Below are positions 1 through 64,000 of a stretch of 64,000 nt of DNA, one piece after another; positions within the stretch are counted from its first letter, which is position 1; the number at the start of each line of letters is the position of its first letter. The notes under the pieces were generated by a model. The model searched no databases. It was not told the DNA's origin and saw only the letters and a list, made by a program, of their open reading frames with translations. The stretch is taken from assembly GCF_009833085.1 (NCBI RefSeq), contig NZ_QRBZ01000026.1, positions 62,001 through 126,000 on the forward strand, given 5' to 3'. The stretch is from Nitrosomonas oligotropha (GTDB taxonomy: Bacteria; Pseudomonadota; Gammaproteobacteria; Burkholderiales; Nitrosomonadaceae). A program made the position numbers and the translations under genes.

Positions 1-673
1 TAATGCCATACACCAGACCGCCGGTTGATAGTGCTGCAAAAGTATCCGGGAAACGATCGATATTAGTCGGCCAGTCGGCTTCAAACTGACCGGAAATCAA
101 TTCTTTAACTTGCTCGGGATAGTTCTCGGTGCCCGGTTTCAACAGAATGTCGGGGTCGACGCCAAGAAAACCAGCATCTGAAGGTACCTTGGCTAGGTAG
201 GTGCTGGCATTGGCGCCGGTGATGGTTGCAACCCAGCGTTTGGCTCCGTCCGCTGTCCAGGCGGTTTGCGGCAAGCCTTGGATATTCAAGTGTTCAAGGG
301 GAATACCCCGGCCATCATTGGCCACCAGAGGGATAACCCCGTAACCGGCCGCACCGTAGGACCGTTTCTCAAACAGAATTTTCCGTCCTGCCAGACCTTC
401 ACCTAACGTTGATTTGCCAATAAAGTAATAAGCGCGCCAGCGGCCACCGATAGAACCGGTTGATGTTTTATCACTAAACCAGTCATCGGTTCCCGGTTCA
501 ACCAAGGAACTTACAACCGCCAAATCGATCGCTCTGTCCTGTGCAGCGCCACCGGATGTGTAGATTACGATATCAGGCGGACCATCATTCCATGGCGTCA
601 ACGCATGCGCCATATTCGAGCCAGCTAGCAGAGACAGTGCTGCCGCAAGACTTTTTAGTTTGTTTATTTTCAT
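1..673 (-). CDS. Sec-exported protein of unknown family (3' end outside window)
   Basis: The reading frame runs from an ATG at 673 leftwards through the window edge without a stop, giving about 224 residues and no C-terminus. The start is supported by AAGGA seven bases upstream. The first 24 residues (MKINKLKSLAAAL...MAHA) form a typical Sec signal peptide with an A-H-A cleavage site. The mature part begins LTPWNDGPPDIVIYTSGGAAQ and has a mixed alpha/beta look without Cys or a lipobox. The IVIYTSGGAAQ stretch faintly recalls periplasmic binding proteins of the phosphate-binding type, but I do not recognise a family with confidence. It is divergent from the glycan cluster on its right. Existence of the gene is certain; its function is not known. 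Confidence 0.8.
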   Translation of the reverse strand, partial: MKINKLKSLAAALSLLAGSNMAHALTPWNDGPPDIVIYTSGGAAQDRAIDLAVVSSLVEPGTDDWFSDKTSTGSIGGRWRAYYFIGKSTLGEGLAGRKILFEKRSYGAAGYGVIPLVANDGRGIPLEHLNIQGLPQTAWTADGAKRWVATITGANASTYLAKVPSDAGFLGVDPDILLKPGTENYPEQVKELISGQFEADWPTNIDRFPDTFAALSTGGLVYGI

Positions 674-1189
674 GGTGTAATCCTTACTGTAACAATAAGA
701 GGAGAATAAGGGCTTGATGCTCAGTGGCTATACAACCAGCCCCGCAGAGCATTAATGGTGCATTGCAAATACCATATTCATAGTGATACTTGACTCTCGT
801 GACCAATCCAATCCGATCACTTGCGCGCATTATAAGATTGAGTTTCTATATAAGAGAAATAATATATAAATATATTCTTATATTCTTTTAGAATATAAGA
901 AAGGCTTCCTTACCAAAATTAACTGCAAGAAATTACCTCTAAGAAGCACTACCGACGCCAATCAACGCATTGGTTGCACGTTGCCTGACAGCATTGCGAG
1001 AATAAAAACAGAAGACCGGAAATGGGGCGCTGTATCGATGTCAAAGCGCAATCCGCACGTCCGTGATGGAGAATTGCAAGTTAAAACAATAAATGCGAAC
1101 ATTGCCACCATAGACTTTCAAGACATGAATATCCGCACCACTTGAGAGCCGGATTGATAATCTAAAGTAAGAACTTTTAGCGAGAAACA
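674..1189. other. Intergenic region between divergent genes
   Basis: This 516-base gap separates the exported-protein gene (minus) from the glycan cluster (plus) and should hold promoters for both. Positions about 830-905 are extremely AT-rich and contain a perfect palindrome listed separately. The rest (905-1189) shows no convincing ORF, tRNA or terminator. Confidence 0.6.
875..901. repeat. Perfect 12-bp inverted repeat with 3-base loop
   Basis: TTCTTATATTCT (875-886) is followed by TTT and by its exact reverse complement AGAATATAAGAA (890-901). The stem contains only two G/C pairs, so as an RNA hairpin it would be weak. Its position about 200 bases upstream of the minus-strand exported-protein gene and 290 upstream of the plus-strand glycan gene fits a dyad operator for a dimeric regulator better than a terminator. 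Function is inference. Confidence 0.6.
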
Positions 1190-4100
1190 TTGGAAAACAC
1201 ACTCATTCCCTACCAAGCTGTTAGAACAATCCCTGGTAATTGCGCACTCGTATTTGCTCCTCACCCCGACGATGAAGTATTCGGTTGTGGCGGAGCCATT
1301 ATGCGCCACGTTGAACAAGGCATTCCTGTTCACGTTATCGTAGTATCCGATGGCGCTTATGGTGCAAGCGAAGAGACAAAAGCTGAATACATTCTGCAAC
1401 GTCAACAGGAGAGTGTGGCCGCAGCTGAGATACTTGGCTATGGCGCACCGGTTTTCTGGCAACACCAGGATCGGCAAGTCTGCTATGGCGAGAAACTGAT
1501 TCAGGAAATTCTAACCGCCATCCGTGAAACCGGCGCCGATCTGGTTTATGTCCCATCGGTTTTTGAAATGCACCCGGATCATCGCGCGCTGAGTATGGCA
1601 GTCATTGAAGCTGTCAGACGCATTGGCGATACCGTCAATATCGCGTTGTACGAAGTCGGCATTCCATTGCCCCCCAATCGGTTACTCGATATCAGCGATT
1701 TGGTTGCACGTAAGGCCGCCGCAATGGCCTGCTTTATTTCACAGAATACAAAGCAGCGTTACGATCAGCATATTGCGTCGCTGAATCACTACCGCACTTA
1801 TACGCTGCCGGCCGATGTCACCGCGGCAGAAGCCTACATACTCCTTTCCGCGCAAGAGTTAGCGAACGATCCGCTCAAACTCTATCAATCCGAGCACACC
1901 CGCCAAAAATCACTGGGACTTCCGCTGGATGGCAGCGATCTGCCACTGGTCAGCGTCATTATCCGCAGCATGGATCGGCCCACGTTGTCCGATGCACTGG
2001 ACTCCGTGGCTTTGCAGACTTATCAGCATATCGAAGTGGTGGCAGTAGACGCAAAGGGGGAAGGTCACCGGAAACTGGACGAATGGTGCGGGCGCTTTCC
2101 ACTCAGAACCATTGAAAATGGTGCGCCGTTAGATCGGAGCCGGGCAGCCAACATTGGATTGCATTCAGCGCAAGGAAATTATCTGATTTTCCTCGATGAC
2201 GATGATTTATTTTATCCGGAACACATCGCCAATCTAGTTACTGCGCTACAAAATCATCCCGGCGTTCGATGCGTATACTCTGGCGTTCGCGTTGAGCACT
2301 ATGTGGATTGGCGACTTCAGGAAGTCACTGCATTTAACGAACCTTACGATCAGCGCCGTCTTTTGGGCAGAAACTTTATCCCGATTCATGCCATGCTGTT
2401 TGAACAGTCTTTAGTCACGCAAGATCATTGCTGTTTTGATGAAAACCTGCAGGTATTTGAAGATTGGGATTTCTGGATTCAAGTCGCACAGCACAGCGAA
2501 ATATTGCATATCGACAACATTACCGCCATTTACCACAATTATGGACACTCCGGCTTAGGACTCCAGCAAGATAAAACTTTTCTAAAGGAATCGAGAAGCA
2601 AAGTTTACGATAAATGGAAAATGCTGCTGACCGGTAAGCAATTGGAAGATTTAATTGAATACCGTGAAGACTTGATATCCAGCTTTCGCAGCCAATTAGC
2701 GCATAGTGAACATTTGGGATTCAATCTTCGCAATCAGTTAGCGGATAATGAGCATTTGATATCCGGTCTTCGCAATCAGTTAACGGAAAGTGAACACTTG
2801 ATATCCGGTCTTCGCAACCAATTAGCTAGTTGTGAACATCAGTTGGCCGATAACGAGCATTTGCTCGCTTCACTACACAGTCAACTGACACAAAACACAA
2901 TTGCCAGTACGCAGCGTGAGCAATCCCTGCAAGCAATTATCAGCGATCTACAAAAAACAATTCATGACCTATTCCACTCAACCTCATGGAAAATCACGGC
3001 CCCTTTCCGGTTCCTTGTTCGAATACTCCGTGGACAGCATCACGCTGCTTGGGATGGGGTACGGCGCAGAATTTTCCCGTTACTCAAAGCCATCTATTGG
3101 CAATTTCCGGCGCGATGGCGTAAACATGCATTGCATATCGCTTACCGCATCGCCGGCCCACTGTTCTCCGGGATAGGACACTATGAAACATGGCGTACAA
3201 GCAAGGCCGTTCATTCGACCCCAGGGACTGTGGATTCCTATGGCACTCCGGCAGGCATGGTGGATCTTTCCACGATTGCACCGCTAGCAACACCGCCAGC
3301 CGGACGCATTGCGATCCACGCACATATTTTTTACGCGGATCTGGCAGCGGAATTTGCAAGCTATCTAGGTAACATGCCTTTTCCATATGACTTGTTTATC
3401 TCAACGCCCGATGAGGCAACAAGCCAAATATGCCAGCGTGCTTTTTCTCGTTTGCCGCACTTAGGGCAATTAATCGTCACTATCGTACCCAACCGCGGAC
3501 GCGATATCGCCCCCATATTTTGCACTTTTGGCGCAGCGCTGCAAGAATATGATTATATAGCGCATATTCATAGCAAGAAATCGTTATATACCAATGGCGC
3601 AGCCGATGGCTGGCGCGAATATTTGTTGACCCATTTATTGGGCAGTCCGTTACAAATCCAGAAAATCTTTTCATTGTTAACCGGTGACAAAAATACCGGC
3701 TTTATTTATCCGCATAATTCAACCGTTCTGCCTTATTGGGCCAATACTTGGCTCTCCAATAAAACCAACGGATATATTCTGTGTAAAAAACTGGGCATCG
3801 CCGATTTTCCAATCGGTTATTTTGACTTCCCGGCTGGATCGATGTTCTGGGCGCAATCCAAAGCATTGCAACCGTTATTCAACGCTCATCTTAAAATCGA
3901 AGATTTTCCCGAAGAAGCCGGACAAACCGATGCGACACTGGCGCATTGCATTGAACGCTTATTCGTCCTGGTCACCCGGAAATCCGGCCATAATGCGGTC
4001 ATTCTCTGGGATAAACCATCGAATCACTGGTCTCGCTGGCGCATTGACCAGTACCTGTCGCACAAACCGGAAGACATCCATACTCAACTCAAAAACCCCG

Positions 4101-5914
4101 CCATACGCCTGGTAGTATTCGATATATTCGATACATTGATCACGCGTCCGCTACTGGATCCTGAAAGTATCAAGCACATCGTCGCCCGGCGTGCCGGTGG
4201 CCAGGCAGGTCAGCTTTATCTTGAATTCCGCGCCGCAGCAGAAAACGAGGCGCGCCGGATTGCAGGATACGATGTTGGTCTGGATGCCATTTTTGAACAA
4301 TTCGCGGCCTTGTCCGGCCTTTCAGCAGGCGTCGTTGAAGAAATCTGCGAACTTGAGAAAACCATCGAGCTGGCAATCGTGTCACCCCGCCCGGAAACAA
4401 TTGCCTTATTTAAACTCGCTATCAATCTCGGCAAACGCGTCGTTCTTGCCAGCGACATGTATCTACCCAGGTCCGTCATTGAAACCATGCTGACGCGCTG
4501 TGGAATCGAGGGATGGCATAAGTTTCACTTATCTTCCGACAATCGGTTGAGAAAAGATACCGGTCATTTTTACCGCCAACTCCTGGCGGAAGAAAATGTA
4601 TCTCCCCATGAAATCCTGGTCATCGGTGATAACGAACATTCCGACGTGCAAATACCGGTCGATATGGGATTTAGAACCCTACATGTTATGCGCCCTGTCG
4701 AACTTGCGCGGGCAACTCCGCGTTTTGAACCGGTTATCGAACGAGCTCTCTATCGGAATGCCCGGAATGACCTGAATAAGCAGCTTACACTCGGAATCAT
4801 CACACAAGGCAACTTCCATCCCGTGTTCTATCCCCGCTTCGATCCGGCCGACTTTGTTCCCGCTTCACCCTGGGCGATTGGATTCACCATCGCGGGTCCC
4901 CTGGTACTGTCTTTCGTGCAATGGTTAGTTAAAAAAGCGGCAACCGATGGCATGAAACGGTTATATTTCCTCGCACGTGAAGGTCAAATACTCAAAATAG
5001 TTTACGATTTGTGGGTATCCGGTCAGGCGGATGCTGTTGCATCTGAATATCTGGTGCTCTCACGCCGCGCAATCACGGTGCCGATGATTTCGAATCTGGA
5101 CGATATTTTCAAAATCGCATGTACTCACTATGCGCCCAACCCAATGCCGGATTTTATTTTTGAGCGGTACGGGTTAAGACTATCAGACGAAGAGTGTCAG
5201 GAATTGGCGCACCGCAAAATATGGCCAATGGAAAAAATGGTTGCGGTTGAAGAAGAAAATATCGACCATCTGAAACCGCTTTTGCAAGCACTCGAAGCGC
5301 GAATCCTGAATCAGGCTGAACAAGAACGCCCCGGATTAATGGCCTATTTGCATCATCTTGGATTACACAAAGACTCGGCTGCCGCCATTGTCGATATTGG
5401 TTATGCGGCGACAACACAAAAACGCCTCAATCAACTTCTGGGACAAAAAATACATGGCTATTATTTAATGACACTTGATTCTGCAGAGCAGGTTGCTTTG
5501 AAACATCAGGTCATTGCACAGGGCTACTATTGTCATTATGCTAAACCGACTGCTACCGAACCAATCATATATAGAAAAAGTTTTACAATTGAAAAATTTC
5601 TAAGCGCCGATGACGCGCAAGTAGTGTGCTACAGAAAAACCAATTCAACCGGTATAACACCCGAATTCCGCGAACAATCGCATGAAGAACGTCAAACTGC
5701 GGCGGTGCGCGCGGAAATCCGGCGCGGCATTCTGGATTTTGTTAACCAATCAATCAATCTGAGAGATAACTTATTAACCGATTTTGAAGTACCCGGAGAA
5801 ATTGCGGAGGATCTTTTCTTGCAGTTTATTAAAAACCCTTCTGGATCCGAAACTGATTTGCTGCGCACATTAGTATTGGATGATTATTATTATGGCCACG
5901 GTCTGGTGCGTTAA
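1190..5914 (+). CDS. Multidomain glycan enzyme: PIG-L deacetylase / GT2 / coiled coil / RgpF-like / HAD
   Basis: This 1574-residue cytoplasmic protein fuses several surface-polysaccharide modules. Residues 1-230 are a PIG-L/LmbE-type N-acetylglucosaminyl deacetylase with the zinc motif HPDDE at 25-29 and a second HPDH near 127. Residues 250-480 are a family 2 glycosyltransferase with the acidic FLDDDD motif near 335. Residues 492-547 are four 14-residue repeats in a coiled-coil stretch reaching to about 600, followed by the TSWKITAP motif often seen near the end of such transferases. Residues 705-960 resemble the rhamnan synthesis F (RgpF) domain. From 975 there is a HAD domain with motif I DIFDTL (978) and motif IV GDNEHSD (about 1146). 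The last 370 residues carry the FLAREG motif often found next to such HAD domains. The start is TTG: the in-frame stop TAG at 1178-1180 excludes anything longer and the next ATG (residue 39) would delete the zinc motif. It heads the glycan cluster. The domain order is seen; the substrate is unknown. Confidence 0.9.
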   Translation: MENTLIPYQAVRTIPGNCALVFAPHPDDEVFGCGGAIMRHVEQGIPVHVIVVSDGAYGASEETKAEYILQRQQESVAAAEILGYGAPVFWQHQDRQVCYGEKLIQEILTAIRETGADLVYVPSVFEMHPDHRALSMAVIEAVRRIGDTVNIALYEVGIPLPPNRLLDISDLVARKAAAMACFISQNTKQRYDQHIASLNHYRTYTLPADVTAAEAYILLSAQELANDPLKLYQSEHTRQKSLGLPLDGSDLPLVSVIIRSMDRPTLSDALDSVALQTYQHIEVVAVDAKGEGHRKLDEWCGRFPLRTIENGAPLDRSRAANIGLHSAQGNYLIFLDDDDLFYPEHIANLVTALQNHPGVRCVYSGVRVEHYVDWRLQEVTAFNEPYDQRRLLGRNFIPIHAMLFEQSLVTQDHCCFDENLQVFEDWDFWIQVAQHSEILHIDNITAIYHNYGHSGLGLQQDKTFLKESRSKVYDKWKMLLTGKQLEDLIEYREDLISSFRSQLAHSEHLGFNLRNQLADNEHLISGLRNQLTESEHLISGLRNQLASCEHQLADNEHLLASLHSQLTQNTIASTQREQSLQAIISDLQKTIHDLFHSTSWKITAPFRFLVRILRGQHHAAWDGVRRRIFPLLKAIYWQFPARWRKHALHIAYRIAGPLFSGIGHYETWRTSKAVHSTPGTVDSYGTPAGMVDLSTIAPLATPPAGRIAIHAHIFYADLAAEFASYLGNMPFPYDLFISTPDEATSQICQRAFSRLPHLGQLIVTIVPNRGRDIAPIFCTFGAALQEYDYIAHIHSKKSLYTNGAADGWREYLLTHLLGSPLQIQKIFSLLTGDKNTGFIYPHNSTVLPYWANTWLSNKTNGYILCKKLGIADFPIGYFDFPAGSMFWAQSKALQPLFNAHLKIEDFPEEAGQTDATLAHCIERLFVLVTRKSGHNAVILWDKPSNHWSRWRIDQYLSHKPEDIHTQLKNPAIRLVVFDIFDTLITRPLLDPESIKHIVARRAGGQAGQLYLEFRAAAENEARRIAGYDVGLDAIFEQFAALSGLSAGVVEEICELEKTIELAIVSPRPETIALFKLAINLGKRVVLASDMYLPRSVIETMLTRCGIEGWHKFHLSSDNRLRKDTGHFYRQLLAEENVSPHEILVIGDNEHSDVQIPVDMGFRTLHVMRPVELARATPRFEPVIERALYRNARNDLNKQLTLGIITQGNFHPVFYPRFDPADFVPASPWAIGFTIAGPLVLSFVQWLVKKAATDGMKRLYFLAREGQILKIVYDLWVSGQADAVASEYLVLSRRAITVPMISNLDDIFKIACTHYAPNPMPDFIFERYGLRLSDEECQELAHRKIWPMEKMVAVEEENIDHLKPLLQALEARILNQAEQERPGLMAYLHHLGLHKDSAAAIVDIGYAATTQKRLNQLLGQKIHGYYLMTLDSAEQVALKHQVIAQGYYCHYAKPTATEPIIYRKSFTIEKFLSADDAQVVCYRKTNSTGITPEFREQSHEERQTAAVRAEIRRGILDFVNQSINLRDNLLTDFEVPGEIAEDLFLQFIKNPSGSETDLLRTLVLDDYYYGHGLVR
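2663..2830 (+). repeat. Four tandem 42-bp repeats encoding 14-residue coiled-coil units
   Basis: Units begin at 2663, 2705, 2747 and 2789, each 42 bases, encoding units such as NEHLISGLRNQLTE and SEHLISGLRNQLAS (residues 492-547 of the large glycan enzyme). Units 3 and 4 are nearly identical at DNA level, which points to recent tandem duplication. Fourteen residues equal two heptads, so the array should lengthen a coiled coil between the GT2 and RgpF-like parts. Copy number could vary between strains. Confidence 0.85.
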
Positions 5915-6037
5915 CAAACGATCACCACGTGCTATAAAATAGCCATCCAATTGCCGTTCCACAAAATATCAATTAGAAACCGTTGTATTTCAATTGGTTT
6001 CTGAAACACATCAATACCAACAAAAGCAAGCCTACAA

Positions 6038-8143
6038 ATGACCAAATTATTCAAATACGTTCCAGCCGCAATAAACATTCTAAGAACACAAGGATTACGT
6101 GCGTTACTCACTCGAATCTACAAAAAGTGCTTTTCCACCCCTCAGATAGCCCCTCCACAGAAAAATGATTATGCAATAGCAACCCGCTATCACCCGCTTA
6201 GTTTTCCAGAGACCACCCATCCCGATATTTCCATTATCATCCCGGTTCACAACAAACATTTGTACACTTTCACCTGCCTTAAATCGATTTATGAAAACAG
6301 TGCGGACAGCACCTATGAGGTGATTGTCGTGGATGATGCATCAACCGATGAAACCGCCAGGATGCTCAATAACATCAAAGGAATTACAGTCATCCACAAT
6401 ATAGAGAACAAAGGATTCATCTATTCTTGCAATGCCGGGGTTAATGCCGCAAAAGGGCGTTTTATCGTACTGTTGAACAACGATACCATTGTCACTCGCG
6501 GCTGGTTGAACGGGTTAACAAACACATTCTCGGATTTTCCCGATGCCGGCTTGGTGGGAGTCAAACTGGTTTATCCCGATGGGAAGCTGCAAGAAGCGGG
6601 AGGTATCGTGTGGCATGATGCTTCAGCCTGGAATTATGGGCGCAGCGATGATCCGGAAAAACCGGAATATTCCTATTGCAGGGCGGTTGATTATTGCTCG
6701 GGTGCTTGCTTAATGATTAAGCGGGAGGATCTTCTCGATCTCGGACTGTTGGATGACTACTATACCCCGGCTTATTATGAAGACACCGATCTCGCTTTCC
6801 GGGTCAGGAAGATTGGCAAGAAAGTGTACTATCAGCCCGCCGTCACGGTCATTCATTTTGAAGGCGTGTCTTCCGGAACAGATGTCACACAAGGCACCAA
6901 ACGTTATCAGACGGTTAATCATGAAAAGTTTTATCGACGCTGGCGCGAAACGCTGCAATCTCACCGCACCAACGGAGATATGCCCCATCTTGAGAAAGAA
7001 CGCGACGTCAGTAAGCGTGTGCTGGTCCTGGATGATCTGGTTCTAATGCCCGATAATGATTCCGGCTCATTACGCATGTTTAATTTATTGCATATTTTCA
7101 AGAAACTAGGATACAAAGTCAGTTTTATCGCAAAAACTCTTGCATACCATCCGGTTTATACGCGAAAAATGCAATCTATCGGTATCGAATGCTTTTATTT
7201 GCCTTATCTGGAATCGATTGATTCGCATTTGATGGCGCATGGGCATCTATATGATGTTGTATTAATCAGCCGGGTAAACGTCGCCGAGCAATTCATAGAT
7301 ACCGCAAAAAAATACTGCACAAATGCCATGATACTGTTCGATACGGTGGATCTGCATTTTTTGCGTGAACAGCGGCAAGCATTGATCAATCAGGACAAGC
7401 AGCAACTGGCCGCAGCCGAAAGACTAAAATTGCAGGAATTGAGCACTGCGCGTAAAGCGGATAAAACATTATTGGTCAGCCCGGTGGAAATTGAATTGTT
7501 TAAACAAGAGGCTCCCGATGTTCCGGTAGCGCTATTATCGAATATTCATCAAAACCAGGAAACTGTTTACGGATATCAAGAAAGAAAAGATATTCTGTTT
7601 ATCGGCGGCTTCGAGCACCGGCCTAATGTCGATGCCATGGAATTTTTTATTAATGAAATTTTCCCGATACTTCATTCATTAAAAACGGATTTAAAACTTT
7701 TGATTATCGGCTCCAATATTCCCCCAAAAATTGCCGCTCATGCGTCTTCGCATATCATTATCAAGGGCTTTGTATCAGACATAAAGCCAATTTTTGATCG
7801 TATCAGACTATCTATCGCCCCCATTCGTTATGGCGCTGGCGTTAAAGGCAAAATCAACACCAGCATGACGTACGGTGTGCCGGTAGTTGCAACCACTGTG
7901 GCAGCCGAAGGAATGAATCTCACGCACGATAAAGACATCCTGATTGCGGACACTCCGGAAGGCTTCGCCAAGCAAATTGTCCGCGCATACGATGATGAAC
8001 AATTATGGACAAGTTTGTCCAATGCCGGAAAAGTTAATATCGAGGAGCATTTTTCATTTGCTGTTGCCGAACGCCAACTGCGCACTATTCTGCAAGATGG
8101 CCGGAATTCCAAGAATACGGCCAATCAAGCAATGAATGCTTGA
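6038..8143 (+). CDS. Two-domain glycosyltransferase (GT2 + GT4-like)
   Basis: A 701-residue cytoplasmic enzyme for surface glycan assembly. Residues 60-300 form a GT-A family 2 transferase: ISIIIPVHNKH at the start, VVDDASTDET for nucleotide binding, a LLNNDT motif in the metal-binding position and a YEDTDLAFR segment near the acceptor site. From about 325 a GT-B, family 4-like domain follows, with a C-terminal PIRYGAGVKGK donor-binding segment near 590. The protein could therefore add two different sugars in sequence. No strong Shine-Dalgarno sequence precedes the ATG. It lies 123 bases after the large fusion gene and in the same direction, so it is probably in the same operon. Donor and acceptor sugars cannot be read from sequence. 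Confidence 0.9.
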   Translation: MTKLFKYVPAAINILRTQGLRALLTRIYKKCFSTPQIAPPQKNDYAIATRYHPLSFPETTHPDISIIIPVHNKHLYTFTCLKSIYENSADSTYEVIVVDDASTDETARMLNNIKGITVIHNIENKGFIYSCNAGVNAAKGRFIVLLNNDTIVTRGWLNGLTNTFSDFPDAGLVGVKLVYPDGKLQEAGGIVWHDASAWNYGRSDDPEKPEYSYCRAVDYCSGACLMIKREDLLDLGLLDDYYTPAYYEDTDLAFRVRKIGKKVYYQPAVTVIHFEGVSSGTDVTQGTKRYQTVNHEKFYRRWRETLQSHRTNGDMPHLEKERDVSKRVLVLDDLVLMPDNDSGSLRMFNLLHIFKKLGYKVSFIAKTLAYHPVYTRKMQSIGIECFYLPYLESIDSHLMAHGHLYDVVLISRVNVAEQFIDTAKKYCTNAMILFDTVDLHFLREQRQALINQDKQQLAAAERLKLQELSTARKADKTLLVSPVEIELFKQEAPDVPVALLSNIHQNQETVYGYQERKDILFIGGFEHRPNVDAMEFFINEIFPILHSLKTDLKLLIIGSNIPPKIAAHASSHIIIKGFVSDIKPIFDRIRLSIAPIRYGAGVKGKINTSMTYGVPVVATTVAAEGMNLTHDKDILIADTPEGFAKQIVRAYDDEQLWTSLSNAGKVNIEEHFSFAVAERQLRTILQDGRNSKNTANQAMNA

Positions 8144-8189
8144 GTAAATCATACTTCATCATGCAACCTGATCATGCTCTGCAAAACGA

Positions 8190-9200
8190 ATGACTCTTAC
8201 GCAGAACCCTTTTATTTCTGTCATCGTCGTCAACTACAATTCCGGAGAGATGCTGTCCAAAGCGTTGTCCGCATTAGCGGAGCAAACTTACGCAAATTTT
8301 GAAGTCGTTGTAATCGATAATCACAGCATGGATAATTCCTGGCAAGCGGCCGAGAAAACAAACTTCCCATGCCGCCTTGTCCGCCTCAACGAAAACACCG
8401 GTTTCGCAGCTGCAAATAACCTCGCTGTAGCGGATTATATTCAAAGTGATTGGATTTTTTTTCTGAACCCCGATGCTTATCCTGAGCCGGAATGCCTGGA
8501 AGTAATTGTAAAAAATATTAATCGGATTCCGGACGTCGATTGTTTTGCCTGTGCACTGATTGACGCGAATAAGCCATCTCACTTGGATGGGCTGGGCGAT
8601 GCTTACCACATATCCGGATTACATTGGCGCAGCGGCCATGGATACCCTTGCGATATCACTCCCAATCAGCCGGTAGAGATTTTTTCAGCATGTGCAGCTG
8701 CGGCAATATACCGCACCGGAACATATCGCCGGTTAGGTGGCTTCGATGAAGCTTATTTTGCTTACTCTGAAGATGTCGATCTTGGTTTTCGTCTGCGGCT
8801 TATTGGTGGTAAAAGCTTGTTACTACCCGATGCTAAAGTCCATCACGTCGGTTCAGGTATCACAGGAAGCTCGAGCGACTTCTCTGTTTATCATGGGCAT
8901 CGTAACTTAACCTGGACATTTATCAAGAATATGCCCAGTCCGCTCATTTTTATCCTCTTGCCGGTCCATCTAGCCATGATTCTTTACGTGGGATTTTTTT
9001 ATGCTGCTTCTGGCCGTCTTAGGCTTTATTTGCAAGCTAAAATCGATGCCTTTAAGCATATCGGATCATTATTGAAGGAAAGAAAAAAAATTCAGAGTCA
9101 GCGGGTCTGTTCTAGCTTAAGCTTGCTGCAATTGATGGCTTGGCTGCCGCGCAGAACTGTTATTAAAGCACCGGCTAAACTAGAAAATACAACCCATTGA
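8190..9200 (+). CDS. Family 2 glycosyltransferase (rhamnosyltransferase-like)
   Basis: A 336-residue GT2 enzyme. The N-terminus carries SVIVVNYNSGEML (from residue 10), a VVIDNHSMDNS nucleotide-binding loop and FLNPDA (about 93) in place of DXD. The YSEDVDLGFR segment near 193 corresponds to the usual acceptor/catalytic-base region of this family, also seen in dTDP-rhamnosyl transferases of the WbbL kind. A hydrophobic segment at about 252-275 suggests membrane attachment at the cytoplasmic face. It follows the GT2/GT4 gene by 46 bases and precedes another GT2 gene. The specific sugar is not known. Confidence 0.88.
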   Translation: MTLTQNPFISVIVVNYNSGEMLSKALSALAEQTYANFEVVVIDNHSMDNSWQAAEKTNFPCRLVRLNENTGFAAANNLAVADYIQSDWIFFLNPDAYPEPECLEVIVKNINRIPDVDCFACALIDANKPSHLDGLGDAYHISGLHWRSGHGYPCDITPNQPVEIFSACAAAAIYRTGTYRRLGGFDEAYFAYSEDVDLGFRLRLIGGKSLLLPDAKVHHVGSGITGSSSDFSVYHGHRNLTWTFIKNMPSPLIFILLPVHLAMILYVGFFYAASGRLRLYLQAKIDAFKHIGSLLKERKKIQSQRVCSSLSLLQLMAWLPRRTVIKAPAKLENTTH

Positions 9201-9274
9201 CACTGTGAGATAATTACCGATAATACTGAGCAGCGGTTATTTCACCTCATAGCGGCTTTATTTGAAGATAGACA

Positions 9275-10216
9275 ATGCACGCTCCACAACAAATCTGCCA
9301 CAACATAAAAAAACGATGCACACAACCCATAACGGTAATAATCGTCAACTATAACGCCGGACGAATATTAACCCAGTGTGTTCAGGCCGTTTTGCAGCAA
9401 GTTCAGCAAGTCTTAGTCATTGACAATGCTTCATCTGATTCCAGTCTGTCAGAACTTGAATCCAGTTTTTCCGCAGACAATCACCTCCGGATAATCCGCC
9501 TCAATAGTAATGCCGGTTTTGCCGCCGGTTGCAACACTGGCTTTGGCGCAGCAACGCAACCCTATGTGCTTTTTTTGAATCCGGATTGTATTCTGCAGGA
9601 AAATTCACTGCAACGTATGCTGCAGGTAATGGAATCGGATCCTCGGATCGGCATGATTGGCGGCTATCTCATTAATCCGGATGGCTCCGAGCAAGGCGGC
9701 GGACGGCGCGCCATACCTACGCCATGGCGGGCTTTCGTGCGCGCCTTCGGTTTGCATCGTCTGGAAAAATATTGGCCGCAGCTGTTTTTTGATTTTCATC
9801 TGGATAAACAGCCTTTACCCCAAACCCCCATCGAAGTTGAAGCGATATCCGGTGCATTGATGCTGGTAAGGCGTCAAGCCATCGACGATGTCGGCCCCTG
9901 GGACGAGCACTATTTCCTGCATTGCGAGGACTTGGATTGGTGCATGCGGTTCAAACAAAAGAACTGGAAAATTGTTTTTGTGCCGGATGCGCCGGTTGTT
10001 CATTTCCAGGGAACCTGCAGCCGCGCCCGGCCGTACTTCGTTTCTTGGCATAAGCATAAGGGCATGCTGCGTTTCTACCGGAAATTTTTCCGTCAGCGCT
10101 ATCCCGGCGTATTAATGGGACTGATTACACTAGGTGTATGGCTGCGCTTCAGCGCCACAGTGCTAGTCTACGCGGCGCAAAATTGTTACCGGACGTTAAA
10201 ATTCAAGCATGAATGA
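9275..10216 (+). CDS. Family 2 glycosyltransferase
   Basis: A 313-residue GT2 enzyme similar in plan to the preceding gene: VIIVNYNAGRIL near residue 22, VIDNASSDSS, FLNPDC near 100 and HCEDLDWCMRF near 216. The last 25 residues are hydrophobic and could anchor it to the inner membrane. Its stop overlaps the start of the following SDR gene by eight bases, which implies translational coupling. It probably extends the same surface glycan. No clear ribosome-binding site is visible before the ATG. Confidence 0.88.
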   Translation: MHAPQQICHNIKKRCTQPITVIIVNYNAGRILTQCVQAVLQQVQQVLVIDNASSDSSLSELESSFSADNHLRIIRLNSNAGFAAGCNTGFGAATQPYVLFLNPDCILQENSLQRMLQVMESDPRIGMIGGYLINPDGSEQGGGRRAIPTPWRAFVRAFGLHRLEKYWPQLFFDFHLDKQPLPQTPIEVEAISGALMLVRRQAIDDVGPWDEHYFLHCEDLDWCMRFKQKNWKIVFVPDAPVVHFQGTCSRARPYFVSWHKHKGMLRFYRKFFRQRYPGVLMGLITLGVWLRFSATVLVYAAQNCYRTLKFKHE

Positions 10217-11099
10217 GCAACGCGTCGGATTGCTGGGTGCAACAAGCCTAGTGGGGGAATGCTTAATCAGGAAGCTGATCGAGAATCACTGGCATATCAG
10301 CGCATTTTCCCGTCAGCACATTACAACCGCAGCAAACCACCCGCAAATCACGTGGCAGCAATTTGCTACAATGGATAGCGCAAAGGTTTGCAATGAAAGC
10401 GATAAAATCCGCGCTTGGTTATGTGTGGCGCCCATTTGGGTGTTACCCGGGCATTTCGATCTGTTATCGGCTTATGGCGCTCAACGGATCATCGTATTAT
10501 CCTCCACCAGCCGTTTCACCAAAAATACTTCATCCGATCCCGGCGAAAGGAAAATTGCACAACAGTTGATTAAAAGCGAAGAGTTACTGCAAACATGGGC
10601 TGCCGCACATGAGGTAGAATGCGTCATTTTGCGGCCGACGCTGATTTACGGATACGGGCGTGACAAAAACATTGCTGAAATTGCACAATTTATCCGCCGG
10701 TTTGGGTTCTTTCCTTTGTTCGGCTCAGCGAGCGGTTTGCGGCAGCCTATCCACGTGGAAGATGTGGCCGCTGCATGTTATGCCGTGCTGAGTAGGGAAA
10801 ATTTAAGCCGCCGGACTTACAACCTCAGCGGCGAGGAAACTTTGACCTATCGCGCAATGGTTGAACGCGTATTCGCGGCGATGCACCGTACTCCACGCAT
10901 GTTGACAGTGCCACTATGGCTTTTCCGGATCGCAACATGGGGACTGCGATGGCTGCCGAAGTACCGCAATTGGACCACGGCAATGGCGGAAAGAATGAAT
11001 CAGGATTTGAAATTTGACTGTTCCAAAGCCAAACGGGAGCTAGATTTTCTCCCTCGATCATTCAAACTGACGGCACAAGACTTACCCGATCAACACTAA
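10209..11099 (+). CDS. NAD(P)-dependent epimerase/dehydratase-like SDR
   Basis: A 296-residue protein of the extended/atypical short-chain dehydrogenase family. It opens with a GLLGATSLVG dinucleotide-binding loop and has LRPTLIYGYGRDKN in the middle and a RQPIHVEDVA segment typical of nucleotide-sugar epimerase-like proteins. A clear YxxxK catalytic pair is not evident, so it may be an atypical SDR. Its start overlaps the upstream glycosyltransferase stop (ATGAATGA), which ties it to glycan biosynthesis, for example in modification of a nucleotide or lipid-linked sugar (inference). Confidence 0.85.
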   Translation: MNEQRVGLLGATSLVGECLIRKLIENHWHISAFSRQHITTAANHPQITWQQFATMDSAKVCNESDKIRAWLCVAPIWVLPGHFDLLSAYGAQRIIVLSSTSRFTKNTSSDPGERKIAQQLIKSEELLQTWAAAHEVECVILRPTLIYGYGRDKNIAEIAQFIRRFGFFPLFGSASGLRQPIHVEDVAAACYAVLSRENLSRRTYNLSGEETLTYRAMVERVFAAMHRTPRMLTVPLWLFRIATWGLRWLPKYRNWTTAMAERMNQDLKFDCSKAKRELDFLPRSFKLTAQDLPDQH

Positions 11100-11182
11100 C
11101 AATCACAGTCGACAACTAGAATCAATTCAATGGATCACGTATTCACTGATGAATTATTCAACACCATGGCGTTTATATCCCA

Positions 11183-12979
11183 ATGAAGTTTAAATTTAAA
11201 GCGCCTCAGAATGAAATTGCGCAGGTACTGACCAGCTTTAAGAAGACCTTTAGAAACATTGGTGTTTTTAGCGCGGTCATCAACATGCTGATGCTCATGC
11301 CGGCCATTTACATGCTGCAACTGTATGACAGCGTACTAACCAGCCGCAATGAAATGACTCTGTTGATGCTGACATTGATCATGTTAGGCGCTTACATTTT
11401 CATGGGCGCGCTGGAATTCGTCCGCAGCTTTGTATTGATCCGTGTCGGCGCGCAACTCGACATGAAGTTGAACAAGCGCGTTTACACCGCCGCCTTTGAG
11501 GAAAGCCTCAAAAAAGGCGATGGCAATGCCGGGCAAGCTTTGAAAGATCTGACCAATCTACGGCAATTCCTGACCGGCAATGCCTTGTTCGCTTTTTTTG
11601 ACGCACCATGGTTTCCGATTTATTTGTTCGTGATTTTCATGTTTCATCCCATTCTGGGGGGGTTCGCCTTATGCGGCACGGTCATCTTGATTGCATTAGC
11701 GTACATCAATGAGAAAATCTCGCATAAACCGCTCGCCGAAGCCAACTCGATGTCGATTGCGTCCAGCAATATCGCCTCCAACAATTTGCGCAATGCCGAA
11801 GTCATCGAAGCGATGGGCATGCTGCCCAATCTCCAAGCGCGCTGGTATAAGCTGCATCGCCGTTTTCTCAATCTGCAAGCCGAGGCCAGCGAAAAATCCG
11901 GCATCGTCACCGCGCTGTCAAAATCGTGTACCGTCGCATTACAGTCGCTGATGCTGGGATTAGGCGCTTTATTGGTGCTGGATAACAGCATCACACCGGG
12001 CATGATGATCGCCGGTTCCATCTTATTGGGCAGAGCCATCGCACCGGTGCAGTTACTCATCAGTGTATGGAAGCAGATTGGCGGCACCCGCAGCGCTTAT
12101 GAGCGTCTGACACAATTGCTTGAGCAGAATCCGGAACGAACGGCTGGCATGGCGCTGCCTAAACCGCTCGGCGTGATTGCAGTGGAAAATGTCACTGCAG
12201 CCCCGCCCGGCAGTAAAGTTCCCGTCATCAAGGGATTGAATTTTTCCCTCGCTGCCGGTGAAGTGCTCGGCATTATCGGCCCGAGCGGATCGGGGAAATC
12301 AACTCTGGCGCGCTTATTGGTCGGCGTGTGGCCGGCAGCGGCGGGGAAAGTCCGCTTGGATGGCGCCGATGTTTATCTATGGAACAAGGACGAATTGGGC
12401 CCGCATATCGGTTATCTGCCGCAGGATATCGAACTCTTCGCTGGCACGGTTTCGGAAAATATCGCCCGCTTTGGCGAAATCAATGCGGAAAAAGTTATTC
12501 TGGCAGCCAGACGCGCCGGGGTTCATGACATGATCCTGAATATGCCGGAAGGTTACGACACGCATCTGGGTGACGGCGGCGCCGGTCTTTCCGGCGGACA
12601 AAAACAACGCATCGGCTTAGCGCGCGCCATGTATGATGATCCATCCCTGATTGTTCTCGATGAACCCAATTCAAACCTGGACGATGTTGGAGAACAGGCG
12701 CTTCTGGCCGCCATCACCGATCTGCGCATACGCGGCAAAACCATTGTGTTGATCACACACCGCACCAGCATTCTCAGTGTAACCACTAAATTGCTGCTAT
12801 TGCAGGACGGCGCAGCAAAAATATTCGGGCCGACCAATCAAGTGGTAGAGGCGCTCGCAAAGCAACAACAAGCGCATCAGGCGCAGCTGGCGCAAAAGAA
12901 AGCCGAGCAACAAGCTGCGCAAAATCCAGTGCCCCCAGCACCTTCAACCACGCCTACGGCCGACTCTCAAACCGGCTAA
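11183..12979 (+). CDS. Type I secretion ABC transporter (permease-ATPase, PrtD family)
   Basis: A 598-residue inner-membrane exporter half-transporter. Residues 1-300 are the transmembrane domain (the N-terminus with MPAIYMLQLYDSV and DAPWFPIYL is characteristic of PrtD/AprD/HasD-type permeases). The ATPase domain has Walker A GPSGSGKST near 365, the signature LSGGQKQR near 468 and Walker B LIVLDEP near 489. A Gln/Ala/Pro-rich tail of about 50 residues follows. With the next two genes it makes a complete T1SS that moves unfolded substrates straight from cytoplasm to the outside. There is no N-terminal C39 peptidase domain, as expected for RTX-type substrates with uncleaved C-terminal signals. 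No substrate gene is seen in the window. Confidence 0.95.
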   Translation: MKFKFKAPQNEIAQVLTSFKKTFRNIGVFSAVINMLMLMPAIYMLQLYDSVLTSRNEMTLLMLTLIMLGAYIFMGALEFVRSFVLIRVGAQLDMKLNKRVYTAAFEESLKKGDGNAGQALKDLTNLRQFLTGNALFAFFDAPWFPIYLFVIFMFHPILGGFALCGTVILIALAYINEKISHKPLAEANSMSIASSNIASNNLRNAEVIEAMGMLPNLQARWYKLHRRFLNLQAEASEKSGIVTALSKSCTVALQSLMLGLGALLVLDNSITPGMMIAGSILLGRAIAPVQLLISVWKQIGGTRSAYERLTQLLEQNPERTAGMALPKPLGVIAVENVTAAPPGSKVPVIKGLNFSLAAGEVLGIIGPSGSGKSTLARLLVGVWPAAAGKVRLDGADVYLWNKDELGPHIGYLPQDIELFAGTVSENIARFGEINAEKVILAARRAGVHDMILNMPEGYDTHLGDGGAGLSGGQKQRIGLARAMYDDPSLIVLDEPNSNLDDVGEQALLAAITDLRIRGKTIVLITHRTSILSVTTKLLLLQDGAAKIFGPTNQVVEALAKQQQAHQAQLAQKKAEQQAAQNPVPPAPSTTPTADSQTG

Positions 12980-13039
12980 TTTTTACCGCGCCTTTCAACC
13001 TTACCTTGAGCACATACAGATTACCGGACAGGAAGAATA

Positions 13040-14392
13040 ATGAAGCTTGCAGCTGAAGAGAAAAAGACCGTTATTGAAAATGTTCCCGCCGATTTATCCC
13101 ATCAGGTTGACACCGATGAGACACTCCATACCAAATTGGGCTGGTGGATCGTTCTGGCAGGCTTTGGCGGATTTATTCTATGGGCATCTTTCGCACCGTT
13201 GGATAAAGGCGTGCCGGTTCCCGGCACGGTCACGGTCGCCAGTCATCTGCAAGCGGTCCAGCATCAAATCGGCGGCATTATCGACAGCATTCTGGTGAAG
13301 GAAGGAGAGCATGTTGCGGTTGGCCAAGTTTTAGTCCGGATGAATGATGTTCAGCTCAAAGCACAAGCTGAAATCACCCGCAGTCAACTGTATACCGCGC
13401 GCGCAGTGGAAGCGCGTCTATTGGCGGAGCGCGATGGCCGCAAGGAAATCACTTTTCCGCAAGACTTGCTCACATCCCAGCATGATCCACGCATCGCCAA
13501 TAACATCATCACTCAGAACCAATTATTCACATCGCGCCAGTTAGCCTTGCATCATGAAATCGCGGCACTGGAAGAAAATATTGCAGGCTCAAGAATGCAA
13601 TTGCGCGGGCTGGAAGCATCCAGAGCCAGTAAAAATGCGCAATTGAAATTTCTGGAAGAGCAGCTTGTCAATCTGCGCGACTTGGCGCAGGATGGTTTCG
13701 TCCCGCGCAATCGCGTGTTGGAACTCGAACGCACGTATACCCAATTGACCGGGGAGATTTCTGCGGAAACCGGTAATATCGGCCGCATCCAGCGCCAAAT
13801 AGCCGAACTGGAGCAACGGCGCATTCACCGCCAGCAGGAATACCAGAAAGAAGTGCGGCAACAGCTATCCGATATCAAACGGGAAATTGATTCTTTAAGC
13901 AGCCGCCTGAGCGGACAGGATTTTGAACTGGCCAATGTGGAAGTCAAAGCACCTGTCGACGGTTTTGTGGTCGGTATGAACGTTTTTACCGAAGGCGGTG
14001 TGATTAGCCCGGGATTTAAGCTCATGGATATCGTTCCGAGCGATGATATGCTGATCATTACCGGACAAGTGCCGGTTCATCTGATTGACCGGGTGCACGT
14101 GGATCTTCCTGTCGATCTTATTTTTTCCGCGCTCAATCAAAAGCAAACCCCTAACATACCGGGCACCGTCACTCAGGTATCGGCGGATCGTCTTATGGAT
14201 GAACGCAGCGGGCTTCCGTTTTATAATATCAAGGCCAAGGTTACACCGGAAGGCATGAAAAAGCTGACCGATCAACAAATACGCGCCGGCATGCCGGTGG
14301 AAATATTCATTAAAACCGGTGAACGCTCGCTGATGAGCTATCTCTTCAAACCGATCCTGGATCGCGTTCACTCGGCCTTGAGTGAAGAATAA
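13040..14392 (+). CDS. Type I secretion periplasmic adaptor (HlyD/PrtE family)
   Basis: A 450-residue membrane fusion protein. A single transmembrane helix lies at about 34-52 (WWIVLAGFGGFILWASF), followed by a lipoyl/barrel-sandwich half (VPGTVTVASHLQAVQHQ), a long coiled-coil hairpin at roughly 110-290, the second lipoyl half (VKAPVDGFVVG) and a beta-barrel C-terminal part. It bridges the ABC exporter and the TolC-like channel. The start has AGGAAG at good spacing. It lies 60 bases after the ABC gene and 5 bases before the outer-membrane gene, so the three are surely one operon. Confidence 0.95.
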   Translation: MKLAAEEKKTVIENVPADLSHQVDTDETLHTKLGWWIVLAGFGGFILWASFAPLDKGVPVPGTVTVASHLQAVQHQIGGIIDSILVKEGEHVAVGQVLVRMNDVQLKAQAEITRSQLYTARAVEARLLAERDGRKEITFPQDLLTSQHDPRIANNIITQNQLFTSRQLALHHEIAALEENIAGSRMQLRGLEASRASKNAQLKFLEEQLVNLRDLAQDGFVPRNRVLELERTYTQLTGEISAETGNIGRIQRQIAELEQRRIHRQQEYQKEVRQQLSDIKREIDSLSSRLSGQDFELANVEVKAPVDGFVVGMNVFTEGGVISPGFKLMDIVPSDDMLIITGQVPVHLIDRVHVDLPVDLIFSALNQKQTPNIPGTVTQVSADRLMDERSGLPFYNIKAKVTPEGMKKLTDQQIRAGMPVEIFIKTGERSLMSYLFKPILDRVHSALSEE

Positions 14393-14397
14393 CGGTA

Positions 14398-15753
14398 ATG
14401 TTAGATATCCGTAAAATTTTATTCTTAGCCGGGTTTTTCTTGAGCCCGATCAGCCATGGCCATGCAATGAGCCTCTTAGAGGCTTATGAAGCTGCATTGC
14501 TGCATGATCCGACTTATCGTTCCGCTTATCATGAAAATGAAGCCGGACAACAAGCCGAAGCCATCGGTCTGGCTAGCCTACTGCCTAATCTGACAGTCAC
14601 TCACACTCAAAGTAAAAGTGCGGGAACCATATCAGGCGTACAGAGAGATAACAGAGGAAATGCGGTCCCATTTTCCAATCCAGCCAATTTCGATAGTCAG
14701 ATCAGCACATTAACACTTCGTCAGCCATTGATCAATTTGGAAGCGGTAGCCAGTTATCGCATCGGAAAAGCACAAGCTGATTCCAGCCGGGCAAAATTCA
14801 CCGGCCGCAGCCAACAGCTGGTTGTAAGGCTGGTAGAAGCTTACGTTGAGACTTTACTGGCGCAGGATCATGTCAAGCTCTCCGAAGCGCAACTGACTTC
14901 CCTTGAAGAATTGAAACGCGTCAATGAGCGTATGTTAATCAAGGGCGAGGGAACAACGACCGATGTGTTGGAAACACAATCGAAACACGCCATAGCACAA
15001 GCACGTGTTATCGAAGCCAATGATGAACTGGAAGGAGCTCAACTTAAACTGGAAGCCATCATCGGGCAAAAAATAAACCAGTTGGATCGATTGTCCGATG
15101 CGTTTAATACGCGCGCCATTCAGTTGCAAGATTATGACAGTTGGTACGCTCTGGCGCTGGAACGCAATGCCGAGCTGGTGACACAGCGCCATGCGGTAAC
15201 ATCCGGTAAGGAAGAAATCAGAAAGAGTTTTGCCGGACATACACCGCGTGTCGATTTAGTCGCTAGTCTAACCAAGAATAATCGTGGATCATTCGTCACA
15301 CTGAATCAAGACGCCGAACTTGGCACTATCGGTGTCGAAGTTAATCTTCCTTTGTATGCGGGTGGCCGAGTGAATGCGCTCACGGCTCAGGCTAAAGCGA
15401 ATCACGCACGCGCGGAAGCGGATCTCGACGCGGTAACCGACAAAGTACTGGTCGAATTGAAAAAACAACACAACCTATTAAAAAGCGGCGTCAAAAAAAT
15501 TGAATCATTGGAACTGGCCGTCAAGTCGGCTGAACTGCTGGTCGAAGCGACAGAAAAAAGCATTCGTGGCGGTATCCGCATCAATCTGAATCTTTTGGAT
15601 GCGCAACAACAACTGTATACCGCACAACGCGATCTTTCCCGGGCGCGGTTTGATTATCTGCTGGCCTATCTGCGCTTGCAGTTAGCAGCAGGCACGCTGG
15701 CGCTGGATGATTTAAGAAATATAGCCAGCTATTTCAAAGCCGGCTTGCGTTGA
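14398..15753 (+). CDS. TolC-family outer membrane channel of the type I secretion system
   Basis: A 451-residue outer-membrane efflux/secretion protein. Residues 1-23 are a Sec signal peptide ending SHGHA. The mature part has the internal duplication of long amphipathic helices typical of TolC: LLEAYEAALLHDPTYRSA at the start, LRQPLINLEAVASY before the first barrel half, and VNLPLYAGGRVNALTAQAKA before the second. It forms the trimeric exit duct of the T1SS encoded just upstream. The gene starts five bases after the adaptor stop. Having its own dedicated TolC suggests a committed protein exporter rather than a drug pump. Confidence 0.95.
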   Translation: MLDIRKILFLAGFFLSPISHGHAMSLLEAYEAALLHDPTYRSAYHENEAGQQAEAIGLASLLPNLTVTHTQSKSAGTISGVQRDNRGNAVPFSNPANFDSQISTLTLRQPLINLEAVASYRIGKAQADSSRAKFTGRSQQLVVRLVEAYVETLLAQDHVKLSEAQLTSLEELKRVNERMLIKGEGTTTDVLETQSKHAIAQARVIEANDELEGAQLKLEAIIGQKINQLDRLSDAFNTRAIQLQDYDSWYALALERNAELVTQRHAVTSGKEEIRKSFAGHTPRVDLVASLTKNNRGSFVTLNQDAELGTIGVEVNLPLYAGGRVNALTAQAKANHARAEADLDAVTDKVLVELKKQHNLLKSGVKKIESLELAVKSAELLVEATEKSIRGGIRINLNLLDAQQQLYTAQRDLSRARFDYLLAYLRLQLAAGTLALDDLRNIASYFKAGLR

Positions 15754-15813
15754 AAGAATCTTGCTGCTGGCAATGAGATCACCGCATTCTTTTCCGCTTG
15801 CACAATTCATGGC

Positions 15814-16287
15814 TTAAAACGCAGCAGCCAGTTCGAGTAGATAGAATTCGTATCCAATCAATGTGCTATACCCAGTGAGGATTGCATACTTGAGATGCCT
15901 GACACGGAAGAACTCAATCAACCGGACGTTATGATGTATAGCCAGTAAAATGAGCGCCATCGCGGTAAGCGCCAGTTTTACAGCAACAAACTTTTCTGTA
16001 CTTTCCTCGATCAGCACCGCCATAAACCAGTTGATCTCTTCCCCGCCCTCATTAAGGATGTTAAGTGTCAGATAGGCATCCAGCGCGCTCAGCAATAAAA
16101 TAGCAATGACACAGAACAGCACATTCCCCGTGTAACGATCGACGTACACCGGTTTCCCTTTCTCCGACACTCTGCGTTCTCCGATCCGCCTGCCCATTTT
16201 GATCCCCGCATGGTAAATGCAGAAAAACGGCATATCCTGACGGCGATCCTGTTTTCTATTATTTGAAACCGTAATTGCATCAATCAT
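15814..16287 (-). CDS. DUF5658-type membrane protein
   Basis: A 157-residue protein with a charged N-terminus (RRIGERRV, YVDRYTGNV) and three hydrophobic segments at about 56-76, 97-117 and 131-155. The SALDAYLTLNILNEGGEEINW stretch is characteristic of the DUF5658 family (ERR/DRR motif, then S-x-L-D-A-x-L-T). The function of that family is unknown. It is convergent with the T1SS operon and divergent from the PEP-CTERM gene. Confidence 0.75.
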   Translation of the reverse strand: MIDAITVSNNRKQDRRQDMPFFCIYHAGIKMGRRIGERRVSEKGKPVYVDRYTGNVLFCVIAILLLSALDAYLTLNILNEGGEEINWFMAVLIEESTEKFVAVKLALTAMALILLAIHHNVRLIEFFRVRHLKYAILTGYSTLIGYEFYLLELAAAF

Positions 16288-16509
16288 AAAAAAGCTCCCA
16301 CGGATACTGTGTTCACTTGGATGATAGCAAAAACAACGAATAAGAATATCAGCGGAGTATCTCTTTATTTCTAGTACACCTGTACCAGAAAAAGAGGAGG
16401 CGACACCTATATACTCAGAGAACGTGCTGTTTTAAATTGCAGAAGTAAGAATCGAACGAATCAATAAAATAAAACAATACAATTTTTTATACACGATGGA
16501 GATTGTGAA

Positions 16510-17151
16510 ATGAACAAGAAAATATTGGCCAATATCACCGCACTGGTAATTCTGAGTGCGGCAAGCAGCGCATATGCCGCTCTCACTCCGGACAGCTATA
16601 ACATGCTGAACGGCAACACCGGCAGTTATAACTACTGGGATGAAACCTACAGTGGGGCTGGTTGTGTGACATGTGATAATGCTGCACTGTCTGGCGGCCG
16701 TGGCGATCTGACCGATGGAATCATTGCGGCCGACAATTGGTTTGTCACTGAAGCGCCCGCCGGCAATGGCCCCTATGTCGGCTGGACTCTGGATCCGACC
16801 ATCACCTTTCACTGGAATGCACCTGTCAATGTCAGTTCCGTCACTTTTCATTTTGATGACTCAAATGGCTCCGGTGGCGTCAGTGCACCAGCAAGCGTGG
16901 ATGTGAACGGGATCAATTTCCCCATTTCGGATCCTGCCGGTTCTGCGCCATTCGCTTTTGTAGCAAATGGTTTATCGTTCACAGGTAACGATCTGTCTGT
17001 GACAATCCATAGAAGTAATGCATGGGTTTTCCTGAGCGAAGTCGAGTTTAACGTTACACCGGTTCCGGAACCCGAAACATATGCGATGTTACTGGCCGGC
17101 TTAGGCTTGATTGGTTTTGCCATCCGCCGTAGAAAAGCAGAGGCTGTTTAA
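16510..17151 (+). CDS. PEP-CTERM sorting-domain exported protein
   Basis: A 213-residue extracytoplasmic protein. Residues 1-23 form a Sec signal peptide (MNKKILANITALVIL...AYA). The C-terminus has the full PEP-CTERM signal: VPEPETYAMLLAGLGLIG, then RRRK. Exosortase EpsH/XrtB-type enzymes recognise this in bacteria that make extracellular polysaccharide. The mature part is rich in Gly, Asn and aromatic residues and probably forms a beta-sandwich; it contains one CxxC (CVTC). A GGAG ribosome site precedes the ATG by eight bases, and a strong terminator follows, so it is likely monocistronic. No exosortase gene lies in the window. Confidence 0.92.
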   Translation: MNKKILANITALVILSAASSAYAALTPDSYNMLNGNTGSYNYWDETYSGAGCVTCDNAALSGGRGDLTDGIIAADNWFVTEAPAGNGPYVGWTLDPTITFHWNAPVNVSSVTFHFDDSNGSGGVSAPASVDVNGINFPISDPAGSAPFAFVANGLSFTGNDLSVTIHRSNAWVFLSEVEFNVTPVPEPETYAMLLAGLGLIGFAIRRRKAEAV

Positions 17152-17171
17152 TCCCGCTTTATTCCGGATTG

Positions 17172-17198
17172 AAAACGGGAGCCGAAGCTCCCGTTTTT
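17172..17198. terminator. Rho-independent terminator after the PEP-CTERM gene
   Basis: AAAACGGGAGC (17172-17182), loop CGAA, GCTCCCGTTTT (17187-17197) and a further T give a perfect stem with a T-run on the plus strand and a T-run from the A-tract on the minus strand. It lies between two convergent genes and can serve both. Confidence 0.9.
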
Positions 17199-17232
17199 AT
17201 TGGGTATGGATAAATCAGCGCCATAAAACCGG

Positions 17233-17931
17233 TTACCTAACAGGTTCAACAGTCTTGGCATGCTGCAAACGATAACCATAGCCGTAGATTGTCAGAATAT
17301 CCCATTCACTTCGCGTAGCGAGATTGAGCTTATTCCGGATTCGGCTGATGTGGGTGTCCACAGTACGGGTATCGACTTCTGCCGACAATCCCCATATTTT
17401 TTCCAGCAGGTGAATTCTCGACAGCAGTTTATTCATATTCTGAAACAGATAGCAGGCCAGCACGAATTCTTTCTGAGTAAGTCCGGCATTTTTGCCGTCG
17501 ACACAGATTGCCTGATTTTCCGAATCAATTTTGTAGGGGCCAAATTGCAGCATTGCGGGCGGTTTCTCGCGACTGCGGCGCGCCAGCGTCTCTATTCTGG
17601 CAAGCAACTCAAAATGCCGGGAAGATTTCACGAAATAATCATCCGCGCCCATATGTAAAACATTAACGACATCCGATTCACTGTTACGCGAAGTCACGCA
17701 AATGATCGGAATATGCCAATCCATATTTCCCCGGATCCATTTAAGCGCTTCCCCGGCAGTGCCGTCCGGCAATATCCAATCGATCACGAGCAAGTCAAAT
17801 CTTTTATCCCGGAGTGCATCGAGAAAGGACGCAATGGTTCCAAAAAATTCACATTCGTAGCGATCTGGCGAAAGCAGTAGCTCATAAATGGCTACCTGAG
17901 TGGGTTCGTCTTCAAGTATTCCTAAACGCAT
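17233..17931 (-). CDS. OmpR/PhoB-family response regulator (orphan)
   Basis: A 232-residue two-component regulator. The receiver domain (1-120) has the acidic pair E7/D8, the phosphoacceptor D51 in LLVIDWILPDG, and a YFVKSS lysine near 101. The C-terminal winged-helix DNA-binding domain (about 135-225) ends with TRTVDTHISRIRNKL and a GYGYRL wing. No histidine kinase gene adjoins it, so its partner must be elsewhere. It converges on the PEP-CTERM gene across a shared terminator. Confidence 0.93.
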   Translation of the reverse strand: MRLGILEDEPTQVAIYELLLSPDRYECEFFGTIASFLDALRDKRFDLLVIDWILPDGTAGEALKWIRGNMDWHIPIICVTSRNSESDVVNVLHMGADDYFVKSSRHFELLARIETLARRSREKPPAMLQFGPYKIDSENQAICVDGKNAGLTQKEFVLACYLFQNMNKLLSRIHLLEKIWGLSAEVDTRTVDTHISRIRNKLNLATRSEWDILTIYGYGYRLQHAKTVEPVR

Positions 17932-18375
17932 AGACAGATGAGTTCATACAAGATTGATTAAGTGGATATCCGTTTTTCAGTCCGGGCACCGCACGCCCTT
18001 CCCTGCGCAGCAGCCGGCTGGATTGGTAATCGGGTATTCAAGGTATTTCTTGAATCGAGTATGAACGGCAAAATGCATCCAATTTCAAAAGTTACCAAGC
18101 TATCTGGCTACACCGCGGATAGTAGCAACTCCTTTCGTCCATCATGCCGTTCTTCTTCTCAGCATGGATAGACAGATGGTGATGCGCACGGTAAACATTT
18201 TCCCTTTTGCATGCTCACGAGCAAAAAACGAAACGATCGCAATCCACTCCACAGCATATCAACCGGAATATTTTCAATCTGAGTTACCGCTCCTTTTTAA
18301 ACTATCGAATCAATCCGCTACAGCCGCAATCAGTTTTAATTCTTGGATTATAGCCCCAGCATTATCAATAAATGC
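17932..18375. other. Intergenic region upstream of the regulator and cold-shock gene
   Basis: About 440 bases without a supportable gene. Short open frames lack ribosome sites and recognisable sequence. A small inverted repeat ATTCAAG-GTATTT-CTTGAAT sits at 18036-18055 and could be an operator. The minus-strand regulator promoter should lie at its left end. Confidence 0.5.
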
Positions 18376-18403
18376 TTGAACTTTTTCAGGAAACGTGTAT
18401 CTT
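18376..18403 (+). promoter_or_regulatory. Candidate sigma-70 promoter of the cold-shock gene
   Basis: TTGAAC (18376-18381) and TATCTT (18398-18403) are spaced by 16 bases. Transcription from here would give a 5' leader of about 120 bases, consistent with the long, structured leaders of cspA-type messages. Only the match to consensus is seen. Confidence 0.35.
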
Positions 18404-18528
18404 AGAAGAGTCTTTTGGATTCAAGTTGTGAAATGTGATGCTTATAGTTGAGCTTTTTCCTTGATATTCGATGGCCACTACGGATCACTGTAGAAGAAGT
18501 AAATTCATTAATTATTAAGGAAATAAAC

Positions 18529-18732
18529 ATGGCAACAGGTGTAGTTAAATGGTTCAATGACGCTAAAGGTTTTGGCTTTATTACCCCAGATAACGGTGGA
18601 GAAGATTTATTTGCACACTTCTCTGCAATCAACAGCAACGGTTTCAAATCACTGCGTGAAGCACAACGCGTTACCTTCGATGTAACGACAGGCCCTAAAG
18701 GCAAGCAAGCATCGAACATTGTGCCGCAGTAA
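18529..18732 (+). CDS. Cold-shock protein (CspA family)
   Basis: A 67-residue single OB-fold nucleic-acid chaperone. RNP1 KGFGFITP and RNP2 DLFAHFSAI are intact, and the length is typical for the family. The ATG at 18529 is chosen because AGGA lies seven bases upstream and the protein then begins [10 protein letters not shown] as in homologues; an upstream in-frame ATG at 18448 would add 27 unrelated residues. It binds single-stranded RNA and prevents secondary structure at low temperature. A perfect terminator follows 20 bases downstream, so it is monocistronic. Confidence 0.97.
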
Positions 18733-18751
18733 ACGAGCGTAAAGCTTAAAT

Positions 18752-18779
18752 AAAAAACCCCGGTAATCCGGGGTTTTTT
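18752..18779. terminator. Rho-independent terminator after the cold-shock gene
   Basis: AAAAAACCCCGG (18752-18763), loop TAAT, CCGGGGTTTTTT (18768-18779): a perfect 12-bp stem with T-tracts on both strands. It serves the cold-shock gene and possibly the convergent DUF1353 gene. Confidence 0.93.
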
Positions 18780-18818
18780 ATGGGCGATACCCAATAATCG
18801 TTCCTTTCCTTCAAATCA

Positions 18819-19226
18819 TTACGGCGCGTGCAGCAAATCCAGTTTGGTAAAATTTCCACCAAACAAATCCACCGCCAGATAAACCAAATCCGCATTGAAT
18901 TTAGGCATACCATCCTCAATGCAAATCTCTCGCAGCAACCAATCCACATTCTCACGCGCTTTTTGCGGCAGGTGTTCCTCGCGCATCAACTGATACAAAG
19001 CATCATGCACCAGCGAACCGCGCATGATTCTCCGGGTATCGAAAACCGGCCCGCTGGCGCCATCCCAAGCATAATTCCTCTTGATCGTCAGCACACCGCT
19101 CATATCCAGATCAATAAACCTTGTCACAATGGGGTAAGATGGATAAATAGTCGTACAGTGCTCGTAATCGGAAAACAGCGTGTATTTATATTTGCGGCGT
19201 TTTTTGTAGCTGATGGTTAGGTCCAT
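18819..19226 (-). CDS. DUF1353 family protein (phage-type)
   Basis: A 135-residue protein of the DUF1353 family, common in phage and prophage structural regions but also found alone. The core KRNYAWDGASGP and SLVHDALYQLM match the family signature (DGxSxP then HDxLY). The ATG at 19226 is preferred over one eight codons upstream because GAGGAGGG lies four bases before it. No other phage gene is seen nearby, except for a possible 23-codon fragment upstream. Function unknown; it may be a domesticated phage remnant. Confidence 0.85.
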   Translation of the reverse strand: MDLTISYKKRRKYKYTLFSDYEHCTTIYPSYPIVTRFIDLDMSGVLTIKRNYAWDGASGPVFDTRRIMRGSLVHDALYQLMREEHLPQKARENVDWLLREICIEDGMPKFNADLVYLAVDLFGGNFTKLDLLHAP

Positions 19227-19530
19227 GTTTCCCTCCTCGTTGGTGAACAAAATCGCAAATCGTTATTTCTACTTCATTACGCTTCAAGCATCAGCTTAAA
19301 ACCAAGTCATCATTTCCAGCAGCAACTCACCGTATTGCTTACCAAGCTCGACAACATTCGGCCAGTCCTACCCGCGGAATCTTTATCCATGTGAAGTTGC
19401 CAAGGTTAAATGCATGAACCAATCATAGCGAAAATAGAGTGCATTACGGGGAAAATGATGGCGCAATTTGTGACAAACATCACAACAGATGCGGTAGCAT
19501 AACGGCTTTCAATCAAGCTGATTATTTACT
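19227..19530. other. Intergenic region, divergent promoters, possible gene fragment
   Basis: About 300 bases between the DUF1353 gene and argJ. On the minus strand, 19296-19367 encodes a protein-like 23-codon stretch (DWPNVVELGKQYG...MMTWF) ending in TAA with no start and a stop (TAG) just before it. This may be the tail of a decayed gene, but 23 open codons can arise by chance. No terminator was found. Confidence 0.4.
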
Positions 19531-20757
19531 ATGCCCGTCAACTTTCCTCCATTAACCCCTGAACAATTACTGCCCGTTGCGGGCGTGAAACTCGGTATTA
19601 CCGAGGCCGGTATCAAAAAGGCGAGTCGCAAGGATTTGCTGGTGATGGTGCTGGACGAAGGCAGCAAAGTGGCCGGGGTATTTACGCAGAACCGTTTTTG
19701 CGCCGCGCCGGTGACTGTGGCGAAGCAACATCTGGCGCACGCGGCCATTCACGTGCTGGTGGTCAACACCGGCAACGCCAACGCCGGTACCGGCGAGGCA
19801 GGTATTCAGCATGCCCTGGCAACTTGCGCCGAAGCGGGCCGGTTACTGGGCTGCGCCACGCAGCAGGTGTTGCCGTTTTCAACCGGCGTGATCATGGAAC
19901 CGCTGCCAGTCGATAAGATTATTCAAGGATTGCCCGCTGCGGTGGCAAATTGCAAGGCAGATAACTGGTTCAACGCCGCGCACGCGATCATGACCACGGA
20001 CATCGTGCCGAAGGCAGCCTCAAAGCAGGTGCAGATCGGCGGCAAGACAGTTACGGTGACCGGCATCGCCAAGGGTTCCGGCATGATCCGCCCGAACATG
20101 GCGACGATGCTGGGGTATGTCGCCACCGATGCGGCCATCAGTCCGGCTTTGCTACAAGAGTTAGTCAGGCACGCGGCGGATCATTCGTTCAATCGCATCA
20201 CGGTGGACGGCGATACGTCGACCAACGATGCGTTCATCGTCGTGGCGACCGGTAAAGCCGGGAATGCGGAAATCACCCGGCAAGACAGCAGCGAATTTAG
20301 CCAATTGCAGCAAGCGGTGACCGCGATTGCGGCCGATCTGGCGAAAATGATCGTGCGCGACGGCGAAGGCGCGACCAAGTTCATTACCGTGCAAATCGAA
20401 GCGGGCGAGGATGCGGAGGAATGCGCCAAAGTAGCGTACGCGATTGCGCATTCGCCACTGGTCAAAACCGCGTTTTTCGCCTCCGACCCGAACCTGGGCC
20501 GGATTCTCGCGGCCATCGGTTATGCCGGGGTCAATGATTTGAATGTGGATACCATTCAGCTTTATCTCGACGATGTGCTGGTGGCGGAGAAAGGCGGGCG
20601 GGCCGCCGATTATCAAGAAGCAGATGGACAACGCGTGATGAATCAAGCCGAAATCACCATCCGTGTCGTGCTCAATCGTGGTACCGCATCGACTACCGTG
20701 TGGACCTGCGATTTTTCTTACGATTATGTGAAGATCAATGCCAGCTACCGCAGCTGA
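19531..20757 (+). CDS. argJ: Bifunctional glutamate N-acetyltransferase / amino-acid acetyltransferase
   Basis: ArgJ (408 residues) moves the acetyl group from N-acetylornithine to glutamate and can also make N-acetylglutamate from acetyl-CoA, in cyclic arginine biosynthesis. It is translated as a precursor that cleaves itself before a Thr: [11 protein letters not shown] places this at A191/T192. The conserved ASDPNLGRI segment of the beta chain and a C-terminal KINASYRS are present. Full length for the family. It begins a plus-strand group with a DUF815 ATPase and a Nudix-ThiE gene. The arginine-pathway partner argB lies elsewhere in this window. Confidence 0.97.
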
Positions 20758-20777
20758 TAGACCGGTAAACCAATCCG

Positions 20778-21653
20778 ATGAATGACTTAGATAAGTTCTG
20801 CGCGCGTTTGGATCGGTTGCTCGATCACGTGGAAAAAGTACTGCCGCCCGCGCAACCGGAACCCGACTGGCAAGCAGCAATCGCTTTCCGCTGGCGCAGG
20901 CAAGGAAACAACGGATTTATTCAACCGGTGACGCAGCCGCACCGCATTACACTCGACGCATTGTGCGGCATCGACGAGCAAAAGCAGCGCATCGATCAGA
21001 ACACACAGCAGTTCGTGCAGGGATTTTCCGCCAACAATGTGTTGCTGACCGGCGCGCGCGGCACCGGGAAATCTTCCTTGATCAAAGCACTGCTGAATAA
21101 ATACGCGAAAGATGGATTGCGCCTGATCGAAGTGGAGAAGCATCATTTGGTCGATCTGCACGACATTGTGGACAAGATTTATCAACGCCCGGAGCGCTTC
21201 ATTCTATTTTGCGACGATCTGTCGTTTGAAACCGATGAAGCGGGTTACAAAGCGCTCAAAGTGGTGCTGGATGGATCGATCGCCACGGTTTCCGATAACG
21301 TACTGATTTACGCGACATCGAACCGCCGTCACATGGTGCCGGAATTCATGCGCGACAATCTCGACACCAAGCATATCGGCGACGAAGTGCATCCGAGCGA
21401 AGCCATCGAGGAAAAAATCTCCTTGTCGGAGCGGTTCGGTTTGTGGGTGTCGTTTTATCCGTTCGATCAGGATCAGTATCTGGACATCGTGCGCTATTGG
21501 CTGGCTTATTTCGGCATTCATGAGATGACCGCGCTGGCGCGCACCGAAGCACTGCAATGGGCTATCGAACGCGGTTCGCGCAGCGGCCGGGTGGCGTGGC
21601 AGTTCGCGCGCGATCTGGCGGGCCTGCAACAATCGGCTAGTGATCGTTCGTAA
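20778..21653 (+). CDS. DUF815-family AAA ATPase
   Basis: A 291-residue predicted ATPase. Walker A GARGTGKSS lies near 92, Walker B LFCDDLSF near 143, and a sensor-like YATSNRRHMVP near 177. This family (DUF815) is frequently found next to argJ in betaproteobacteria, but its cellular role is not established. It starts 20 bases after argJ and ends 3 bases before the Nudix gene, so the three are probably cotranscribed. Confidence 0.93.
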   Translation: MNDLDKFCARLDRLLDHVEKVLPPAQPEPDWQAAIAFRWRRQGNNGFIQPVTQPHRITLDALCGIDEQKQRIDQNTQQFVQGFSANNVLLTGARGTGKSSLIKALLNKYAKDGLRLIEVEKHHLVDLHDIVDKIYQRPERFILFCDDLSFETDEAGYKALKVVLDGSIATVSDNVLIYATSNRRHMVPEFMRDNLDTKHIGDEVHPSEAIEEKISLSERFGLWVSFYPFDQDQYLDIVRYWLAYFGIHEMTALARTEALQWAIERGSRSGRVAWQFARDLAGLQQSASDRS

Positions 21654-21656
21654 TCA

Positions 21657-22625
21657 ATGAGTCACTCAATCACGCCCATTGCCGAATCGGCACCCATCGT
21701 TGAAGTCGTTGCAGCGGTGATTCTGCAGCCGGATGGCCGGTTCTTACTGACATGCAGACCCGGAGGTAAAGTGTATTCCGGCTACTGGGAATTCCCCGGC
21801 GGCAAGGTTGAACCGGACGAGTCGCTATTGCACGCACTGGAGCGCGAATTATGGGAAGAGCTGGGCATTCAGGTGCGTCAGGCTCACCCCTGGATCACAC
21901 GCGTTTTCAGCTATTCGCACGCCACCGTGCGGCTGCATTTTTTTCGCGTGGTGGAATGGGGAGGCCAGCCTTCACCCCGGGAAAAACAGGGATTATCCTG
22001 GCAATGGCCACACCCGGTTGAGGTATCTCCGATGCTGCCCGCCAACGGCCCGATTTTGCAATCGCTGCGGCTGCCGCCGGTTTATGCCATCACCCGCGCT
22101 GCTGAAACCGGCATCGCAGCGGCATTACAGCACATCGAACGCGCATTGCACAACGACTTGCGCTTGCTGCAAATCCGCGAAAAACAACTGGCGCCGGATG
22201 CGCTGCGTGACTTTGCCGGGAAAGTTCTGGCACTTGCCCGGCCCCATCAAGCAAAAGTGTTGATCAATGGCAACGTGGCACTGGCGCAAGAACTTGGCGC
22301 CGATGGCGTGCACCTCACATCGTCGCAGCTGATGGCCCTGTCATCCCGCCCCGATCCAAGTTATGGATTATGCGGCGCATCCTGCCATAATGCCGAAGAA
22401 CTTTTTGCCGCCGGGCAGCTGGGGCTTGATTTTGCCGTGCTGGGTCCGGTACAGCCGACGCTGAGTCATCCGGGATTATCGCCATTGGGCTGGAGAAGGT
22501 TTGCCACGTTGATTCGCGGCTATTCGCTACCGGTTTATGCATTGGGCGGGTTACACCGGGAAGATCTATCCATTGCGCAGGAAATGGGCGCCCATGGCAT
22601 TGCGATGATGCGTGGAATCGAATGA
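21657..22625 (+). CDS. Nudix hydrolase fused to a thiamine-phosphate-synthase-like domain
   Basis: A 322-residue fusion. Residues 15-140 form a MutT-like Nudix domain with the complete Nudix box beginning at about 48 (GGKVEPDE...REL.EELG); this clears oxidised nucleotides such as 8-oxo-dGTP. Residues 143-322 resemble ThiE/TenI TIM barrels (LLQIREKQL, ADGVHLTSSQL, GASCHNAEEL, VLGPVQPT, YALGG). Fusions of this kind occur in many gammaproteobacteria and betaproteobacteria, and the role of the second domain in them is uncertain. It is the third gene of the argJ group. Confidence 0.92.
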   Translation: MSHSITPIAESAPIVEVVAAVILQPDGRFLLTCRPGGKVYSGYWEFPGGKVEPDESLLHALERELWEELGIQVRQAHPWITRVFSYSHATVRLHFFRVVEWGGQPSPREKQGLSWQWPHPVEVSPMLPANGPILQSLRLPPVYAITRAAETGIAAALQHIERALHNDLRLLQIREKQLAPDALRDFAGKVLALARPHQAKVLINGNVALAQELGADGVHLTSSQLMALSSRPDPSYGLCGASCHNAEELFAAGQLGLDFAVLGPVQPTLSHPGLSPLGWRRFATLIRGYSLPVYALGGLHREDLSIAQEMGAHGIAMMRGIE

Positions 22626-22652
22626 ACTCAGGTGGAAAGCACCGCCCCGTTT

Positions 22653-23783
22653 TCAGTGTGTAACCAGATCGGCGCCGGTGTATACCGCAACCTGATTGCG
22701 GCCGCCTGATTTGGCGGCATATAGCGCCTGATCGGCTCGATCGAGTAAGGTGTTGCAGATAAAATCCGCGTCGTGTTGCTGCGCGGTCAACAAACTTCGC
22801 AGGCTGGCGATACCGATCGAAATCGATATCGTGAACTGTTTGTCATGAAAATTCAGCGCAGTGGAGCAAATCGCCTGACGCAGCCGCTCAGCAATTTCAT
22901 GTGCCGCTTGCAACGTCGTCGACGGTAAAGCGACGACGAATTCTTCCCCGCCGTAACGCGCCACAATATCGCACGACCGGACTTGCTCCTTGATTAAACC
23001 GACCATGTACCGGAGCACCAGATCACCGGTTTGATGCCCGTAGGTGTCGTTGATTTTCTTGAAATGATCCACATCGAGGAACATGCAGATCAAATCATCA
23101 TCCCAGCGCATGCAGCGGGCGATTTCATCCTTGAAACGCAGATCGAAATAGCGGCGGTTATACGCTTGCGTCAGCACATCCTGGTAGCTGATTTCCTTGA
23201 GCCGCTGCTGATTAAGACAATTTTCGATTGCAACAGCAGCCATCGCCGATATTTTTTGCAGAAAAAGCGTGCCGATGCCCACCTGATAGCGATGCGGATC
23301 ATGGCTGAGCAACAATAGCACGCCGATTGTCTGCTCACCGCGCAGCAGCGGCAGGAATGCAGCGCTTTTGACCTGATTGCGGTTCTTCAGATTGGCGATC
23401 ATCCAACGGTAATTCTTCAATGCCTCCGCGCCCAGCACCGGATGACCGGCCAGTGAATGAATGATTTCCGCATCTTTTAAGGTATCGAGAATCAGGAGCT
23501 TGTTCTCGTAGTTCAGTTGCGCTTCTTCATCGCGTTCAAAAAACAGCCGCTCGGTATCTTTATGGTAGTCAATCAGACACAAAACAACATCGAGCAGCTG
23601 AAAGCGCTCAACGGTTTGCGATAACAGCAAATCCCGCAGCTGTTTGGGTGTACTGGCGCCAATAATTTCAAAGCCAAAAGTCTCGTATAACTCCTGCTTT
23701 TTCTCATTGGCTCTGGCTTGCTTGAGCAGATGATCGAGCTTACGCTGTAATTCGCGGTTCTTCTCGTAGATCGATTCATCCAT
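22653..23783 (-). CDS. Diguanylate cyclase with N-terminal GAF-like domain
   Basis: A 376-residue cytoplasmic enzyme that makes cyclic di-GMP from two GTP. A coiled-coil start (1-40) leads into a GAF/DUF484-like sensory domain (about 45-190), then a GGDEF domain (205-370) with active-site GGEEF at 278-282. The inhibitory I-site RxxD (RSCD, 269-272) is present at the usual five residues upstream, so product inhibition is expected. There are no membrane segments. It shares one base with the upstream yacG stop, so it is coupled to that gene. Confidence 0.94.
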   Translation of the reverse strand: MDESIYEKNRELQRKLDHLLKQARANEKKQELYETFGFEIIGASTPKQLRDLLLSQTVERFQLLDVVLCLIDYHKDTERLFFERDEEAQLNYENKLLILDTLKDAEIIHSLAGHPVLGAEALKNYRWMIANLKNRNQVKSAAFLPLLRGEQTIGVLLLLSHDPHRYQVGIGTLFLQKISAMAAVAIENCLNQQRLKEISYQDVLTQAYNRRYFDLRFKDEIARCMRWDDDLICMFLDVDHFKKINDTYGHQTGDLVLRYMVGLIKEQVRSCDIVARYGGEEFVVALPSTTLQAAHEIAERLRQAICSTALNFHDKQFTISISIGIASLRSLLTAQQHDADFICNTLLDRADQALYAAKSGGRNQVAVYTGADLVTH

Positions 23784-23971
23784 TATATCGGCTCAGTGGT
23801 TATAGTATTCTCCGGATCTTTTTCAGCTTCAGGGATGCGATAAGATTCCTGAGCCCATTGCGACAGATCGTTCGTTTTACACCGTGCGGAACAAAACGGA
23901 CGAAAACGGCTGGCCGGTTCCCAGATTACTTCTTTACCGCATTGCGGGCAATTGACTGTGCGCTGTTGCAT
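23783..23971 (-). CDS. yacG: DNA gyrase inhibitor YacG
   Basis: A 62-residue zinc protein. The four ligands C8, C11, C27 and C31 (NCPQCG and FCSARCK) and the following [13 protein letters not shown] match YacG, which binds GyrB and inhibits gyrase in E. coli. Its stop overlaps the start of the diguanylate cyclase gene. The region to its right (23972-24248) is AT-rich and holds its promoter. Confidence 0.95.
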
Positions 23972-24235
23972 AAAAGCAGATCATTGTTAGATTGTTTTAA
24001 GATAAGAGTCTTGTATTAGCGAAAAATAAGTAGAATAGGAATAAAATCATTACACATGAATCTGATAGGGAATTATTCGTTTTAGTTTTAAACTGATCAC
24101 AAAAAAATAAAATCCTTTTTCCTTATCTCTGATGAAATTTAACACTATTTCGGCAACCTGCGAGATTTTAGTATTCTACAAAAATTTCACACCCGTTAGT
24201 TTTAACTTTCTAAATTATTTTTAATCACTTACTTT

Positions 24236-24239
24236 AAGG
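24236..24239 (+). promoter_or_regulatory. Ribosome-binding site for the CTG-started sigma factor
   Basis: AAGG lies nine bases before CTG at 24249. It would be 99 bases from the first in-frame ATG (24339), so it supports the upstream non-canonical start. Confidence 0.5.
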
Positions 24240-24248
24240 TTACAAATC

Positions 24249-24815
24249 CTGGCCACTCGACAAGAACTTTCAGATTTTCTGATTGAAACCGAGAAGCGCG
24301 CCTATAAACAAGCCCTGTTCGCGGTTCATGACGAACATATGGCGTTGGATATTGTTCAGGATTCCATGATGAAGCTGACGGCGAAATATGCTTCAAACCC
24401 GACCGAAGAACTGCCGTTATTATTCCAGCGCATCCTGCAAAATACCATTCGCGATTATTACCGGCGGCAGAAGATCCGTTCGCTATGGACCACGCTGTTT
24501 TCAGCGTTTATACCTAGCGATCAAGACAAAAACCAAGAAGACTTCGATATTCTCGAAACTTTACAGGTCAAGCAGGAATCGAATGATCCGGATGCGCAAC
24601 TTGAGAGATCGCAACTCATTAATTTAATAGAAGAAGCGATAAAAGTTCTCCCGCCACGTCAACGCGAAGCCTTCATACTGCGTTACTGGGAAGAAATGAG
24701 TTTGGCGGAAACAGCCGTAATTATGAAATGTTCGGAAGGAAGTGTAAAAACACATTGTTCACGGGCAGTCCATACATTAGCTACAATACTCAAAGAGAAA
24801 GGAGTGAAACTATGA
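24249..24815 (+). CDS. RNA polymerase sigma factor (sigma-70/ECF type), probable CTG start
   Basis: A 188-residue sigma factor that would direct core polymerase to alternative promoters. Region 2 (about 10-75) includes ALDIVQDSMMKL and IRDYYRRQKI; region 4 (about 125-185) includes LPPRQREAFILRYWEEMSLAETA and a helix-turn-helix GSVKTHC. The first in-frame ATG is at 24339, which would remove the start of region 2. Between the in-frame stop at 24222 and that ATG there is no ATG, GTG or TTG. CTG at 24249 gives (M)ATRQELSDFL, the N-terminus I recall for betaproteobacterial homologues, with AAGG nine bases upstream. Its stop overlaps the DUF3619 start (ATGA). Confidence 0.85.
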   Translation: MATRQELSDFLIETEKRAYKQALFAVHDEHMALDIVQDSMMKLTAKYASNPTEELPLLFQRILQNTIRDYYRRQKIRSLWTTLFSAFIPSDQDKNQEDFDILETLQVKQESNDPDAQLERSQLINLIEEAIKVLPPRQREAFILRYWEEMSLAETAVIMKCSEGSVKTHCSRAVHTLATILKEKGVKL

Positions 24816-25180
24816 ACGAGCAAGAGTTTGGAAAAGAAATTTCTAGGCTGCTGGATCAAGGTGCTGATCAGACGATCAAACAAAGTACTTTGTACCGGTT
24901 GCAGGTCGCTCGTCGGGCAGCTTTGGAAAATTGCCAACCCACGATGAATATTATTCAGTCAGGTAATGGCACTTCTTTGTATGGTAGGCATAGCGGGCAC
25001 ATGTACGCTATGAAAGTGCTGTTATTAATGACGGTATTATTTATTTTGATGAATATTGTCTATTACCAATTCTGGGAAAATGATAAATATGCAGCTATTG
25101 ATACCATGATATTAGCTGATGATTTGCCGATAGATGCTTATATTGCTAATGAGTTTGATGAATGGCTGGATATCGATTAA
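24812..25180 (+). CDS. DUF3619 family membrane protein (candidate anti-sigma partner)
   Basis: A 122-residue protein. The N-terminus MNEQEFGKEISRLLDQGA and a LYRLQVARRAAL segment match DUF3619. One transmembrane helix lies at about 68-86 (MKVLLLMTVLFILMNIVYY), with a short acidic periplasmic tail. The ATG overlaps the sigma factor stop and has AAAGGAG upstream. A small membrane protein coupled to a sigma factor suggests an anti-sigma role; that is inference from position and topology. Confidence 0.85.
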   Translation: MNEQEFGKEISRLLDQGADQTIKQSTLYRLQVARRAALENCQPTMNIIQSGNGTSLYGRHSGHMYAMKVLLLMTVLFILMNIVYYQFWENDKYAAIDTMILADDLPIDAYIANEFDEWLDID

Positions 25181-25545
25181 TCATATTCGGATTATTGTTA
25201 CTGCTCTCCGTTGATGCTTTATGTGAATCTGAATCCAGCAAGCCTCGATGGAATGAATTAAAACCGCAGCAGCAAAGAATTCTGGAGCCGTTAGCCGGCA
25301 CGTGGGATAGTATGGACTCTACCAGAAAGAAAAAATGGCTGGGGGTCGCAAAACGTTATCCTAAAATGACGGCGCAAGAGCAGCAGCGTATTCAATCGCA
25401 AATGCAAAGTTGGAATTCGCTGACTTCGGAACAGAGAAAACAAGCGCGCGAAAGATATAAAAAAATGGAACAACTGCCAGCCCGGAAGCGTCAAGAAATC
25501 AAGCAGCGGTGGTATGAGTATGAACAACTACCCGGCAAAACTTGA
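25162..25545 (+). CDS. DUF3106 family exported protein
   Basis: A 127-residue secreted protein. Residues 1-21 form a signal peptide (YRLIIFGLLLLLSVDALC). The mature part is Trp-, Gln- and Arg-rich, with repeated motifs of the DUF3106 type: WNELKPQQQRILEPL, WLGVAKRYPKM, WNSLTSEQRKQARERY and QEIKQRWYEYEQLP. It starts within the last 19 bases of the DUF3619 gene, so sigma, DUF3619 and DUF3106 are one unit. Such repeats occur in periplasmic stress-sensing proteins with helical hairpins, so it may be the periplasmic input for the sigma system (inference). Confidence 0.88.
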   Translation: MAGYRLIIFGLLLLLSVDALCESESSKPRWNELKPQQQRILEPLAGTWDSMDSTRKKKWLGVAKRYPKMTAQEQQRIQSQMQSWNSLTSEQRKQARERYKKMEQLPARKRQEIKQRWYEYEQLPGKT

Positions 25546-25758
25546 GAAGAGAACATTGAAAAACCGCTCTGCGTTACAAGATTCTGTTTAATGTCATCTT
25601 ATTCCATTTGATAAGCGAAGAGACTATCAGGCCATGCTCTCCGTGGAGCCGTGCCTGAAAGTAATCACTGCGGTTAGTTGCATTGCCGGTTGAACATTTT
25701 GCTTTCTTACGCTTATTCCCGATACAAAACCCTTTTGGTCTCCACTGGCAGTTAATGC

Positions 25759-28053
25759 ATGCAGAAAACCCCTCGCTTTTCAATGAATAACTTACCCGCG
25801 ATATGGACAGATGAACTTTCTGCGCAATTAAGCGAAGACGAAAGTATTCTCGCTTGGCTTGAAATCGATCTCGATCATCAGCTGCATTTTGCCACAGGCA
25901 TCGTCATCGCAACCGATAAGCGCGTACTGGCCAAAATGGCTGACGATGGAACTTGGCAAACGTGGGCTTATCAGCAAGGATTGCAGCTGACACAGCGTGA
26001 TCATGCCGGTGTTGGTTGTTTGGAATTATTCGATCCGCATGCACGGCTTGCCTTCTGGCGCTACCGCTTAGGCAATGTCATGGCGGCAAACCGGCTGATC
26101 GAATGCTTTTTGCAGCAACTGGATTATCATGTCAGCGGCAAGCTGCCTGAATCCTCGCAAACATCGGCTCAATGTCCTCATTGCGGCGCTTTCCTATCTG
26201 CTGAACAGGATGAGTGCCCGGTTTGTGAGAAGCAAAATCATATACCGCCTTCTACCTGGGTTTTACTGCGCTTGTGGCGCTTCGCAAAGCCCTACAAGGG
26301 ACGGCTACTCATCGGTTTTTTGCTGACCTTGTGCAGCACGGCGGCAACACTGGTGCCGCCCTACTTAACCATGCCACTCATGGATAATGTATTGATTCCC
26401 TATCAGAACGGTCAGCCGATCGATACTGATTTAGTACAATTCTATCTCTCCGGTTTACTGGGAGCGGCGATTCTTGCCTGGATGCTGGGCTGGGCGCGAA
26501 CTTACATGCTGTCACTGGTTTCAGAGCGCATTGGCGCTGATTTGCGCACCACCACCTACGAGCATCTGCTGAATCTTTCGCAGGAATATTTCGGCGGCAA
26601 GCGGACCGGTGACTTGATGGCGCGTATCGGCGCTGAAACCGACCGGATTAATCTTTTTATTTCATTGCATTTACTCGACTTCGCCACGGATGTCATCATG
26701 ATCTGCATGACGGCTATCATTTTAGTGTCGATCAATCCCTGGTTGGCCTTGGTAACGTTGGCACCGCTGCCGATTATCGCATGGCTGATTCATCTGGTTC
26801 GCGACCGCTTGCGAATTGGTTTTGAGAAGGTGGATCGCATCTGGGCCGAAGTGAACAATGTGCTTGCGGATACCATTCCAGGTATCCGGGTCGTTAAAGC
26901 CTTCGCACAAGAGAAAAGGGAAGCGGCGCGTTTTCACGCGGCAAACCAGCGCAATCTGCAAATCAATGACCGGGTCAACAGAATCTGGTCGTTGTTCACG
27001 CCGACGGTCACCCTGCTGACCGAAGTCGGGTTACTCGTCGTATGGGTATTCGGCATATGGCAGATATCGCAGGATGAAATTACCGTCGGGGTGCTGACGG
27101 CATTTCTTGCCTATATTGGCCGTTTCTACATCCGGCTCGACTCGATGAGCCGGATTGTATCGATCACCCAAAAAGCTGCGGCTGGCACCAAACGCATTTT
27201 TGATATTCTGGATCATGTGTCCAGCGTTCCGGAATCCGCCAATCCGGTACATCTGCCAACCATCCAAGGGCAAATAGAGTTACGCCACGTCGGTTTCCGT
27301 TACGGTACGCGCAGTATCACGCGTGGCATCAATCTGGTTATTCAACCCGGTGAAATGATTGGCCTGGTTGGGCACAGCGGTTCGGGAAAAAGCACGCTGG
27401 TCAATCTGATCTGCCGTTTTTACGATGTCACCGAAGGCGCCATTCTGGTCGACGGGCATGACATCCGTACCTTACCACTTGCTGAGTACCGCAAACATAT
27501 TGGTCTGGTGCTGCAAGAGCCCTTTTTGTTCTTTGGCACTATCGCTGAGAACATTGCCTACGGCAAACCGGATGCGACCCGCGCAGAAATCGTAGCGGCG
27601 GCGCGTGCGGCGCACGCGCATGAGTTCATTCTGCGCCTGCCGCACGGTTATGATTCGCTGGTTGGCGAACGCGGGCAAGCGTTATCGGGCGGCGAGCGTC
27701 AACGCATTTCGATCGCACGCGCGCTATTGATTAATCCGCGCATTCTGATTCTGGACGAAGCCACTTCTTCAGTCGATACCACCACGGAAAAAGATATCCA
27801 AAAAGCGCTGGACAATCTGGTACGCGGCCGCACCACGATCGCAATTGCGCATCGGTTATCGACTTTACGGGAGGCCAATCGGTTGATTGTGCTGGATCGC
27901 GGCAGAATTGTGGAAATCGGCAATCACGCTGAATTAATGGCGCGCGAGGGTTACTATCATCGGTTGTATTTGGCGCAAGCACGTAATGTCGATGAAGAAG
28001 AACGAGCACTGATCTCCGCTACCGAACACAGCATTGCGGGAGAGCACAAATGA
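25759..28053 (+). CDS. ABC transporter permease-ATPase with PH-like and zinc-ribbon N-terminus (cyanophycin-associated type)
   Basis: A 764-residue homodimeric-type exporter. Residues 1-125 form a domain with ATDKRVLAKM typical of bacterial PH-like folds. A zinc ribbon follows with C139, C142, C153 and C156 (CPHCG, CPVC). A six-helix transmembrane domain covers about 180-470. The ATPase has Walker A GHSGSGKST near 538, signature LSGGERQR and LILDEATSS. In betaproteobacteria this architecture paired with a DUF1854 gene is annotated as cyanophycin-metabolism associated. No cyanophycin synthetase is in the window. An ATG at 25783 is an alternative start; neither has a clear ribosome site. The stop overlaps the next gene (ATGA). 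Confidence 0.9.
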   Translation: MQKTPRFSMNNLPAIWTDELSAQLSEDESILAWLEIDLDHQLHFATGIVIATDKRVLAKMADDGTWQTWAYQQGLQLTQRDHAGVGCLELFDPHARLAFWRYRLGNVMAANRLIECFLQQLDYHVSGKLPESSQTSAQCPHCGAFLSAEQDECPVCEKQNHIPPSTWVLLRLWRFAKPYKGRLLIGFLLTLCSTAATLVPPYLTMPLMDNVLIPYQNGQPIDTDLVQFYLSGLLGAAILAWMLGWARTYMLSLVSERIGADLRTTTYEHLLNLSQEYFGGKRTGDLMARIGAETDRINLFISLHLLDFATDVIMICMTAIILVSINPWLALVTLAPLPIIAWLIHLVRDRLRIGFEKVDRIWAEVNNVLADTIPGIRVVKAFAQEKREAARFHAANQRNLQINDRVNRIWSLFTPTVTLLTEVGLLVVWVFGIWQISQDEITVGVLTAFLAYIGRFYIRLDSMSRIVSITQKAAAGTKRIFDILDHVSSVPESANPVHLPTIQGQIELRHVGFRYGTRSITRGINLVIQPGEMIGLVGHSGSGKSTLVNLICRFYDVTEGAILVDGHDIRTLPLAEYRKHIGLVLQEPFLFFGTIAENIAYGKPDATRAEIVAAARAAHAHEFILRLPHGYDSLVGERGQALSGGERQRISIARALLINPRILILDEATSSVDTTTEKDIQKALDNLVRGRTTIAIAHRLSTLREANRLIVLDRGRIVEIGNHAELMAREGYYHRLYLAQARNVDEEERALISATEHSIAGEHK

Positions 28054-28523
28054 GCGCCACCGTTACTTATCAATTAACCCGGAATTCCTACGGCCGTTTG
28101 GTTCTGACCGATCAATCCGGTGTCACGCACGAAGGTGTCATTCCTGTACGGTCATTTCCGGTTACCGATCCGGGACAAGGCATCGCGTTGATCGATTCGC
28201 ATGGCCATGAATTAGCATGGATAGAACGATTCGATGATTTACCGGAAGCCTATCGGGTGTTGATAGAGTCAGAGCTGGCAAGCCGTGAATTTATGCCGGA
28301 GATAAAACGCATCACGAAAGTCTCCGGTTTTATCACGCCAAGCACCTGGCATGTCGAAACGGATCGTGGCGCAGCGGTACTTATTCTGAAGGGGGAAGAG
28401 AATATCCGCCGCTTAACCGCATCGTCGTTAATGATCACCGATAACCATGGCATTCATTTTCTGCTTCGGGATCGCACGGCGCTAGACCGTCATAGCCGTA
28501 AATTACTGGATCATTTTCTGTAG
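28050..28523 (+). CDS. DUF1854 family protein, partner of the ABC transporter
   Basis: A 157-residue soluble protein of the DUF1854 family. Typical stretches are RNSYGRLVLTD, GVIPVRSFPVTDPG, the ERFDDLP segment and the closing RDRTALDRHSRKLLDHFL. Its start overlaps the ABC transporter stop by four bases. DUF1854 proteins co-occur with this transporter class and often with cyanophycin genes; the molecular role is unknown. It is convergent with mnmE, with no terminator visible in the 45-base gap. Confidence 0.9.
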   Translation: MSATVTYQLTRNSYGRLVLTDQSGVTHEGVIPVRSFPVTDPGQGIALIDSHGHELAWIERFDDLPEAYRVLIESELASREFMPEIKRITKVSGFITPSTWHVETDRGAAVLILKGEENIRRLTASSLMITDNHGIHFLLRDRTALDRHSRKLLDHFL

Positions 28524-28568
28524 TTCTTAACTTTAATAACCCGGGCAAACTAATAGGCGCTGGCGGTA

Positions 28569-29924
28569 TTACTTGCCAATGCAGAAATGCGAGAAAATTT
28601 CCCCGAGCAAATCATCGGCGGTAAATTGCCCTGTAATCGATGACAAAACGTTTTGCGCCAATCTCAATTCTTCCGCCAGCAGCTCCAATTGATATTGACC
28701 TTCAGTGAATCTCTGCGCATTCTCCAAATGCTTCTTGGCTTGGCTCAGTGCTTCCAGGTGACGCTGCCTGGCCATAAATATACCCTCCCCAGCCTGATTG
28801 AATTGCCAACCCGCGATCTGCAATATTTTGCTGCGTAATAATTCAATGCCCGCACCGGTTTTGGCCGATAGATAAATGGCACTGTGTCCTTCCTGATCTT
28901 CGGTTCTTGGATTCTCGCCGACTAAATCGATTTTGTTGAATACTGTGATTTGCGGTTTACCGGCCGGAATAGCGTGTTGCGCCGGATTGTTCTCAGCGGG
29001 CTGGGGTTGACTGCTGTCAATGAGCCGGAGCACCATGTTGGCCCCCCTGATCGCGGCATAAGCACGTTCAATGCCTTTTTGCTCGACCACATCCTGAGTT
29101 TCTCTCAGTCCGGCAGTATCGATGATATGAATCGGCATACCGGCAAGGGAAATGGTGCGTTGAATCGTATCGCGTGTGGTTCCGGGAATTTCTGTGACGA
29201 TAGCGGCCTCTTCCTGCACCAATTGATTCAGTAAGCTGGATTTGCCGACATTGGGCGCTCCGGTCAGAACGATGCGAATCCCCTCCTGCAACAAATTACC
29301 TTGCCGTGCAGCCAGAAATATCTGCTCAAGCAGCGCATAAATTTGCGCCAATTTTTCGTCGATGTGCAATGTTTGCAGGTTATCGATTTCTTCTTCGGGA
29401 AAATCCAGCGTAGCTTCTATGAGCATGCGCAGATTGATCAATAAGCTTACGAGTTCTTCAATCCGCGATGAGAAATGACCTTGCAATGAGTTGATTGCGC
29501 AGCGCGCGGCTTCATGGGTGCTGGCTTCGATAATCGCAGCGACGCTTTCCGCTTGAATCAAATCAATCTTATTGTTGAGAAAAGCGCGTAACGTAAATTC
29601 ACCGGGTTGCGCCAAACGGGCGCCGGCCGCAAGACAGCGATCGAGCAACAAATCCATGACAGCTGGGCCGCCATGCCCTTGTAACTCCAGGACATCCTCG
29701 CCCGTGTAGGAATGGGGGGCGGGAAAGTAAAGCGCGATACCTTGGTCGATGACTTGCCCATCGGCATCCAGAAATTGACTGAGACAGGCATAACGCGGTT
29801 TCGGGAGCCTACCAAGGATTGCTTCCGCCAGTTCTGTCAGATGCTTGCCGGAAATTCGAATGACTCCAATTCCGCCCCGGCCTGGCGGGGTTGCAATTGC
29901 TGCAATGATATCAGAGCCTGCTAT
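28569..29924 (-). CDS. mnmE: tRNA modification GTPase MnmE, probable ATA start
   Basis: MnmE (with MnmG) makes 5-carboxymethylaminomethyl-uridine at tRNA position 34. From 29924 the frame gives 451 residues: an N-terminal folate-binding domain (IAAIATPPGRGGIGVIRISG), a helical domain, a G domain with GAPNVGKSS near 222 and the C-terminal CIGK (448-451). There is no ATG, GTG or TTG between the in-frame stop TGA (29928-29930) and ATG 29657, which would delete 89 conserved residues. ATA at 29922-29924 gives the family length and has GGAG seven bases upstream. A one-base error or frameshift near 29914 that joins ATG 29937 is the alternative. It is last in the rpmH-rnpA-yidD-yidC group. Confidence 0.92.
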   Translation of the reverse strand: MAGSDIIAAIATPPGRGGIGVIRISGKHLTELAEAILGRLPKPRYACLSQFLDADGQVIDQGIALYFPAPHSYTGEDVLELQGHGGPAVMDLLLDRCLAAGARLAQPGEFTLRAFLNNKIDLIQAESVAAIIEASTHEAARCAINSLQGHFSSRIEELVSLLINLRMLIEATLDFPEEEIDNLQTLHIDEKLAQIYALLEQIFLAARQGNLLQEGIRIVLTGAPNVGKSSLLNQLVQEEAAIVTEIPGTTRDTIQRTISLAGMPIHIIDTAGLRETQDVVEQKGIERAYAAIRGANMVLRLIDSSQPQPAENNPAQHAIPAGKPQITVFNKIDLVGENPRTEDQEGHSAIYLSAKTGAGIELLRSKILQIAGWQFNQAGEGIFMARQRHLEALSQAKKHLENAQRFTEGQYQLELLAEELRLAQNVLSSITGQFTADDLLGEIFSHFCIGK

Positions 29925-29931
29925 AGATCAT

Positions 29932-29935
29932 CTCC
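29932..29935 (-). promoter_or_regulatory. Ribosome-binding site for mnmE
   Basis: GGAG on the minus strand, seven bases before the ATA triplet at 29924. The spacing is ideal for that triplet, but an overlapping out-of-frame ATG (29937) lies just in front, followed by a short open frame ending in TGA. Confidence 0.5.
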
Positions 29936-29962
29936 ATGACTGCTTTACTGTGACTGATCATG

Positions 29963-29992
29963 GCGGGCTATTGATAATAAGCAATAACCCGC
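29963..29992 (-). other. Intercistronic RNA hairpin between yidC and mnmE
   Basis: On the minus strand GCGGGTTATTG pairs with CAATAGCCCGC (one U-G pair) across an eight-base loop. No T-run follows, so it is not a classic terminator. It could be an RNA-processing or stability element within the operon, 38 bases upstream of the mnmE start. Confidence 0.6.
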
Positions 29993-30002
29993 ACCTGATT
30001 TT

Positions 30003-31931
30003 TTACTTTCTCTTCGCTTTCTTGCCAGCCGGAACACTCTTCGCTTTTACCGGCGCTTTACCTTTAGCGGAAGCAGCCGCTTGGCTTGGTTGTTGCTGTT
30101 GTTTTTCATTTTCTTGACTGCTGGAAGCGGCAACAGTTTCTACTTCAGCTGTTTCCTTTCCTTCGTCAGTCAGCGCGGCTGGTTGAGAATTCTCCTTAGC
30201 TGGCTCAGGTTTGTTCTTGCTTTTCTTCCTGTTTTTATCTTTGTTGGCTTCCTCTTCCGCTTTATTCTCAAACATACGCGTTATTTGCCATTGTTGCGCA
30301 ATGGAAAGAATATTATTGCAGAGTGAGTACAGTACAAGCCCCGCTGGAAAGAAGAAAAAGAATACGCTGAAAGCAACCGGCATAATCTGCATGACTTTTG
30401 CCTGAATTGGATCAGTGGGTGTCGGGCTGAGTTTCGATTGAACCCACATCGACACACCCATAATCAATGGCAATACATAATAAGGATCGGGCACCGACAT
30501 GTCGGTTATCCATAGCGCCAGCGGCGCATAACGGAGCTCAACGGCAGCCAGCAACGTCCAGAACAGTGCAATAAATACCGGGATTTGCACCAGAATCGGC
30601 AAACATCCCCCCATCGGGTTGATCTTTTCTTCCTTGTAGAATTCCATCATCGCTTGGTGCATGCGCTGACGGTCACTGGCATATTGCTCACGTATCCGCT
30701 GCAATTTGGGCGTTACCAATCGCATTTTGGCCATAGACCGGTAGCCCGCAGCCGACAATGGAAAAAACAGCAGCTTGACTGTCAGTGTCAGCAAAATGAT
30801 CGCCGCGCCCCAGTTATCGGTCCATGAATGATAAAAGGAAAGCAACCAGAAAAGCGGTACAGCCAAGACTGTTAACCAGCCATAATCCACTGTCAACTCG
30901 AGACCGGGCGCAAGCTCGGCAAGCTTATTCTGCTCCTGCGGGCCTGCATAGAGCGGCATCGTAATATTTTTAACTTGCCCCGGCTCAACAGCACCAACCG
31001 GTGCAATAACGCCCGCAGTATATTGATTGGGCGCCAAACGCTTGGCAAAATATTCACGCGGAGTGTTTTGCGGAGGCAACCAAGCCGTCAGGAAATAATG
31101 TTCAAGCATGGCGATCCAGCCATTATCCGCATTGGTTGGATATTCCGCTTTATTTTTATCGAGATCGGAGAATTTTATTTTCAGGAATTTTTCTGCGTCC
31201 GTATACATCGCACCGCCAGTATACGAATGCACCATGGTGCTGGCACCGCTAGGATCGTTCCCATCTCGCAACATTTGAAAGTACGAAAACGGCATGACCG
31301 TAGCGTCGCTATGATTTACGATCTCAAATTCAACATCGATGACATAACTGCCGCGATGGAAAGTATAAATCTTGGCAACCTGTATACCATCGACTTCCGG
31401 TGCGAGAAGACGCACTACAATCTTATTCTGTCCGGATTCAAGTTCATAGTTATTTGAATCTACGGTATATTTTGTTTTGTGATTGGGCAATCCATCGCCA
31501 ATTAATCCGGATTGAGCAACTTGAAACCGTGAAGCTTTATCCAGCAACAACTCGTAGGGTTTGTTTACATCCTCTCTGGATGGGTGCGCAATCAAACCCA
31601 GTTGCCGGATATCGCCGCCTGCGGTATCGATTTCCGCAACAACCAGATCTGTTTTGACATGGATTTTCTCACCGATTGTAAATAGATTCGGCGTCACGGA
31701 TGAATTAACACCATCAATTTCCGGAATGGCTCCGGATCCTCCGGCTGCGGAAGCGGTCAATTCGTCACTGGGCACCGGCAATGATGGGTCATGGCGCTGA
31801 TTCGCGGAACCCGAAACTGCTCCGGACATGACTTGTGAAGCGGGCGGATATAATTCTTTTTGCCACGCATCCCACAAAAATAATAGTGACGTGGAGAAAA
31901 TGATGATAAGTACGAGTTTTTTTGTTTCCAT
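30003..31931 (-). CDS. yidC: Membrane protein insertase YidC
   Basis: YidC (642 residues) inserts and folds inner-membrane proteins, alone or with SecYEG, including subunits c of ATP synthase and parts of cytochrome oxidase. It has an N-terminal helix (LVLIIIFSTSLLFLWDAW), a large periplasmic beta domain (about 60-350) and the conserved five-helix core from 370 (PLFWLLSFYH, KMRLVTPKLQRIREQY, MGGCLPILVQIPVFIALFW, FFFPAGLVLYSLCNN). The C-terminal 95 residues are a long Lys/Glu/Ala-rich tail, longer than in E. coli, which may bind ribosomes. The position after yidD and rnpA is the conserved arrangement. Confidence 0.97.
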   Translation of the reverse strand: METKKLVLIIIFSTSLLFLWDAWQKELYPPASQVMSGAVSGSANQRHDPSLPVPSDELTASAAGGSGAIPEIDGVNSSVTPNLFTIGEKIHVKTDLVVAEIDTAGGDIRQLGLIAHPSREDVNKPYELLLDKASRFQVAQSGLIGDGLPNHKTKYTVDSNNYELESGQNKIVVRLLAPEVDGIQVAKIYTFHRGSYVIDVEFEIVNHSDATVMPFSYFQMLRDGNDPSGASTMVHSYTGGAMYTDAEKFLKIKFSDLDKNKAEYPTNADNGWIAMLEHYFLTAWLPPQNTPREYFAKRLAPNQYTAGVIAPVGAVEPGQVKNITMPLYAGPQEQNKLAELAPGLELTVDYGWLTVLAVPLFWLLSFYHSWTDNWGAAIILLTLTVKLLFFPLSAAGYRSMAKMRLVTPKLQRIREQYASDRQRMHQAMMEFYKEEKINPMGGCLPILVQIPVFIALFWTLLAAVELRYAPLALWITDMSVPDPYYVLPLIMGVSMWVQSKLSPTPTDPIQAKVMQIMPVAFSVFFFFFPAGLVLYSLCNNILSIAQQWQITRMFENKAEEEANKDKNRKKSKNKPEPAKENSQPAALTDEGKETAEVETVAASSSQENEKQQQQPSQAAASAKGKAPVKAKSVPAGKKAKRK

Positions 31932-32069
31932 TATTTATCTAATCAAGTTAATTTTTCGACAAAACCGTTTAGTTATTGTTTTTTTCATTTATAGCAGTGC
32001 TATTTTGTCGAAAATTTTGTACGTATACAGCAATAAATTATATGCTTAGCTACAGTTGTTGAGTGGGCA

Positions 32070-32279
32070 TCAAGGAACAGGCTCATACCCACCTTTACTC
32101 CAAGGATTGCATCGCAGGATGCGCCAAACACTCAATCGCGTTCCATGGAACAAACCATATTTTTCATATGCTTCAAGAGCATATTGTGAGCAAGTCGGGC
32201 TAAAACGGCACGATGGCGCAAACAGGGGACTGATACAATATTGGTAGAATCTTATTAAAGCAATAATTAACCGTGACAT
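32070..32279 (-). CDS. yidD: Membrane protein insertion efficiency factor YidD
   Basis: A 69-residue protein. The signature [23 protein letters not shown] with three Cys and the closing [13 protein letters not shown] identify YidD, a membrane-associated helper of YidC insertion. Its start overlaps the rnpA end by 13 bases, so it is translationally coupled, as in most proteobacteria. The gap to yidC is 138 bases. Confidence 0.96.
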
Positions 32280-32611
32280 TGCTGTAGTTGAAGCATGAGT
32301 AATTGTGTTTCAGTCGCCAGTTTTTTCAGTTCATTCCTCGGAACAGGCCGTCGCAACCGCATAACCCAATCCATTTTTATTGTTTGATCGTAAAACCGGT
32401 TCTTGCGAAATGTCTCTCGCAAAATGCGCTTGATCTTATTGCGCTTCACTGCGGATCGTTCAATTCTCTTGGAAACAATTAGACCCAACCGTGCATATTC
32501 AAACTCATTCGGCTTCATGTAAATTTGAATTAAATCACCGTTGGTCTGACATTTTAAATTGATTACCGCAGTGAATTCCGTTGCCTTATGTAACTTGTAA
32601 CTTTTCGGCAA
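32267..32611 (-). CDS. rnpA: Ribonuclease P protein component
   Basis: RnpA (114 residues) is the protein subunit that helps the RNase P RNA cleave tRNA 5' leaders. The family signature is the basic helix [22 protein letters not shown] followed by RETFR. It lies 46 bases after rpmH and overlaps yidD. The RNase P RNA gene is not in the window. Confidence 0.96.
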
Positions 32612-32657
32612 AGAATAGGTTTCAACAAATCTAAAAATAAAAATTATCCGATCAGAT

Positions 32658-32792
32658 TTAAACGCTTAATCGAGCACGGCCTTTTGCACGGCGAGCGCGA
32701 ATTACAGCCGCACCACCGCGCGTTCTCATGCGCACTAGAAATCCATGCGTACGTTTTCTTCTTGTCACTGAAGGTTGATAAGTACGTTTCAT
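32658..32792 (-). CDS. rpmH: 50S ribosomal protein L34
   Basis: A 44-residue, highly basic protein beginning [18 protein letters not shown] and ending GRARLSV, which is the universal L34 sequence. It is a component of the large ribosomal subunit. It is the first gene of the rpmH-rnpA-yidD-yidC-mnmE operon and has a strong promoter about 37 bases upstream. In many bacteria dnaA is divergent from rpmH; here trmJ occupies that position. Confidence 0.97.
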
Positions 32793-32828
32793 TTTTCTCT
32801 CTAAGTTATTTAGTCAATAGAACCGCGT

Positions 32829-32858
32829 ATTAGAACTTGTTATGGGGTTTTATGTCAA
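32829..32858 (-). promoter_or_regulatory. Sigma-70 promoter of the rpmH operon
   Basis: On the minus strand TTGACA (32853-32858) and TCTAAT (32829-32834) are separated by 18 bases, close to full consensus, as expected for a ribosomal-protein operon. The remaining gap to trmJ (32859-33109) shows an imperfect GC-rich hairpin near 33001-33020 and no gene or DnaA-box cluster. Confidence 0.65.
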
Positions 32859-33109
32859 TATTTTTCTAAATTCATTTGCAAATAAAGACCTTAATCACCC
32901 TCACAGCAACCCTCCGGTAAGGAAAATTATACAAACCACGGCAGCGATGTTGTGTCATAGTTTATGTCGTTAGAATAGAGCCATTTTTTAAATAAATCCT
33001 GGCGCGCCTTCAGGTGCGCTTTACCGGTTGTTTTGTTTTGCTAAAATCGGACTGATGTCCATTGACTGAATCATAAACCGCGCACGCTGCTTGAGATCAA
33101 CTCACTCAC

Positions 33110-33835
33110 ATGAATACACCCGATCCGCTTGATAACATCCGTATTGTGCTAAGCCATACGAGCCACCCCGGTAATATCGGCGCGGCCGCACGCGCCATGA
33201 AAACAATGGGGCTGCAATCCTTGTATCTGATCAACCCGAAATGCTTCCCCGATGCAGAAGCTGACGCTCGGGCAGCCAATGCCATCGATATACTGCAACA
33301 AGCTAAGGTTTGCGCTGAACTTGACGAGGCACTGGACAATACCGTGCTAACCGCCGCAATTACCGCGCGGCCACGCGAGCTATCGCACACCATTTTCGAT
33401 GCGCGGCAGGGTGCTATGGAATTAGTGCGGCAAGTACGACAACAACCGGTGGCGTTGCTATTTGGCCGTGAGAATTCCGGCCTGACCACTGCGGAAGTGA
33501 ATAAATGCCAGATCATTATTCATATCCCGGCAAACCCGCGATACCCGTCGCTCAATCTGGCAAGTGCCGTGCAAGTGATGGCTTATGAATTGCGCATGGC
33601 ACTCACCGAGAGTCCAACACCTCCGGCCGCAAGTGGAGTGCCGGCAAACTTCAATGAACAGGAATTATTGTATACGCACCTTGAACAACTGATGATCGCC
33701 AGCGGTTTTCTCGATCCGCAAAAACCCAAGCTGCTGATGCAACGCATTCGCCGCTTGTTTGCCCGCGCGCATTTGGAAAAAGAAGAAGTGCAGATTCTAC
33801 GCGGTATTCTGACAGCTCTGGGCAAGCGCTGGTAA
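33110..33835 (+). CDS. trmJ: tRNA (cytidine/uridine-2'-O-)-methyltransferase TrmJ-type
   Basis: A 241-residue SPOUT-superfamily RNA methyltransferase (TrmH family, group 1). Motifs are VLSHTSHPGNIGAAARAMKTMG, LLFGRENSGLT and the knot segment YPSLNLASAVQVMAYEL. TrmJ methylates the 2'-OH of tRNA position 32 using S-adenosylmethionine. The C-terminal helical extension (about 175-241) fits TrmJ rather than TrmL. It is divergent from the rpmH operon and convergent with argB. Confidence 0.92.
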   Translation: MNTPDPLDNIRIVLSHTSHPGNIGAAARAMKTMGLQSLYLINPKCFPDAEADARAANAIDILQQAKVCAELDEALDNTVLTAAITARPRELSHTIFDARQGAMELVRQVRQQPVALLFGRENSGLTTAEVNKCQIIIHIPANPRYPSLNLASAVQVMAYELRMALTESPTPPAASGVPANFNEQELLYTHLEQLMIASGFLDPQKPKLLMQRIRRLFARAHLEKEEVQILRGILTALGKRW

Positions 33836-33857
33836 CACTGCGTGGTCCGATTATCCG

Positions 33858-34763
<906 letters not shown>

Positions 34764-34806
34764 TCAAACAAATCCAAAAACAGGGCACGAATGGCACAAA
34801 AATTTT

Positions 34807-35316
34807 TCATTCGCGCGCAACTTGCAAAAATTTTTCATCACCTATTAATTTGAACAAACTCAATTCCCTCCATTGCCGCCCCTCCGCATCTTTATATTGC
34901 GCTGTAATGTAGCTGGGTAATTTTTTCTTTGCCAGTTTTGCCGGTGTGAATTCGGACAAATCCCTGATCCCCAGCATGCTGTTGACAATGAAACCGCCAT
35001 ATAGCTTATTTTCAGGGGTGACCAGCAGAATACGTGACTTTAAATTGAACGGCACCGGATCGCCGCCCAGATAAACACCAAGATCCGTAATACCGTAAAG
35101 ATTTCCGCGCACATTGGCTAACCCAAGAAACCACGGTTGCGTCAGCGGGACATGCGCCAACTTGGGTATCGCTATCACTTCACTGACTTCCGTCATCGGT
35201 ATCAGATAACGATCCTCGCCCACCGCAACGCCCAGCACTGCTGATGAGGCTTCACTGCTATCTATGTCTGGCATTTGTGCGATCAGTGATTGTAGAGATT
35301 TTTTTGTGTCCATCAT
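34807..35316 (-). CDS. CheW-domain protein, PilI-like
   Basis: A 169-residue coupling protein. The CheW fold runs from about 25 to 165: VAVGEDRYLIPMTEVSEVI, LGLANVRGNLYGITDLGVYLGG and GFIVNSMLGIRDL. The length and the N-terminal extension resemble PilI of type IV pilus (twitching) chemosensory systems. CheW proteins link receptors to a CheA-type kinase. No other chemosensory or pilus gene is nearby, so this copy stands alone. It is divergent from the BON lipoprotein gene. Confidence 0.85.
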   Translation of the reverse strand: MMDTKKSLQSLIAQMPDIDSSEASSAVLGVAVGEDRYLIPMTEVSEVIAIPKLAHVPLTQPWFLGLANVRGNLYGITDLGVYLGGDPVPFNLKSRILLVTPENKLYGGFIVNSMLGIRDLSEFTPAKLAKKKLPSYITAQYKDAEGRQWRELSLFKLIGDEKFLQVARE

Positions 35317-35428
35317 CTGCGTAAAATTACAACTTTTGTAGCTTCACCACGAGGCAATTGATTGTTCGTTGTCCGGTTATTTTACTGTATTATCGGTCAT
35401 TAAATTTTGAATTCTACGGAGTGGAAAA

Positions 35429-36007
35429 ATGAAATATTACGATCGCTGCTGGTTATCTCTTTTGATATTCCTGCCCTTGCTGACGGGGTGTGTACCCATG
35501 TTTGCCATCGGCACCGCAGCAGGAACAGGAGCATATATCTCTGAAGATCGCAGAACCAGCGGTATGTTCATCGAAGATGAAGGTATCGAACTGAAGAGTG
35601 CACGGCGCATTCACCAGCAATTTGGCGATAAAGTGCACATCAATATCACCAGCTATAACCGCATGGTTCTCTTGACCGGCGAAGCCCCCTCAGAGGACAT
35701 CAAGACGGATATCGGAAAACTTGTGATGGGCGTTGATAACGTGCGCAGGATTTTCAACGAAATTGCGGTGGCCGGACACACTTCATTAGCCTCCCGCAGC
35801 AATGACACGCTGCTGACCTCCAAAGTGAAAGCACGCTTTCTTGCGGAACGGAAATTTCAAATCAATCACGTCAAGATTGTGACTGAAAATGAAGTCGTTT
35901 ATTTGCTCGGCGTAGTGACACGGCAGGAAGCGGATAACGCTGCGCAAATTGCCAGTTCTACTTCAGGTGTTAAGAAGGTCGTAAAAGTATTTGAATATTT
36001 GAATTAG
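35429..36007 (+). CDS. BON-domain lipoprotein (DolP/OsmY-like)
   Basis: A 192-residue outer-membrane-associated lipoprotein. The lipobox LLTGC puts the lipidated Cys at 21. Two BON domains follow at about 50-118 (VHINITSYNRMVLLTGEAP) and 125-190 (VKARFLAERKFQINHVKIVTENEVVYLLGVV). Dual-BON lipoproteins such as DolP support outer-membrane integrity and bind anionic phospholipid. The ATG has a GGAG-type site (ACGGAGTGGAAAA). The gap to the FAD-oxidase gene is 22 bases, so they may be cotranscribed. Confidence 0.93.
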   Translation: MKYYDRCWLSLLIFLPLLTGCVPMFAIGTAAGTGAYISEDRRTSGMFIEDEGIELKSARRIHQQFGDKVHINITSYNRMVLLTGEAPSEDIKTDIGKLVMGVDNVRRIFNEIAVAGHTSLASRSNDTLLTSKVKARFLAERKFQINHVKIVTENEVVYLLGVVTRQEADNAAQIASSTSGVKKVVKVFEYLN

Positions 36008-36029
36008 GCAATCAGGTCATTAATTAAAC

Positions 36030-37412
36030 ATGCTACCGGAAAATCTGCTGGTTGAGTTACATGCGGCATTCCCGCCGGAACGATTTTATACCGACCCAGT
36101 GGATTGTTACGCATATGCGTATGACAACAGCCGCAAGATTTTTCCTCCCGATGCCGTGCTGTTTCCGCTCACCACCGCAGAAGTAAAACACATCGTAACC
36201 CTCTGCAATCGCTATCGAGTGCCGCTCATTCCACGTGGACGTGGTACCGGAACAGCGGGCGGTAGTTTGCCGGAGTTAGGCGGTATAGCGTTGTCGATGG
36301 AACGCATGTTGAATATTATTTCAGTTGATCCCGCTAATCGGGTAATTGTTGTAGAACCCGGCGTATTGAATCAAGCCGTGCAAGATGCAGCAAAGCCGCA
36401 TGGTTTTTTCTGGCCGCCGGATCCTTCCAGTGCGATGTTCTCGACTGTCGGCGGAAATATCGCAACCGGTGCGGGCGGACCACACGCTGTCAAATATGGC
36501 ACAACCCGGGAGCATGTTCTAGGTTTGAAAGCCGTCACTGCTGCAGGCGATTTTATTACCACCGGCTGCTATACCACCAAAGGGGTTGTCGGCTATGATC
36601 TCACGCGGCTATTGATTGGTTCGGAAGGCACACTGGCTGTAATTACGGAAGCGACGCTTAAACTGACTGCATTACCTGGCGCCGTTGCCGGCATCACAGC
36701 GCATTTTCGTGATTTAACGAGCTGTACAGCTGCCATCGTTAAGATTATGGCACAACCGCAACTGCCTAGTGCACTTGAATTCTTGGATTCCGGCTCTCTG
36801 AATCTAATACGAGGGCGCTATCCCGACATGCTGCCGCTGAATACAAATGCCATGTTGATGATTGAGGTTGATGGTTTTCACAACGATATCGCCGATGCGA
36901 TAGCTGCCATTCTATCCGCTTGCCAATCGGACGGCTTGATTCACGCAAGTCGGGTCGAAAATACAGCCACATTATGGCAAGCGCGCAAAGCACTTTCACC
37001 CCTGCTGCGTGAAATTGCGCCGAAGAAAATCAATGAAGATGTTGTCGTACCCGTTAATACGTTGCCACAATTTCTGCATGGATTAACGCAATTAAGCATG
37101 CACTATCATCTACAGAATGTGAATTTTGGCCATGCTGGTAACGGCAACATCCATGTTAACCTGCTGATTAATCCTGATGATGCAGATGAAGTGGCACGAG
37201 CGGAACGTTGCTTGGATGAAATATTCGATTTAGTGATCAAGCTTCGCGGTACACTGTCAGGAGAACATGGCGTAGGCAGTGAGAAAAGAGCTTTTGTGAG
37301 CAAAGAAATTGATAGTGTGACTTTAGATTTAATGCGTAACATCAAACAACTGTTTGATCCCAACAACATTCTTAATCCGGGAAAATTATTTCCCGCAGCC
37401 GAACAAGTATAA
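36030..37412 (+). CDS. FAD-binding 2-hydroxyacid oxidase/dehydrogenase (GlcD family)
   Basis: A 460-residue flavoprotein. The N-terminal PCMH-type FAD domain has PRGRGTGTAGGSLPELGGI and PDPSSAMFSTVGGNIATGAGG. The C-terminal FAD-oxidase domain has NFGHAGNGNIHVN, the LSGEHGVGSEKR segment and ends with NPGKLFP. Family members are glycolate oxidase subunit GlcD and D-lactate dehydrogenases. No glcE or glcF lies nearby, which favours a single-subunit D-lactate or D-2-hydroxyglutarate type enzyme, but the substrate cannot be decided from sequence. Confidence 0.92.
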   Translation: MLPENLLVELHAAFPPERFYTDPVDCYAYAYDNSRKIFPPDAVLFPLTTAEVKHIVTLCNRYRVPLIPRGRGTGTAGGSLPELGGIALSMERMLNIISVDPANRVIVVEPGVLNQAVQDAAKPHGFFWPPDPSSAMFSTVGGNIATGAGGPHAVKYGTTREHVLGLKAVTAAGDFITTGCYTTKGVVGYDLTRLLIGSEGTLAVITEATLKLTALPGAVAGITAHFRDLTSCTAAIVKIMAQPQLPSALEFLDSGSLNLIRGRYPDMLPLNTNAMLMIEVDGFHNDIADAIAAILSACQSDGLIHASRVENTATLWQARKALSPLLREIAPKKINEDVVVPVNTLPQFLHGLTQLSMHYHLQNVNFGHAGNGNIHVNLLINPDDADEVARAERCLDEIFDLVIKLRGTLSGEHGVGSEKRAFVSKEIDSVTLDLMRNIKQLFDPNNILNPGKLFPAAEQV

Positions 37413-37495
37413 AGTTTCAACTGCAAAACTGCATCTGTGATATTTGATCATTACCAGGCAATTTCAAATATCACAGGCACAGCTTAGCTATACAT

Positions 37496-38389
37496 CTAAA
37501 AAAAGAAATAATGATCCACAAGCAGCGCAACAAACAGCAGTGCTAGATAAAGTATCGAGTAGCGGAATGCTTCCCGAGCCAATTGATCGCTATAATTACG
37601 ATAAATTTCTATGGCGTAGTACATAAAAATGCCATTTAATATCGTTGAACTCACCAAATAGATCATCCCGCTCATTTGAGTCACATAAGGCAGGAAGACG
37701 ACTACACACAGAATGACGGTATACAGCAATACTTGCAATTTTGTGAATTGGTCGCCATGGGTCACTGGTAACATCGGCATGCCAATTGAGGCATATTCAT
37801 TCTTTCTGTATAGCGCAAGTGCCCAAAAATGGGGTGGGGTCCATGCAAAAATAATCAGAAAAAGCAATAATGCGTCACTCGCGATCTCTCCAGTCACCGC
37901 TGTCCATCCAAGCACCGGAGGCATAGCACCAGATGCGCCGCCAATGACGATATTTTGCGGTGTCAATGGTTTCAGTATGACGGTATAAATGATGGCATAA
38001 CCTACAAAAGTGCCTAATGTCAGCCACATGGTCAATTCATTGACCCATTCATATAATATGAAAAGCCCTGTCCCGCCAACGATCATCAAGAAGAACAGTG
38101 TCTCAGGCACGCTTACTTTACCTTGTGGTAATGGACGGCCTTTTGTCCTAGCCATGACAGCATCCATTTTTTGTTCAACCAAGCAATTCAGTGCGGCCGC
38201 AGCCCCTGCAACCAATGCAATACCGATGGTGCCCAATAGCAGAATATCTAAAGGCACGGCACCAGGAACAGCCATAAACATTCCTATAACTGCGGTGAAT
38301 ACGATGAGAGATACAACACGCGGTTTGGTCAACCGGTAAAACTGGTTGATTCGTGATGCTGTCTCATGCAATGCCATACTGATAGCCAT
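37496..38389 (-). CDS. ctaB: Haem O synthase (protohaem IX farnesyltransferase)
   Basis: CtaB/CyoE (297 residues) adds a farnesyl group to haem b, giving haem O, the precursor of haem A in aa3 oxidases. It is a UbiA-superfamily membrane protein with about nine helices. The first polyprenyl-binding motif is N-x5-Q-K-M-D ([22 protein letters not shown]) and the second lies in [21 protein letters not shown]. It closes the cox gene cluster. Haem A synthase (ctaA), which usually precedes it, is absent here. Confidence 0.96.
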
Positions 38390-38465
38390 CTTATTAACCT
38401 CCTTGCAAATCGAATATCTTTAGTTTATTAATACATAGTTTCCCACGAGGAGAAAACTGCCATTT

Positions 38466-39047
38466 TTAATGTTCTATCTGTGATACGTGTAGCAGTCTTT
38501 TTAGATCCTGCCCCATTTTTGTTCCATTAACTTTTTCTGGAAAGCGCATCATTAAATTACCCATCGGATCGATGAGATAAATATGTTTTGTCTGCGTTTC
38601 AGCATTTTCTATAAAACTTAAAATCTCACTATCTTTCGCAGTCACAAAAAATGTGCCTTCATGTTCTTTAATGAGCTCGGCATCGGGCGCATTATCGTCA
38701 TTAATAAGCCATAGCCGTTCAATTCGATGCTTTTGCTTTCCTTGTACAAGCCTAACTTGACGCATGAAATATAATTTTTCCTTGCACGCTTCATCGCAAT
38801 GACCTGAGTCCACTGTTACTAACACCCATTTGCCATGCAGATCCTTCATGCGCAAAATCGTATTATCCGTGAGATTGGTGCCTTTTCCCGCAACCTTCAC
38901 GATTGGTAACAAATCACCATAATGTGTACTTTTAGGCTCATATTCGAAGAAATAAAGCGCATATGAAATTATTACCGGAGAGCACATCAGTGCTAACAAT
39001 AATAAAAACTTACGTCTATTCGTTTTTTGAATTTTTTCGTTTGACAT
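38466..39047 (-). CDS. Membrane-anchored thioredoxin-fold protein of the cox cluster
   Basis: A 193-residue protein with one N-terminal transmembrane helix (FLLLLALMCSPVIISYALYFF, about 14-34) and a periplasmic thioredoxin-like domain. WVLVTVDSGHCDEACKEKLYFMRQ carries the CxxxC pair (C83, C87 region) seen in SCO-type copper chaperones, and IYLIDPMGNLMMRFP resembles the SCO C-terminal part. In betaproteobacteria this gene sits between SURF1 and ctaB and is usually annotated only as a cytochrome oxidase-associated membrane protein. It overlaps the SURF1 gene by 32 bases. A role in copper delivery to CuA is plausible but inferred. Confidence 0.85.
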   Translation of the reverse strand: MSNEKIQKTNRRKFLLLLALMCSPVIISYALYFFEYEPKSTHYGDLLPIVKVAGKGTNLTDNTILRMKDLHGKWVLVTVDSGHCDEACKEKLYFMRQVRLVQGKQKHRIERLWLINDDNAPDAELIKEHEGTFFVTAKDSEILSFIENAETQTKHIYLIDPMGNLMMRFPEKVNGTKMGQDLKRLLHVSQIEH

Positions 39048-39738
39048 TCAACACTATGAAAATAATTACTGCTGTCGCAGCTAATGAAAACCATTGAACC
39101 GCATAACCAATATTTTTAGACGCTCCCGAATCAGGCCTACTCCAATCCCTTATCAATCCGTCTTTTTCTTCACTTTTCTGTAGCAGCATCAGTGGCTGCA
39201 ATGTTAAGCCAGTGATTTCTTGATAGCGCTGTAAGTCGAAACTATCCCAAACCTGCCCTTCAGTAGCTCTATCCGAAAGTTCGAGTGTTCTGATTTCAGG
39301 CGAAGCTGCAATTCCTGTAATTTTTACTTCACCGCTTACTTCCGCTACGGCTGGTAATACTGATCGATCCGATCCTGTGGCAACCCAACCTCTATTTACA
39401 ACCACATGAAGCGCGCTGTTCAAAATTTTAAGCGGCGTAATAACGTGATAACCTGCTCGACCATGATATGTTTTGTTATCAAGATAAATTGTATGCTCTG
39501 GTAAGTACTCTCCACTTACTTCTACATCACGATATTGAAAGTCTTTTAATTTTACCAAGGTACCCGGCAATAAAACGGCGGGTTGTTTTGCGTATTGTTC
39601 CAACTGCTCAAATTGCGCACTTTTTTCTTCCGCACGCGATAATTGCCATTTGCCCAATTCAATAAAAATTATTACCGAAACAATGGTGATTACGATTGCC
39701 CACAATCTTGGCTCAAAGCGATACCCCAATAGATTCAT
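39016..39738 (-). CDS. SURF1 family cytochrome oxidase assembly protein
   Basis: A 240-residue inner-membrane protein with helices at about 12-30 and 213-232 and a periplasmic domain between. Motifs include LGKWQLSRAEEKSAQ, the NRGWVATG-type stretch (VVVNRGWVATGSDRS) and a final NIGYAVQWFSLA. SURF1 proteins help insert haem a into subunit I. The gene overlaps the thioredoxin-fold gene by 32 bases. The gap to coxC contains a long-range inverted repeat. Confidence 0.93.
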   Translation of the reverse strand: MNLLGYRFEPRLWAIVITIVSVIIFIELGKWQLSRAEEKSAQFEQLEQYAKQPAVLLPGTLVKLKDFQYRDVEVSGEYLPEHTIYLDNKTYHGRAGYHVITPLKILNSALHVVVNRGWVATGSDRSVLPAVAEVSGEVKITGIAASPEIRTLELSDRATEGQVWDSFDLQRYQEITGLTLQPLMLLQKSEEKDGLIRDWSRPDSGASKNIGYAVQWFSLAATAVIIFIVLNVKRKNSKNE

Positions 39739-39848
39739 TTTATTTGAATATTGCTATAAGAATTGTGAATTACTTCTGAGTGAGCTGCCGGAATCCGGAA
39801 TTTTTTATTGAAAGATGCAATCCAGATTAGTTATTAATCATTTAAACA

Positions 39849-39934
39849 AAGATTCCAGCCATTTACACACTTTGCTGTTGCGCTTTCACTTAAACTCGAA
39901 ACTTACAACTTTCCGGTGCAAAGGCTGGAATCTT
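39849..39934 (-). repeat. 12-bp perfect inverted repeat in the coxC-SURF1 gap
   Basis: AAGATTCCAGCC at 39849-39860 is the exact reverse complement of 39923-39934, with 62 bases between. In the operon message this forms a stable stem right after the coxC stop, followed by TTTGTTT. It could attenuate transcription into the assembly-factor genes or protect the upstream message. The intervening 62 bases show no ORF. Confidence 0.65.
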
Positions 39935-39955
39935 AACTTACTATGACTGAATAAC

Positions 39956-40813
39956 TTACATCAAATATACAAACACAAACAATCCAAGCCATACCACGTC
40001 AACAAAGTGCCAGTACCATGCCACACCTTCAAAACCAAAATGATGTTCTGGCGTAAAGTGACCAGCTACGCTGCGGAAATAAATCACAATCAGCATAATC
40101 GTACCGATTGTCACATGGAAGCCATGGAACCCGGTCAACATGAAAAATGTAGAACCGTATGCGCCTGTCGTTAGTTTCAGATTCAGATCATTATATGCAT
40201 GGATATATTCGTAAGCTTGACATCCAATAAATAATGCACCTAAGAATATCGTCGCCAACAACCATAATTTCAGTCCGTCACGTCTGTTTTCTTTCAGTCT
40301 CCAGTGCGCAAATGTCACTGTAACGCCTGATGTTAAAAGCAGCATTGTATTAAATGCTGGCAATCCCCATGCACCCATTGACGTGAATTTCTCATGCACA
40401 CCAGGCCCTGCTGTCGGCCATGTACCGTCATAAGCTGACCAGAAAGTATTTCCTAACACCGTACTTTCTTCTTGTAACCATGGTATCGAAAGGTTGCGCA
40501 TGTACCACAACGCACCAAAGAATGCACAGAAAAACATAACTTCAGTAAAAATGAACCAGCTCATCCCCCAACGAAAAGAGCGATCTACCTGCTCTCCATA
40601 CTTACCACTTTCACTTTCTCTGGCTACTGTTCCGAACCAACCGAACAACATATAAATTAAAATTGCAAAACCTATCGCTAACAAACCGTAGCCTAACTCC
40701 ATTTTATTCATGGTCAGAGCTGCGCCTGATCCCATGAACAGAATCGCCGTTGATCCAATAATTGGATATGACGATGGAGCTGGGACGTAATAATGTCCTG
40801 ATTCTTGACTCAT
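39956..40813 (-). CDS. coxC: Cytochrome c oxidase subunit III
   Basis: A 285-residue, seven-helix membrane subunit of the aa3-type oxidase. Characteristic stretches are RWGMSWFIFTEVMFFCAFFGALWY, the TSGVTVTFAHW segment and GFHGFHVTIGTIML, ending WYWHFVDVVWLGLFVFVYL. Subunit III stabilises the D-channel proton uptake of subunit I. It lies 36 bases downstream of the DUF2970 gene. The ATG has a GGAG-type site (AGGAGAGAAGA). Confidence 0.97.
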   Translation of the reverse strand: MSQESGHYYVPAPSSYPIIGSTAILFMGSGAALTMNKMELGYGLLAIGFAILIYMLFGWFGTVARESESGKYGEQVDRSFRWGMSWFIFTEVMFFCAFFGALWYMRNLSIPWLQEESTVLGNTFWSAYDGTWPTAGPGVHEKFTSMGAWGLPAFNTMLLLTSGVTVTFAHWRLKENRRDGLKLWLLATIFLGALFIGCQAYEYIHAYNDLNLKLTTGAYGSTFFMLTGFHGFHVTIGTIMLIVIYFRSVAGHFTPEHHFGFEGVAWYWHFVDVVWLGLFVFVYLM

Positions 40814-40849
40814 TCTTCTCTCCTCCTACTTTTATGTTTTTCTCAAATT

Positions 40850-41059
40850 CTAACTAACAACCAATCTGACTAAAAGCATCACGCCTATTACAAAAAGTGC
40901 ACCGCCTATAATTCCGCCGATGATTAATTGAACTGGCTTCAACGTTGCTGCATCTTTTTCAAGATCACTTTTTTTGCGTATTCCCATAAAGGCGAACATT
41001 ACTGCTTTTGCAACCTGCCAAATTGTTCCGCTGGCTTGTTTATCAGTAACATTGCTCAA
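40850..41059 (-). CDS. DUF2970 family small membrane protein
   Basis: A 69-residue protein with one hydrophobic segment at about 47-68 (IIGGIIGGALFVIGVMLLVRLVV) and a WQVAKAVMFAFMGIRKKSDLEKD stretch typical of DUF2970. This gene is regularly found between ctaG and coxC in betaproteobacteria. It may assist oxidase assembly, but no function has been established. Confidence 0.92.
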   Translation of the reverse strand: MSNVTDKQASGTIWQVAKAVMFAFMGIRKKSDLEKDAATLKPVQLIIGGIIGGALFVIGVMLLVRLVVS

Positions 41060-41071
41060 CTTCTCAATCCC

Positions 41072-41623
41072 CTATTTTTTGGCTGTATTTCCGCCATCTG
41101 GTAATTCAAAAAAAGTGTATGAAATCGTCACAGTATCCACATCGGCCGGCAATCCCGGTTCAATTACAAACTGAACCGGCATTTGCCTTGTCTCATTTGC
41201 TTTCAGCACTTGTTTTGTAAAGCAAAAACACTCAAATTTCTTTAAATGCTTTTCCAAAAACCGTGGACTATAGCTAGGTATTGCTTGTCCTGCTATCTCA
41301 CGATTTGAGCTGTTTGTAATTTCGTACATCACAGTAATCGGTTCTCCTGGATGAATGCGAGCGCTAGACTGAAGAGGTTTGAATTGCCAAGGTAATCCTC
41401 TTATATTGGCATCAAACTCAATTGTGACCCAACGCGCTTCATCCACCCAGTTATCCTTAGTTAGAACATCTGGCTGTAACAGATTATTAATTCCAGTTAC
41501 TTCACAAAACTTTTCATAAAATGGGACTAATGCATAACCGAATACGAACATCACTAATGAAAAAACCATTAGTTTCTTGAACATCAGCACGTTCGCTCTA
41601 GAATTGCTATTCATCAATCCCAT
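41072..41623 (-). CDS. ctaG: Cytochrome c oxidase assembly protein CtaG (Cox11)
   Basis: CtaG/Cox11 (183 residues) delivers copper to the CuB site of subunit I. It has one N-terminal helix (LMVFSLVMFVFGYALVPFYEKFCEVTG) and a periplasmic immunoglobulin-like domain with the copper-binding CFCFTKQ motif (KFECFCFTKQVL) and a PVQFVIEP stretch. Either ATG 41623 or the in-frame ATG 41614 may be used; the latter overlaps the stop of the small upstream gene (TGATG), which favours translational coupling. Confidence 0.96.
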   Translation of the reverse strand: MGLMNSNSRANVLMFKKLMVFSLVMFVFGYALVPFYEKFCEVTGINNLLQPDVLTKDNWVDEARWVTIEFDANIRGLPWQFKPLQSSARIHPGEPITVMYEITNSSNREIAGQAIPSYSPRFLEKHLKKFECFCFTKQVLKANETRQMPVQFVIEPGLPADVDTVTISYTFFELPDGGNTAKK

Positions 41624-41721
41624 TGTTTTATGATTACCGTTAAATAAAGCGCTAGCACTGTCATTAATAGAACCATTGCTGTTCTAATTTTTTTGCGCCT
41701 CAAATCCGTTTCTTGTGACAT
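41614..41721 (-). CDS. Cytochrome oxidase small assembly protein (35 residues)
   Basis: A very short gene between coxA and ctaG encoding MSQETDLRRKKIRTAM and then a single helix VLLMTVLALYLTVIIK, ending QWD. AGGAA precedes the ATG by five bases. Betaproteobacterial cox clusters commonly hold such a gene here, annotated as cytochrome oxidase small assembly protein. Its stop overlaps the internal ctaG ATG. It is easily missed because of its length. Confidence 0.85.
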   Translation of the reverse strand: MSQETDLRRKKIRTAMVLLMTVLALYLTVIIKQWD

Positions 41722-41741
41722 ACAATTTCCTAACTGCTTGT

Positions 41742-43328
41742 TTACTTAACAATAGGTGGTGTTTCAAAACTATGATATGGAGCCGGTGAAGGCAAGTGCG
41801 TCCATTCCAAAGTCGTTGCACCATCCCATGGCATTTGTGGCGCTTTTTCACCACCACGAATGCAATTAATCACAATGTACAAGAAAAGCAATTGTGTCAA
41901 TCCAAATCCAAATGCACCGATACTTGAAATCATATTGAAATCGGCAAATTGGATATTGTAATCCGGGATTCTGCGCGGCATTCCGGCTAAACCTAAGAAA
42001 TGCTGAACGAAAAATGTCAGATTGAAGAAGAACATCGACAACCAGAAATGCCATTTACCCAATGTTTCACTATACATATGACCGGTCCATTTTGGCAGCC
42101 AGTAATATACGCCTGCGAACAATGAGAATAATGCGCCTGAAACCAGTACATAATGGAAATGCGCGATTACATAGTAGGTATCTTGCACTTGAATATCAAT
42201 CGGTACGATTGCGCAAATAACGCCACTGAATCCACCGATCACAAACAAGAAAATAAAACCTATTGCAAATAACATCGGCGTCTCGAAAGACATCGATCCG
42301 CGCCACATTGTTGCTGTCCAGTTAAATACTTTCACCCCTGTTGGTACTGCGATCAACATCGTTGCATACATGAAGAACAACTGACCAACAGTTGGCATAC
42401 CGGCTGTGAACATATGATGCGCCCAAACTACGCACGACAAAATAGCAATCGATGCAGTAGCATAAACCATTGATGAATAGCCAAATAACGGTTTACGTGA
42501 GAACGTTGGAATAATTTCAGAAACGATCCCGAACGCTGGCAAAATCATAATGTAAACTTCTGGATGACCAAAAAACCAAAAAATATGCTGAAACATTACC
42601 GGGTCACCACCGCCAGCCGCATTGAAGAAGCTTGTGCCGAAATGACGATCAGTCAATAACATGGTTACCACACCTGCTAACACTGGCATTACCAATACCA
42701 GCAAATAAGCGGTAATCAACCATGTCCACACAAACATCGGCATCTTCATCAGCGTCATACCAGGCGCGCGCATATTCAAAATGGTCGTTATGATATTGAT
42801 CGAGCCCATGATTGAGGATGCGCCCAAGATGTGTACCGAGAAAATCATCAGATCAACACCCAAACCACCTTGTGTTGATAGTGGTGGATAAAAAGTCCAA
42901 CCACCCGCCGCGGCGCCACCTGGCACAAAGAACGAGCTAACAAGCAAAGTTCCCGCTACTGGTAATAACCAAAAACTCCAGTTATTCATGCGAGCAAATG
43001 CCATATCTGGCGCGCCAATCATCAGCGGCACTTGCCAGTTCGCAAAACCCACGAAAGCCGGCATGATGGCGCCAAACACCATAATCAAGCCGTGCAGGGT
43101 TGTAAATTGATTAAATAATTCAGGCTCTAAGATTTGAATCCCTGGCTGGTATAGCTCTGCTCGAATACCCATAGCCAAAAAACCACCCACAAGAAACATG
43201 GTAAAACTGAACCATAGGTACATCGTACCAATATCTTTATGATTGGTCGTTCTAACCCAGCGCATTATCCCACTGGGATGATGATCATCATGTCCGTGAC
43301 CGTGTGCGTCACCATGTACTGCTGCCAT
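41742..43328 (-). CDS. coxA: Cytochrome c oxidase subunit I (aa3 type)
   Basis: The 528-residue catalytic subunit with 12 transmembrane helices that reduces O2 at the haem a3-CuB site and pumps protons. [17 protein letters not shown] carries the D-channel Glu and the cross-linked His-Tyr pair, which marks an A1-type haem-copper oxidase. [12 protein letters not shown] gives the two CuB His, and [17 protein letters not shown] gives the haem ligands. The His/Asp-rich start ([13 protein letters not shown]) is common in betaproteobacterial copies. It follows coxB by 12 bases. Confidence 0.98.
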
Positions 43329-43340
43329 AGTTATCTCCTT

Positions 43341-44162
43341 TTACTTATTTTCTACATGCATTGATGTTTTAACTGCAGATGCATTCAACTGAGCGGCCAC
43401 CCATTTTGAATATTCACCTGCTTCCATGACTTCTACCACAATCGGCATAAACCCATGATCTTTACCACACAATTCGGCACACTGACCACGATAAACCCCT
43501 GGTTTATCCGCTGTGAACCATGTGTCACGAATAAAACCTGGTACAGCATCTTGCTTACTACCCAATGCCGGCACCCACCACGCATGAATCACATCGTTTG
43601 CTGTCAGTATAACGCGCACTTTCTTCCCAACTGGCACAACTACACGGTTATCCACTTCCAGCAGATAGTTCTCGCCTTTGGGTGCTTTATTCTCAACTTG
43701 AGCGCGCGGTGTCGAAAGCTTGCTATAGAAACTAATACCCTCACCCTCACCTTGGAGATAATCATAGCCCCACATCCATTGATAGCCAGTTGCTTTAATG
43801 GTCATATCAGGACTCGATGTATCCTTCATTGCAATTACTGTTTTTGTTGCAGGATAAGCCATCGCAATCAAAATGATACAAGGTATGATGGTCCAAATAA
43901 ACTCAACGGCTGTACTGTGATGAAAATTCGCCGCCTTATAGCCCAAAGACTTTCTATGTTTAAGTATTGAATAGAACATGACTCCAAACACAGCTACAAA
44001 TATAGCCAGACAGATCCACATAAGCAAAATGTGCTGATCGTAGATATCTCTTGCTATGACACTCTGCGGTTCTGGAAAATTGTATTTAGATCCCACCGCC
44101 ATGCTTGAGTACAAAGCAAGAGCGGATATCCCCGACAGCGTTACTACTGATTTACTTCTCAT
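43341..44162 (-). CDS. coxB: Cytochrome c oxidase subunit II
   Basis: A 273-residue subunit that takes electrons from cytochrome c at the CuA centre. There is a signal peptide or signal anchor (1-24), two helices (about 43-63 and 85-105) and a periplasmic cupredoxin domain with the CuA ligands in CAELCGKDHGFM and DVIHAWWVPALG. No C-terminal haem c domain is present. The ATG at 44162 is chosen because GGGGGGG lies five bases upstream; an in-frame ATG at 44210 would add 16 residues outside the signal peptide. It is first in the cox operon. Confidence 0.95.
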   Translation of the reverse strand: MRSKSVVTLSGISALALYSSMAVGSKYNFPEPQSVIARDIYDQHILLMWICLAIFVAVFGVMFYSILKHRKSLGYKAANFHHSTAVEFIWTIIPCIILIAMAYPATKTVIAMKDTSSPDMTIKATGYQWMWGYDYLQGEGEGISFYSKLSTPRAQVENKAPKGENYLLEVDNRVVVPVGKKVRVILTANDVIHAWWVPALGSKQDAVPGFIRDTWFTADKPGVYRGQCAELCGKDHGFMPIVVEVMEAGEYSKWVAAQLNASAVKTSMHVENK

Positions 44163-44627
44163 ATTTCCCCCCCACATGATTACTAATTTTACAGATTCAG
44201 GTACAACCAAGAACGCTACCTACCTGTACGTTTTTTTGTTCAGCCAGCTAACGGAAGTCATACGCCAGAATCTTACTTTGTTAAAACCACACCATGATTG
44301 ACGCCAATTACATTTTCTTGGCCGAATTTCCTAATTATCCGCAACTTAGATTTTCTTAGTTATAGATATCTTCTACATGCTAATTAATCGAATGGAAATT
44401 CTAGCACGCCACCGCTGCTCAAACAAGGAAAAATCATGATTTTTATAGCAATATTCCCATGCTTATAAAATGGTATTGCCCTGAGAACGCTACTTAAAAG
44501 CATTGCGAAAAGCAGAAAATTTCATCTTAATTATTGATACAAATGCTACGTTAAAATACATCACCACCGCATTCCAATCTGAAATTTTCTTTAATTGAAA
44601 CTCTATCCACTTGCGACAAAATTAAAG
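44163..44627. other. Intergenic region upstream of the cox operon
   Basis: About 465 AT-rich bases before coxB, with the cox promoter expected on the minus strand. No convincing ORF or RNA gene was found. GAACGCTAC occurs twice (44211 and 44485), and a near-palindrome GTAC...GTAC lies at 44200-44229. No promoter matches consensus well enough to call. Confidence 0.5.
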
Positions 44628-44807
44628 TTACACCAACATTGCCAAAAATGTGACAAATATAGCTATCGCTATTACAGGAATGACAAACCCCATCCAATCG
44701 GATGATGTTCCCTGCGGATTGTTTTTTATCATTTCCCGAGCTGCCGGAAAAAAAAAGATAATGAACGCGATTAATGCCAAGGCAGAAATAATTTCCATCC
44801 AATCCAT
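44628..44807 (-). CDS. Small two-helix membrane protein, unknown function
   Basis: A 59-residue protein with two hydrophobic segments (about 4-22, IISALALIAFIIFFFPAA, and 38-58, WMGFVIPVIAIAIFVTFLAML) and a charged loop between. The ATG at 44807 has a strong AGGAG five bases upstream, which also rejects an ATG eight codons earlier. No family is recognised. It follows the yccA-like gene and its terminator, so it probably has its own promoter or lies on read-through transcript. Confidence 0.7.
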   Translation of the reverse strand: MDWMEIISALALIAFIIFFFPAAREMIKNNPQGTSSDWMGFVIPVIAIAIFVTFLAMLV

Positions 44808-44844
44808 AATTGCTCCTGATTTAATGCACACTCATTCCAAAACA

Positions 44845-44867
44845 AAGCCCCGGCTAAACCGGGGCTT
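44845..44867 (-). terminator. Rho-independent terminator after the yccA-like gene
   Basis: On the minus strand AAGCCCCGG, loop TTTAG, CCGGGGCTT and then TGTTTT. A perfect 9-bp GC-rich stem 30 bases after the stop of the Bax inhibitor-like gene. Confidence 0.88.
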
Positions 44868-44896
44868 CAAATGCCTCAAACAACAACACTTAGGAA

Positions 44897-45568
44897 TTAA
44901 TCATCGTTGCTCATAATTCCCAATATTTGCAGCAGACTGATGAAAATATTAAAAATTGTCATGTACAGCCCAATTGTAGCCAGCACATAATTGGTTTCGC
45001 CGCCATGAATAATGCGGCTAGTATCGTACAGAATAAAACCACTCATTATCATAATGACAACTGCGGAAATCATTAATGACATGGCCGGTATCTGCAGAAA
45101 AATATTAGCCAGCGCTGCCAGCAATACTAGCAAGAAGCCTACCATCAGGAATCCGCCCAAAAAGCTGAAATCTTTTTTTGTAGCCAATGCATACGCGGAC
45201 AAGCCCATAAATATCACTCCCGTGCCACCTAGCGACAATGTAATGATATTTCCACCGTTAGGTAAAGATGCGTACATGCTCAGTACCGGTCCCAGCCCAA
45301 ATCCCAGCATGCCGGTAATCAAAAAAACGATCCCGATACCCGCCGGTGAATTGGCGAAACGCGGCAACACAAACATGGCGATCACCATACCGCCGATAAC
45401 AGAAATTAAATAGGTCATCGGTGGCGTATTCATCAACATTGAAAGCGCGGCGGTGAATCCGCTGAACAGCAATGTCATGGATAAAAGCAAATAGGTATTA
45501 CGCAGCACTTTATTTGTTGCAATCGCAGATGTAGATCTTTGCGCAACTGTCGAGTAATTTTGATTCAT
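44897..45568 (-). CDS. Bax inhibitor-1 / YccA family membrane protein
   Basis: A 223-residue protein with seven hydrophobic helices and the C-terminal GLYMTIFNIFISLLQILGI typical of the BI-1/YccA family. E. coli YccA modulates FtsH proteolysis of membrane proteins. The N-terminus (NQNYSTVAQRSTSAIATNKVLRNTY) matches YccA-type relatives. A strong terminator follows. Upstream is a separate small gene and the ruv group. Confidence 0.93.
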   Translation of the reverse strand: MNQNYSTVAQRSTSAIATNKVLRNTYLLLSMTLLFSGFTAALSMLMNTPPMTYLISVIGGMVIAMFVLPRFANSPAGIGIVFLITGMLGFGLGPVLSMYASLPNGGNIITLSLGGTGVIFMGLSAYALATKKDFSFLGGFLMVGFLLVLLAALANIFLQIPAMSLMISAVVIMIMSGFILYDTSRIIHGGETNYVLATIGLYMTIFNIFISLLQILGIMSNDD

Positions 45569-45693
45569 TTAAATAATCTCCCCTGTGAAATTAATACCAA
45601 ACTATCCTCTAACGACCGCTATGACTACTATATCCAGAATATAGTTCAAACTATCATAGCATGGATTATGTCAATATTTTAATTACATTATTT

Positions 45694-46128
45694 TTACTTG
45701 GCTTTTGCCAAAGTAAAGTTATAAACAAGAAAAAATCCACCGCGCTCGATCAAAGTAATATTCAAACTGACAAGGCCTGCATCAAATTTGGCTATGCCGG
45801 AATAATTGATCCGCTTCTCACCCATCAGCGAGAATGCACTCACCGTTCGGGAAAAATTAAGCTCCTGAATGGATTGAAATCGGCCAAAACCGCGATACAG
45901 TTTCAACAGCTCATCCAATTGCTCATCATTAATTGTTTGCTTGGCTTCCGGCGCCAAGTGAAGCAGCAATTTCTGTTTTTCCCAGCTGGAAATTTCAGTG
46001 AGGATCCGGACAATGGCCGGTTCTGCAGCTTTAGTATAGTAGCTTTTCTCGCGATCGGTATAAAAATACAACATAACAACCAATGTCAGCAAAAGAGCGA
46101 CGATAATGCGCAATGTATGGATTTGCAT
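45694..46128 (-). CDS. Hypothetical protein with N-terminal membrane anchor
   Basis: A 144-residue protein with one helix at about 7-23 (RIIVALLLTLVVMLYFY) and a periplasmic alpha+beta part (LLKLYRGFGRFQSIQELNFSR, NYSGIAKFDAGLVSLNITLIERGG). The pattern resembles small cystatin/NTF2-like domains, but I do not recognise a family. It follows ruvB by 26 bases on the same strand and may be the last gene of that operon. No strong ribosome site is visible. Confidence 0.7.
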   Translation of the reverse strand: MQIHTLRIIVALLLTLVVMLYFYTDREKSYYTKAAEPAIVRILTEISSWEKQKLLLHLAPEAKQTINDEQLDELLKLYRGFGRFQSIQELNFSRTVSAFSLMGEKRINYSGIAKFDAGLVSLNITLIERGGFFLVYNFTLAKAK

Positions 46129-46154
46129 AAATTTTGAGATACTAAAACAAATAA

Positions 46155-47201
46155 CTATAAATTATCTTCTTCCCAGAGATCATTGCTGAATCCATTTCCC
46201 GGCAAAGCAATACCAAAATGCTGATACGTTGCTGCCGTTGCCATGCGGCCTCTCGGTGTCCGTTTCAGGAACCCCTGCTGGATCAAATAGGGCTCCAATA
46301 CATCTTCAATTGTATCCCGCTCTTCGCTGATCGCCGCGGCGAGATTATCAACACCTACCGGCCCGCCGCTAAATTTCTCCAGCACCGCCAACAATAATTT
46401 TCGATCCATGATATCCAGGCCGATTGCATCTACATCCAGCATACTTAAGGCCGCATCCGCCACTGCACGTGTAACATGCCCATCGGCTTTGACTTCCGCA
46501 TAATCACGCACCCGACGCAACAATCGATTCACTATCCGTGGCGTGCCACGGGCGCGGCGCGCAATTTCAAACGCACCATCCGGGGATATTCTCACATTCA
46601 ATAATCCTGCGGAACGGCTCACAATTTTGCTCAGCTCTTCCGGTGTATAAAATTCCAGCCGGGAAACGATGCCAAAGCGATCGCGTAATGGATTAGTCAG
46701 CATACCGGCACGTGTCGTTGCACCCACCAGGGTGAACGGCGGCAAATCCAACTTAACCGACCGTGCCGCCGGTCCCTCGCCAATCATGATATCCAACTGA
46801 TAATCTTCCAGCGCCGGATACAGGATTTCTTCCACCATAGGGGATAAGCGGTGAATTTCATCGATAAACAATACATCATTGGGTTCCAGGTTGGTCAGTA
46901 AAGCGGCCAGATCACCCGGCCGCTCCAGAACCGGACCGGAAGTTTGCCGCAGATTAACCCCCATCTCCCTAGCGATAATGTGTGCGAGCGTAGTTTTACC
47001 TAAACCTGGAGGACCGAATAACAGCACATGATCAAGGGCTTCGCGCCGTTTCCTGGCGGCCTCAATAAAAATCTGCAACTGCCCACGTATTTTTTCCTGG
47101 CCAACATATTCCTCCAGTTGTTTCGGGCGTAACGCGCGCTCCAGAATTTCTTCCTGCGATGATGAAGTAATTGCGGTAACCAGTCGATCCGTTTCGATCA
47201 T
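46155..47201 (-). CDS. ruvB: Holliday junction branch migration ATPase RuvB
   Basis: RuvB (348 residues) is the AAA+ motor that drives branch migration with RuvA. Walker [14 protein letters not shown], Walker [13 protein letters not shown], sensor 1 [10 protein letters not shown] and a winged-helix C-terminus ([13 protein letters not shown]) are present. It is 22 bases downstream of ruvA in a ruvC-ruvA-ruvB order. Confidence 0.98.
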
Positions 47202-47223
47202 TCACTACTCCTCATTCAGTCGG

Positions 47224-47808
47224 CTACCTTTCCTTCGATAATAACTGCAATGCTTGGCGTATGCCTTCCGATACCGTTGCGGTCGAAGAGATCTGCTTGA
47301 TCGCCCAACCCGCCTCGCGATCATTATAACCCAGCGATAACAGTGCATTGAGTATGTCACTATCATGTATAGGTACAGAGTGGGTTTGGTCCAGACTGAT
47401 CGCGGCGGAGTCGAGTTTATCGCGCAACTCCAGCAATAAACGTTCAGCCGTTTTTTTGCCGATACCGGGCACTTTGATTAGCCTTGCACTATCCTGAGCC
47501 ACGACCGCACGATGCAAATCCGACACACTCAGCCCCGATAAAATTGCTAATGCGGTTCTTGCACCTACGCCTGAAATTTTTATCAGCTGACGGAAAGTTT
47601 GCCGCTCCGGTTCTGTTGCAAAACCAAATAACAGATGCAAATCTTCCCGTATCACCAAATGTGTATGCAAGGTTATTTGCGCGCCAAGCGCCGGAAGCTC
47701 ATAAAAAGTACTCATCGGCACGTCGATCTCGTACCCGACCCCTTGCACATCCAGCAAAACCTGTGGCGGATGTTTTTCCAGCAATACACCGGTTAATCGC
47801 CCGATCAC
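47224..47808 (-). CDS. ruvA: Holliday junction DNA-binding protein RuvA, GTG start
   Basis: RuvA (194 residues) binds the four-way junction as a tetramer. Domain I has [27 protein letters not shown], domain II two helix-hairpin-helix motifs ([31 protein letters not shown]) and domain III a RuvB-contacting helix set. The GTG at 47808 is chosen because it restores the family N-terminus and overlaps the ruvC stop (GTGA). Upstream in-frame starts would add 25 residues that lie within ruvC. Confidence 0.95.
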
Positions 47809-48323
47809 ACCAAACGCCCCCGTTTCATACGGTAACCGGTTGTCGCAATTTTCCCCAAACCAAGCCCCCCATGCGCATGACAAATCGCGCAGGCCAAGGC
47901 ATCCGCGGCATCGGTACTGGGGTTACCGGTCAATCTAAGCAAACGCACCACCATTTCCTGTACTTGGTTTTTTTTTGCATGCCCATTACCGACCACGGCT
48001 TGTTTTATTTGCAGCGCGGTATATTCTGACACCGTTAAATTATTCATGACAGCGGCGCAAATCGCCGCGCCTCGGGCCTGACCAAGTAATAAGGTAGTTT
48101 TAGGATTGATATTGACGAAGACTTGTTCGATGGCGACATGCTCGGGTTGATACTGTGCAATGACTTCACTCAAGTTATTCAGAATCAATTTCAGACGGAT
48201 GGGCAATTCGCCCGCGAGGGTTTTGACACTGCCGCTGCTGACGTAGATTAGATTACTTCCGCTTTTATCGATCACGCCAAAACCAGTAATGCGTAAACCC
48301 GGATCTATCCCCAAAATACGGAT
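47805..48323 (-). CDS. ruvC: Holliday junction resolvase RuvC, possible ATC start
   Basis: RuvC (172 residues from 48323) cuts Holliday junctions symmetrically. The RNase H-like fold has [17 protein letters not shown] with the first catalytic Asp at 7, [15 protein letters not shown] with the Glu, and the final [14 protein letters not shown] with the last Asp pair. From the in-frame TAA to the frame's interior there is no ATG or GTG. TTG 48314 would give MGIDPG and lose the first beta-strand residues. ATC 48323 gives (M)RILGIDPG and has AGGTGAT, a perfect anti-SD match, three bases upstream. The start is thus uncertain between ATC and TTG. Confidence 0.93.
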
Positions 48324-48326
48324 TTT

Positions 48327-48333
48327 ATCACCT
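48327..48333 (-). promoter_or_regulatory. Ribosome-binding site for ruvC
   Basis: AGGTGAT is complementary to seven bases of the 16S rRNA 3' end. It is three bases before ATC 48323 and twelve before TTG 48314. The shorter spacing suits this anti-SD register better. Confidence 0.5.
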
Positions 48334-48350
48334 GCAGATCGGCGGAATTT

Positions 48351-49076
48351 TTATTCATCAAGTACGGCCGTCGTGTATACATTTTGCACATCATCAAGAT
48401 TTTCCAAGGCATCCAGCAGTTTCTGCATTTTTACCGCATCATCGCCCGTTAAAACAGCTTCATTACCGGGCTTCATAGTGACTTCCGCCAGCTCAGCTTT
48501 AAATCCGACTTTCTCCAGCGCTGCCTTTACATTGATAAATTCGTACGGCGCTGTAATCACTTCGATACTGCCGTCGTCATTACTGATCACATCTTCCGCA
48601 CCGGCCTCCACCGCGGCCTCGATCAGTTTATCTTCATCGGTTTCCGGAGCGAAAATCAACTGTCCGCAATGCTTGAATAAGAAACTGACGGATCCATCCG
48701 TACCCAGATTTCCGCCATATTTAGTAAATGCATGCCGCACATCGGCCACCGTGCGGACGCGATTATCCGTCATACAGTCCACCATGACGGCGGCACCTGC
48801 GATTCCATAGCCCTCGTAACGGATTTCTTCGTAATCGACACCATCAAGCGCGCCGCTGCCGCGCTTGATCGCACGCTCGACATTATCCTTGGGCATATTT
48901 TGATCGTATGCTTTATCCACCGCCAGCCGCAGGCGCGGATTACTGTCCGGATCGCCGCCACCCATGCGGGCAGCCACGGTTATCTCCTTGATTAACCGTG
49001 TAAACACTTTACCGCGCTTGGCATCCTGCGCAGCTTTTTTATGCTTAATGTTAGCCCACTTACTATGACCCGCCAT
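48351..49076 (-). CDS. yebC: YebC/PmpR family translation or transcription regulator
   Basis: A 241-residue protein with the invariant start [22 protein letters not shown] and three-domain YebC fold ([49 protein letters not shown]). Members were described as DNA-binding regulators and more recently linked to relief of ribosome stalling at proline stretches. It commonly precedes ruvC in proteobacteria, as here, with a 27-base gap. Confidence 0.96.
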
Positions 49077-49222
49077 TTTTTATTTATACCTTTTGTTTAA
49101 GTATTTTTATATTACCACTCTGCAACCCATGGATAAAGCATCAAACTTCATGAACCATGAAAGAAAAAAGCGCTGTTCAGACACTCTTATTGAATCCAAT
49201 CCGGTGCACGCAATAGCAATTT

Positions 49223-51079
49223 TTATTCGACCGTCACTGCTTTTGCCAGATTTCGCGGCTTATCGACATCCGTGCCTTTCACCAAAGCTACATGATACGC
49301 CAGCAACTGTAGCGGTATTGTATGCAGAATCGGACTCAGCAAACCGGCATGTTCCGACAGACGTATGACATGTTCGTTTTCACTCTGCGCAATCTGCGAA
49401 TCCGCATCTGCGAATACATATAATTCGCCCCCTCTGGCATGTACTTCCTGCAAATTCGATTTGAGTTTCCCTAACAATTGATCGTTGGGCGCTATCGCAA
49501 CAACCGGCATTTCATCATCCACCAATGCCAGCGGCCCATGTTTCAGTTCTCCGGCCGCATAGGCTTCCGCATGGATATACGAAATTTCCTTTAGTTTAAG
49601 CGCGCCTTCCATGGCGATAGGGTAATGAACACCGCGCCCGAGAAATAATGCGTGACGTTTTTGCGCAAAACTTTTTGCCCAGATCTGTACTTGCGGCTCA
49701 ACTTGCAGCGCATGTTGCAAAGCCATCGGCAAATGGCGCAGCGTCATAATCATCTCTTGTTCGTCTTGCGCGGATAATTTATGACGCATTTTTGCCAACG
49801 TTACAGTCAGCAGCAGCAGTGAAGCTAGTTGTGTAGTAAATGCTTTGGTCGATGCGACACCGATCTCGGGCCCGGCACGTGTGAGAAAGCGCAAGTCGGT
49901 TTGGCGTATCAACGCGCTCTCCGGCACATTACAAATCGCCAGACTATATTGATGACCGAGTTTCTTTGCGTAGTTGAGCGCCGCCAAGGTATCTGCGGTC
50001 TCTCCCGATTGCGAAATACCGACCACTAACGTATGAGGATCCGCAATCGGGTCGCGATAGCGGTATTCGCTGGCTATTTCAACGTTGCACGGAAGACCGG
50101 CAACGGTTTCCAGCCAGTAACGCGCTACCAGCCCAGCATGATAACTGGTCCCGCACGCCAGAATAAGAATGCTCTTGGTTTGGGAGAATACTTTCTCGGC
50201 CTCACTACCAAATAAATTGGGTGAAATGGATTGCGCATTGAAGACCATTTCCAACGTATTTGCCACTGCACTCGGTTGCTCGAAAATTTCTTTCTGCATG
50301 TAATGGGTATAAGGCCCAAGCTCGATCGCTTCGCTGGAAAGATTACTCTCGTGGACTGTCCGTTTGACTTCCCTGACCGAGTTGCCATGCAAACAATTTA
50401 CAATCCGGTATCCGTCGCGAGTCAGCTCGGCTACGTCACCTTCTTCCAGATAAATCATATTCCGGGTCGCTTTTAACAACGCGGAGGCATCGGAAGCAGC
50501 ATAGTTACCGTTTTCACCCAATCCCAACAGCAATGGAGCGCCATTACGCGCCACCACGATTCTTTCCGGCCGGGCTTCTTCCATTACTGCAATGGCATAT
50601 GCGCCTTGCAGTTCCTCGATAGAAGCGCAGACTGCTGTTAACAAATCGTCGGTGTGCTTGAGATTAAACGCAATGAGATGCGCGATGACTTCGGTATCGG
50701 TGTCGGAAACAAATTCATATCCTTCCGCTTGCAGGCGCTTACGCATAACTTCGTGATTCTCAATGATGCCATTATGCACTACGGCTATCCGCACCGGTGA
50801 ATCGGGCATGCCGGAAAAATGCGGGTGGGCATTGCGCTCGGAAGGTGCGCCATGCGTTGCCCAACGGGTATGGGCAATGCCGGCAAAGCCATGAGTATTT
50901 TTTTCGTGTGCGAGTTTCTGCAACTCGGTTACACGGCCTGTTGTTCGTAGTCTTTGCAGACCGTTGCAAGTGACGACGAGTCCGGCGGAATCATATCCGC
51001 GGTACTCCAGATGTAATAATCCATCCAGCAATACCGGAACAACATTGTTATTAGCCACTGCACCAACTATTCCACACAT
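49223..51079 (-). CDS. glmS: Glutamine-fructose-6-phosphate aminotransferase (isomerizing)
   Basis: GlmS (618 residues) makes glucosamine-6-phosphate from fructose-6-phosphate and glutamine, the first step to UDP-GlcNAc. The N-terminal glutaminase has nucleophile Cys2 (MCGIVGAV) and [18 protein letters not shown]. Two SIS domains follow ([43 protein letters not shown]), and it ends [12 protein letters not shown]. It lies 51 bases after glmU, so glmU-glmS form an operon. No glmS ribozyme-like leader is seen. Confidence 0.98.
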
Positions 51080-51130
51080 AGCGCATTCTCCTCACAACTC
51101 TAGCTAAAAGAACGATACTGCATAGACTTA

Positions 51131-52504
51131 CTATGCTTTTGATTTTTGCGGGCGCTTCCATCCGGTGATGCTGACTTGCTTCGATCTGGACAAGGTAAGC
51201 TGATTCTCCGGGGTTTCTTTCGTGATAGTAGATCCAGCGCCAATAGTCGACCCTTTTGAAATTTTCACGGGCGCAATCAGCTGTGTATCGGATCCGATGA
51301 ACACATCATCTTCAATGACAGTTCGATATTTGTTTGCGCCATCATAATTACAAGTAATTGTTCCAGCGCCAATATTGACATTCTCCCCTACGGTGGAATC
51401 ACCAATGTAGCTTAAGTGATTCGCTTTGCTTCCTGCAGCAATCTGACTATTTTTAACCTCGACAAAATTTCCGATATGAACTTTCCGAGCCAGCCGTGTC
51501 CCTGGCCGGATGCGCGCATAAGGACCGATCTTACCATCTTCTCCGATTTCGGCATCTTCAATCAGGCAGAAGGGATGAATAATACTCCCTGACGCAACTG
51601 TTACATTTCTTAAAATGCAATGCGCGCCTATGCGGACGGAATCGCCCAGCGTCACGGTTCCTTCAAAGATACAATTAACATCGATTTCAACATCAGTACC
51701 GCAGCTCAGTTCACCTCGTATGTCTATGCGATTGGGATCGAGCAAGCTGACCCCTTCTTCCAATAGCTTTTCAGCACGGTTCTTTTGGTGAACACGCTCA
51801 AGCTCAGCCAGCTGATGCTTGTTATTAACACCCATGACTTCCCAGAAATTATCCGCCTGTGACGATGCGACATATACATCATCTTTTACCGCCATCGCGA
51901 TGATGTCGGTCAAGTAATATTCACGTTGTGTGTTTTTGTTTTCAAGCTTTGGCAGCCAGTGATGCAAATGCTGATTGGGTATGAGCATTATTCCGGTATT
52001 AATCTCACGGATACTCTGTTGTTCTGCTGTGGCATCTTTTTGCTCAACGATTGCAATAACTTCTCCGCTTTCCCGGTCGCGCAAAATCCTGCCGTAGCCA
52101 AAAGGATCGTCGATTATTGCAGTTAATAGCGCACAGTTATTTTCTCCTGCTGCTGCGATTAACTGTTGCAAGGTTTGAATCCGGACCAATGGCACATCAC
52201 CATACAAAACCAACGTGAATCCGTCGGTATTCAATTGCGGTAAGACTTGCATGAGCGCATGCCCGGTGCCCAATTGCTGCGCCTGCAACACCCAAGTCAA
52301 ATCATCGCCGTTGATCGACTGTTTTACTTGGTCGCCGCCATGACCGATAACAACACAGATTTTTTCTGGCGAGAGCATGCGCGCTGTGTCAACGACATGC
52401 ATTAACAGTGGACGCCCCGCCAAAGTATGCAACACCTTGGGAAGAGCTGATTGCATCCGCTTTCCAGCACCGGCTGCCAGTATCACTACATTAAGCTTGG
52501 ACAC
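51131..52504 (-). CDS. glmU: Bifunctional GlcNAc-1-phosphate uridyltransferase / GlcN-1-phosphate acetyltransferase
   Basis: GlmU (457 residues) does the last two steps of UDP-GlcNAc synthesis. The N-terminal pyrophosphorylase domain has VILAAGAGKRMQSALPKVLH and VLYGDVPLV. The C-terminal left-handed beta-helix (about 250-457) has repeated hexapeptides and GPYARIRPGTRL, HLSYIGDSTVGENVNIGAG, needed for acetyl-CoA and trimer formation. It provides precursor for peptidoglycan, LPS and probably the glycan cluster. Confidence 0.98.
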   Translation of the reverse strand: MSKLNVVILAAGAGKRMQSALPKVLHTLAGRPLLMHVVDTARMLSPEKICVVIGHGGDQVKQSINGDDLTWVLQAQQLGTGHALMQVLPQLNTDGFTLVLYGDVPLVRIQTLQQLIAAAGENNCALLTAIIDDPFGYGRILRDRESGEVIAIVEQKDATAEQQSIREINTGIMLIPNQHLHHWLPKLENKNTQREYYLTDIIAMAVKDDVYVASSQADNFWEVMGVNNKHQLAELERVHQKNRAEKLLEEGVSLLDPNRIDIRGELSCGTDVEIDVNCIFEGTVTLGDSVRIGAHCILRNVTVASGSIIHPFCLIEDAEIGEDGKIGPYARIRPGTRLARKVHIGNFVEVKNSQIAAGSKANHLSYIGDSTVGENVNIGAGTITCNYDGANKYRTVIEDDVFIGSDTQLIAPVKISKGSTIGAGSTITKETPENQLTLSRSKQVSITGWKRPQKSKA

Positions 52505-52673
52505 GATAATCTACTTTCAGAATGAAGTTCTTAAGGGATTTTAACTAAATGCATCATGGTTGAACAACAAATGCAGTCAAATCTCTACGCCGATTTGATG
52601 TGATCCAGCGCATTATTTTTTGCCGTTTACAGCTAGCCATTGTAACCAGATCGATGCTTGATGAGTAGATACA

Positions 52674-52699
52674 AAAAAGGCGACTTATGTCGCCTTTTT
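52674..52699 (-). terminator. Rho-independent terminator of the atp operon
   Basis: AAAAAGGCGAC (52674-52684), loop TTAT, GTCGCCTTTTT (52689-52699); on the minus strand it ends in a T-run. It lies 26 bases after the atpC stop and isolates the atp operon from glmU. Confidence 0.93.
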
Positions 52700-52724
52700 C
52701 ATCATTAGAACTTATGAATCACAA

Positions 52725-53147
52725 TCAATGACCGCGTTTTCTTAACTTATCAATCGCCGCTAATTGCGCCATGGCTTCTATCAACTCGGCTTGCGCTTTT
52801 GCGTAATCCAATTCGGATTCTCGATTTTTCATTGCTTCCTCAGCAGCCCGCTTTGCTTCGAGCGCTTTAGCTTCATCAAGATCGTGACTACGCACTGCGG
52901 TATCCGCTAATATTGTCACCACATCAGGCTGGACTTCCAGCATTCCACCCGATACATAGATCAATTCTTCTTCTTTTAGTTGCGCCTTGATTCGCACCAT
53001 TCCGGATTTTATTCTTGTCAGCATCGGTGTGTGGCGCGGATAAATACCTACTTCCCCCATTTGCGCCGGTGCCACCAGAAATTCAACGGGACCGGAATAA
53101 ATAGATTCTTCAGCACTAACGATATCAAGATGAAATATGGTACCCAT
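52725..53147 (-). CDS. atpC: ATP synthase F1 subunit epsilon
   Basis: The 140-residue central-stalk subunit. The N-terminal beta-sandwich has [39 protein letters not shown], and the two-helix C-terminal part (about 90-138) can act as an inhibitory hairpin on the motor. It is the last gene of the atp operon, just before the terminator. Confidence 0.97.
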
Positions 53148-53164
53148 CTCTATTTCCTCTTGGT

Positions 53165-54553
<1,389 letters not shown>

Positions 54554-54577
54554 CTAGACTCTATATTCAAAAATGTT

Positions 54578-55462
54578 TTAAACAGCTGCAGCGCCACCGA
54601 CAATTTCGGATAGCTCTTTCGTAATTGCCGCCTGTCGAGACTTGTTATAAATTAATGTCAATTCATCAATGACACTGCCCGCGTTGTCCGATGCAGCCTT
54701 CATCGCTACCATCCTGGCAGATTGCTCCGAAGCCATGTTTTCTGCTACTGCTTGATATATCAATGCTTCAACATAACGCACCATAATATCGTCTATGACA
54801 GGCTTTGCTTCCGGCTCGTAAATATAATCCCACGTCGCTTTAGATTTACCACTATCCTGTTCGCCACTTTGCATACGATCATCTGTCAACGGAAGCAATT
54901 GCTCCATAACAGGTTCTTGCTTCATAGTATTGATAAAGCGATTATAGAAAATGTACACTCGATCAAATTGATCTTGCGTATAGCCATCAAGAACCACTTT
55001 TACTGCACCGATGAGTCTTGATATATCAGGAGTATCACCCAGACCTACTACTTGCGAAGTGATACTTGCGCCAATTCTGCCCATGAATCCTAAGCCTTTG
55101 TTACCGATACAGCAGACTTCGATTTGCTCTCCTTCTGCTTGCCAGGTCTTCATCTGATTCAGAGCTTTACGTAAGACGTTGGTATTTAACCCGCCGCAAA
55201 GGCCTTTATCCGAAGTCACGATAATGATACCAATTCGTTTAACGGTATCACGCGCAATCAAAAAAGGATGCCGATATTCGGTATTTGCCCGACTCATATG
55301 AGCAGCTACATTACGTATCTTCTCACCATAAGGACGGGCTTTTTTCATGCGATCCTGAGCTTTACGCATTTTCGATGCCGCGACCATTTCCATAGCGCGC
55401 GTAATCTTCTGCGTATTTTTTACACTCTTGATCTTATTGCGGATTTCTCTACTGCCAGCCAT
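54578..55462 (-). CDS. atpG: ATP synthase F1 subunit gamma
   Basis: The 294-residue rotor shaft. The N-terminal helix [32 protein letters not shown] and the C-terminal [38 protein letters not shown] are diagnostic. [10 protein letters not shown] is the conserved middle motif. It lies four bases after atpA and 33 before atpD. Confidence 0.98.
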
Positions 55463-55466
55463 TTGC

Positions 55467-57008
55467 TTAATAGGTTCCGTTTTGCTTGAATTCTTGAATC
55501 GCAGCGGTCAATTCTTTTTCTGTTTCAGCATTGAGTTCCTTACTCTTCTCAATTTTGTCAAGAATTGCAGCATGTTGACCACGTATATAGTTTTTTAGCG
55601 CAGACTCAAATGCAAGCGCTCTGTTCACTTCCACATCATCAAAATAACCATTATTGATTGCGAATAGTGTAAGCGCCATCTCTGACACGCTAAGAGTTGC
55701 ATACTGAGGTTGCTTCATCAATTCAGTAGCCATCTTGCCGCGTTCAAGCTGTTTGCGGGTCGCTTCATCCAGATCCGATGCAAATTGTGCGAAAGCAGCC
55801 AATTCACGATATTGCGCTAATGCCAGCCGTATACCGCCGCCCAATTTCTTGATGACCTTCGTTTGAGCTGCACCGCCCACACGAGAAACTGATACCCCTG
55901 CATTAATAGCAGGACGTATACCTGCATTGAATAAGTCTGTTTCAAGAAATATCTGCCCGTCGGTAATCGAAATTACGTTCGTTGGTACAAAAGCTGTCAC
56001 GTCACCGGCTTGCGTTTCAATAATCGGCAATGCAGTCAAAGAACCCGTTTTACCTTTTACCGCACCATTTGTTGCTTTTTCAACATAAGCGGCACTTACT
56101 CTTGCGGCTCTTTCCAGCAAACGTGAATGGAGATAAAAAACATCACCCGGGTAAGCTTCGCGACCTGGTGGCCGACGCAGCAGTAAAGATATTTGACGAT
56201 AAGCCCAAGCTTGCTTAGTTAAATCATCGTATACGATCAACGCATCCTGACCTTTATCACGGAAATATTCCCCCATGGTACATCCAGAGTATGGCGCAAT
56301 AAATTGCATTGCCGCTGACTCGGAGGCTGTTGCAGCCACTACGATGGTATATTCCATAGCGCCATGCTCTTCCAGCTTGCGTACTACGTTGGCAATCGAA
56401 GAGGCTTTTTGCCCGATTGCCACATAAATACACAGCATATTCTGGCCTTTTTGATTGAGAATCGCATCAATCGCTACAGCAGTTTTACCTGTCTGACGAT
56501 CGCCGATAATCAACTCACGTTGTCCACGCCCAACAGGAACCATCGAATCAACAGACTTCAATCCGGTTTGCACAGGTTGATCTACAGATTGACGCCAGAT
56601 TACACCCGGAGCAATTTTTTCGATCGGCTCAGATCTCACTGCTGTAATCGGACCCTTACCATCAATCGGTTGTCCCAGTGCATTCACCACGCGACCCAGC
56701 AAGCCCTCGCCTACGGGAACCTCTAAAATACGGCCAGTACACTTGACTGTATCACCTTCGCATATGTGCTCATACGAGCCCATAATAACAGCGCCCACGG
56801 AATCACGCTCCAGATTCAACGCCAAACCGAAAGTGTTGCCTGGAAATTCCAACATTTCACCTTGCATCACGTCGGATAAACCGTGTATACGAACAATACC
56901 GTCTGTTACAGAAACAATCGTTCCTTGTGTACGAACTTCTGCCGTATCAACAAGTCCTTCTATCCTTTTTTTAATCAGCTCACTGATTTCGGATGGGTTT
57001 AACTGCAT
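55467..57008 (-). CDS. atpA: ATP synthase F1 subunit alpha
   Basis: The 513-residue non-catalytic nucleotide-binding subunit. It has the P-loop [46 protein letters not shown] and the arginine-finger region [17 protein letters not shown]...[18 protein letters not shown]. The N-terminal [14 protein letters not shown] contacts subunit delta. It lies 12 bases after atpH. Confidence 0.98.
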
Positions 57009-57020
57009 TTCATTTAACTC

Positions 57021-57557
57021 CTAGCTTTTAAGGGCAATGGCCATAGCTTCAAGCTTACCGCGTACCGAGGCATCTAGAATCTCATCACCAATCTCAACTT
57101 TTATACCACCAATTAACTCTGGATCAACACTTACCTGAGCTTCTATTTTGCGCTTGAATTTCCTTTCCAGATCATCAACTAATTTTTTTAGTTGCTTGCT
57201 TTCTAATGCGAAAGCACTGACTATTTTTGCCTCAAGAACACCCTCATGTTGCGCTTTCAACTGCTCAAATAACTGACTAATCTGCGGCAATATTGATATC
57301 CGTTTATTTTCTGCCAGCAACATCACTAGATTACGAGCTTCGGGATTAAATTTACTCTTCCCGATCTCTAGAAATATTTCGCCAAGTTGTTTTGCTGAAA
57401 TTATTGGATTACCGATCAGTGATCTCATATCATTATCTTCAGCAATCATTCCAGCTAGCTGCAATATTTTTGACCACTGCGACAAACTATCATTAGCAAC
57501 AGCATGCTTATACACTGCTTCCGCATAGGGTCGCGCAACTGTAATCGCTTCAGCCAT
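57021..57557 (-). CDS. atpH: ATP synthase F1 subunit delta
   Basis: The 178-residue peripheral-stalk subunit that ties the F1 head to b. The N-terminal helical bundle starts ARPYAEAVYKHA, and the C-terminal part has VDPELIGGIKVEIGDEILDASVRGKLEAM, both characteristic. The start shares one base with the atpF stop (TAATG), so it is translationally coupled. Confidence 0.97.
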   Translation of the reverse strand: MAEAITVARPYAEAVYKHAVANDSLSQWSKILQLAGMIAEDNDMRSLIGNPIISAKQLGEIFLEIGKSKFNPEARNLVMLLAENKRISILPQISQLFEQLKAQHEGVLEAKIVSAFALESKQLKKLVDDLERKFKRKIEAQVSVDPELIGGIKVEIGDEILDASVRGKLEAMAIALKS

Positions 57558-58030
57558 TATTTCAAATCTTCCTCAATTGCAATCAGTATATCCGCATGCG
57601 CTTTAGCATCAACTTCCCGACGTAATATTTTCTCTGCACCAGCAATTGCTAACTGAGCAGCATGCTGACGCAACGCTTCTTTTGCGCTGAATACTTCATG
57701 CGAAATATCTGCTTTGGCACCCGTTATAATGCGATCGCCTTCTTCTTTTGCGGTTCGCTTAGCTTCCTCGACGATCTCGGTAGCTCGTTTTTCAGCTTGC
57801 AGAATGATTTCCGAAGCACGTTGTTTTGCTTCTTTCAACACATCAGATGAACGTTGACTGGCCAACTCCAGCTCATGACGGCCACGCTCTCCGGCAGCCA
57901 AACCATCGGCTATCGTTTTCTGACGCTCTTCTATCGCACGCAGCAATGGTGGCCATACAAACTTGACCGTGAACCAAATAAATACCGAGAAGGCTATCGC
58001 CTGAGAAATTAAAGTAAAGTTAATATTCAT
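57557..58030 (-). CDS. atpF: ATP synthase Fo subunit b
   Basis: The 157-residue peripheral-stalk subunit. One N-terminal membrane helix (FTLISQAIAFSVFIWFTVKFVWPPL) leads into a long, charged coiled coil (about 30-157) that dimerises and reaches the F1 head. Length matches E. coli b (156). Only one b-type gene is present. Confidence 0.97.
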   Translation of the reverse strand: MNINFTLISQAIAFSVFIWFTVKFVWPPLLRAIEERQKTIADGLAAGERGRHELELASQRSSDVLKEAKQRASEIILQAEKRATEIVEEAKRTAKEEGDRIITGAKADISHEVFSAKEALRQHAAQLAIAGAEKILRREVDAKAHADILIAIEEDLK

Positions 58031-58070
58031 GACAAGCCTGTAATTTCCGATCTAAACAACAACAGCATTG

Positions 58071-58358
<288 letters not shown>

Positions 58359-58402
58359 TTAAGATTAATAATATGTTACTAGATGAGCTTATAAAATTTA
58401 AT

Positions 58403-59212
58403 TTAGTGAGATTCGTGCGCCATTGATATATAAACCACTGTCAGCATCATAAAAATAAATGCCTGCAAGGTAACGATCAATATATGAAATATTGCCCAAC
58501 CAGCCCCCAAAATCGAACCAAAAATCGTGCCAGACACCCCTGTAGCCGCCCACATACCCAGCAACAGGAAAATTATCTCGCCCGCATAAATATTTCCAAA
58601 AAGCCGTAGCGAATGAGACAAGGGCTTGGATACATACTCGATAAAATTAAATAATAAATTCAGTATCCAGAGCAACGGACTTTTTCCAAATGGCGTACAG
58701 AACAACTCATGCATCCATCCGCCGAACCCTTTGACTTTGAGATTAAAGAAAATCATCAAAAACCATATTGAAAGCGCCAGTGCAAAAGTCGTATTGACAT
58801 CCGTTGTAGGCACAATCTTCCAATTATGCAATCCAAATACATTTTCCGTGATCCAAGCCATGATATCGATTGGCAGTATATCCATGGCATTCATCATCAG
58901 AACCCATATGAATATGGTCAATGCCAAAGGCGCAACCAGCACATGCCGGTTGCCATGAAATGTATTTTTTACTTCGTTATCAATAAACTCGACTGCAAGC
59001 TCAACAAACGCCTGGCTTTTAGAAGGCACTCCTGGCGTAGCTTTACGTACAATCAACCAGATAAAACCAAAACTGATAACACCGAGGATTACGGATGTGA
59101 TCAAGGTATCAACATGCAATACCCAAAAAGAACCTTCACTGACTTGTGTTGTTAAATAGGTTAAATGATGATCAATATATGATGTTGGAGTAAGTTCTGT
59201 TCCCGATGCCAT
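58403..59212 (-). CDS. atpB: ATP synthase Fo subunit a
   Basis: The 269-residue stator membrane subunit that provides the proton half-channels. The key Arg lies in [12 protein letters not shown], and the C-terminal helices include [17 protein letters not shown] with the conserved Gln. About five to six membrane helices. It follows atpI by 30 bases. Confidence 0.97.
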
Positions 59213-59242
59213 GCGTGCCTACTTTACTTTTATAAATTTATC

Positions 59243-59626
59243 TTACTTCGTATCGTCAGATACCAACAATGCCATGCTATAAGCCAAAACTGTCAGGATA
59301 AATGTTCCGATAAACGCAAAAGCGTTTAGATCTTCATAAAATTTAAACACTACCCATAACAAAATGACGGTTAATATTATTTTTACCGATTCTGCTCTTA
59401 GTGCGGTTCTGACCGTCTCTCCTGCGGTATAACCTTTGTGATGAGAAACGATGATTGCATACGCTGCCGAGGAAATCACACTTACGCTTCCTCCCAATAC
59501 TGCTGAAATCGCACTTTGCACGCCAAGAAAAATCCCTATAGCAACTGCCACCACCAGCGTTATCAGCAACTGCACGCGCAAAACAATCTTGAGCGGCCTA
59601 TTCTTAATCCAAGACATGTTCATCAC
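59243..59626 (-). CDS. atpI: ATP synthase subunit I (AtpI)
   Basis: A 127-residue membrane protein with four hydrophobic segments (LLITLVVAVAIGIFLG; VLGGSVSVISSAAYAI; IILTVILLWVVFKFY; FIGTFILTVLAYSMALLV), the arrangement of AtpI. It is thought to help c-ring assembly and is not part of the final enzyme. It is the first gene of the atp operon; the promoter should lie in the 108-base gap to the thiolase gene, unless there is read-through. Confidence 0.93.
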   Translation of the reverse strand: MMNMSWIKNRPLKIVLRVQLLITLVVAVAIGIFLGVQSAISAVLGGSVSVISSAAYAIIVSHHKGYTAGETVRTALRAESVKIILTVILLWVVFKFYEDLNAFAFIGTFILTVLAYSMALLVSDDTK

Positions 59627-59734
59627 CTGCCCTTGGAAAGACAGCTTTACCCGTACTTAAAAAAGCCGTGACTATAGCTTAATTACCCACCCCAGTCAAT
59701 GCGAAATTCCGCTTAACCAACATTCGGGAATCTT

Positions 59735-60913
59735 TCAAAGTCTTTCAAAAATAGCAGCAATCCCTTGCCCGCCGCCGATGCACATTGTAACCAGCGCATA
59801 TCGCCCGCCGCTACGTTGCAACTCGTAAATCGCCTTGATTGCCAAAACACTTCCCGTCGCTCCGATGGGATGACCCAACGCCACGGCACCGCCATTCGGA
59901 TTGGTTTTCTCCGGATCGAACTGCAATTCCTTTGCCACTGCGTAAGCTTGCACAGCAAACGCTTCATTGGATTCAATGACATCCATATCCGATATTTTAA
60001 GACCGGCGCGCCGCAACGCATTCTGAACAGCGGGAACCGGGCCAATGCCCATAAATTTAGGATCAACGCCGGCATGACCGTACGAAACCAACCGCGCCAT
60101 CGGATTGAGGTTACGCTTCCGCGCTACCTCACCTTCCATCAACACCACCGCCGCTGCACAATCGTTAATGCCGGAAGCGTTACCCGCCGTCACCGTGCCG
60201 TCTTTCTGAAAAACCGGACGTAATTTAGCCAAGCTTTCGATGCTGGTATTTTCACGCGGATGCTCATCGGTATCGAAAATAACGGTTTTTTTATGCTCAA
60301 TCACTTCCACAGGCACAATCTGCTCTTTGAAATAACCATTTTTGATCGCCCGTAATGCACGGCGATGACTTTCCACGGCGAATGCATCCTGCGCTTCCCG
60401 GCTTATCTGCCACTTGGCTGCAATATTTTCCGCAGTAATTCCCATATGCACAGTATCGAAGGGATCGGTTAGCGCACCCACCATCATGTCCACGGTACCA
60501 CCATCGTTCATGCGCTGCCCCCAGCGCAGTGCTGGCAACAAATAACCACCGCGGCTCATGGATTCGGCTCCGCCCGCAATGGCCACATCGGTGTCATTGA
60601 GTAATATATTCTGACTGGCTGAAATAATCGCCTGCAAGCCGCTTCCGCATAACCGGTTTACTGTCAGCGCCGCAGTATGGTGCGGCAAACCGCCATTGAT
60701 GCCGGCCACGCGCGCCAGATACATATCGCGCGTTTCACCATGAATGACGTTGCCAAAAACCAGGTGTCCGGCTTCATTAGGATCAATCCCAGCGCGCAAG
60801 ACTGCTTCGCGAACTACTTTGGCCGCCAGATCAACGGGTGCAACCTGTTTGAGCGCACCGCCGTAATCGCCGATCGCCGTGCGCACACCGCTCAAAATGA
60901 CAACTTCACGCAT
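59735..60913 (-). CDS. Acetyl-CoA C-acyltransferase (thiolase)
   Basis: A 392-residue thiolase that joins or cleaves acyl-CoA and acetyl-CoA. The acyl-accepting Cys is C89 in VNRLCGSGLQA, the general-base region is GGAVALGHPIGATG, and the second Cys lies in CIGGGQG. The ATG at 60913 is chosen because AGAGGA precedes it and MREVVILSGVRTAIG is the family start; an upstream ATG would add 22 unrelated residues. Family members include biosynthetic PhaA/AtoB enzymes and degradative FadA types; with no other beta-oxidation gene here the direction cannot be decided. Confidence 0.95.
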   Translation of the reverse strand: MREVVILSGVRTAIGDYGGALKQVAPVDLAAKVVREAVLRAGIDPNEAGHLVFGNVIHGETRDMYLARVAGINGGLPHHTAALTVNRLCGSGLQAIISASQNILLNDTDVAIAGGAESMSRGGYLLPALRWGQRMNDGGTVDMMVGALTDPFDTVHMGITAENIAAKWQISREAQDAFAVESHRRALRAIKNGYFKEQIVPVEVIEHKKTVIFDTDEHPRENTSIESLAKLRPVFQKDGTVTAGNASGINDCAAAVVLMEGEVARKRNLNPMARLVSYGHAGVDPKFMGIGPVPAVQNALRRAGLKISDMDVIESNEAFAVQAYAVAKELQFDPEKTNPNGGAVALGHPIGATGSVLAIKAIYELQRSGGRYALVTMCIGGGQGIAAIFERL

Positions 60914-60985
60914 GAATTTTCCTCTGCAGATAGTGATAGTGATGGGAAAACGGCGTGCGGCAAAACCCGCAAACTGCATTGCAAA

Positions 60986-61345
60986 TTAACATTTTTCCAA
61001 TAACTCCTCTAACGCGGTTATCACCCGCCGGGACTCGTTTTGCATTTCTGTTAATAACTCAGCAGCTCTACTGATCTGATTCTTATCGCCATATTCTTCC
61101 AATCGGCGGCAAATATCAGCCAGCAATTCAGCACCGACATTTGACGCGCTGGACTTGAAAGTATGCGCCGCTTTGACCAATGCATCGCTATCCGCAGCTT
61201 GAATCGCATCTTCAATTCGTATCTGAAACGCAGGCGCGGACGACAAATAAATGGTAACCAGTTTTTTTATAAACCCGGTCCCACCCTCGGGATCCATTTG
61301 CCGCCAGATATTGAGTTTATTTAAATTGAGGACTGGGTCGCTCAT
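60986..61345 (-). CDS. Histidine phosphotransfer (Hpt) domain protein
   Basis: A 119-residue single-domain phosphorelay protein. The phosphorylated His is H61 in AAHTFKSSASNVGA, within the four-helix Hpt fold (RIEDAIQAADSDALVKAAH; LADICRRLEEYG). Free Hpt proteins pass phosphate between hybrid kinases and response regulators. No kinase adjoins it. The orphan response regulator at 17233 is a possible but unproven partner. It is 72 bases upstream of the thiolase gene on the same strand. Confidence 0.92.
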   Translation of the reverse strand: MSDPVLNLNKLNIWRQMDPEGGTGFIKKLVTIYLSSAPAFQIRIEDAIQAADSDALVKAAHTFKSSASNVGAELLADICRRLEEYGDKNQISRAAELLTEMQNESRRVITALEELLEKC

Positions 61346-61546
61346 CGATTCTTTGAGTTCTCAAAATGAAGCCACATATTGAATTACGCTGCACTCCCGG
61401 CATGATTTACCGGTGCGGTGAGAAGATTAAGCTTAATCAGCTCCGTTCCTACGATCAATTAAGACAAAAACCTCCATGCACAGTCAGGCAATCGCTGAGC
61501 AGACTATCCGTTAAAACAGAATCGCCCGCTCAGCTAACCCAGTTGC

Positions 61547-62068
61547 TTATTTCTTTACGAAATCGACCAGTTTCTGATACGTAAACAAATAGTCTTGTGC
61601 TTGCAACGGTGTGTGGCATTGCACACAGTTCAGATCGTTGCTTTTGGGGGTGCCATCGGGATTGTAAACAGCGAATCCCCAATCTCCGGTGCGATTTTCC
61701 TTTGGAAAGGATGCATCCCAATTATTCCTGTTTTCCATCACCGCAACCGCAGCCAGCGAATCGATCTCGAAGAGTCCGTCGCTACCGGCAACAGGCTTAC
61801 CATCCGCGCCTTTTTTAGGGGTATAGATCTCCATCACTACAACGCCACCGGGAGCGCTTTTATTTCCTTGCTTATAGCCGGAAATCGCAGCTTCGTTGGC
61901 ATACAACTTGGCCACCTGGGTTTGGTTCGCGCGATTCATCGTGCCGTATTGCGTGAAAGTTTTGCTATAACCTTCGGGAAACTTAACGTGCTCTGGATCT
62001 CCGCCAGCGTAGGCATACACCGAGGTTATCGCAAGTACTGCGGCCATTGCTTTTAACGTATATTTCAT
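61547..62068 (-). CDS. Cytochrome P460-family c-type haem protein
   Basis: A 173-residue periplasmic protein. Residues 1-21 are a signal peptide ending AYA. A single haem c site CVQCH lies at 148-152 near the C-terminus, and the P460-type sheet includes KLYANEAAISGYKQG and GGVVVMEIYTPKKG. In ammonia oxidisers P460 oxidises hydroxylamine or NO via a Lys-haem cross-link. As I recall the N. europaea protein, that Lys (VKEL) aligns with Met79 here, so this may be a non-cross-linked, cytochrome c'-beta-like member. The ATG at 62068 has AAGGA at good spacing; longer in-frame starts would run past the signal peptide. Confidence 0.9.
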   Translation of the reverse strand: MKYTLKAMAAVLAITSVYAYAGGDPEHVKFPEGYSKTFTQYGTMNRANQTQVAKLYANEAAISGYKQGNKSAPGGVVVMEIYTPKKGADGKPVAGSDGLFEIDSLAAVAVMENRNNWDASFPKENRTGDWGFAVYNPDGTPKSNDLNCVQCHTPLQAQDYLFTYQKLVDFVKK

Positions 62069-62169
62069 GTTTTCTTTCCTTTTTAGAATATTCCTGGATA
62101 AAACAAGGTTTGGATCGCTATCATACCGCATTGCGCGGAGAAAATTGCTGACATGAAAAATGTCTTCTT

Positions 62170-62535
62170 TTACCGAGCAAGATCCAGAACCAACTGGATA
62201 GATAGATAAATAACCAGCCACGCCAGCGCCAAATGGATCGCAAAACTGACCGGTTTCTCTTTAACCGCATCAAAGAAGGTTCTATTTTTCCCTTCCTGCT
62301 CGAGACGAGCGTATTCCGCCCGCATTCTGACCGTCCGCTCGTTTTGATAAGCATCCAGCAATGCGCGCGCCTGTTCAAACTGATTGTCGTCCTTGAGCCA
62401 TATCGCCGGCATCGATACCCCCCAATTTCCCGCCGAGGTCTCATAAAAATCAATCGTATGGCTGGCTAACAATTCGCGCACATCATGCGCTTCATCGTCG
62501 GGAACGCCATTAAGCCTGAATATAATTTTTGCCAT
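62170..62535 (-). CDS. DUF6164 family protein
   Basis: A 121-residue protein. The N-terminal part (MAKIIFRLNGVPDDEAHDVRELL, FYETSAGNWGVSMPAIW) resembles a ferredoxin-like DUF2007-type fold, followed by an alpha-helical charged stretch and a C-terminal transmembrane helix (IHLALAWLVIYLSIQLVLDL). It matches what is annotated as DUF6164 in proteobacteria. Function unknown. It is about 100 bases upstream of the P460-family gene on the same strand and may share a transcript with it. Confidence 0.82.
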   Translation of the reverse strand: MAKIIFRLNGVPDDEAHDVRELLASHTIDFYETSAGNWGVSMPAIWLKDDNQFEQARALLDAYQNERTVRMRAEYARLEQEGKNRTFFDAVKEKPVSFAIHLALAWLVIYLSIQLVLDLAR

Positions 62536-62663
62536 GAATAGCCTTCGATTATGTTATTTTCTGTTGTGAAAAGCTGATCAGCTGCAATTGATGCTATCGT
62601 TGCACCGAATCCGCTGTCAAGCTTCAAAAAATAGAAACACCCATTACAAGTTGATCTGAATAA

Positions 62664-63500
62664 ATGAAAAAAACCATATTAATCACAGGATGCTCCAGCG
62701 GAATTGGCTACTGCGTTGCCAAGGGATTGCAGGAACGCGGTTACCGCGTATTCGCCACCGCCAGAAAACGCGCTAGCGTAGAAAAACTGCTGGCCGAGGG
62801 ATTGGAAAGCTTCCGCTTGGATTTGAACGATTCCAATTCGATTCATTTTGCTTTTGAAGAAACCATGCGCCGCACCGGCGGTGAATTGTATGCGCTATTC
62901 AACAATGGCGCTTACGGCTTGCCGGGCGCCGTCGAAGACTTGAATCGCGACGCCCTGCGCGCGCAATTTGAAACCAATGTGTTCGGCTGGCAGGAATTAA
63001 CCAATCTTGTCATACCGGTCATGCGCCGCCAAGGATACGGGCGGATCATCCAGAACAGTTCGGTGCTCGGCTTCGTCGCCTTGCCTTTCCGCGGTGCTTA
63101 CAATGCTTCCAAATACGCCATCGAAGGCTTGAGCGATACGCTACGGCTGGAACTCAAAGGCAGCAATGTGTTCGTCAGCCTGATTGAACCGGGGCCGATC
63201 GCCAGCCAGTTTCGCACGAACGCTGTCCAAGCGCTGCAAAAATACATCGACATCGAAAACAGCTTTCACCGGGAGAAGTATCAAGGCGTACTAAGCCGTC
63301 TGAACAAACCGGGACCGGCTGTTCCCTTCACGCTACCGCCGGAGGCTGTGCTCAAGCGCGTGATTCACGCGCTGGAAGCCGAGAAACCTCAAGCGCGGTA
63401 CTATGTGACCGTTCCCACGTACCTGTTCGGCATCCTCAAACGCATTCTCAGCACGCGCGCACTGGATGTCTTATTGGCAAAATCCGGGAATAACAACTAG
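62664..63500 (+). CDS. Short-chain dehydrogenase/reductase
   Basis: A 278-residue classical SDR. The cofactor loop is TGCSSGIG (TxxxGxG), the structural NNGAYG replaces NNAG, and the catalytic residues are Ser in NSSVLG and Tyr/Lys in YNASKYA. FVSLIEPGPIAS follows. The basic residue pattern after the second strand (FATARKRA) suggests NADP preference. Substrate not known. It is divergent from DUF6164 and convergent with the lipoprotein gene at the window end. Confidence 0.94.
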   Translation: MKKTILITGCSSGIGYCVAKGLQERGYRVFATARKRASVEKLLAEGLESFRLDLNDSNSIHFAFEETMRRTGGELYALFNNGAYGLPGAVEDLNRDALRAQFETNVFGWQELTNLVIPVMRRQGYGRIIQNSSVLGFVALPFRGAYNASKYAIEGLSDTLRLELKGSNVFVSLIEPGPIASQFRTNAVQALQKYIDIENSFHREKYQGVLSRLNKPGPAVPFTLPPEAVLKRVIHALEAEKPQARYYVTVPTYLFGILKRILSTRALDVLLAKSGNNN

Positions 63501-63523
63501 CAGATGGAATCAAGCCTCGGGAA

Positions 63524-64000
63524 TCAAGGTTTAGCCGTGGCAGCTGCGCACGATTCCACGATTTTCCAGGCAATGCTGGAGAAGAATGGATCACCGCGCA
63601 AGGACGCGGTAACTTTTGTGGCATCCGCTTGCTGCAGCAGCAAAGCGAAAGCATAAACCGGCTTGTCATTGTCACTGCGCTGCGCGGCGGATTGAATTTC
63701 CAGCGCCGGATTGCCATAGATCAGAATCGCATCGGGATTTGAAGGCGCGTAAGTTGCGATGGCGCTGCGTAGATAGCGTGTATCGTAGGCATGAATCTCC
63801 GATGCATGCATATCCGGGTATTGGCGGTTTTTGAATTGCAGCGGCCGCAGGAACGACCGGCCGTCGGATTGTAATTTTGCCACCACGCACGCCGCGAGCG
63901 CGGCATGCTCTCCGGCAAATTGCTCTTCGCTGCGTTGCGTTTTATCGGTCGCGCCGGTTAGATTAGCGCATGCCGCCAGGATAAATACGGTTAAAACGGT
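63524..64000 (-). CDS. Putative lipoprotein, 5' end outside window
   Basis: The frame is open from 63524 to the right edge (159 codons with the stop). The first visible residues, TVLTVFILAACANLTGATD, are the end of a signal peptide with lipobox LAAC, so only a few N-terminal residues are missing. The mature part is about 145 residues, with Ala-rich helices and IAWKIVESCAAATAKP at the end. No family recognised. An internal GTG at 63886 would give a shorter form without the lipobox and is not favoured. Confidence 0.8.
   Translation of the reverse strand, partial: TVLTVFILAACANLTGATDKTQRSEEQFAGEHAALAACVVAKLQSDGRSFLRPLQFKNRQYPDMHASEIHAYDTRYLRSAIATYAPSNPDAILIYGNPALEIQSAAQRSDNDKPVYAFALLLQQADATKVTASLRGDPFFSSIAWKIVESCAAATAKP

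Follow-up and report, generated by a model that had tools for sequence, protein, structure and literature searches.

A single gene of Nitrosomonas oligotropha appears to unite several activities of surface glycan synthesis in one chain, and the question was what such a protein might build and how. The gene lies in a window of 64,000 nucleotides, the whole stretch of DNA that was analysed (bases 62001–126000 of contig 26 of a 3.1-Mb genome), in which a reading frame for 1574 amino acids is open from a TTG start at position 1190 to position 5914 of the forward strand. Positions below refer to this window unless stated otherwise. A preliminary description had proposed that the chain joins a PIG-L, a GT2, an RgpF and a HAD domain and acts as a single enzyme for the assembly of a surface glycan. 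Pfam confirmed all four domains in the same order, and the further analyses supported the idea of a single assembly enzyme. The TTG start, which precedes EN-LIP, is retained in most of the full-length relatives that were checked.

About 26 of 85 Nitrosomonas genomes (counted from search rows) have the whole domain order within a single open frame, and 16 fusion loci were read directly. The nearest relative is a Nitrosomonas MAG, and its version of the protein shares 95% identity. An assembly artefact as the origin of the fusion was ruled out, because the same fusion recurs in many independent genomes. The full fusion was absent from all 40 searched genomes that belong to other Nitrosomonadaceae genera. 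According to the preliminary description, partial combinations are known but the complete order is not, and no characterised protein that possesses it was found; a literature search for the PIG-L/RgpF combination retrieved no paper, and broader searches retrieved no characterised equivalent. Several parts had escaped the preliminary description, i.e., a coiled coil (residues 482–596), an amphipathic segment (597–615), a gPRT domain (about 1215–1574), and a gene context with an exporter, a type I secretion system and an S-layer-like gene. Our reading of the protein, which we regard as rather probable, is that of a terminator, ruler and polymerase in one chain, serving an O-polysaccharide that is exported by an ABC transporter.

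The strongest assignment concerns the C-terminal part. A HAD domain of the phosphoribosyl-phosphatase (PRP) type comprises residues 972–1170 (positions 4103–4699, forward strand; Pfam match to residues 972–1154 with an E value of 4e-7). It is followed by a domain of the gPRT type, a ribofuranosyl-phosphate transferase (about residues 1215–1574; 4832–5911, forward strand). A phmmer search with residues 955–1574 retrieved PDB entry 7shg, a polysaccharide ribofuranosyl transferase of Thermobacillus composti (E 2.4e-19), and Bcs3, the capsule polymerase of Haemophilus influenzae type b (Hib) (E 4e-16; PMC10299916). The same two proteins were the best structural matches (VIA) over residues 971–1570 of a model that was built from 23 Nitrosomonas sequences (Bcs3 with a Z score of 22.1 and 383 aligned residues, 7shg with 19.9 and 390), with a large overall rmsd because the domain placement is uncertain, and with low model confidence in the gPRT part. 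The HAD motif is FDIFDTL, and FDIFDT is also present in 7shg and Bcs3. Bcs3 retains only the first of the two Asp residues of the HAD DxD, and so does the window protein, in which it is the nucleophile D978, which is invariant (23 of 23); in Bcs3 the catalytic D386 is situated in the same motif (PMC10299916). In the gPRT domain R1263, E1264 and D1402 are invariant, the catalytic residues D680 and E818 of Bcs3 align with E1264 and D1402, and both acids are also found at these positions in 7shg. In PRP-gPRT enzymes the gPRT moves Ribf-5-phosphate from PRPP, and the HAD domain (PRP) strips the phosphate (PMC11127046, PMC10299916). Residues from about 955 to 1574 are thus very probably a PRPP-dependent ribofuranosyltransferase composed of PRP and gPRT, and its HAD domain most likely strips the 5′-phosphate from the transferred ribose. 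In the preliminary description the HAD domain had led to the suggestion that the glycan perhaps contains phosphate, and this was dropped after the match to PRP-gPRT enzymes, which suggests that it points to ribofuranose instead. That it adds or handles a phosphate that remains in the glycan appears very improbable. Bcs3, a relative of this part, does make a phosphate-containing polymer, but that phosphate stems from a separate CDP-ribitol transferase domain, CroT, while the HAD domain (CrpP) removes phosphate (PMC10299916), and no CroT-like domain was detected in the window protein.

The RgpF domain (residues 705–932; 3302–3985, forward strand) is the presumed glycosyltransferase of the polymerase. 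The match to PF05045 reached 159.8 bits at a gathering cut-off of 25 (E 1.3e-46) and included only positions 270–501 of the 503 profile positions. In a structure search for the RgpF fold, the list was filled by the HAD domain and contained only weak matches of the GT-A type. RmlC is encoded elsewhere in the genome, which shows only that dTDP-rhamnose is likely available in the cell.

Between the N-terminal head and the polymerase the protein contains a long coiled coil with 14-residue repeats (residues 482–596; 2633–2977, forward strand), which is a candidate molecular ruler. In an AlphaFold model it consists of two long helices (482–538 and 549–596). Between the motifs SKVYDKW and STSWK the linker has 74–127 amino acids across 23 proteins, and its lengths fell only into the classes 1 and 4 modulo 7; these classes represent whole heptads or one stutter. 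The coils of close relatives differ by a single heptad, and in the 95% identical relative the linker is exactly one heptad shorter. Hydrophobic residues were concentrated at the a/d positions (65% vs 23%) in the window protein, and more weakly in some others. At the DNA level TRF detected a 42-bp tandem repeat (2664–2826, forward strand; 3.9 copies), which encodes pairs of heptads. Directly after the coil follows the basic amphipathic segment STSWKITAPFRFLVRILRG (residues 597–615; 2978–3034, forward strand), which has one of the highest hydrophobic moments in the protein and is a candidate membrane contact. The SWKIT motif is similar in the relatives from Citrobacter and Methyloprofundus. A layout of head, coil, and membrane contact or polymerase is common to the window protein, WbdD and ORF6 of Klebsiella pneumoniae O7 (PMC11231755), and in the window protein the long coil separates the N-terminal head from the C-terminal polymerase.

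The head is composed of PIG-L and GT2. The PIG-L de-N-acetylase domain (residues 1–235; 1190–1894, forward strand) yielded a Pfam match to residues 20–142 (E 1.1e-26), contains the motifs HPDDE (H25, D28) and HPDH (H128, H131), and its model resembles N,N′-diacetylchitobiose deacetylases and BshB. H25 is kept in 14 of 17 fused PIG-L domains and is replaced by Gln in the other three Nitrosomonas fusions (L007 201–4826, L014 9986–14590, L018 5967–10556). The two of these loci that have enough flanking sequence, L014 and L018, encode a second PIG-L with HPDDE, which suggests that PIG-L activity would be retained there despite the loss of H25 in the fused copy. The earlier assignment of sugar deacetylation to the chain was supported, with the zinc motif intact in most fused members. 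PIG-L is not always part of the fusion, and several species encode it in a gene of its own next to it. The GT2 domain (about residues 252–450; 1943–2539, forward strand) gave a Pfam match to residues 255–390 (E 6e-14) and was also recovered with the model and Foldseek; its LDDDD (335–339) and ED (424–425) are invariant in 23 of 23 rows. As the head contains no catalytic domain of a known terminator (methyltransferase, kinase or Kdo transferase), the protein was classed as working like the WbdD/WbbB kind, and not as a member of it.

The surroundings of the gene are conserved as well. The usual order in Nitrosomonas is a divergent S-layer-like gene, Wzm, Wzt with a Wzt_C domain, a methyltransferase/GNAT gene, the PIG-L-GT2-coil protein, variable glycosyltransferases, GT2b, an epimerase-like gene, and the ABC, MFP and OMP components of type I secretion. 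In the window the fusion is followed on the forward strand by a GT2-GT4 double glycosyltransferase (6038–8143), which is found downstream of the fusion in part of the loci, the glycosyltransferases GT2a (8190–9200) and GT2b (9275–10216, kept in nearly all loci), and a conserved NAD-dependent epimerase/dehydratase-like protein (10209–11099), all assigned by domain search and, from GT2a onward, by synteny. Then follow a type I secretion ABC transporter of the PrtD family (11183–12979; TIGR01842 with 770 bits at a cut-off of 510), a membrane-fusion protein (13040–14392; TIGR01843 above cut-off) and a TolC-like outer-membrane protein (14398–15753; PF02321, E 5e-48). Wzm and Wzt adjoin the fusion in most species. 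In the window genome the upstream block is located at C26:35937–43042 and comprises the S-layer-like gene (35937–38582), Wzm (39129–39962), Wzt (39901–41226) and the methyltransferase/GNAT gene (41219–43042); between this block and the fusion lie about 20 kb that encode a porin, TonB/ExbD-like proteins and a TpsA/TpsB pair. The pair consists of a 3464-amino-acid TpsA/filamentous-haemagglutinin-like protein and its TpsB partner (L082 3733–15766, contig C26, upstream of the window), and TpsA/TpsB are likewise present just upstream in L003. Wzt carries Wzt_C in this genome and in relatives, as in capped systems. In Nitrosomonas the head is consistently accompanied by a GNAT or methyltransferase-GNAT gene, and such genes also adjoin the heads of Desulfobacterota, Thalassolituus and L038.

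The S-layer-like proteins mostly have 740–1260 residues, are free of Cys and acidic, and have a conserved N-terminal third and a variable remainder. Of the 85 Nitrosomonas genomes, 70 have PIG-L and 74 the S-layer-like domain; both are present in 69 and absent from 10, and 6 are discordant (Fisher p 1e-8, with species relatedness ignored). The PrtD-type type I secretion system is linked to the S-layer-like gene. A comparison of the S-layer-like protein with PDB sequences, both as a single sequence and as a 12-row profile, gave no match and none to RsaA, and the protein of the window genome matched no family in Pfam, NCBIfam or PHROGs. In N. oligotropha Nm75 the gene is apparently split into two ORFs (L005 1843–4223).

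Several further genes were observed in the neighbourhood. A GT2-GT2-GT4 protein of about 1020 amino acids, the GT2 part of which is related to the GT2 of the fusion, is encoded on the opposite strand in many of the loci (L006 16937–20008, L009, L010, L016, L023, L103). A PEP-CTERM protein with a discoidin-like domain is encoded just 3′ of the type I secretion genes (16510–17151), and a PEP-CTERM relative is likewise near the fusion in L007. Export by PEP-CTERM/XrtA had been considered because of this nearby gene and was dropped, as conservation alongside the fusion was seen for the exporter Wzm/Wzt. Further downstream, cytochrome c oxidase and ATP synthase clusters are encoded on the reverse strand in a region with strongly negative GC skew (37496–59212).

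The head turned out to be combined with different polymerases. Within Nitrosomonas the same head is joined to PRP-gPRT only (L088), to GT2/GT4 modules (L089, L092, L094–L096), or to no polymerase at all (L090, L091, L102), and PIG-L is a separate gene just upstream in L004, L011–L013, L016, L020 and L103. A coil-RgpF-HAD-C-terminus part with 40% identity is encoded on plasmids of Citrobacter, Pantoea and Klebsiella, and the near-identity of the Pantoea and Klebsiella plasmid matches to the Citrobacter protein suggests that these may be mobile O-antigen genes. On the Citrobacter braakii plasmid pKAM621_3 (IncX5; L083) a gene cluster for a surface polysaccharide comprises rmlBADC, an ABC exporter and a methyltransferase-coil-RgpF-HAD-C-terminus protein. 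The plasmid pINp10 of a Methyloprofundus symbiont (L084) encodes a PIG-L-GT2-coil-WbsX-RgpF protein of 1327 amino acids, and the same record also has genes for an ABC exporter and for type I secretion. In Desulfobacterota, PIG-L-GT2-coil proteins are encoded near Wzm/Wzt. Among the Nitrosomonas proteins, GT2 identity was 69% within a polymerase type vs 50% between types, while PIG-L identity was 72% within vs 70% between, and for Wzt, Wzm and the type I secretion system the identities between and within types were equal. In the PIG-L tree the polymerase type changes six times and a single clade was rejected (p-AU 0.0005), while in the GT2 tree it changes once, with one clade at a support of 98. 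These identities and trees show that GT2 travels with the polymerase and that PIG-L stays with the locus. This pattern agrees with a GT2 that must recognise the polymer while it grows, and with a constant sugar as the substrate of PIG-L; it is by itself no proof that this sugar is the cap.

On this basis the following mechanism can be proposed, for which precedents exist for the combination of terminator, ruler and polymerase, for ribofuranosyl transfer and for S-layer anchoring (PMC11231755, PMC10299916, PMC11127046, PMC6978808). RgpF and the PRP-gPRT pair would extend the chain C-terminal to the coil, beside the amphipathic segment that possibly touches the membrane. The gPRT would transfer ribofuranose-5-phosphate from PRPP onto the chain, the HAD domain would then take off the 5′-phosphate, and RgpF would add another sugar, possibly rhamnose. 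Once the chain spans the coil, GT2 at its far, N-terminal end would add a terminal N-acetyl amino sugar, which PIG-L would de-N-acetylate and the methyltransferase/GNAT neighbour would modify at the freed amine. The C-terminal domain of Wzt might read the resulting cap as an export signal, and the finished chains would plausibly anchor the S-layer-like protein that is exported by the type I secretion system of the same locus. The idea of a de-N-acetylated and re-modified cap sugar was derived from the GNAT companion, from the logic of mycothiol synthesis, in which deacetylation (MshB) is followed by a new N-modification (MshC/MshD), and from gene order in Pseudomonas. In an LPS core locus of that genus a PIG-L gene is located between a glycosyltransferase gene and a GNAT gene (PMC8005017). 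By these analogies, this specific cap chemistry is a possible but tentative assignment. It is still somewhat more doubtful that a new termination chemistry licenses export and that a coil with a counted number of heptads, expandable via the 42-bp repeat, sets both chain length and S-layer stand-off.

The role of the head as cap maker was confronted with the fact that several species have a separate PIG-L preceded by a GT4, so that the cap need not come from this GT2. Also counting against the overall reading are the distance of about 20 kb between the fusion and Wzm/Wzt with the S-layer-like gene in the window genome, the missing PDB match to RsaA and the low confidence of the gPRT model. Within the head, GT2 could instead be a part of the polymerase, with PIG-L acting on a primer or adaptor sugar. 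The substrates of PIG-L itself, MshB and BshB are GlcNAc residues that have just been attached to a small acceptor. In the window protein PIG-L may act at the reducing end and deacetylate a lipid-linked GlcNAc primer or adaptor, with GT2 as a polymerase or adaptor transferase and a coil that only holds the modules together. This would agree with the position of the separate PIG-L genes after a BshA-like GT4 and with a PIG-L conservation that is independent of the polymer type, as a shared primer would give. We nevertheless regard it as unlikely, because PIG-L and GT2 are situated at the coil end at which all characterised terminators are found (PMC11231755), Wzt carries Wzt_C, and the variation of GT2 goes along with that of the polymer, as expected of an enzyme that recognises the polymer end, although the same would be true of a polymerase GT2 that acts internally. 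Similarly, the coil could be an oligomerisation tether, with the chain length fixed otherwise. Coiled coils of variable length are common, but this one sits between head and polymerase, is followed by the amphipathic segment, and changes its length between close relatives with preservation of heptads, all of which makes a mere tether improbable.

In Caulobacter RsaA binds the tip of the O antigen (PMC6978808), and in Aeromonas salmonicida the S-layer genes are found inside the cluster of an ABC-exported O antigen (PMC4483657). By analogy the Nitrosomonas glycan may anchor the S-layer-like protein, and we regard the chances for and against this as about balanced. Alternatively, the locus might produce a capsule, or a glycan that decorates a secreted protein, so that the type I secretion system and the S-layer-like gene would be neighbours for reasons of regulation or glycosylation and not because of an LPS anchor. 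This reading, to which we attach a rather low probability, is in line with the lack of detectable RsaA homology, with a locus devoid of a lipid-A ligase (a Wzy_C/ligase-like gene is located elsewhere), and with literature searches, which retrieved no electron-microscopy evidence for these species and no paper on an S-layer and type I secretion in Nitrosomonas. The two precedents speak against it, since RsaA does bind an O-antigen tip and A. salmonicida combines an S-layer gene, a secretion system and an ABC-exported O antigen in the same manner, and an anchor domain would fit the conservation of the N-terminal third next to a variable rest. If the reading as terminator, ruler and polymerase is true, a principle of enteric O antigens extends to an ammonia-oxidising genus that is central to nitrification and to Desulfobacterota, and a concrete, testable proposal is at hand for the construction of the outer coat in Nitrosomonas. 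The genus also offers a natural experiment with one head, many polymerases and a fixed locus, in which the coil lengths differ by single heptads.

Among known systems and on the proposed reading, the window protein has in common with ORF6 and ORF7 of K. pneumoniae O7 that one chain carries terminator head, coil and C-terminal transferases, that a ribofuranosyltransferase of the PRP-gPRT type takes part, that the polymer contains rhamnose and ribofuranose, and that Wzm/Wzt export it; the O7 proteins differ in a methyltransferase-kinase head, two GT2 polymerase modules and a ribofuranosyltransferase that is a separate protein (PMC11231755). In WbbB of K. pneumoniae O12, as proposed for the window protein, one polypeptide holds the polymerase, a ruler coil and the terminator, but WbbB has a Kdo transferase head and is devoid of PIG-L, RgpF, PRP and gPRT (described in PMC11231755). 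In WbdD of Escherichia coli O9a the coil is also placed between a capping head and a membrane or polymerase contact, while the head is a kinase-methyltransferase and the polymerase WbdA is separate (PMC3482155, PMC11231755). Bcs3 of Hib fuses a HAD phosphatase and a PRPP-dependent ribofuranosyltransferase into a multi-enzyme polymerase as well, but with ribitol-phosphate transferase and SH3b domains and without PIG-L, coil or terminator (PMC10299916). The IncX5 plasmid protein of Citrobacter, annotated as ‘rhamnan synthesis F family protein’ and not characterised as far as we found, resembles the window protein from the coil to the C-terminus and has an ABC exporter in its cluster, but a methyltransferase head replaces PIG-L-GT2. 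Tethering of an S-layer by an O antigen, as with RsaA of Caulobacter and the A-layer of A. salmonicida (PMC6978808, PMC4483657), is proposed here by analogy, and differences are that A. salmonicida uses type II secretion and that the PDB comparison detected no homology between the S-layer proteins. Within the known principle of terminator, ruler and polymerase, the GT2/PIG-L head would represent an unreported kind of cap maker.
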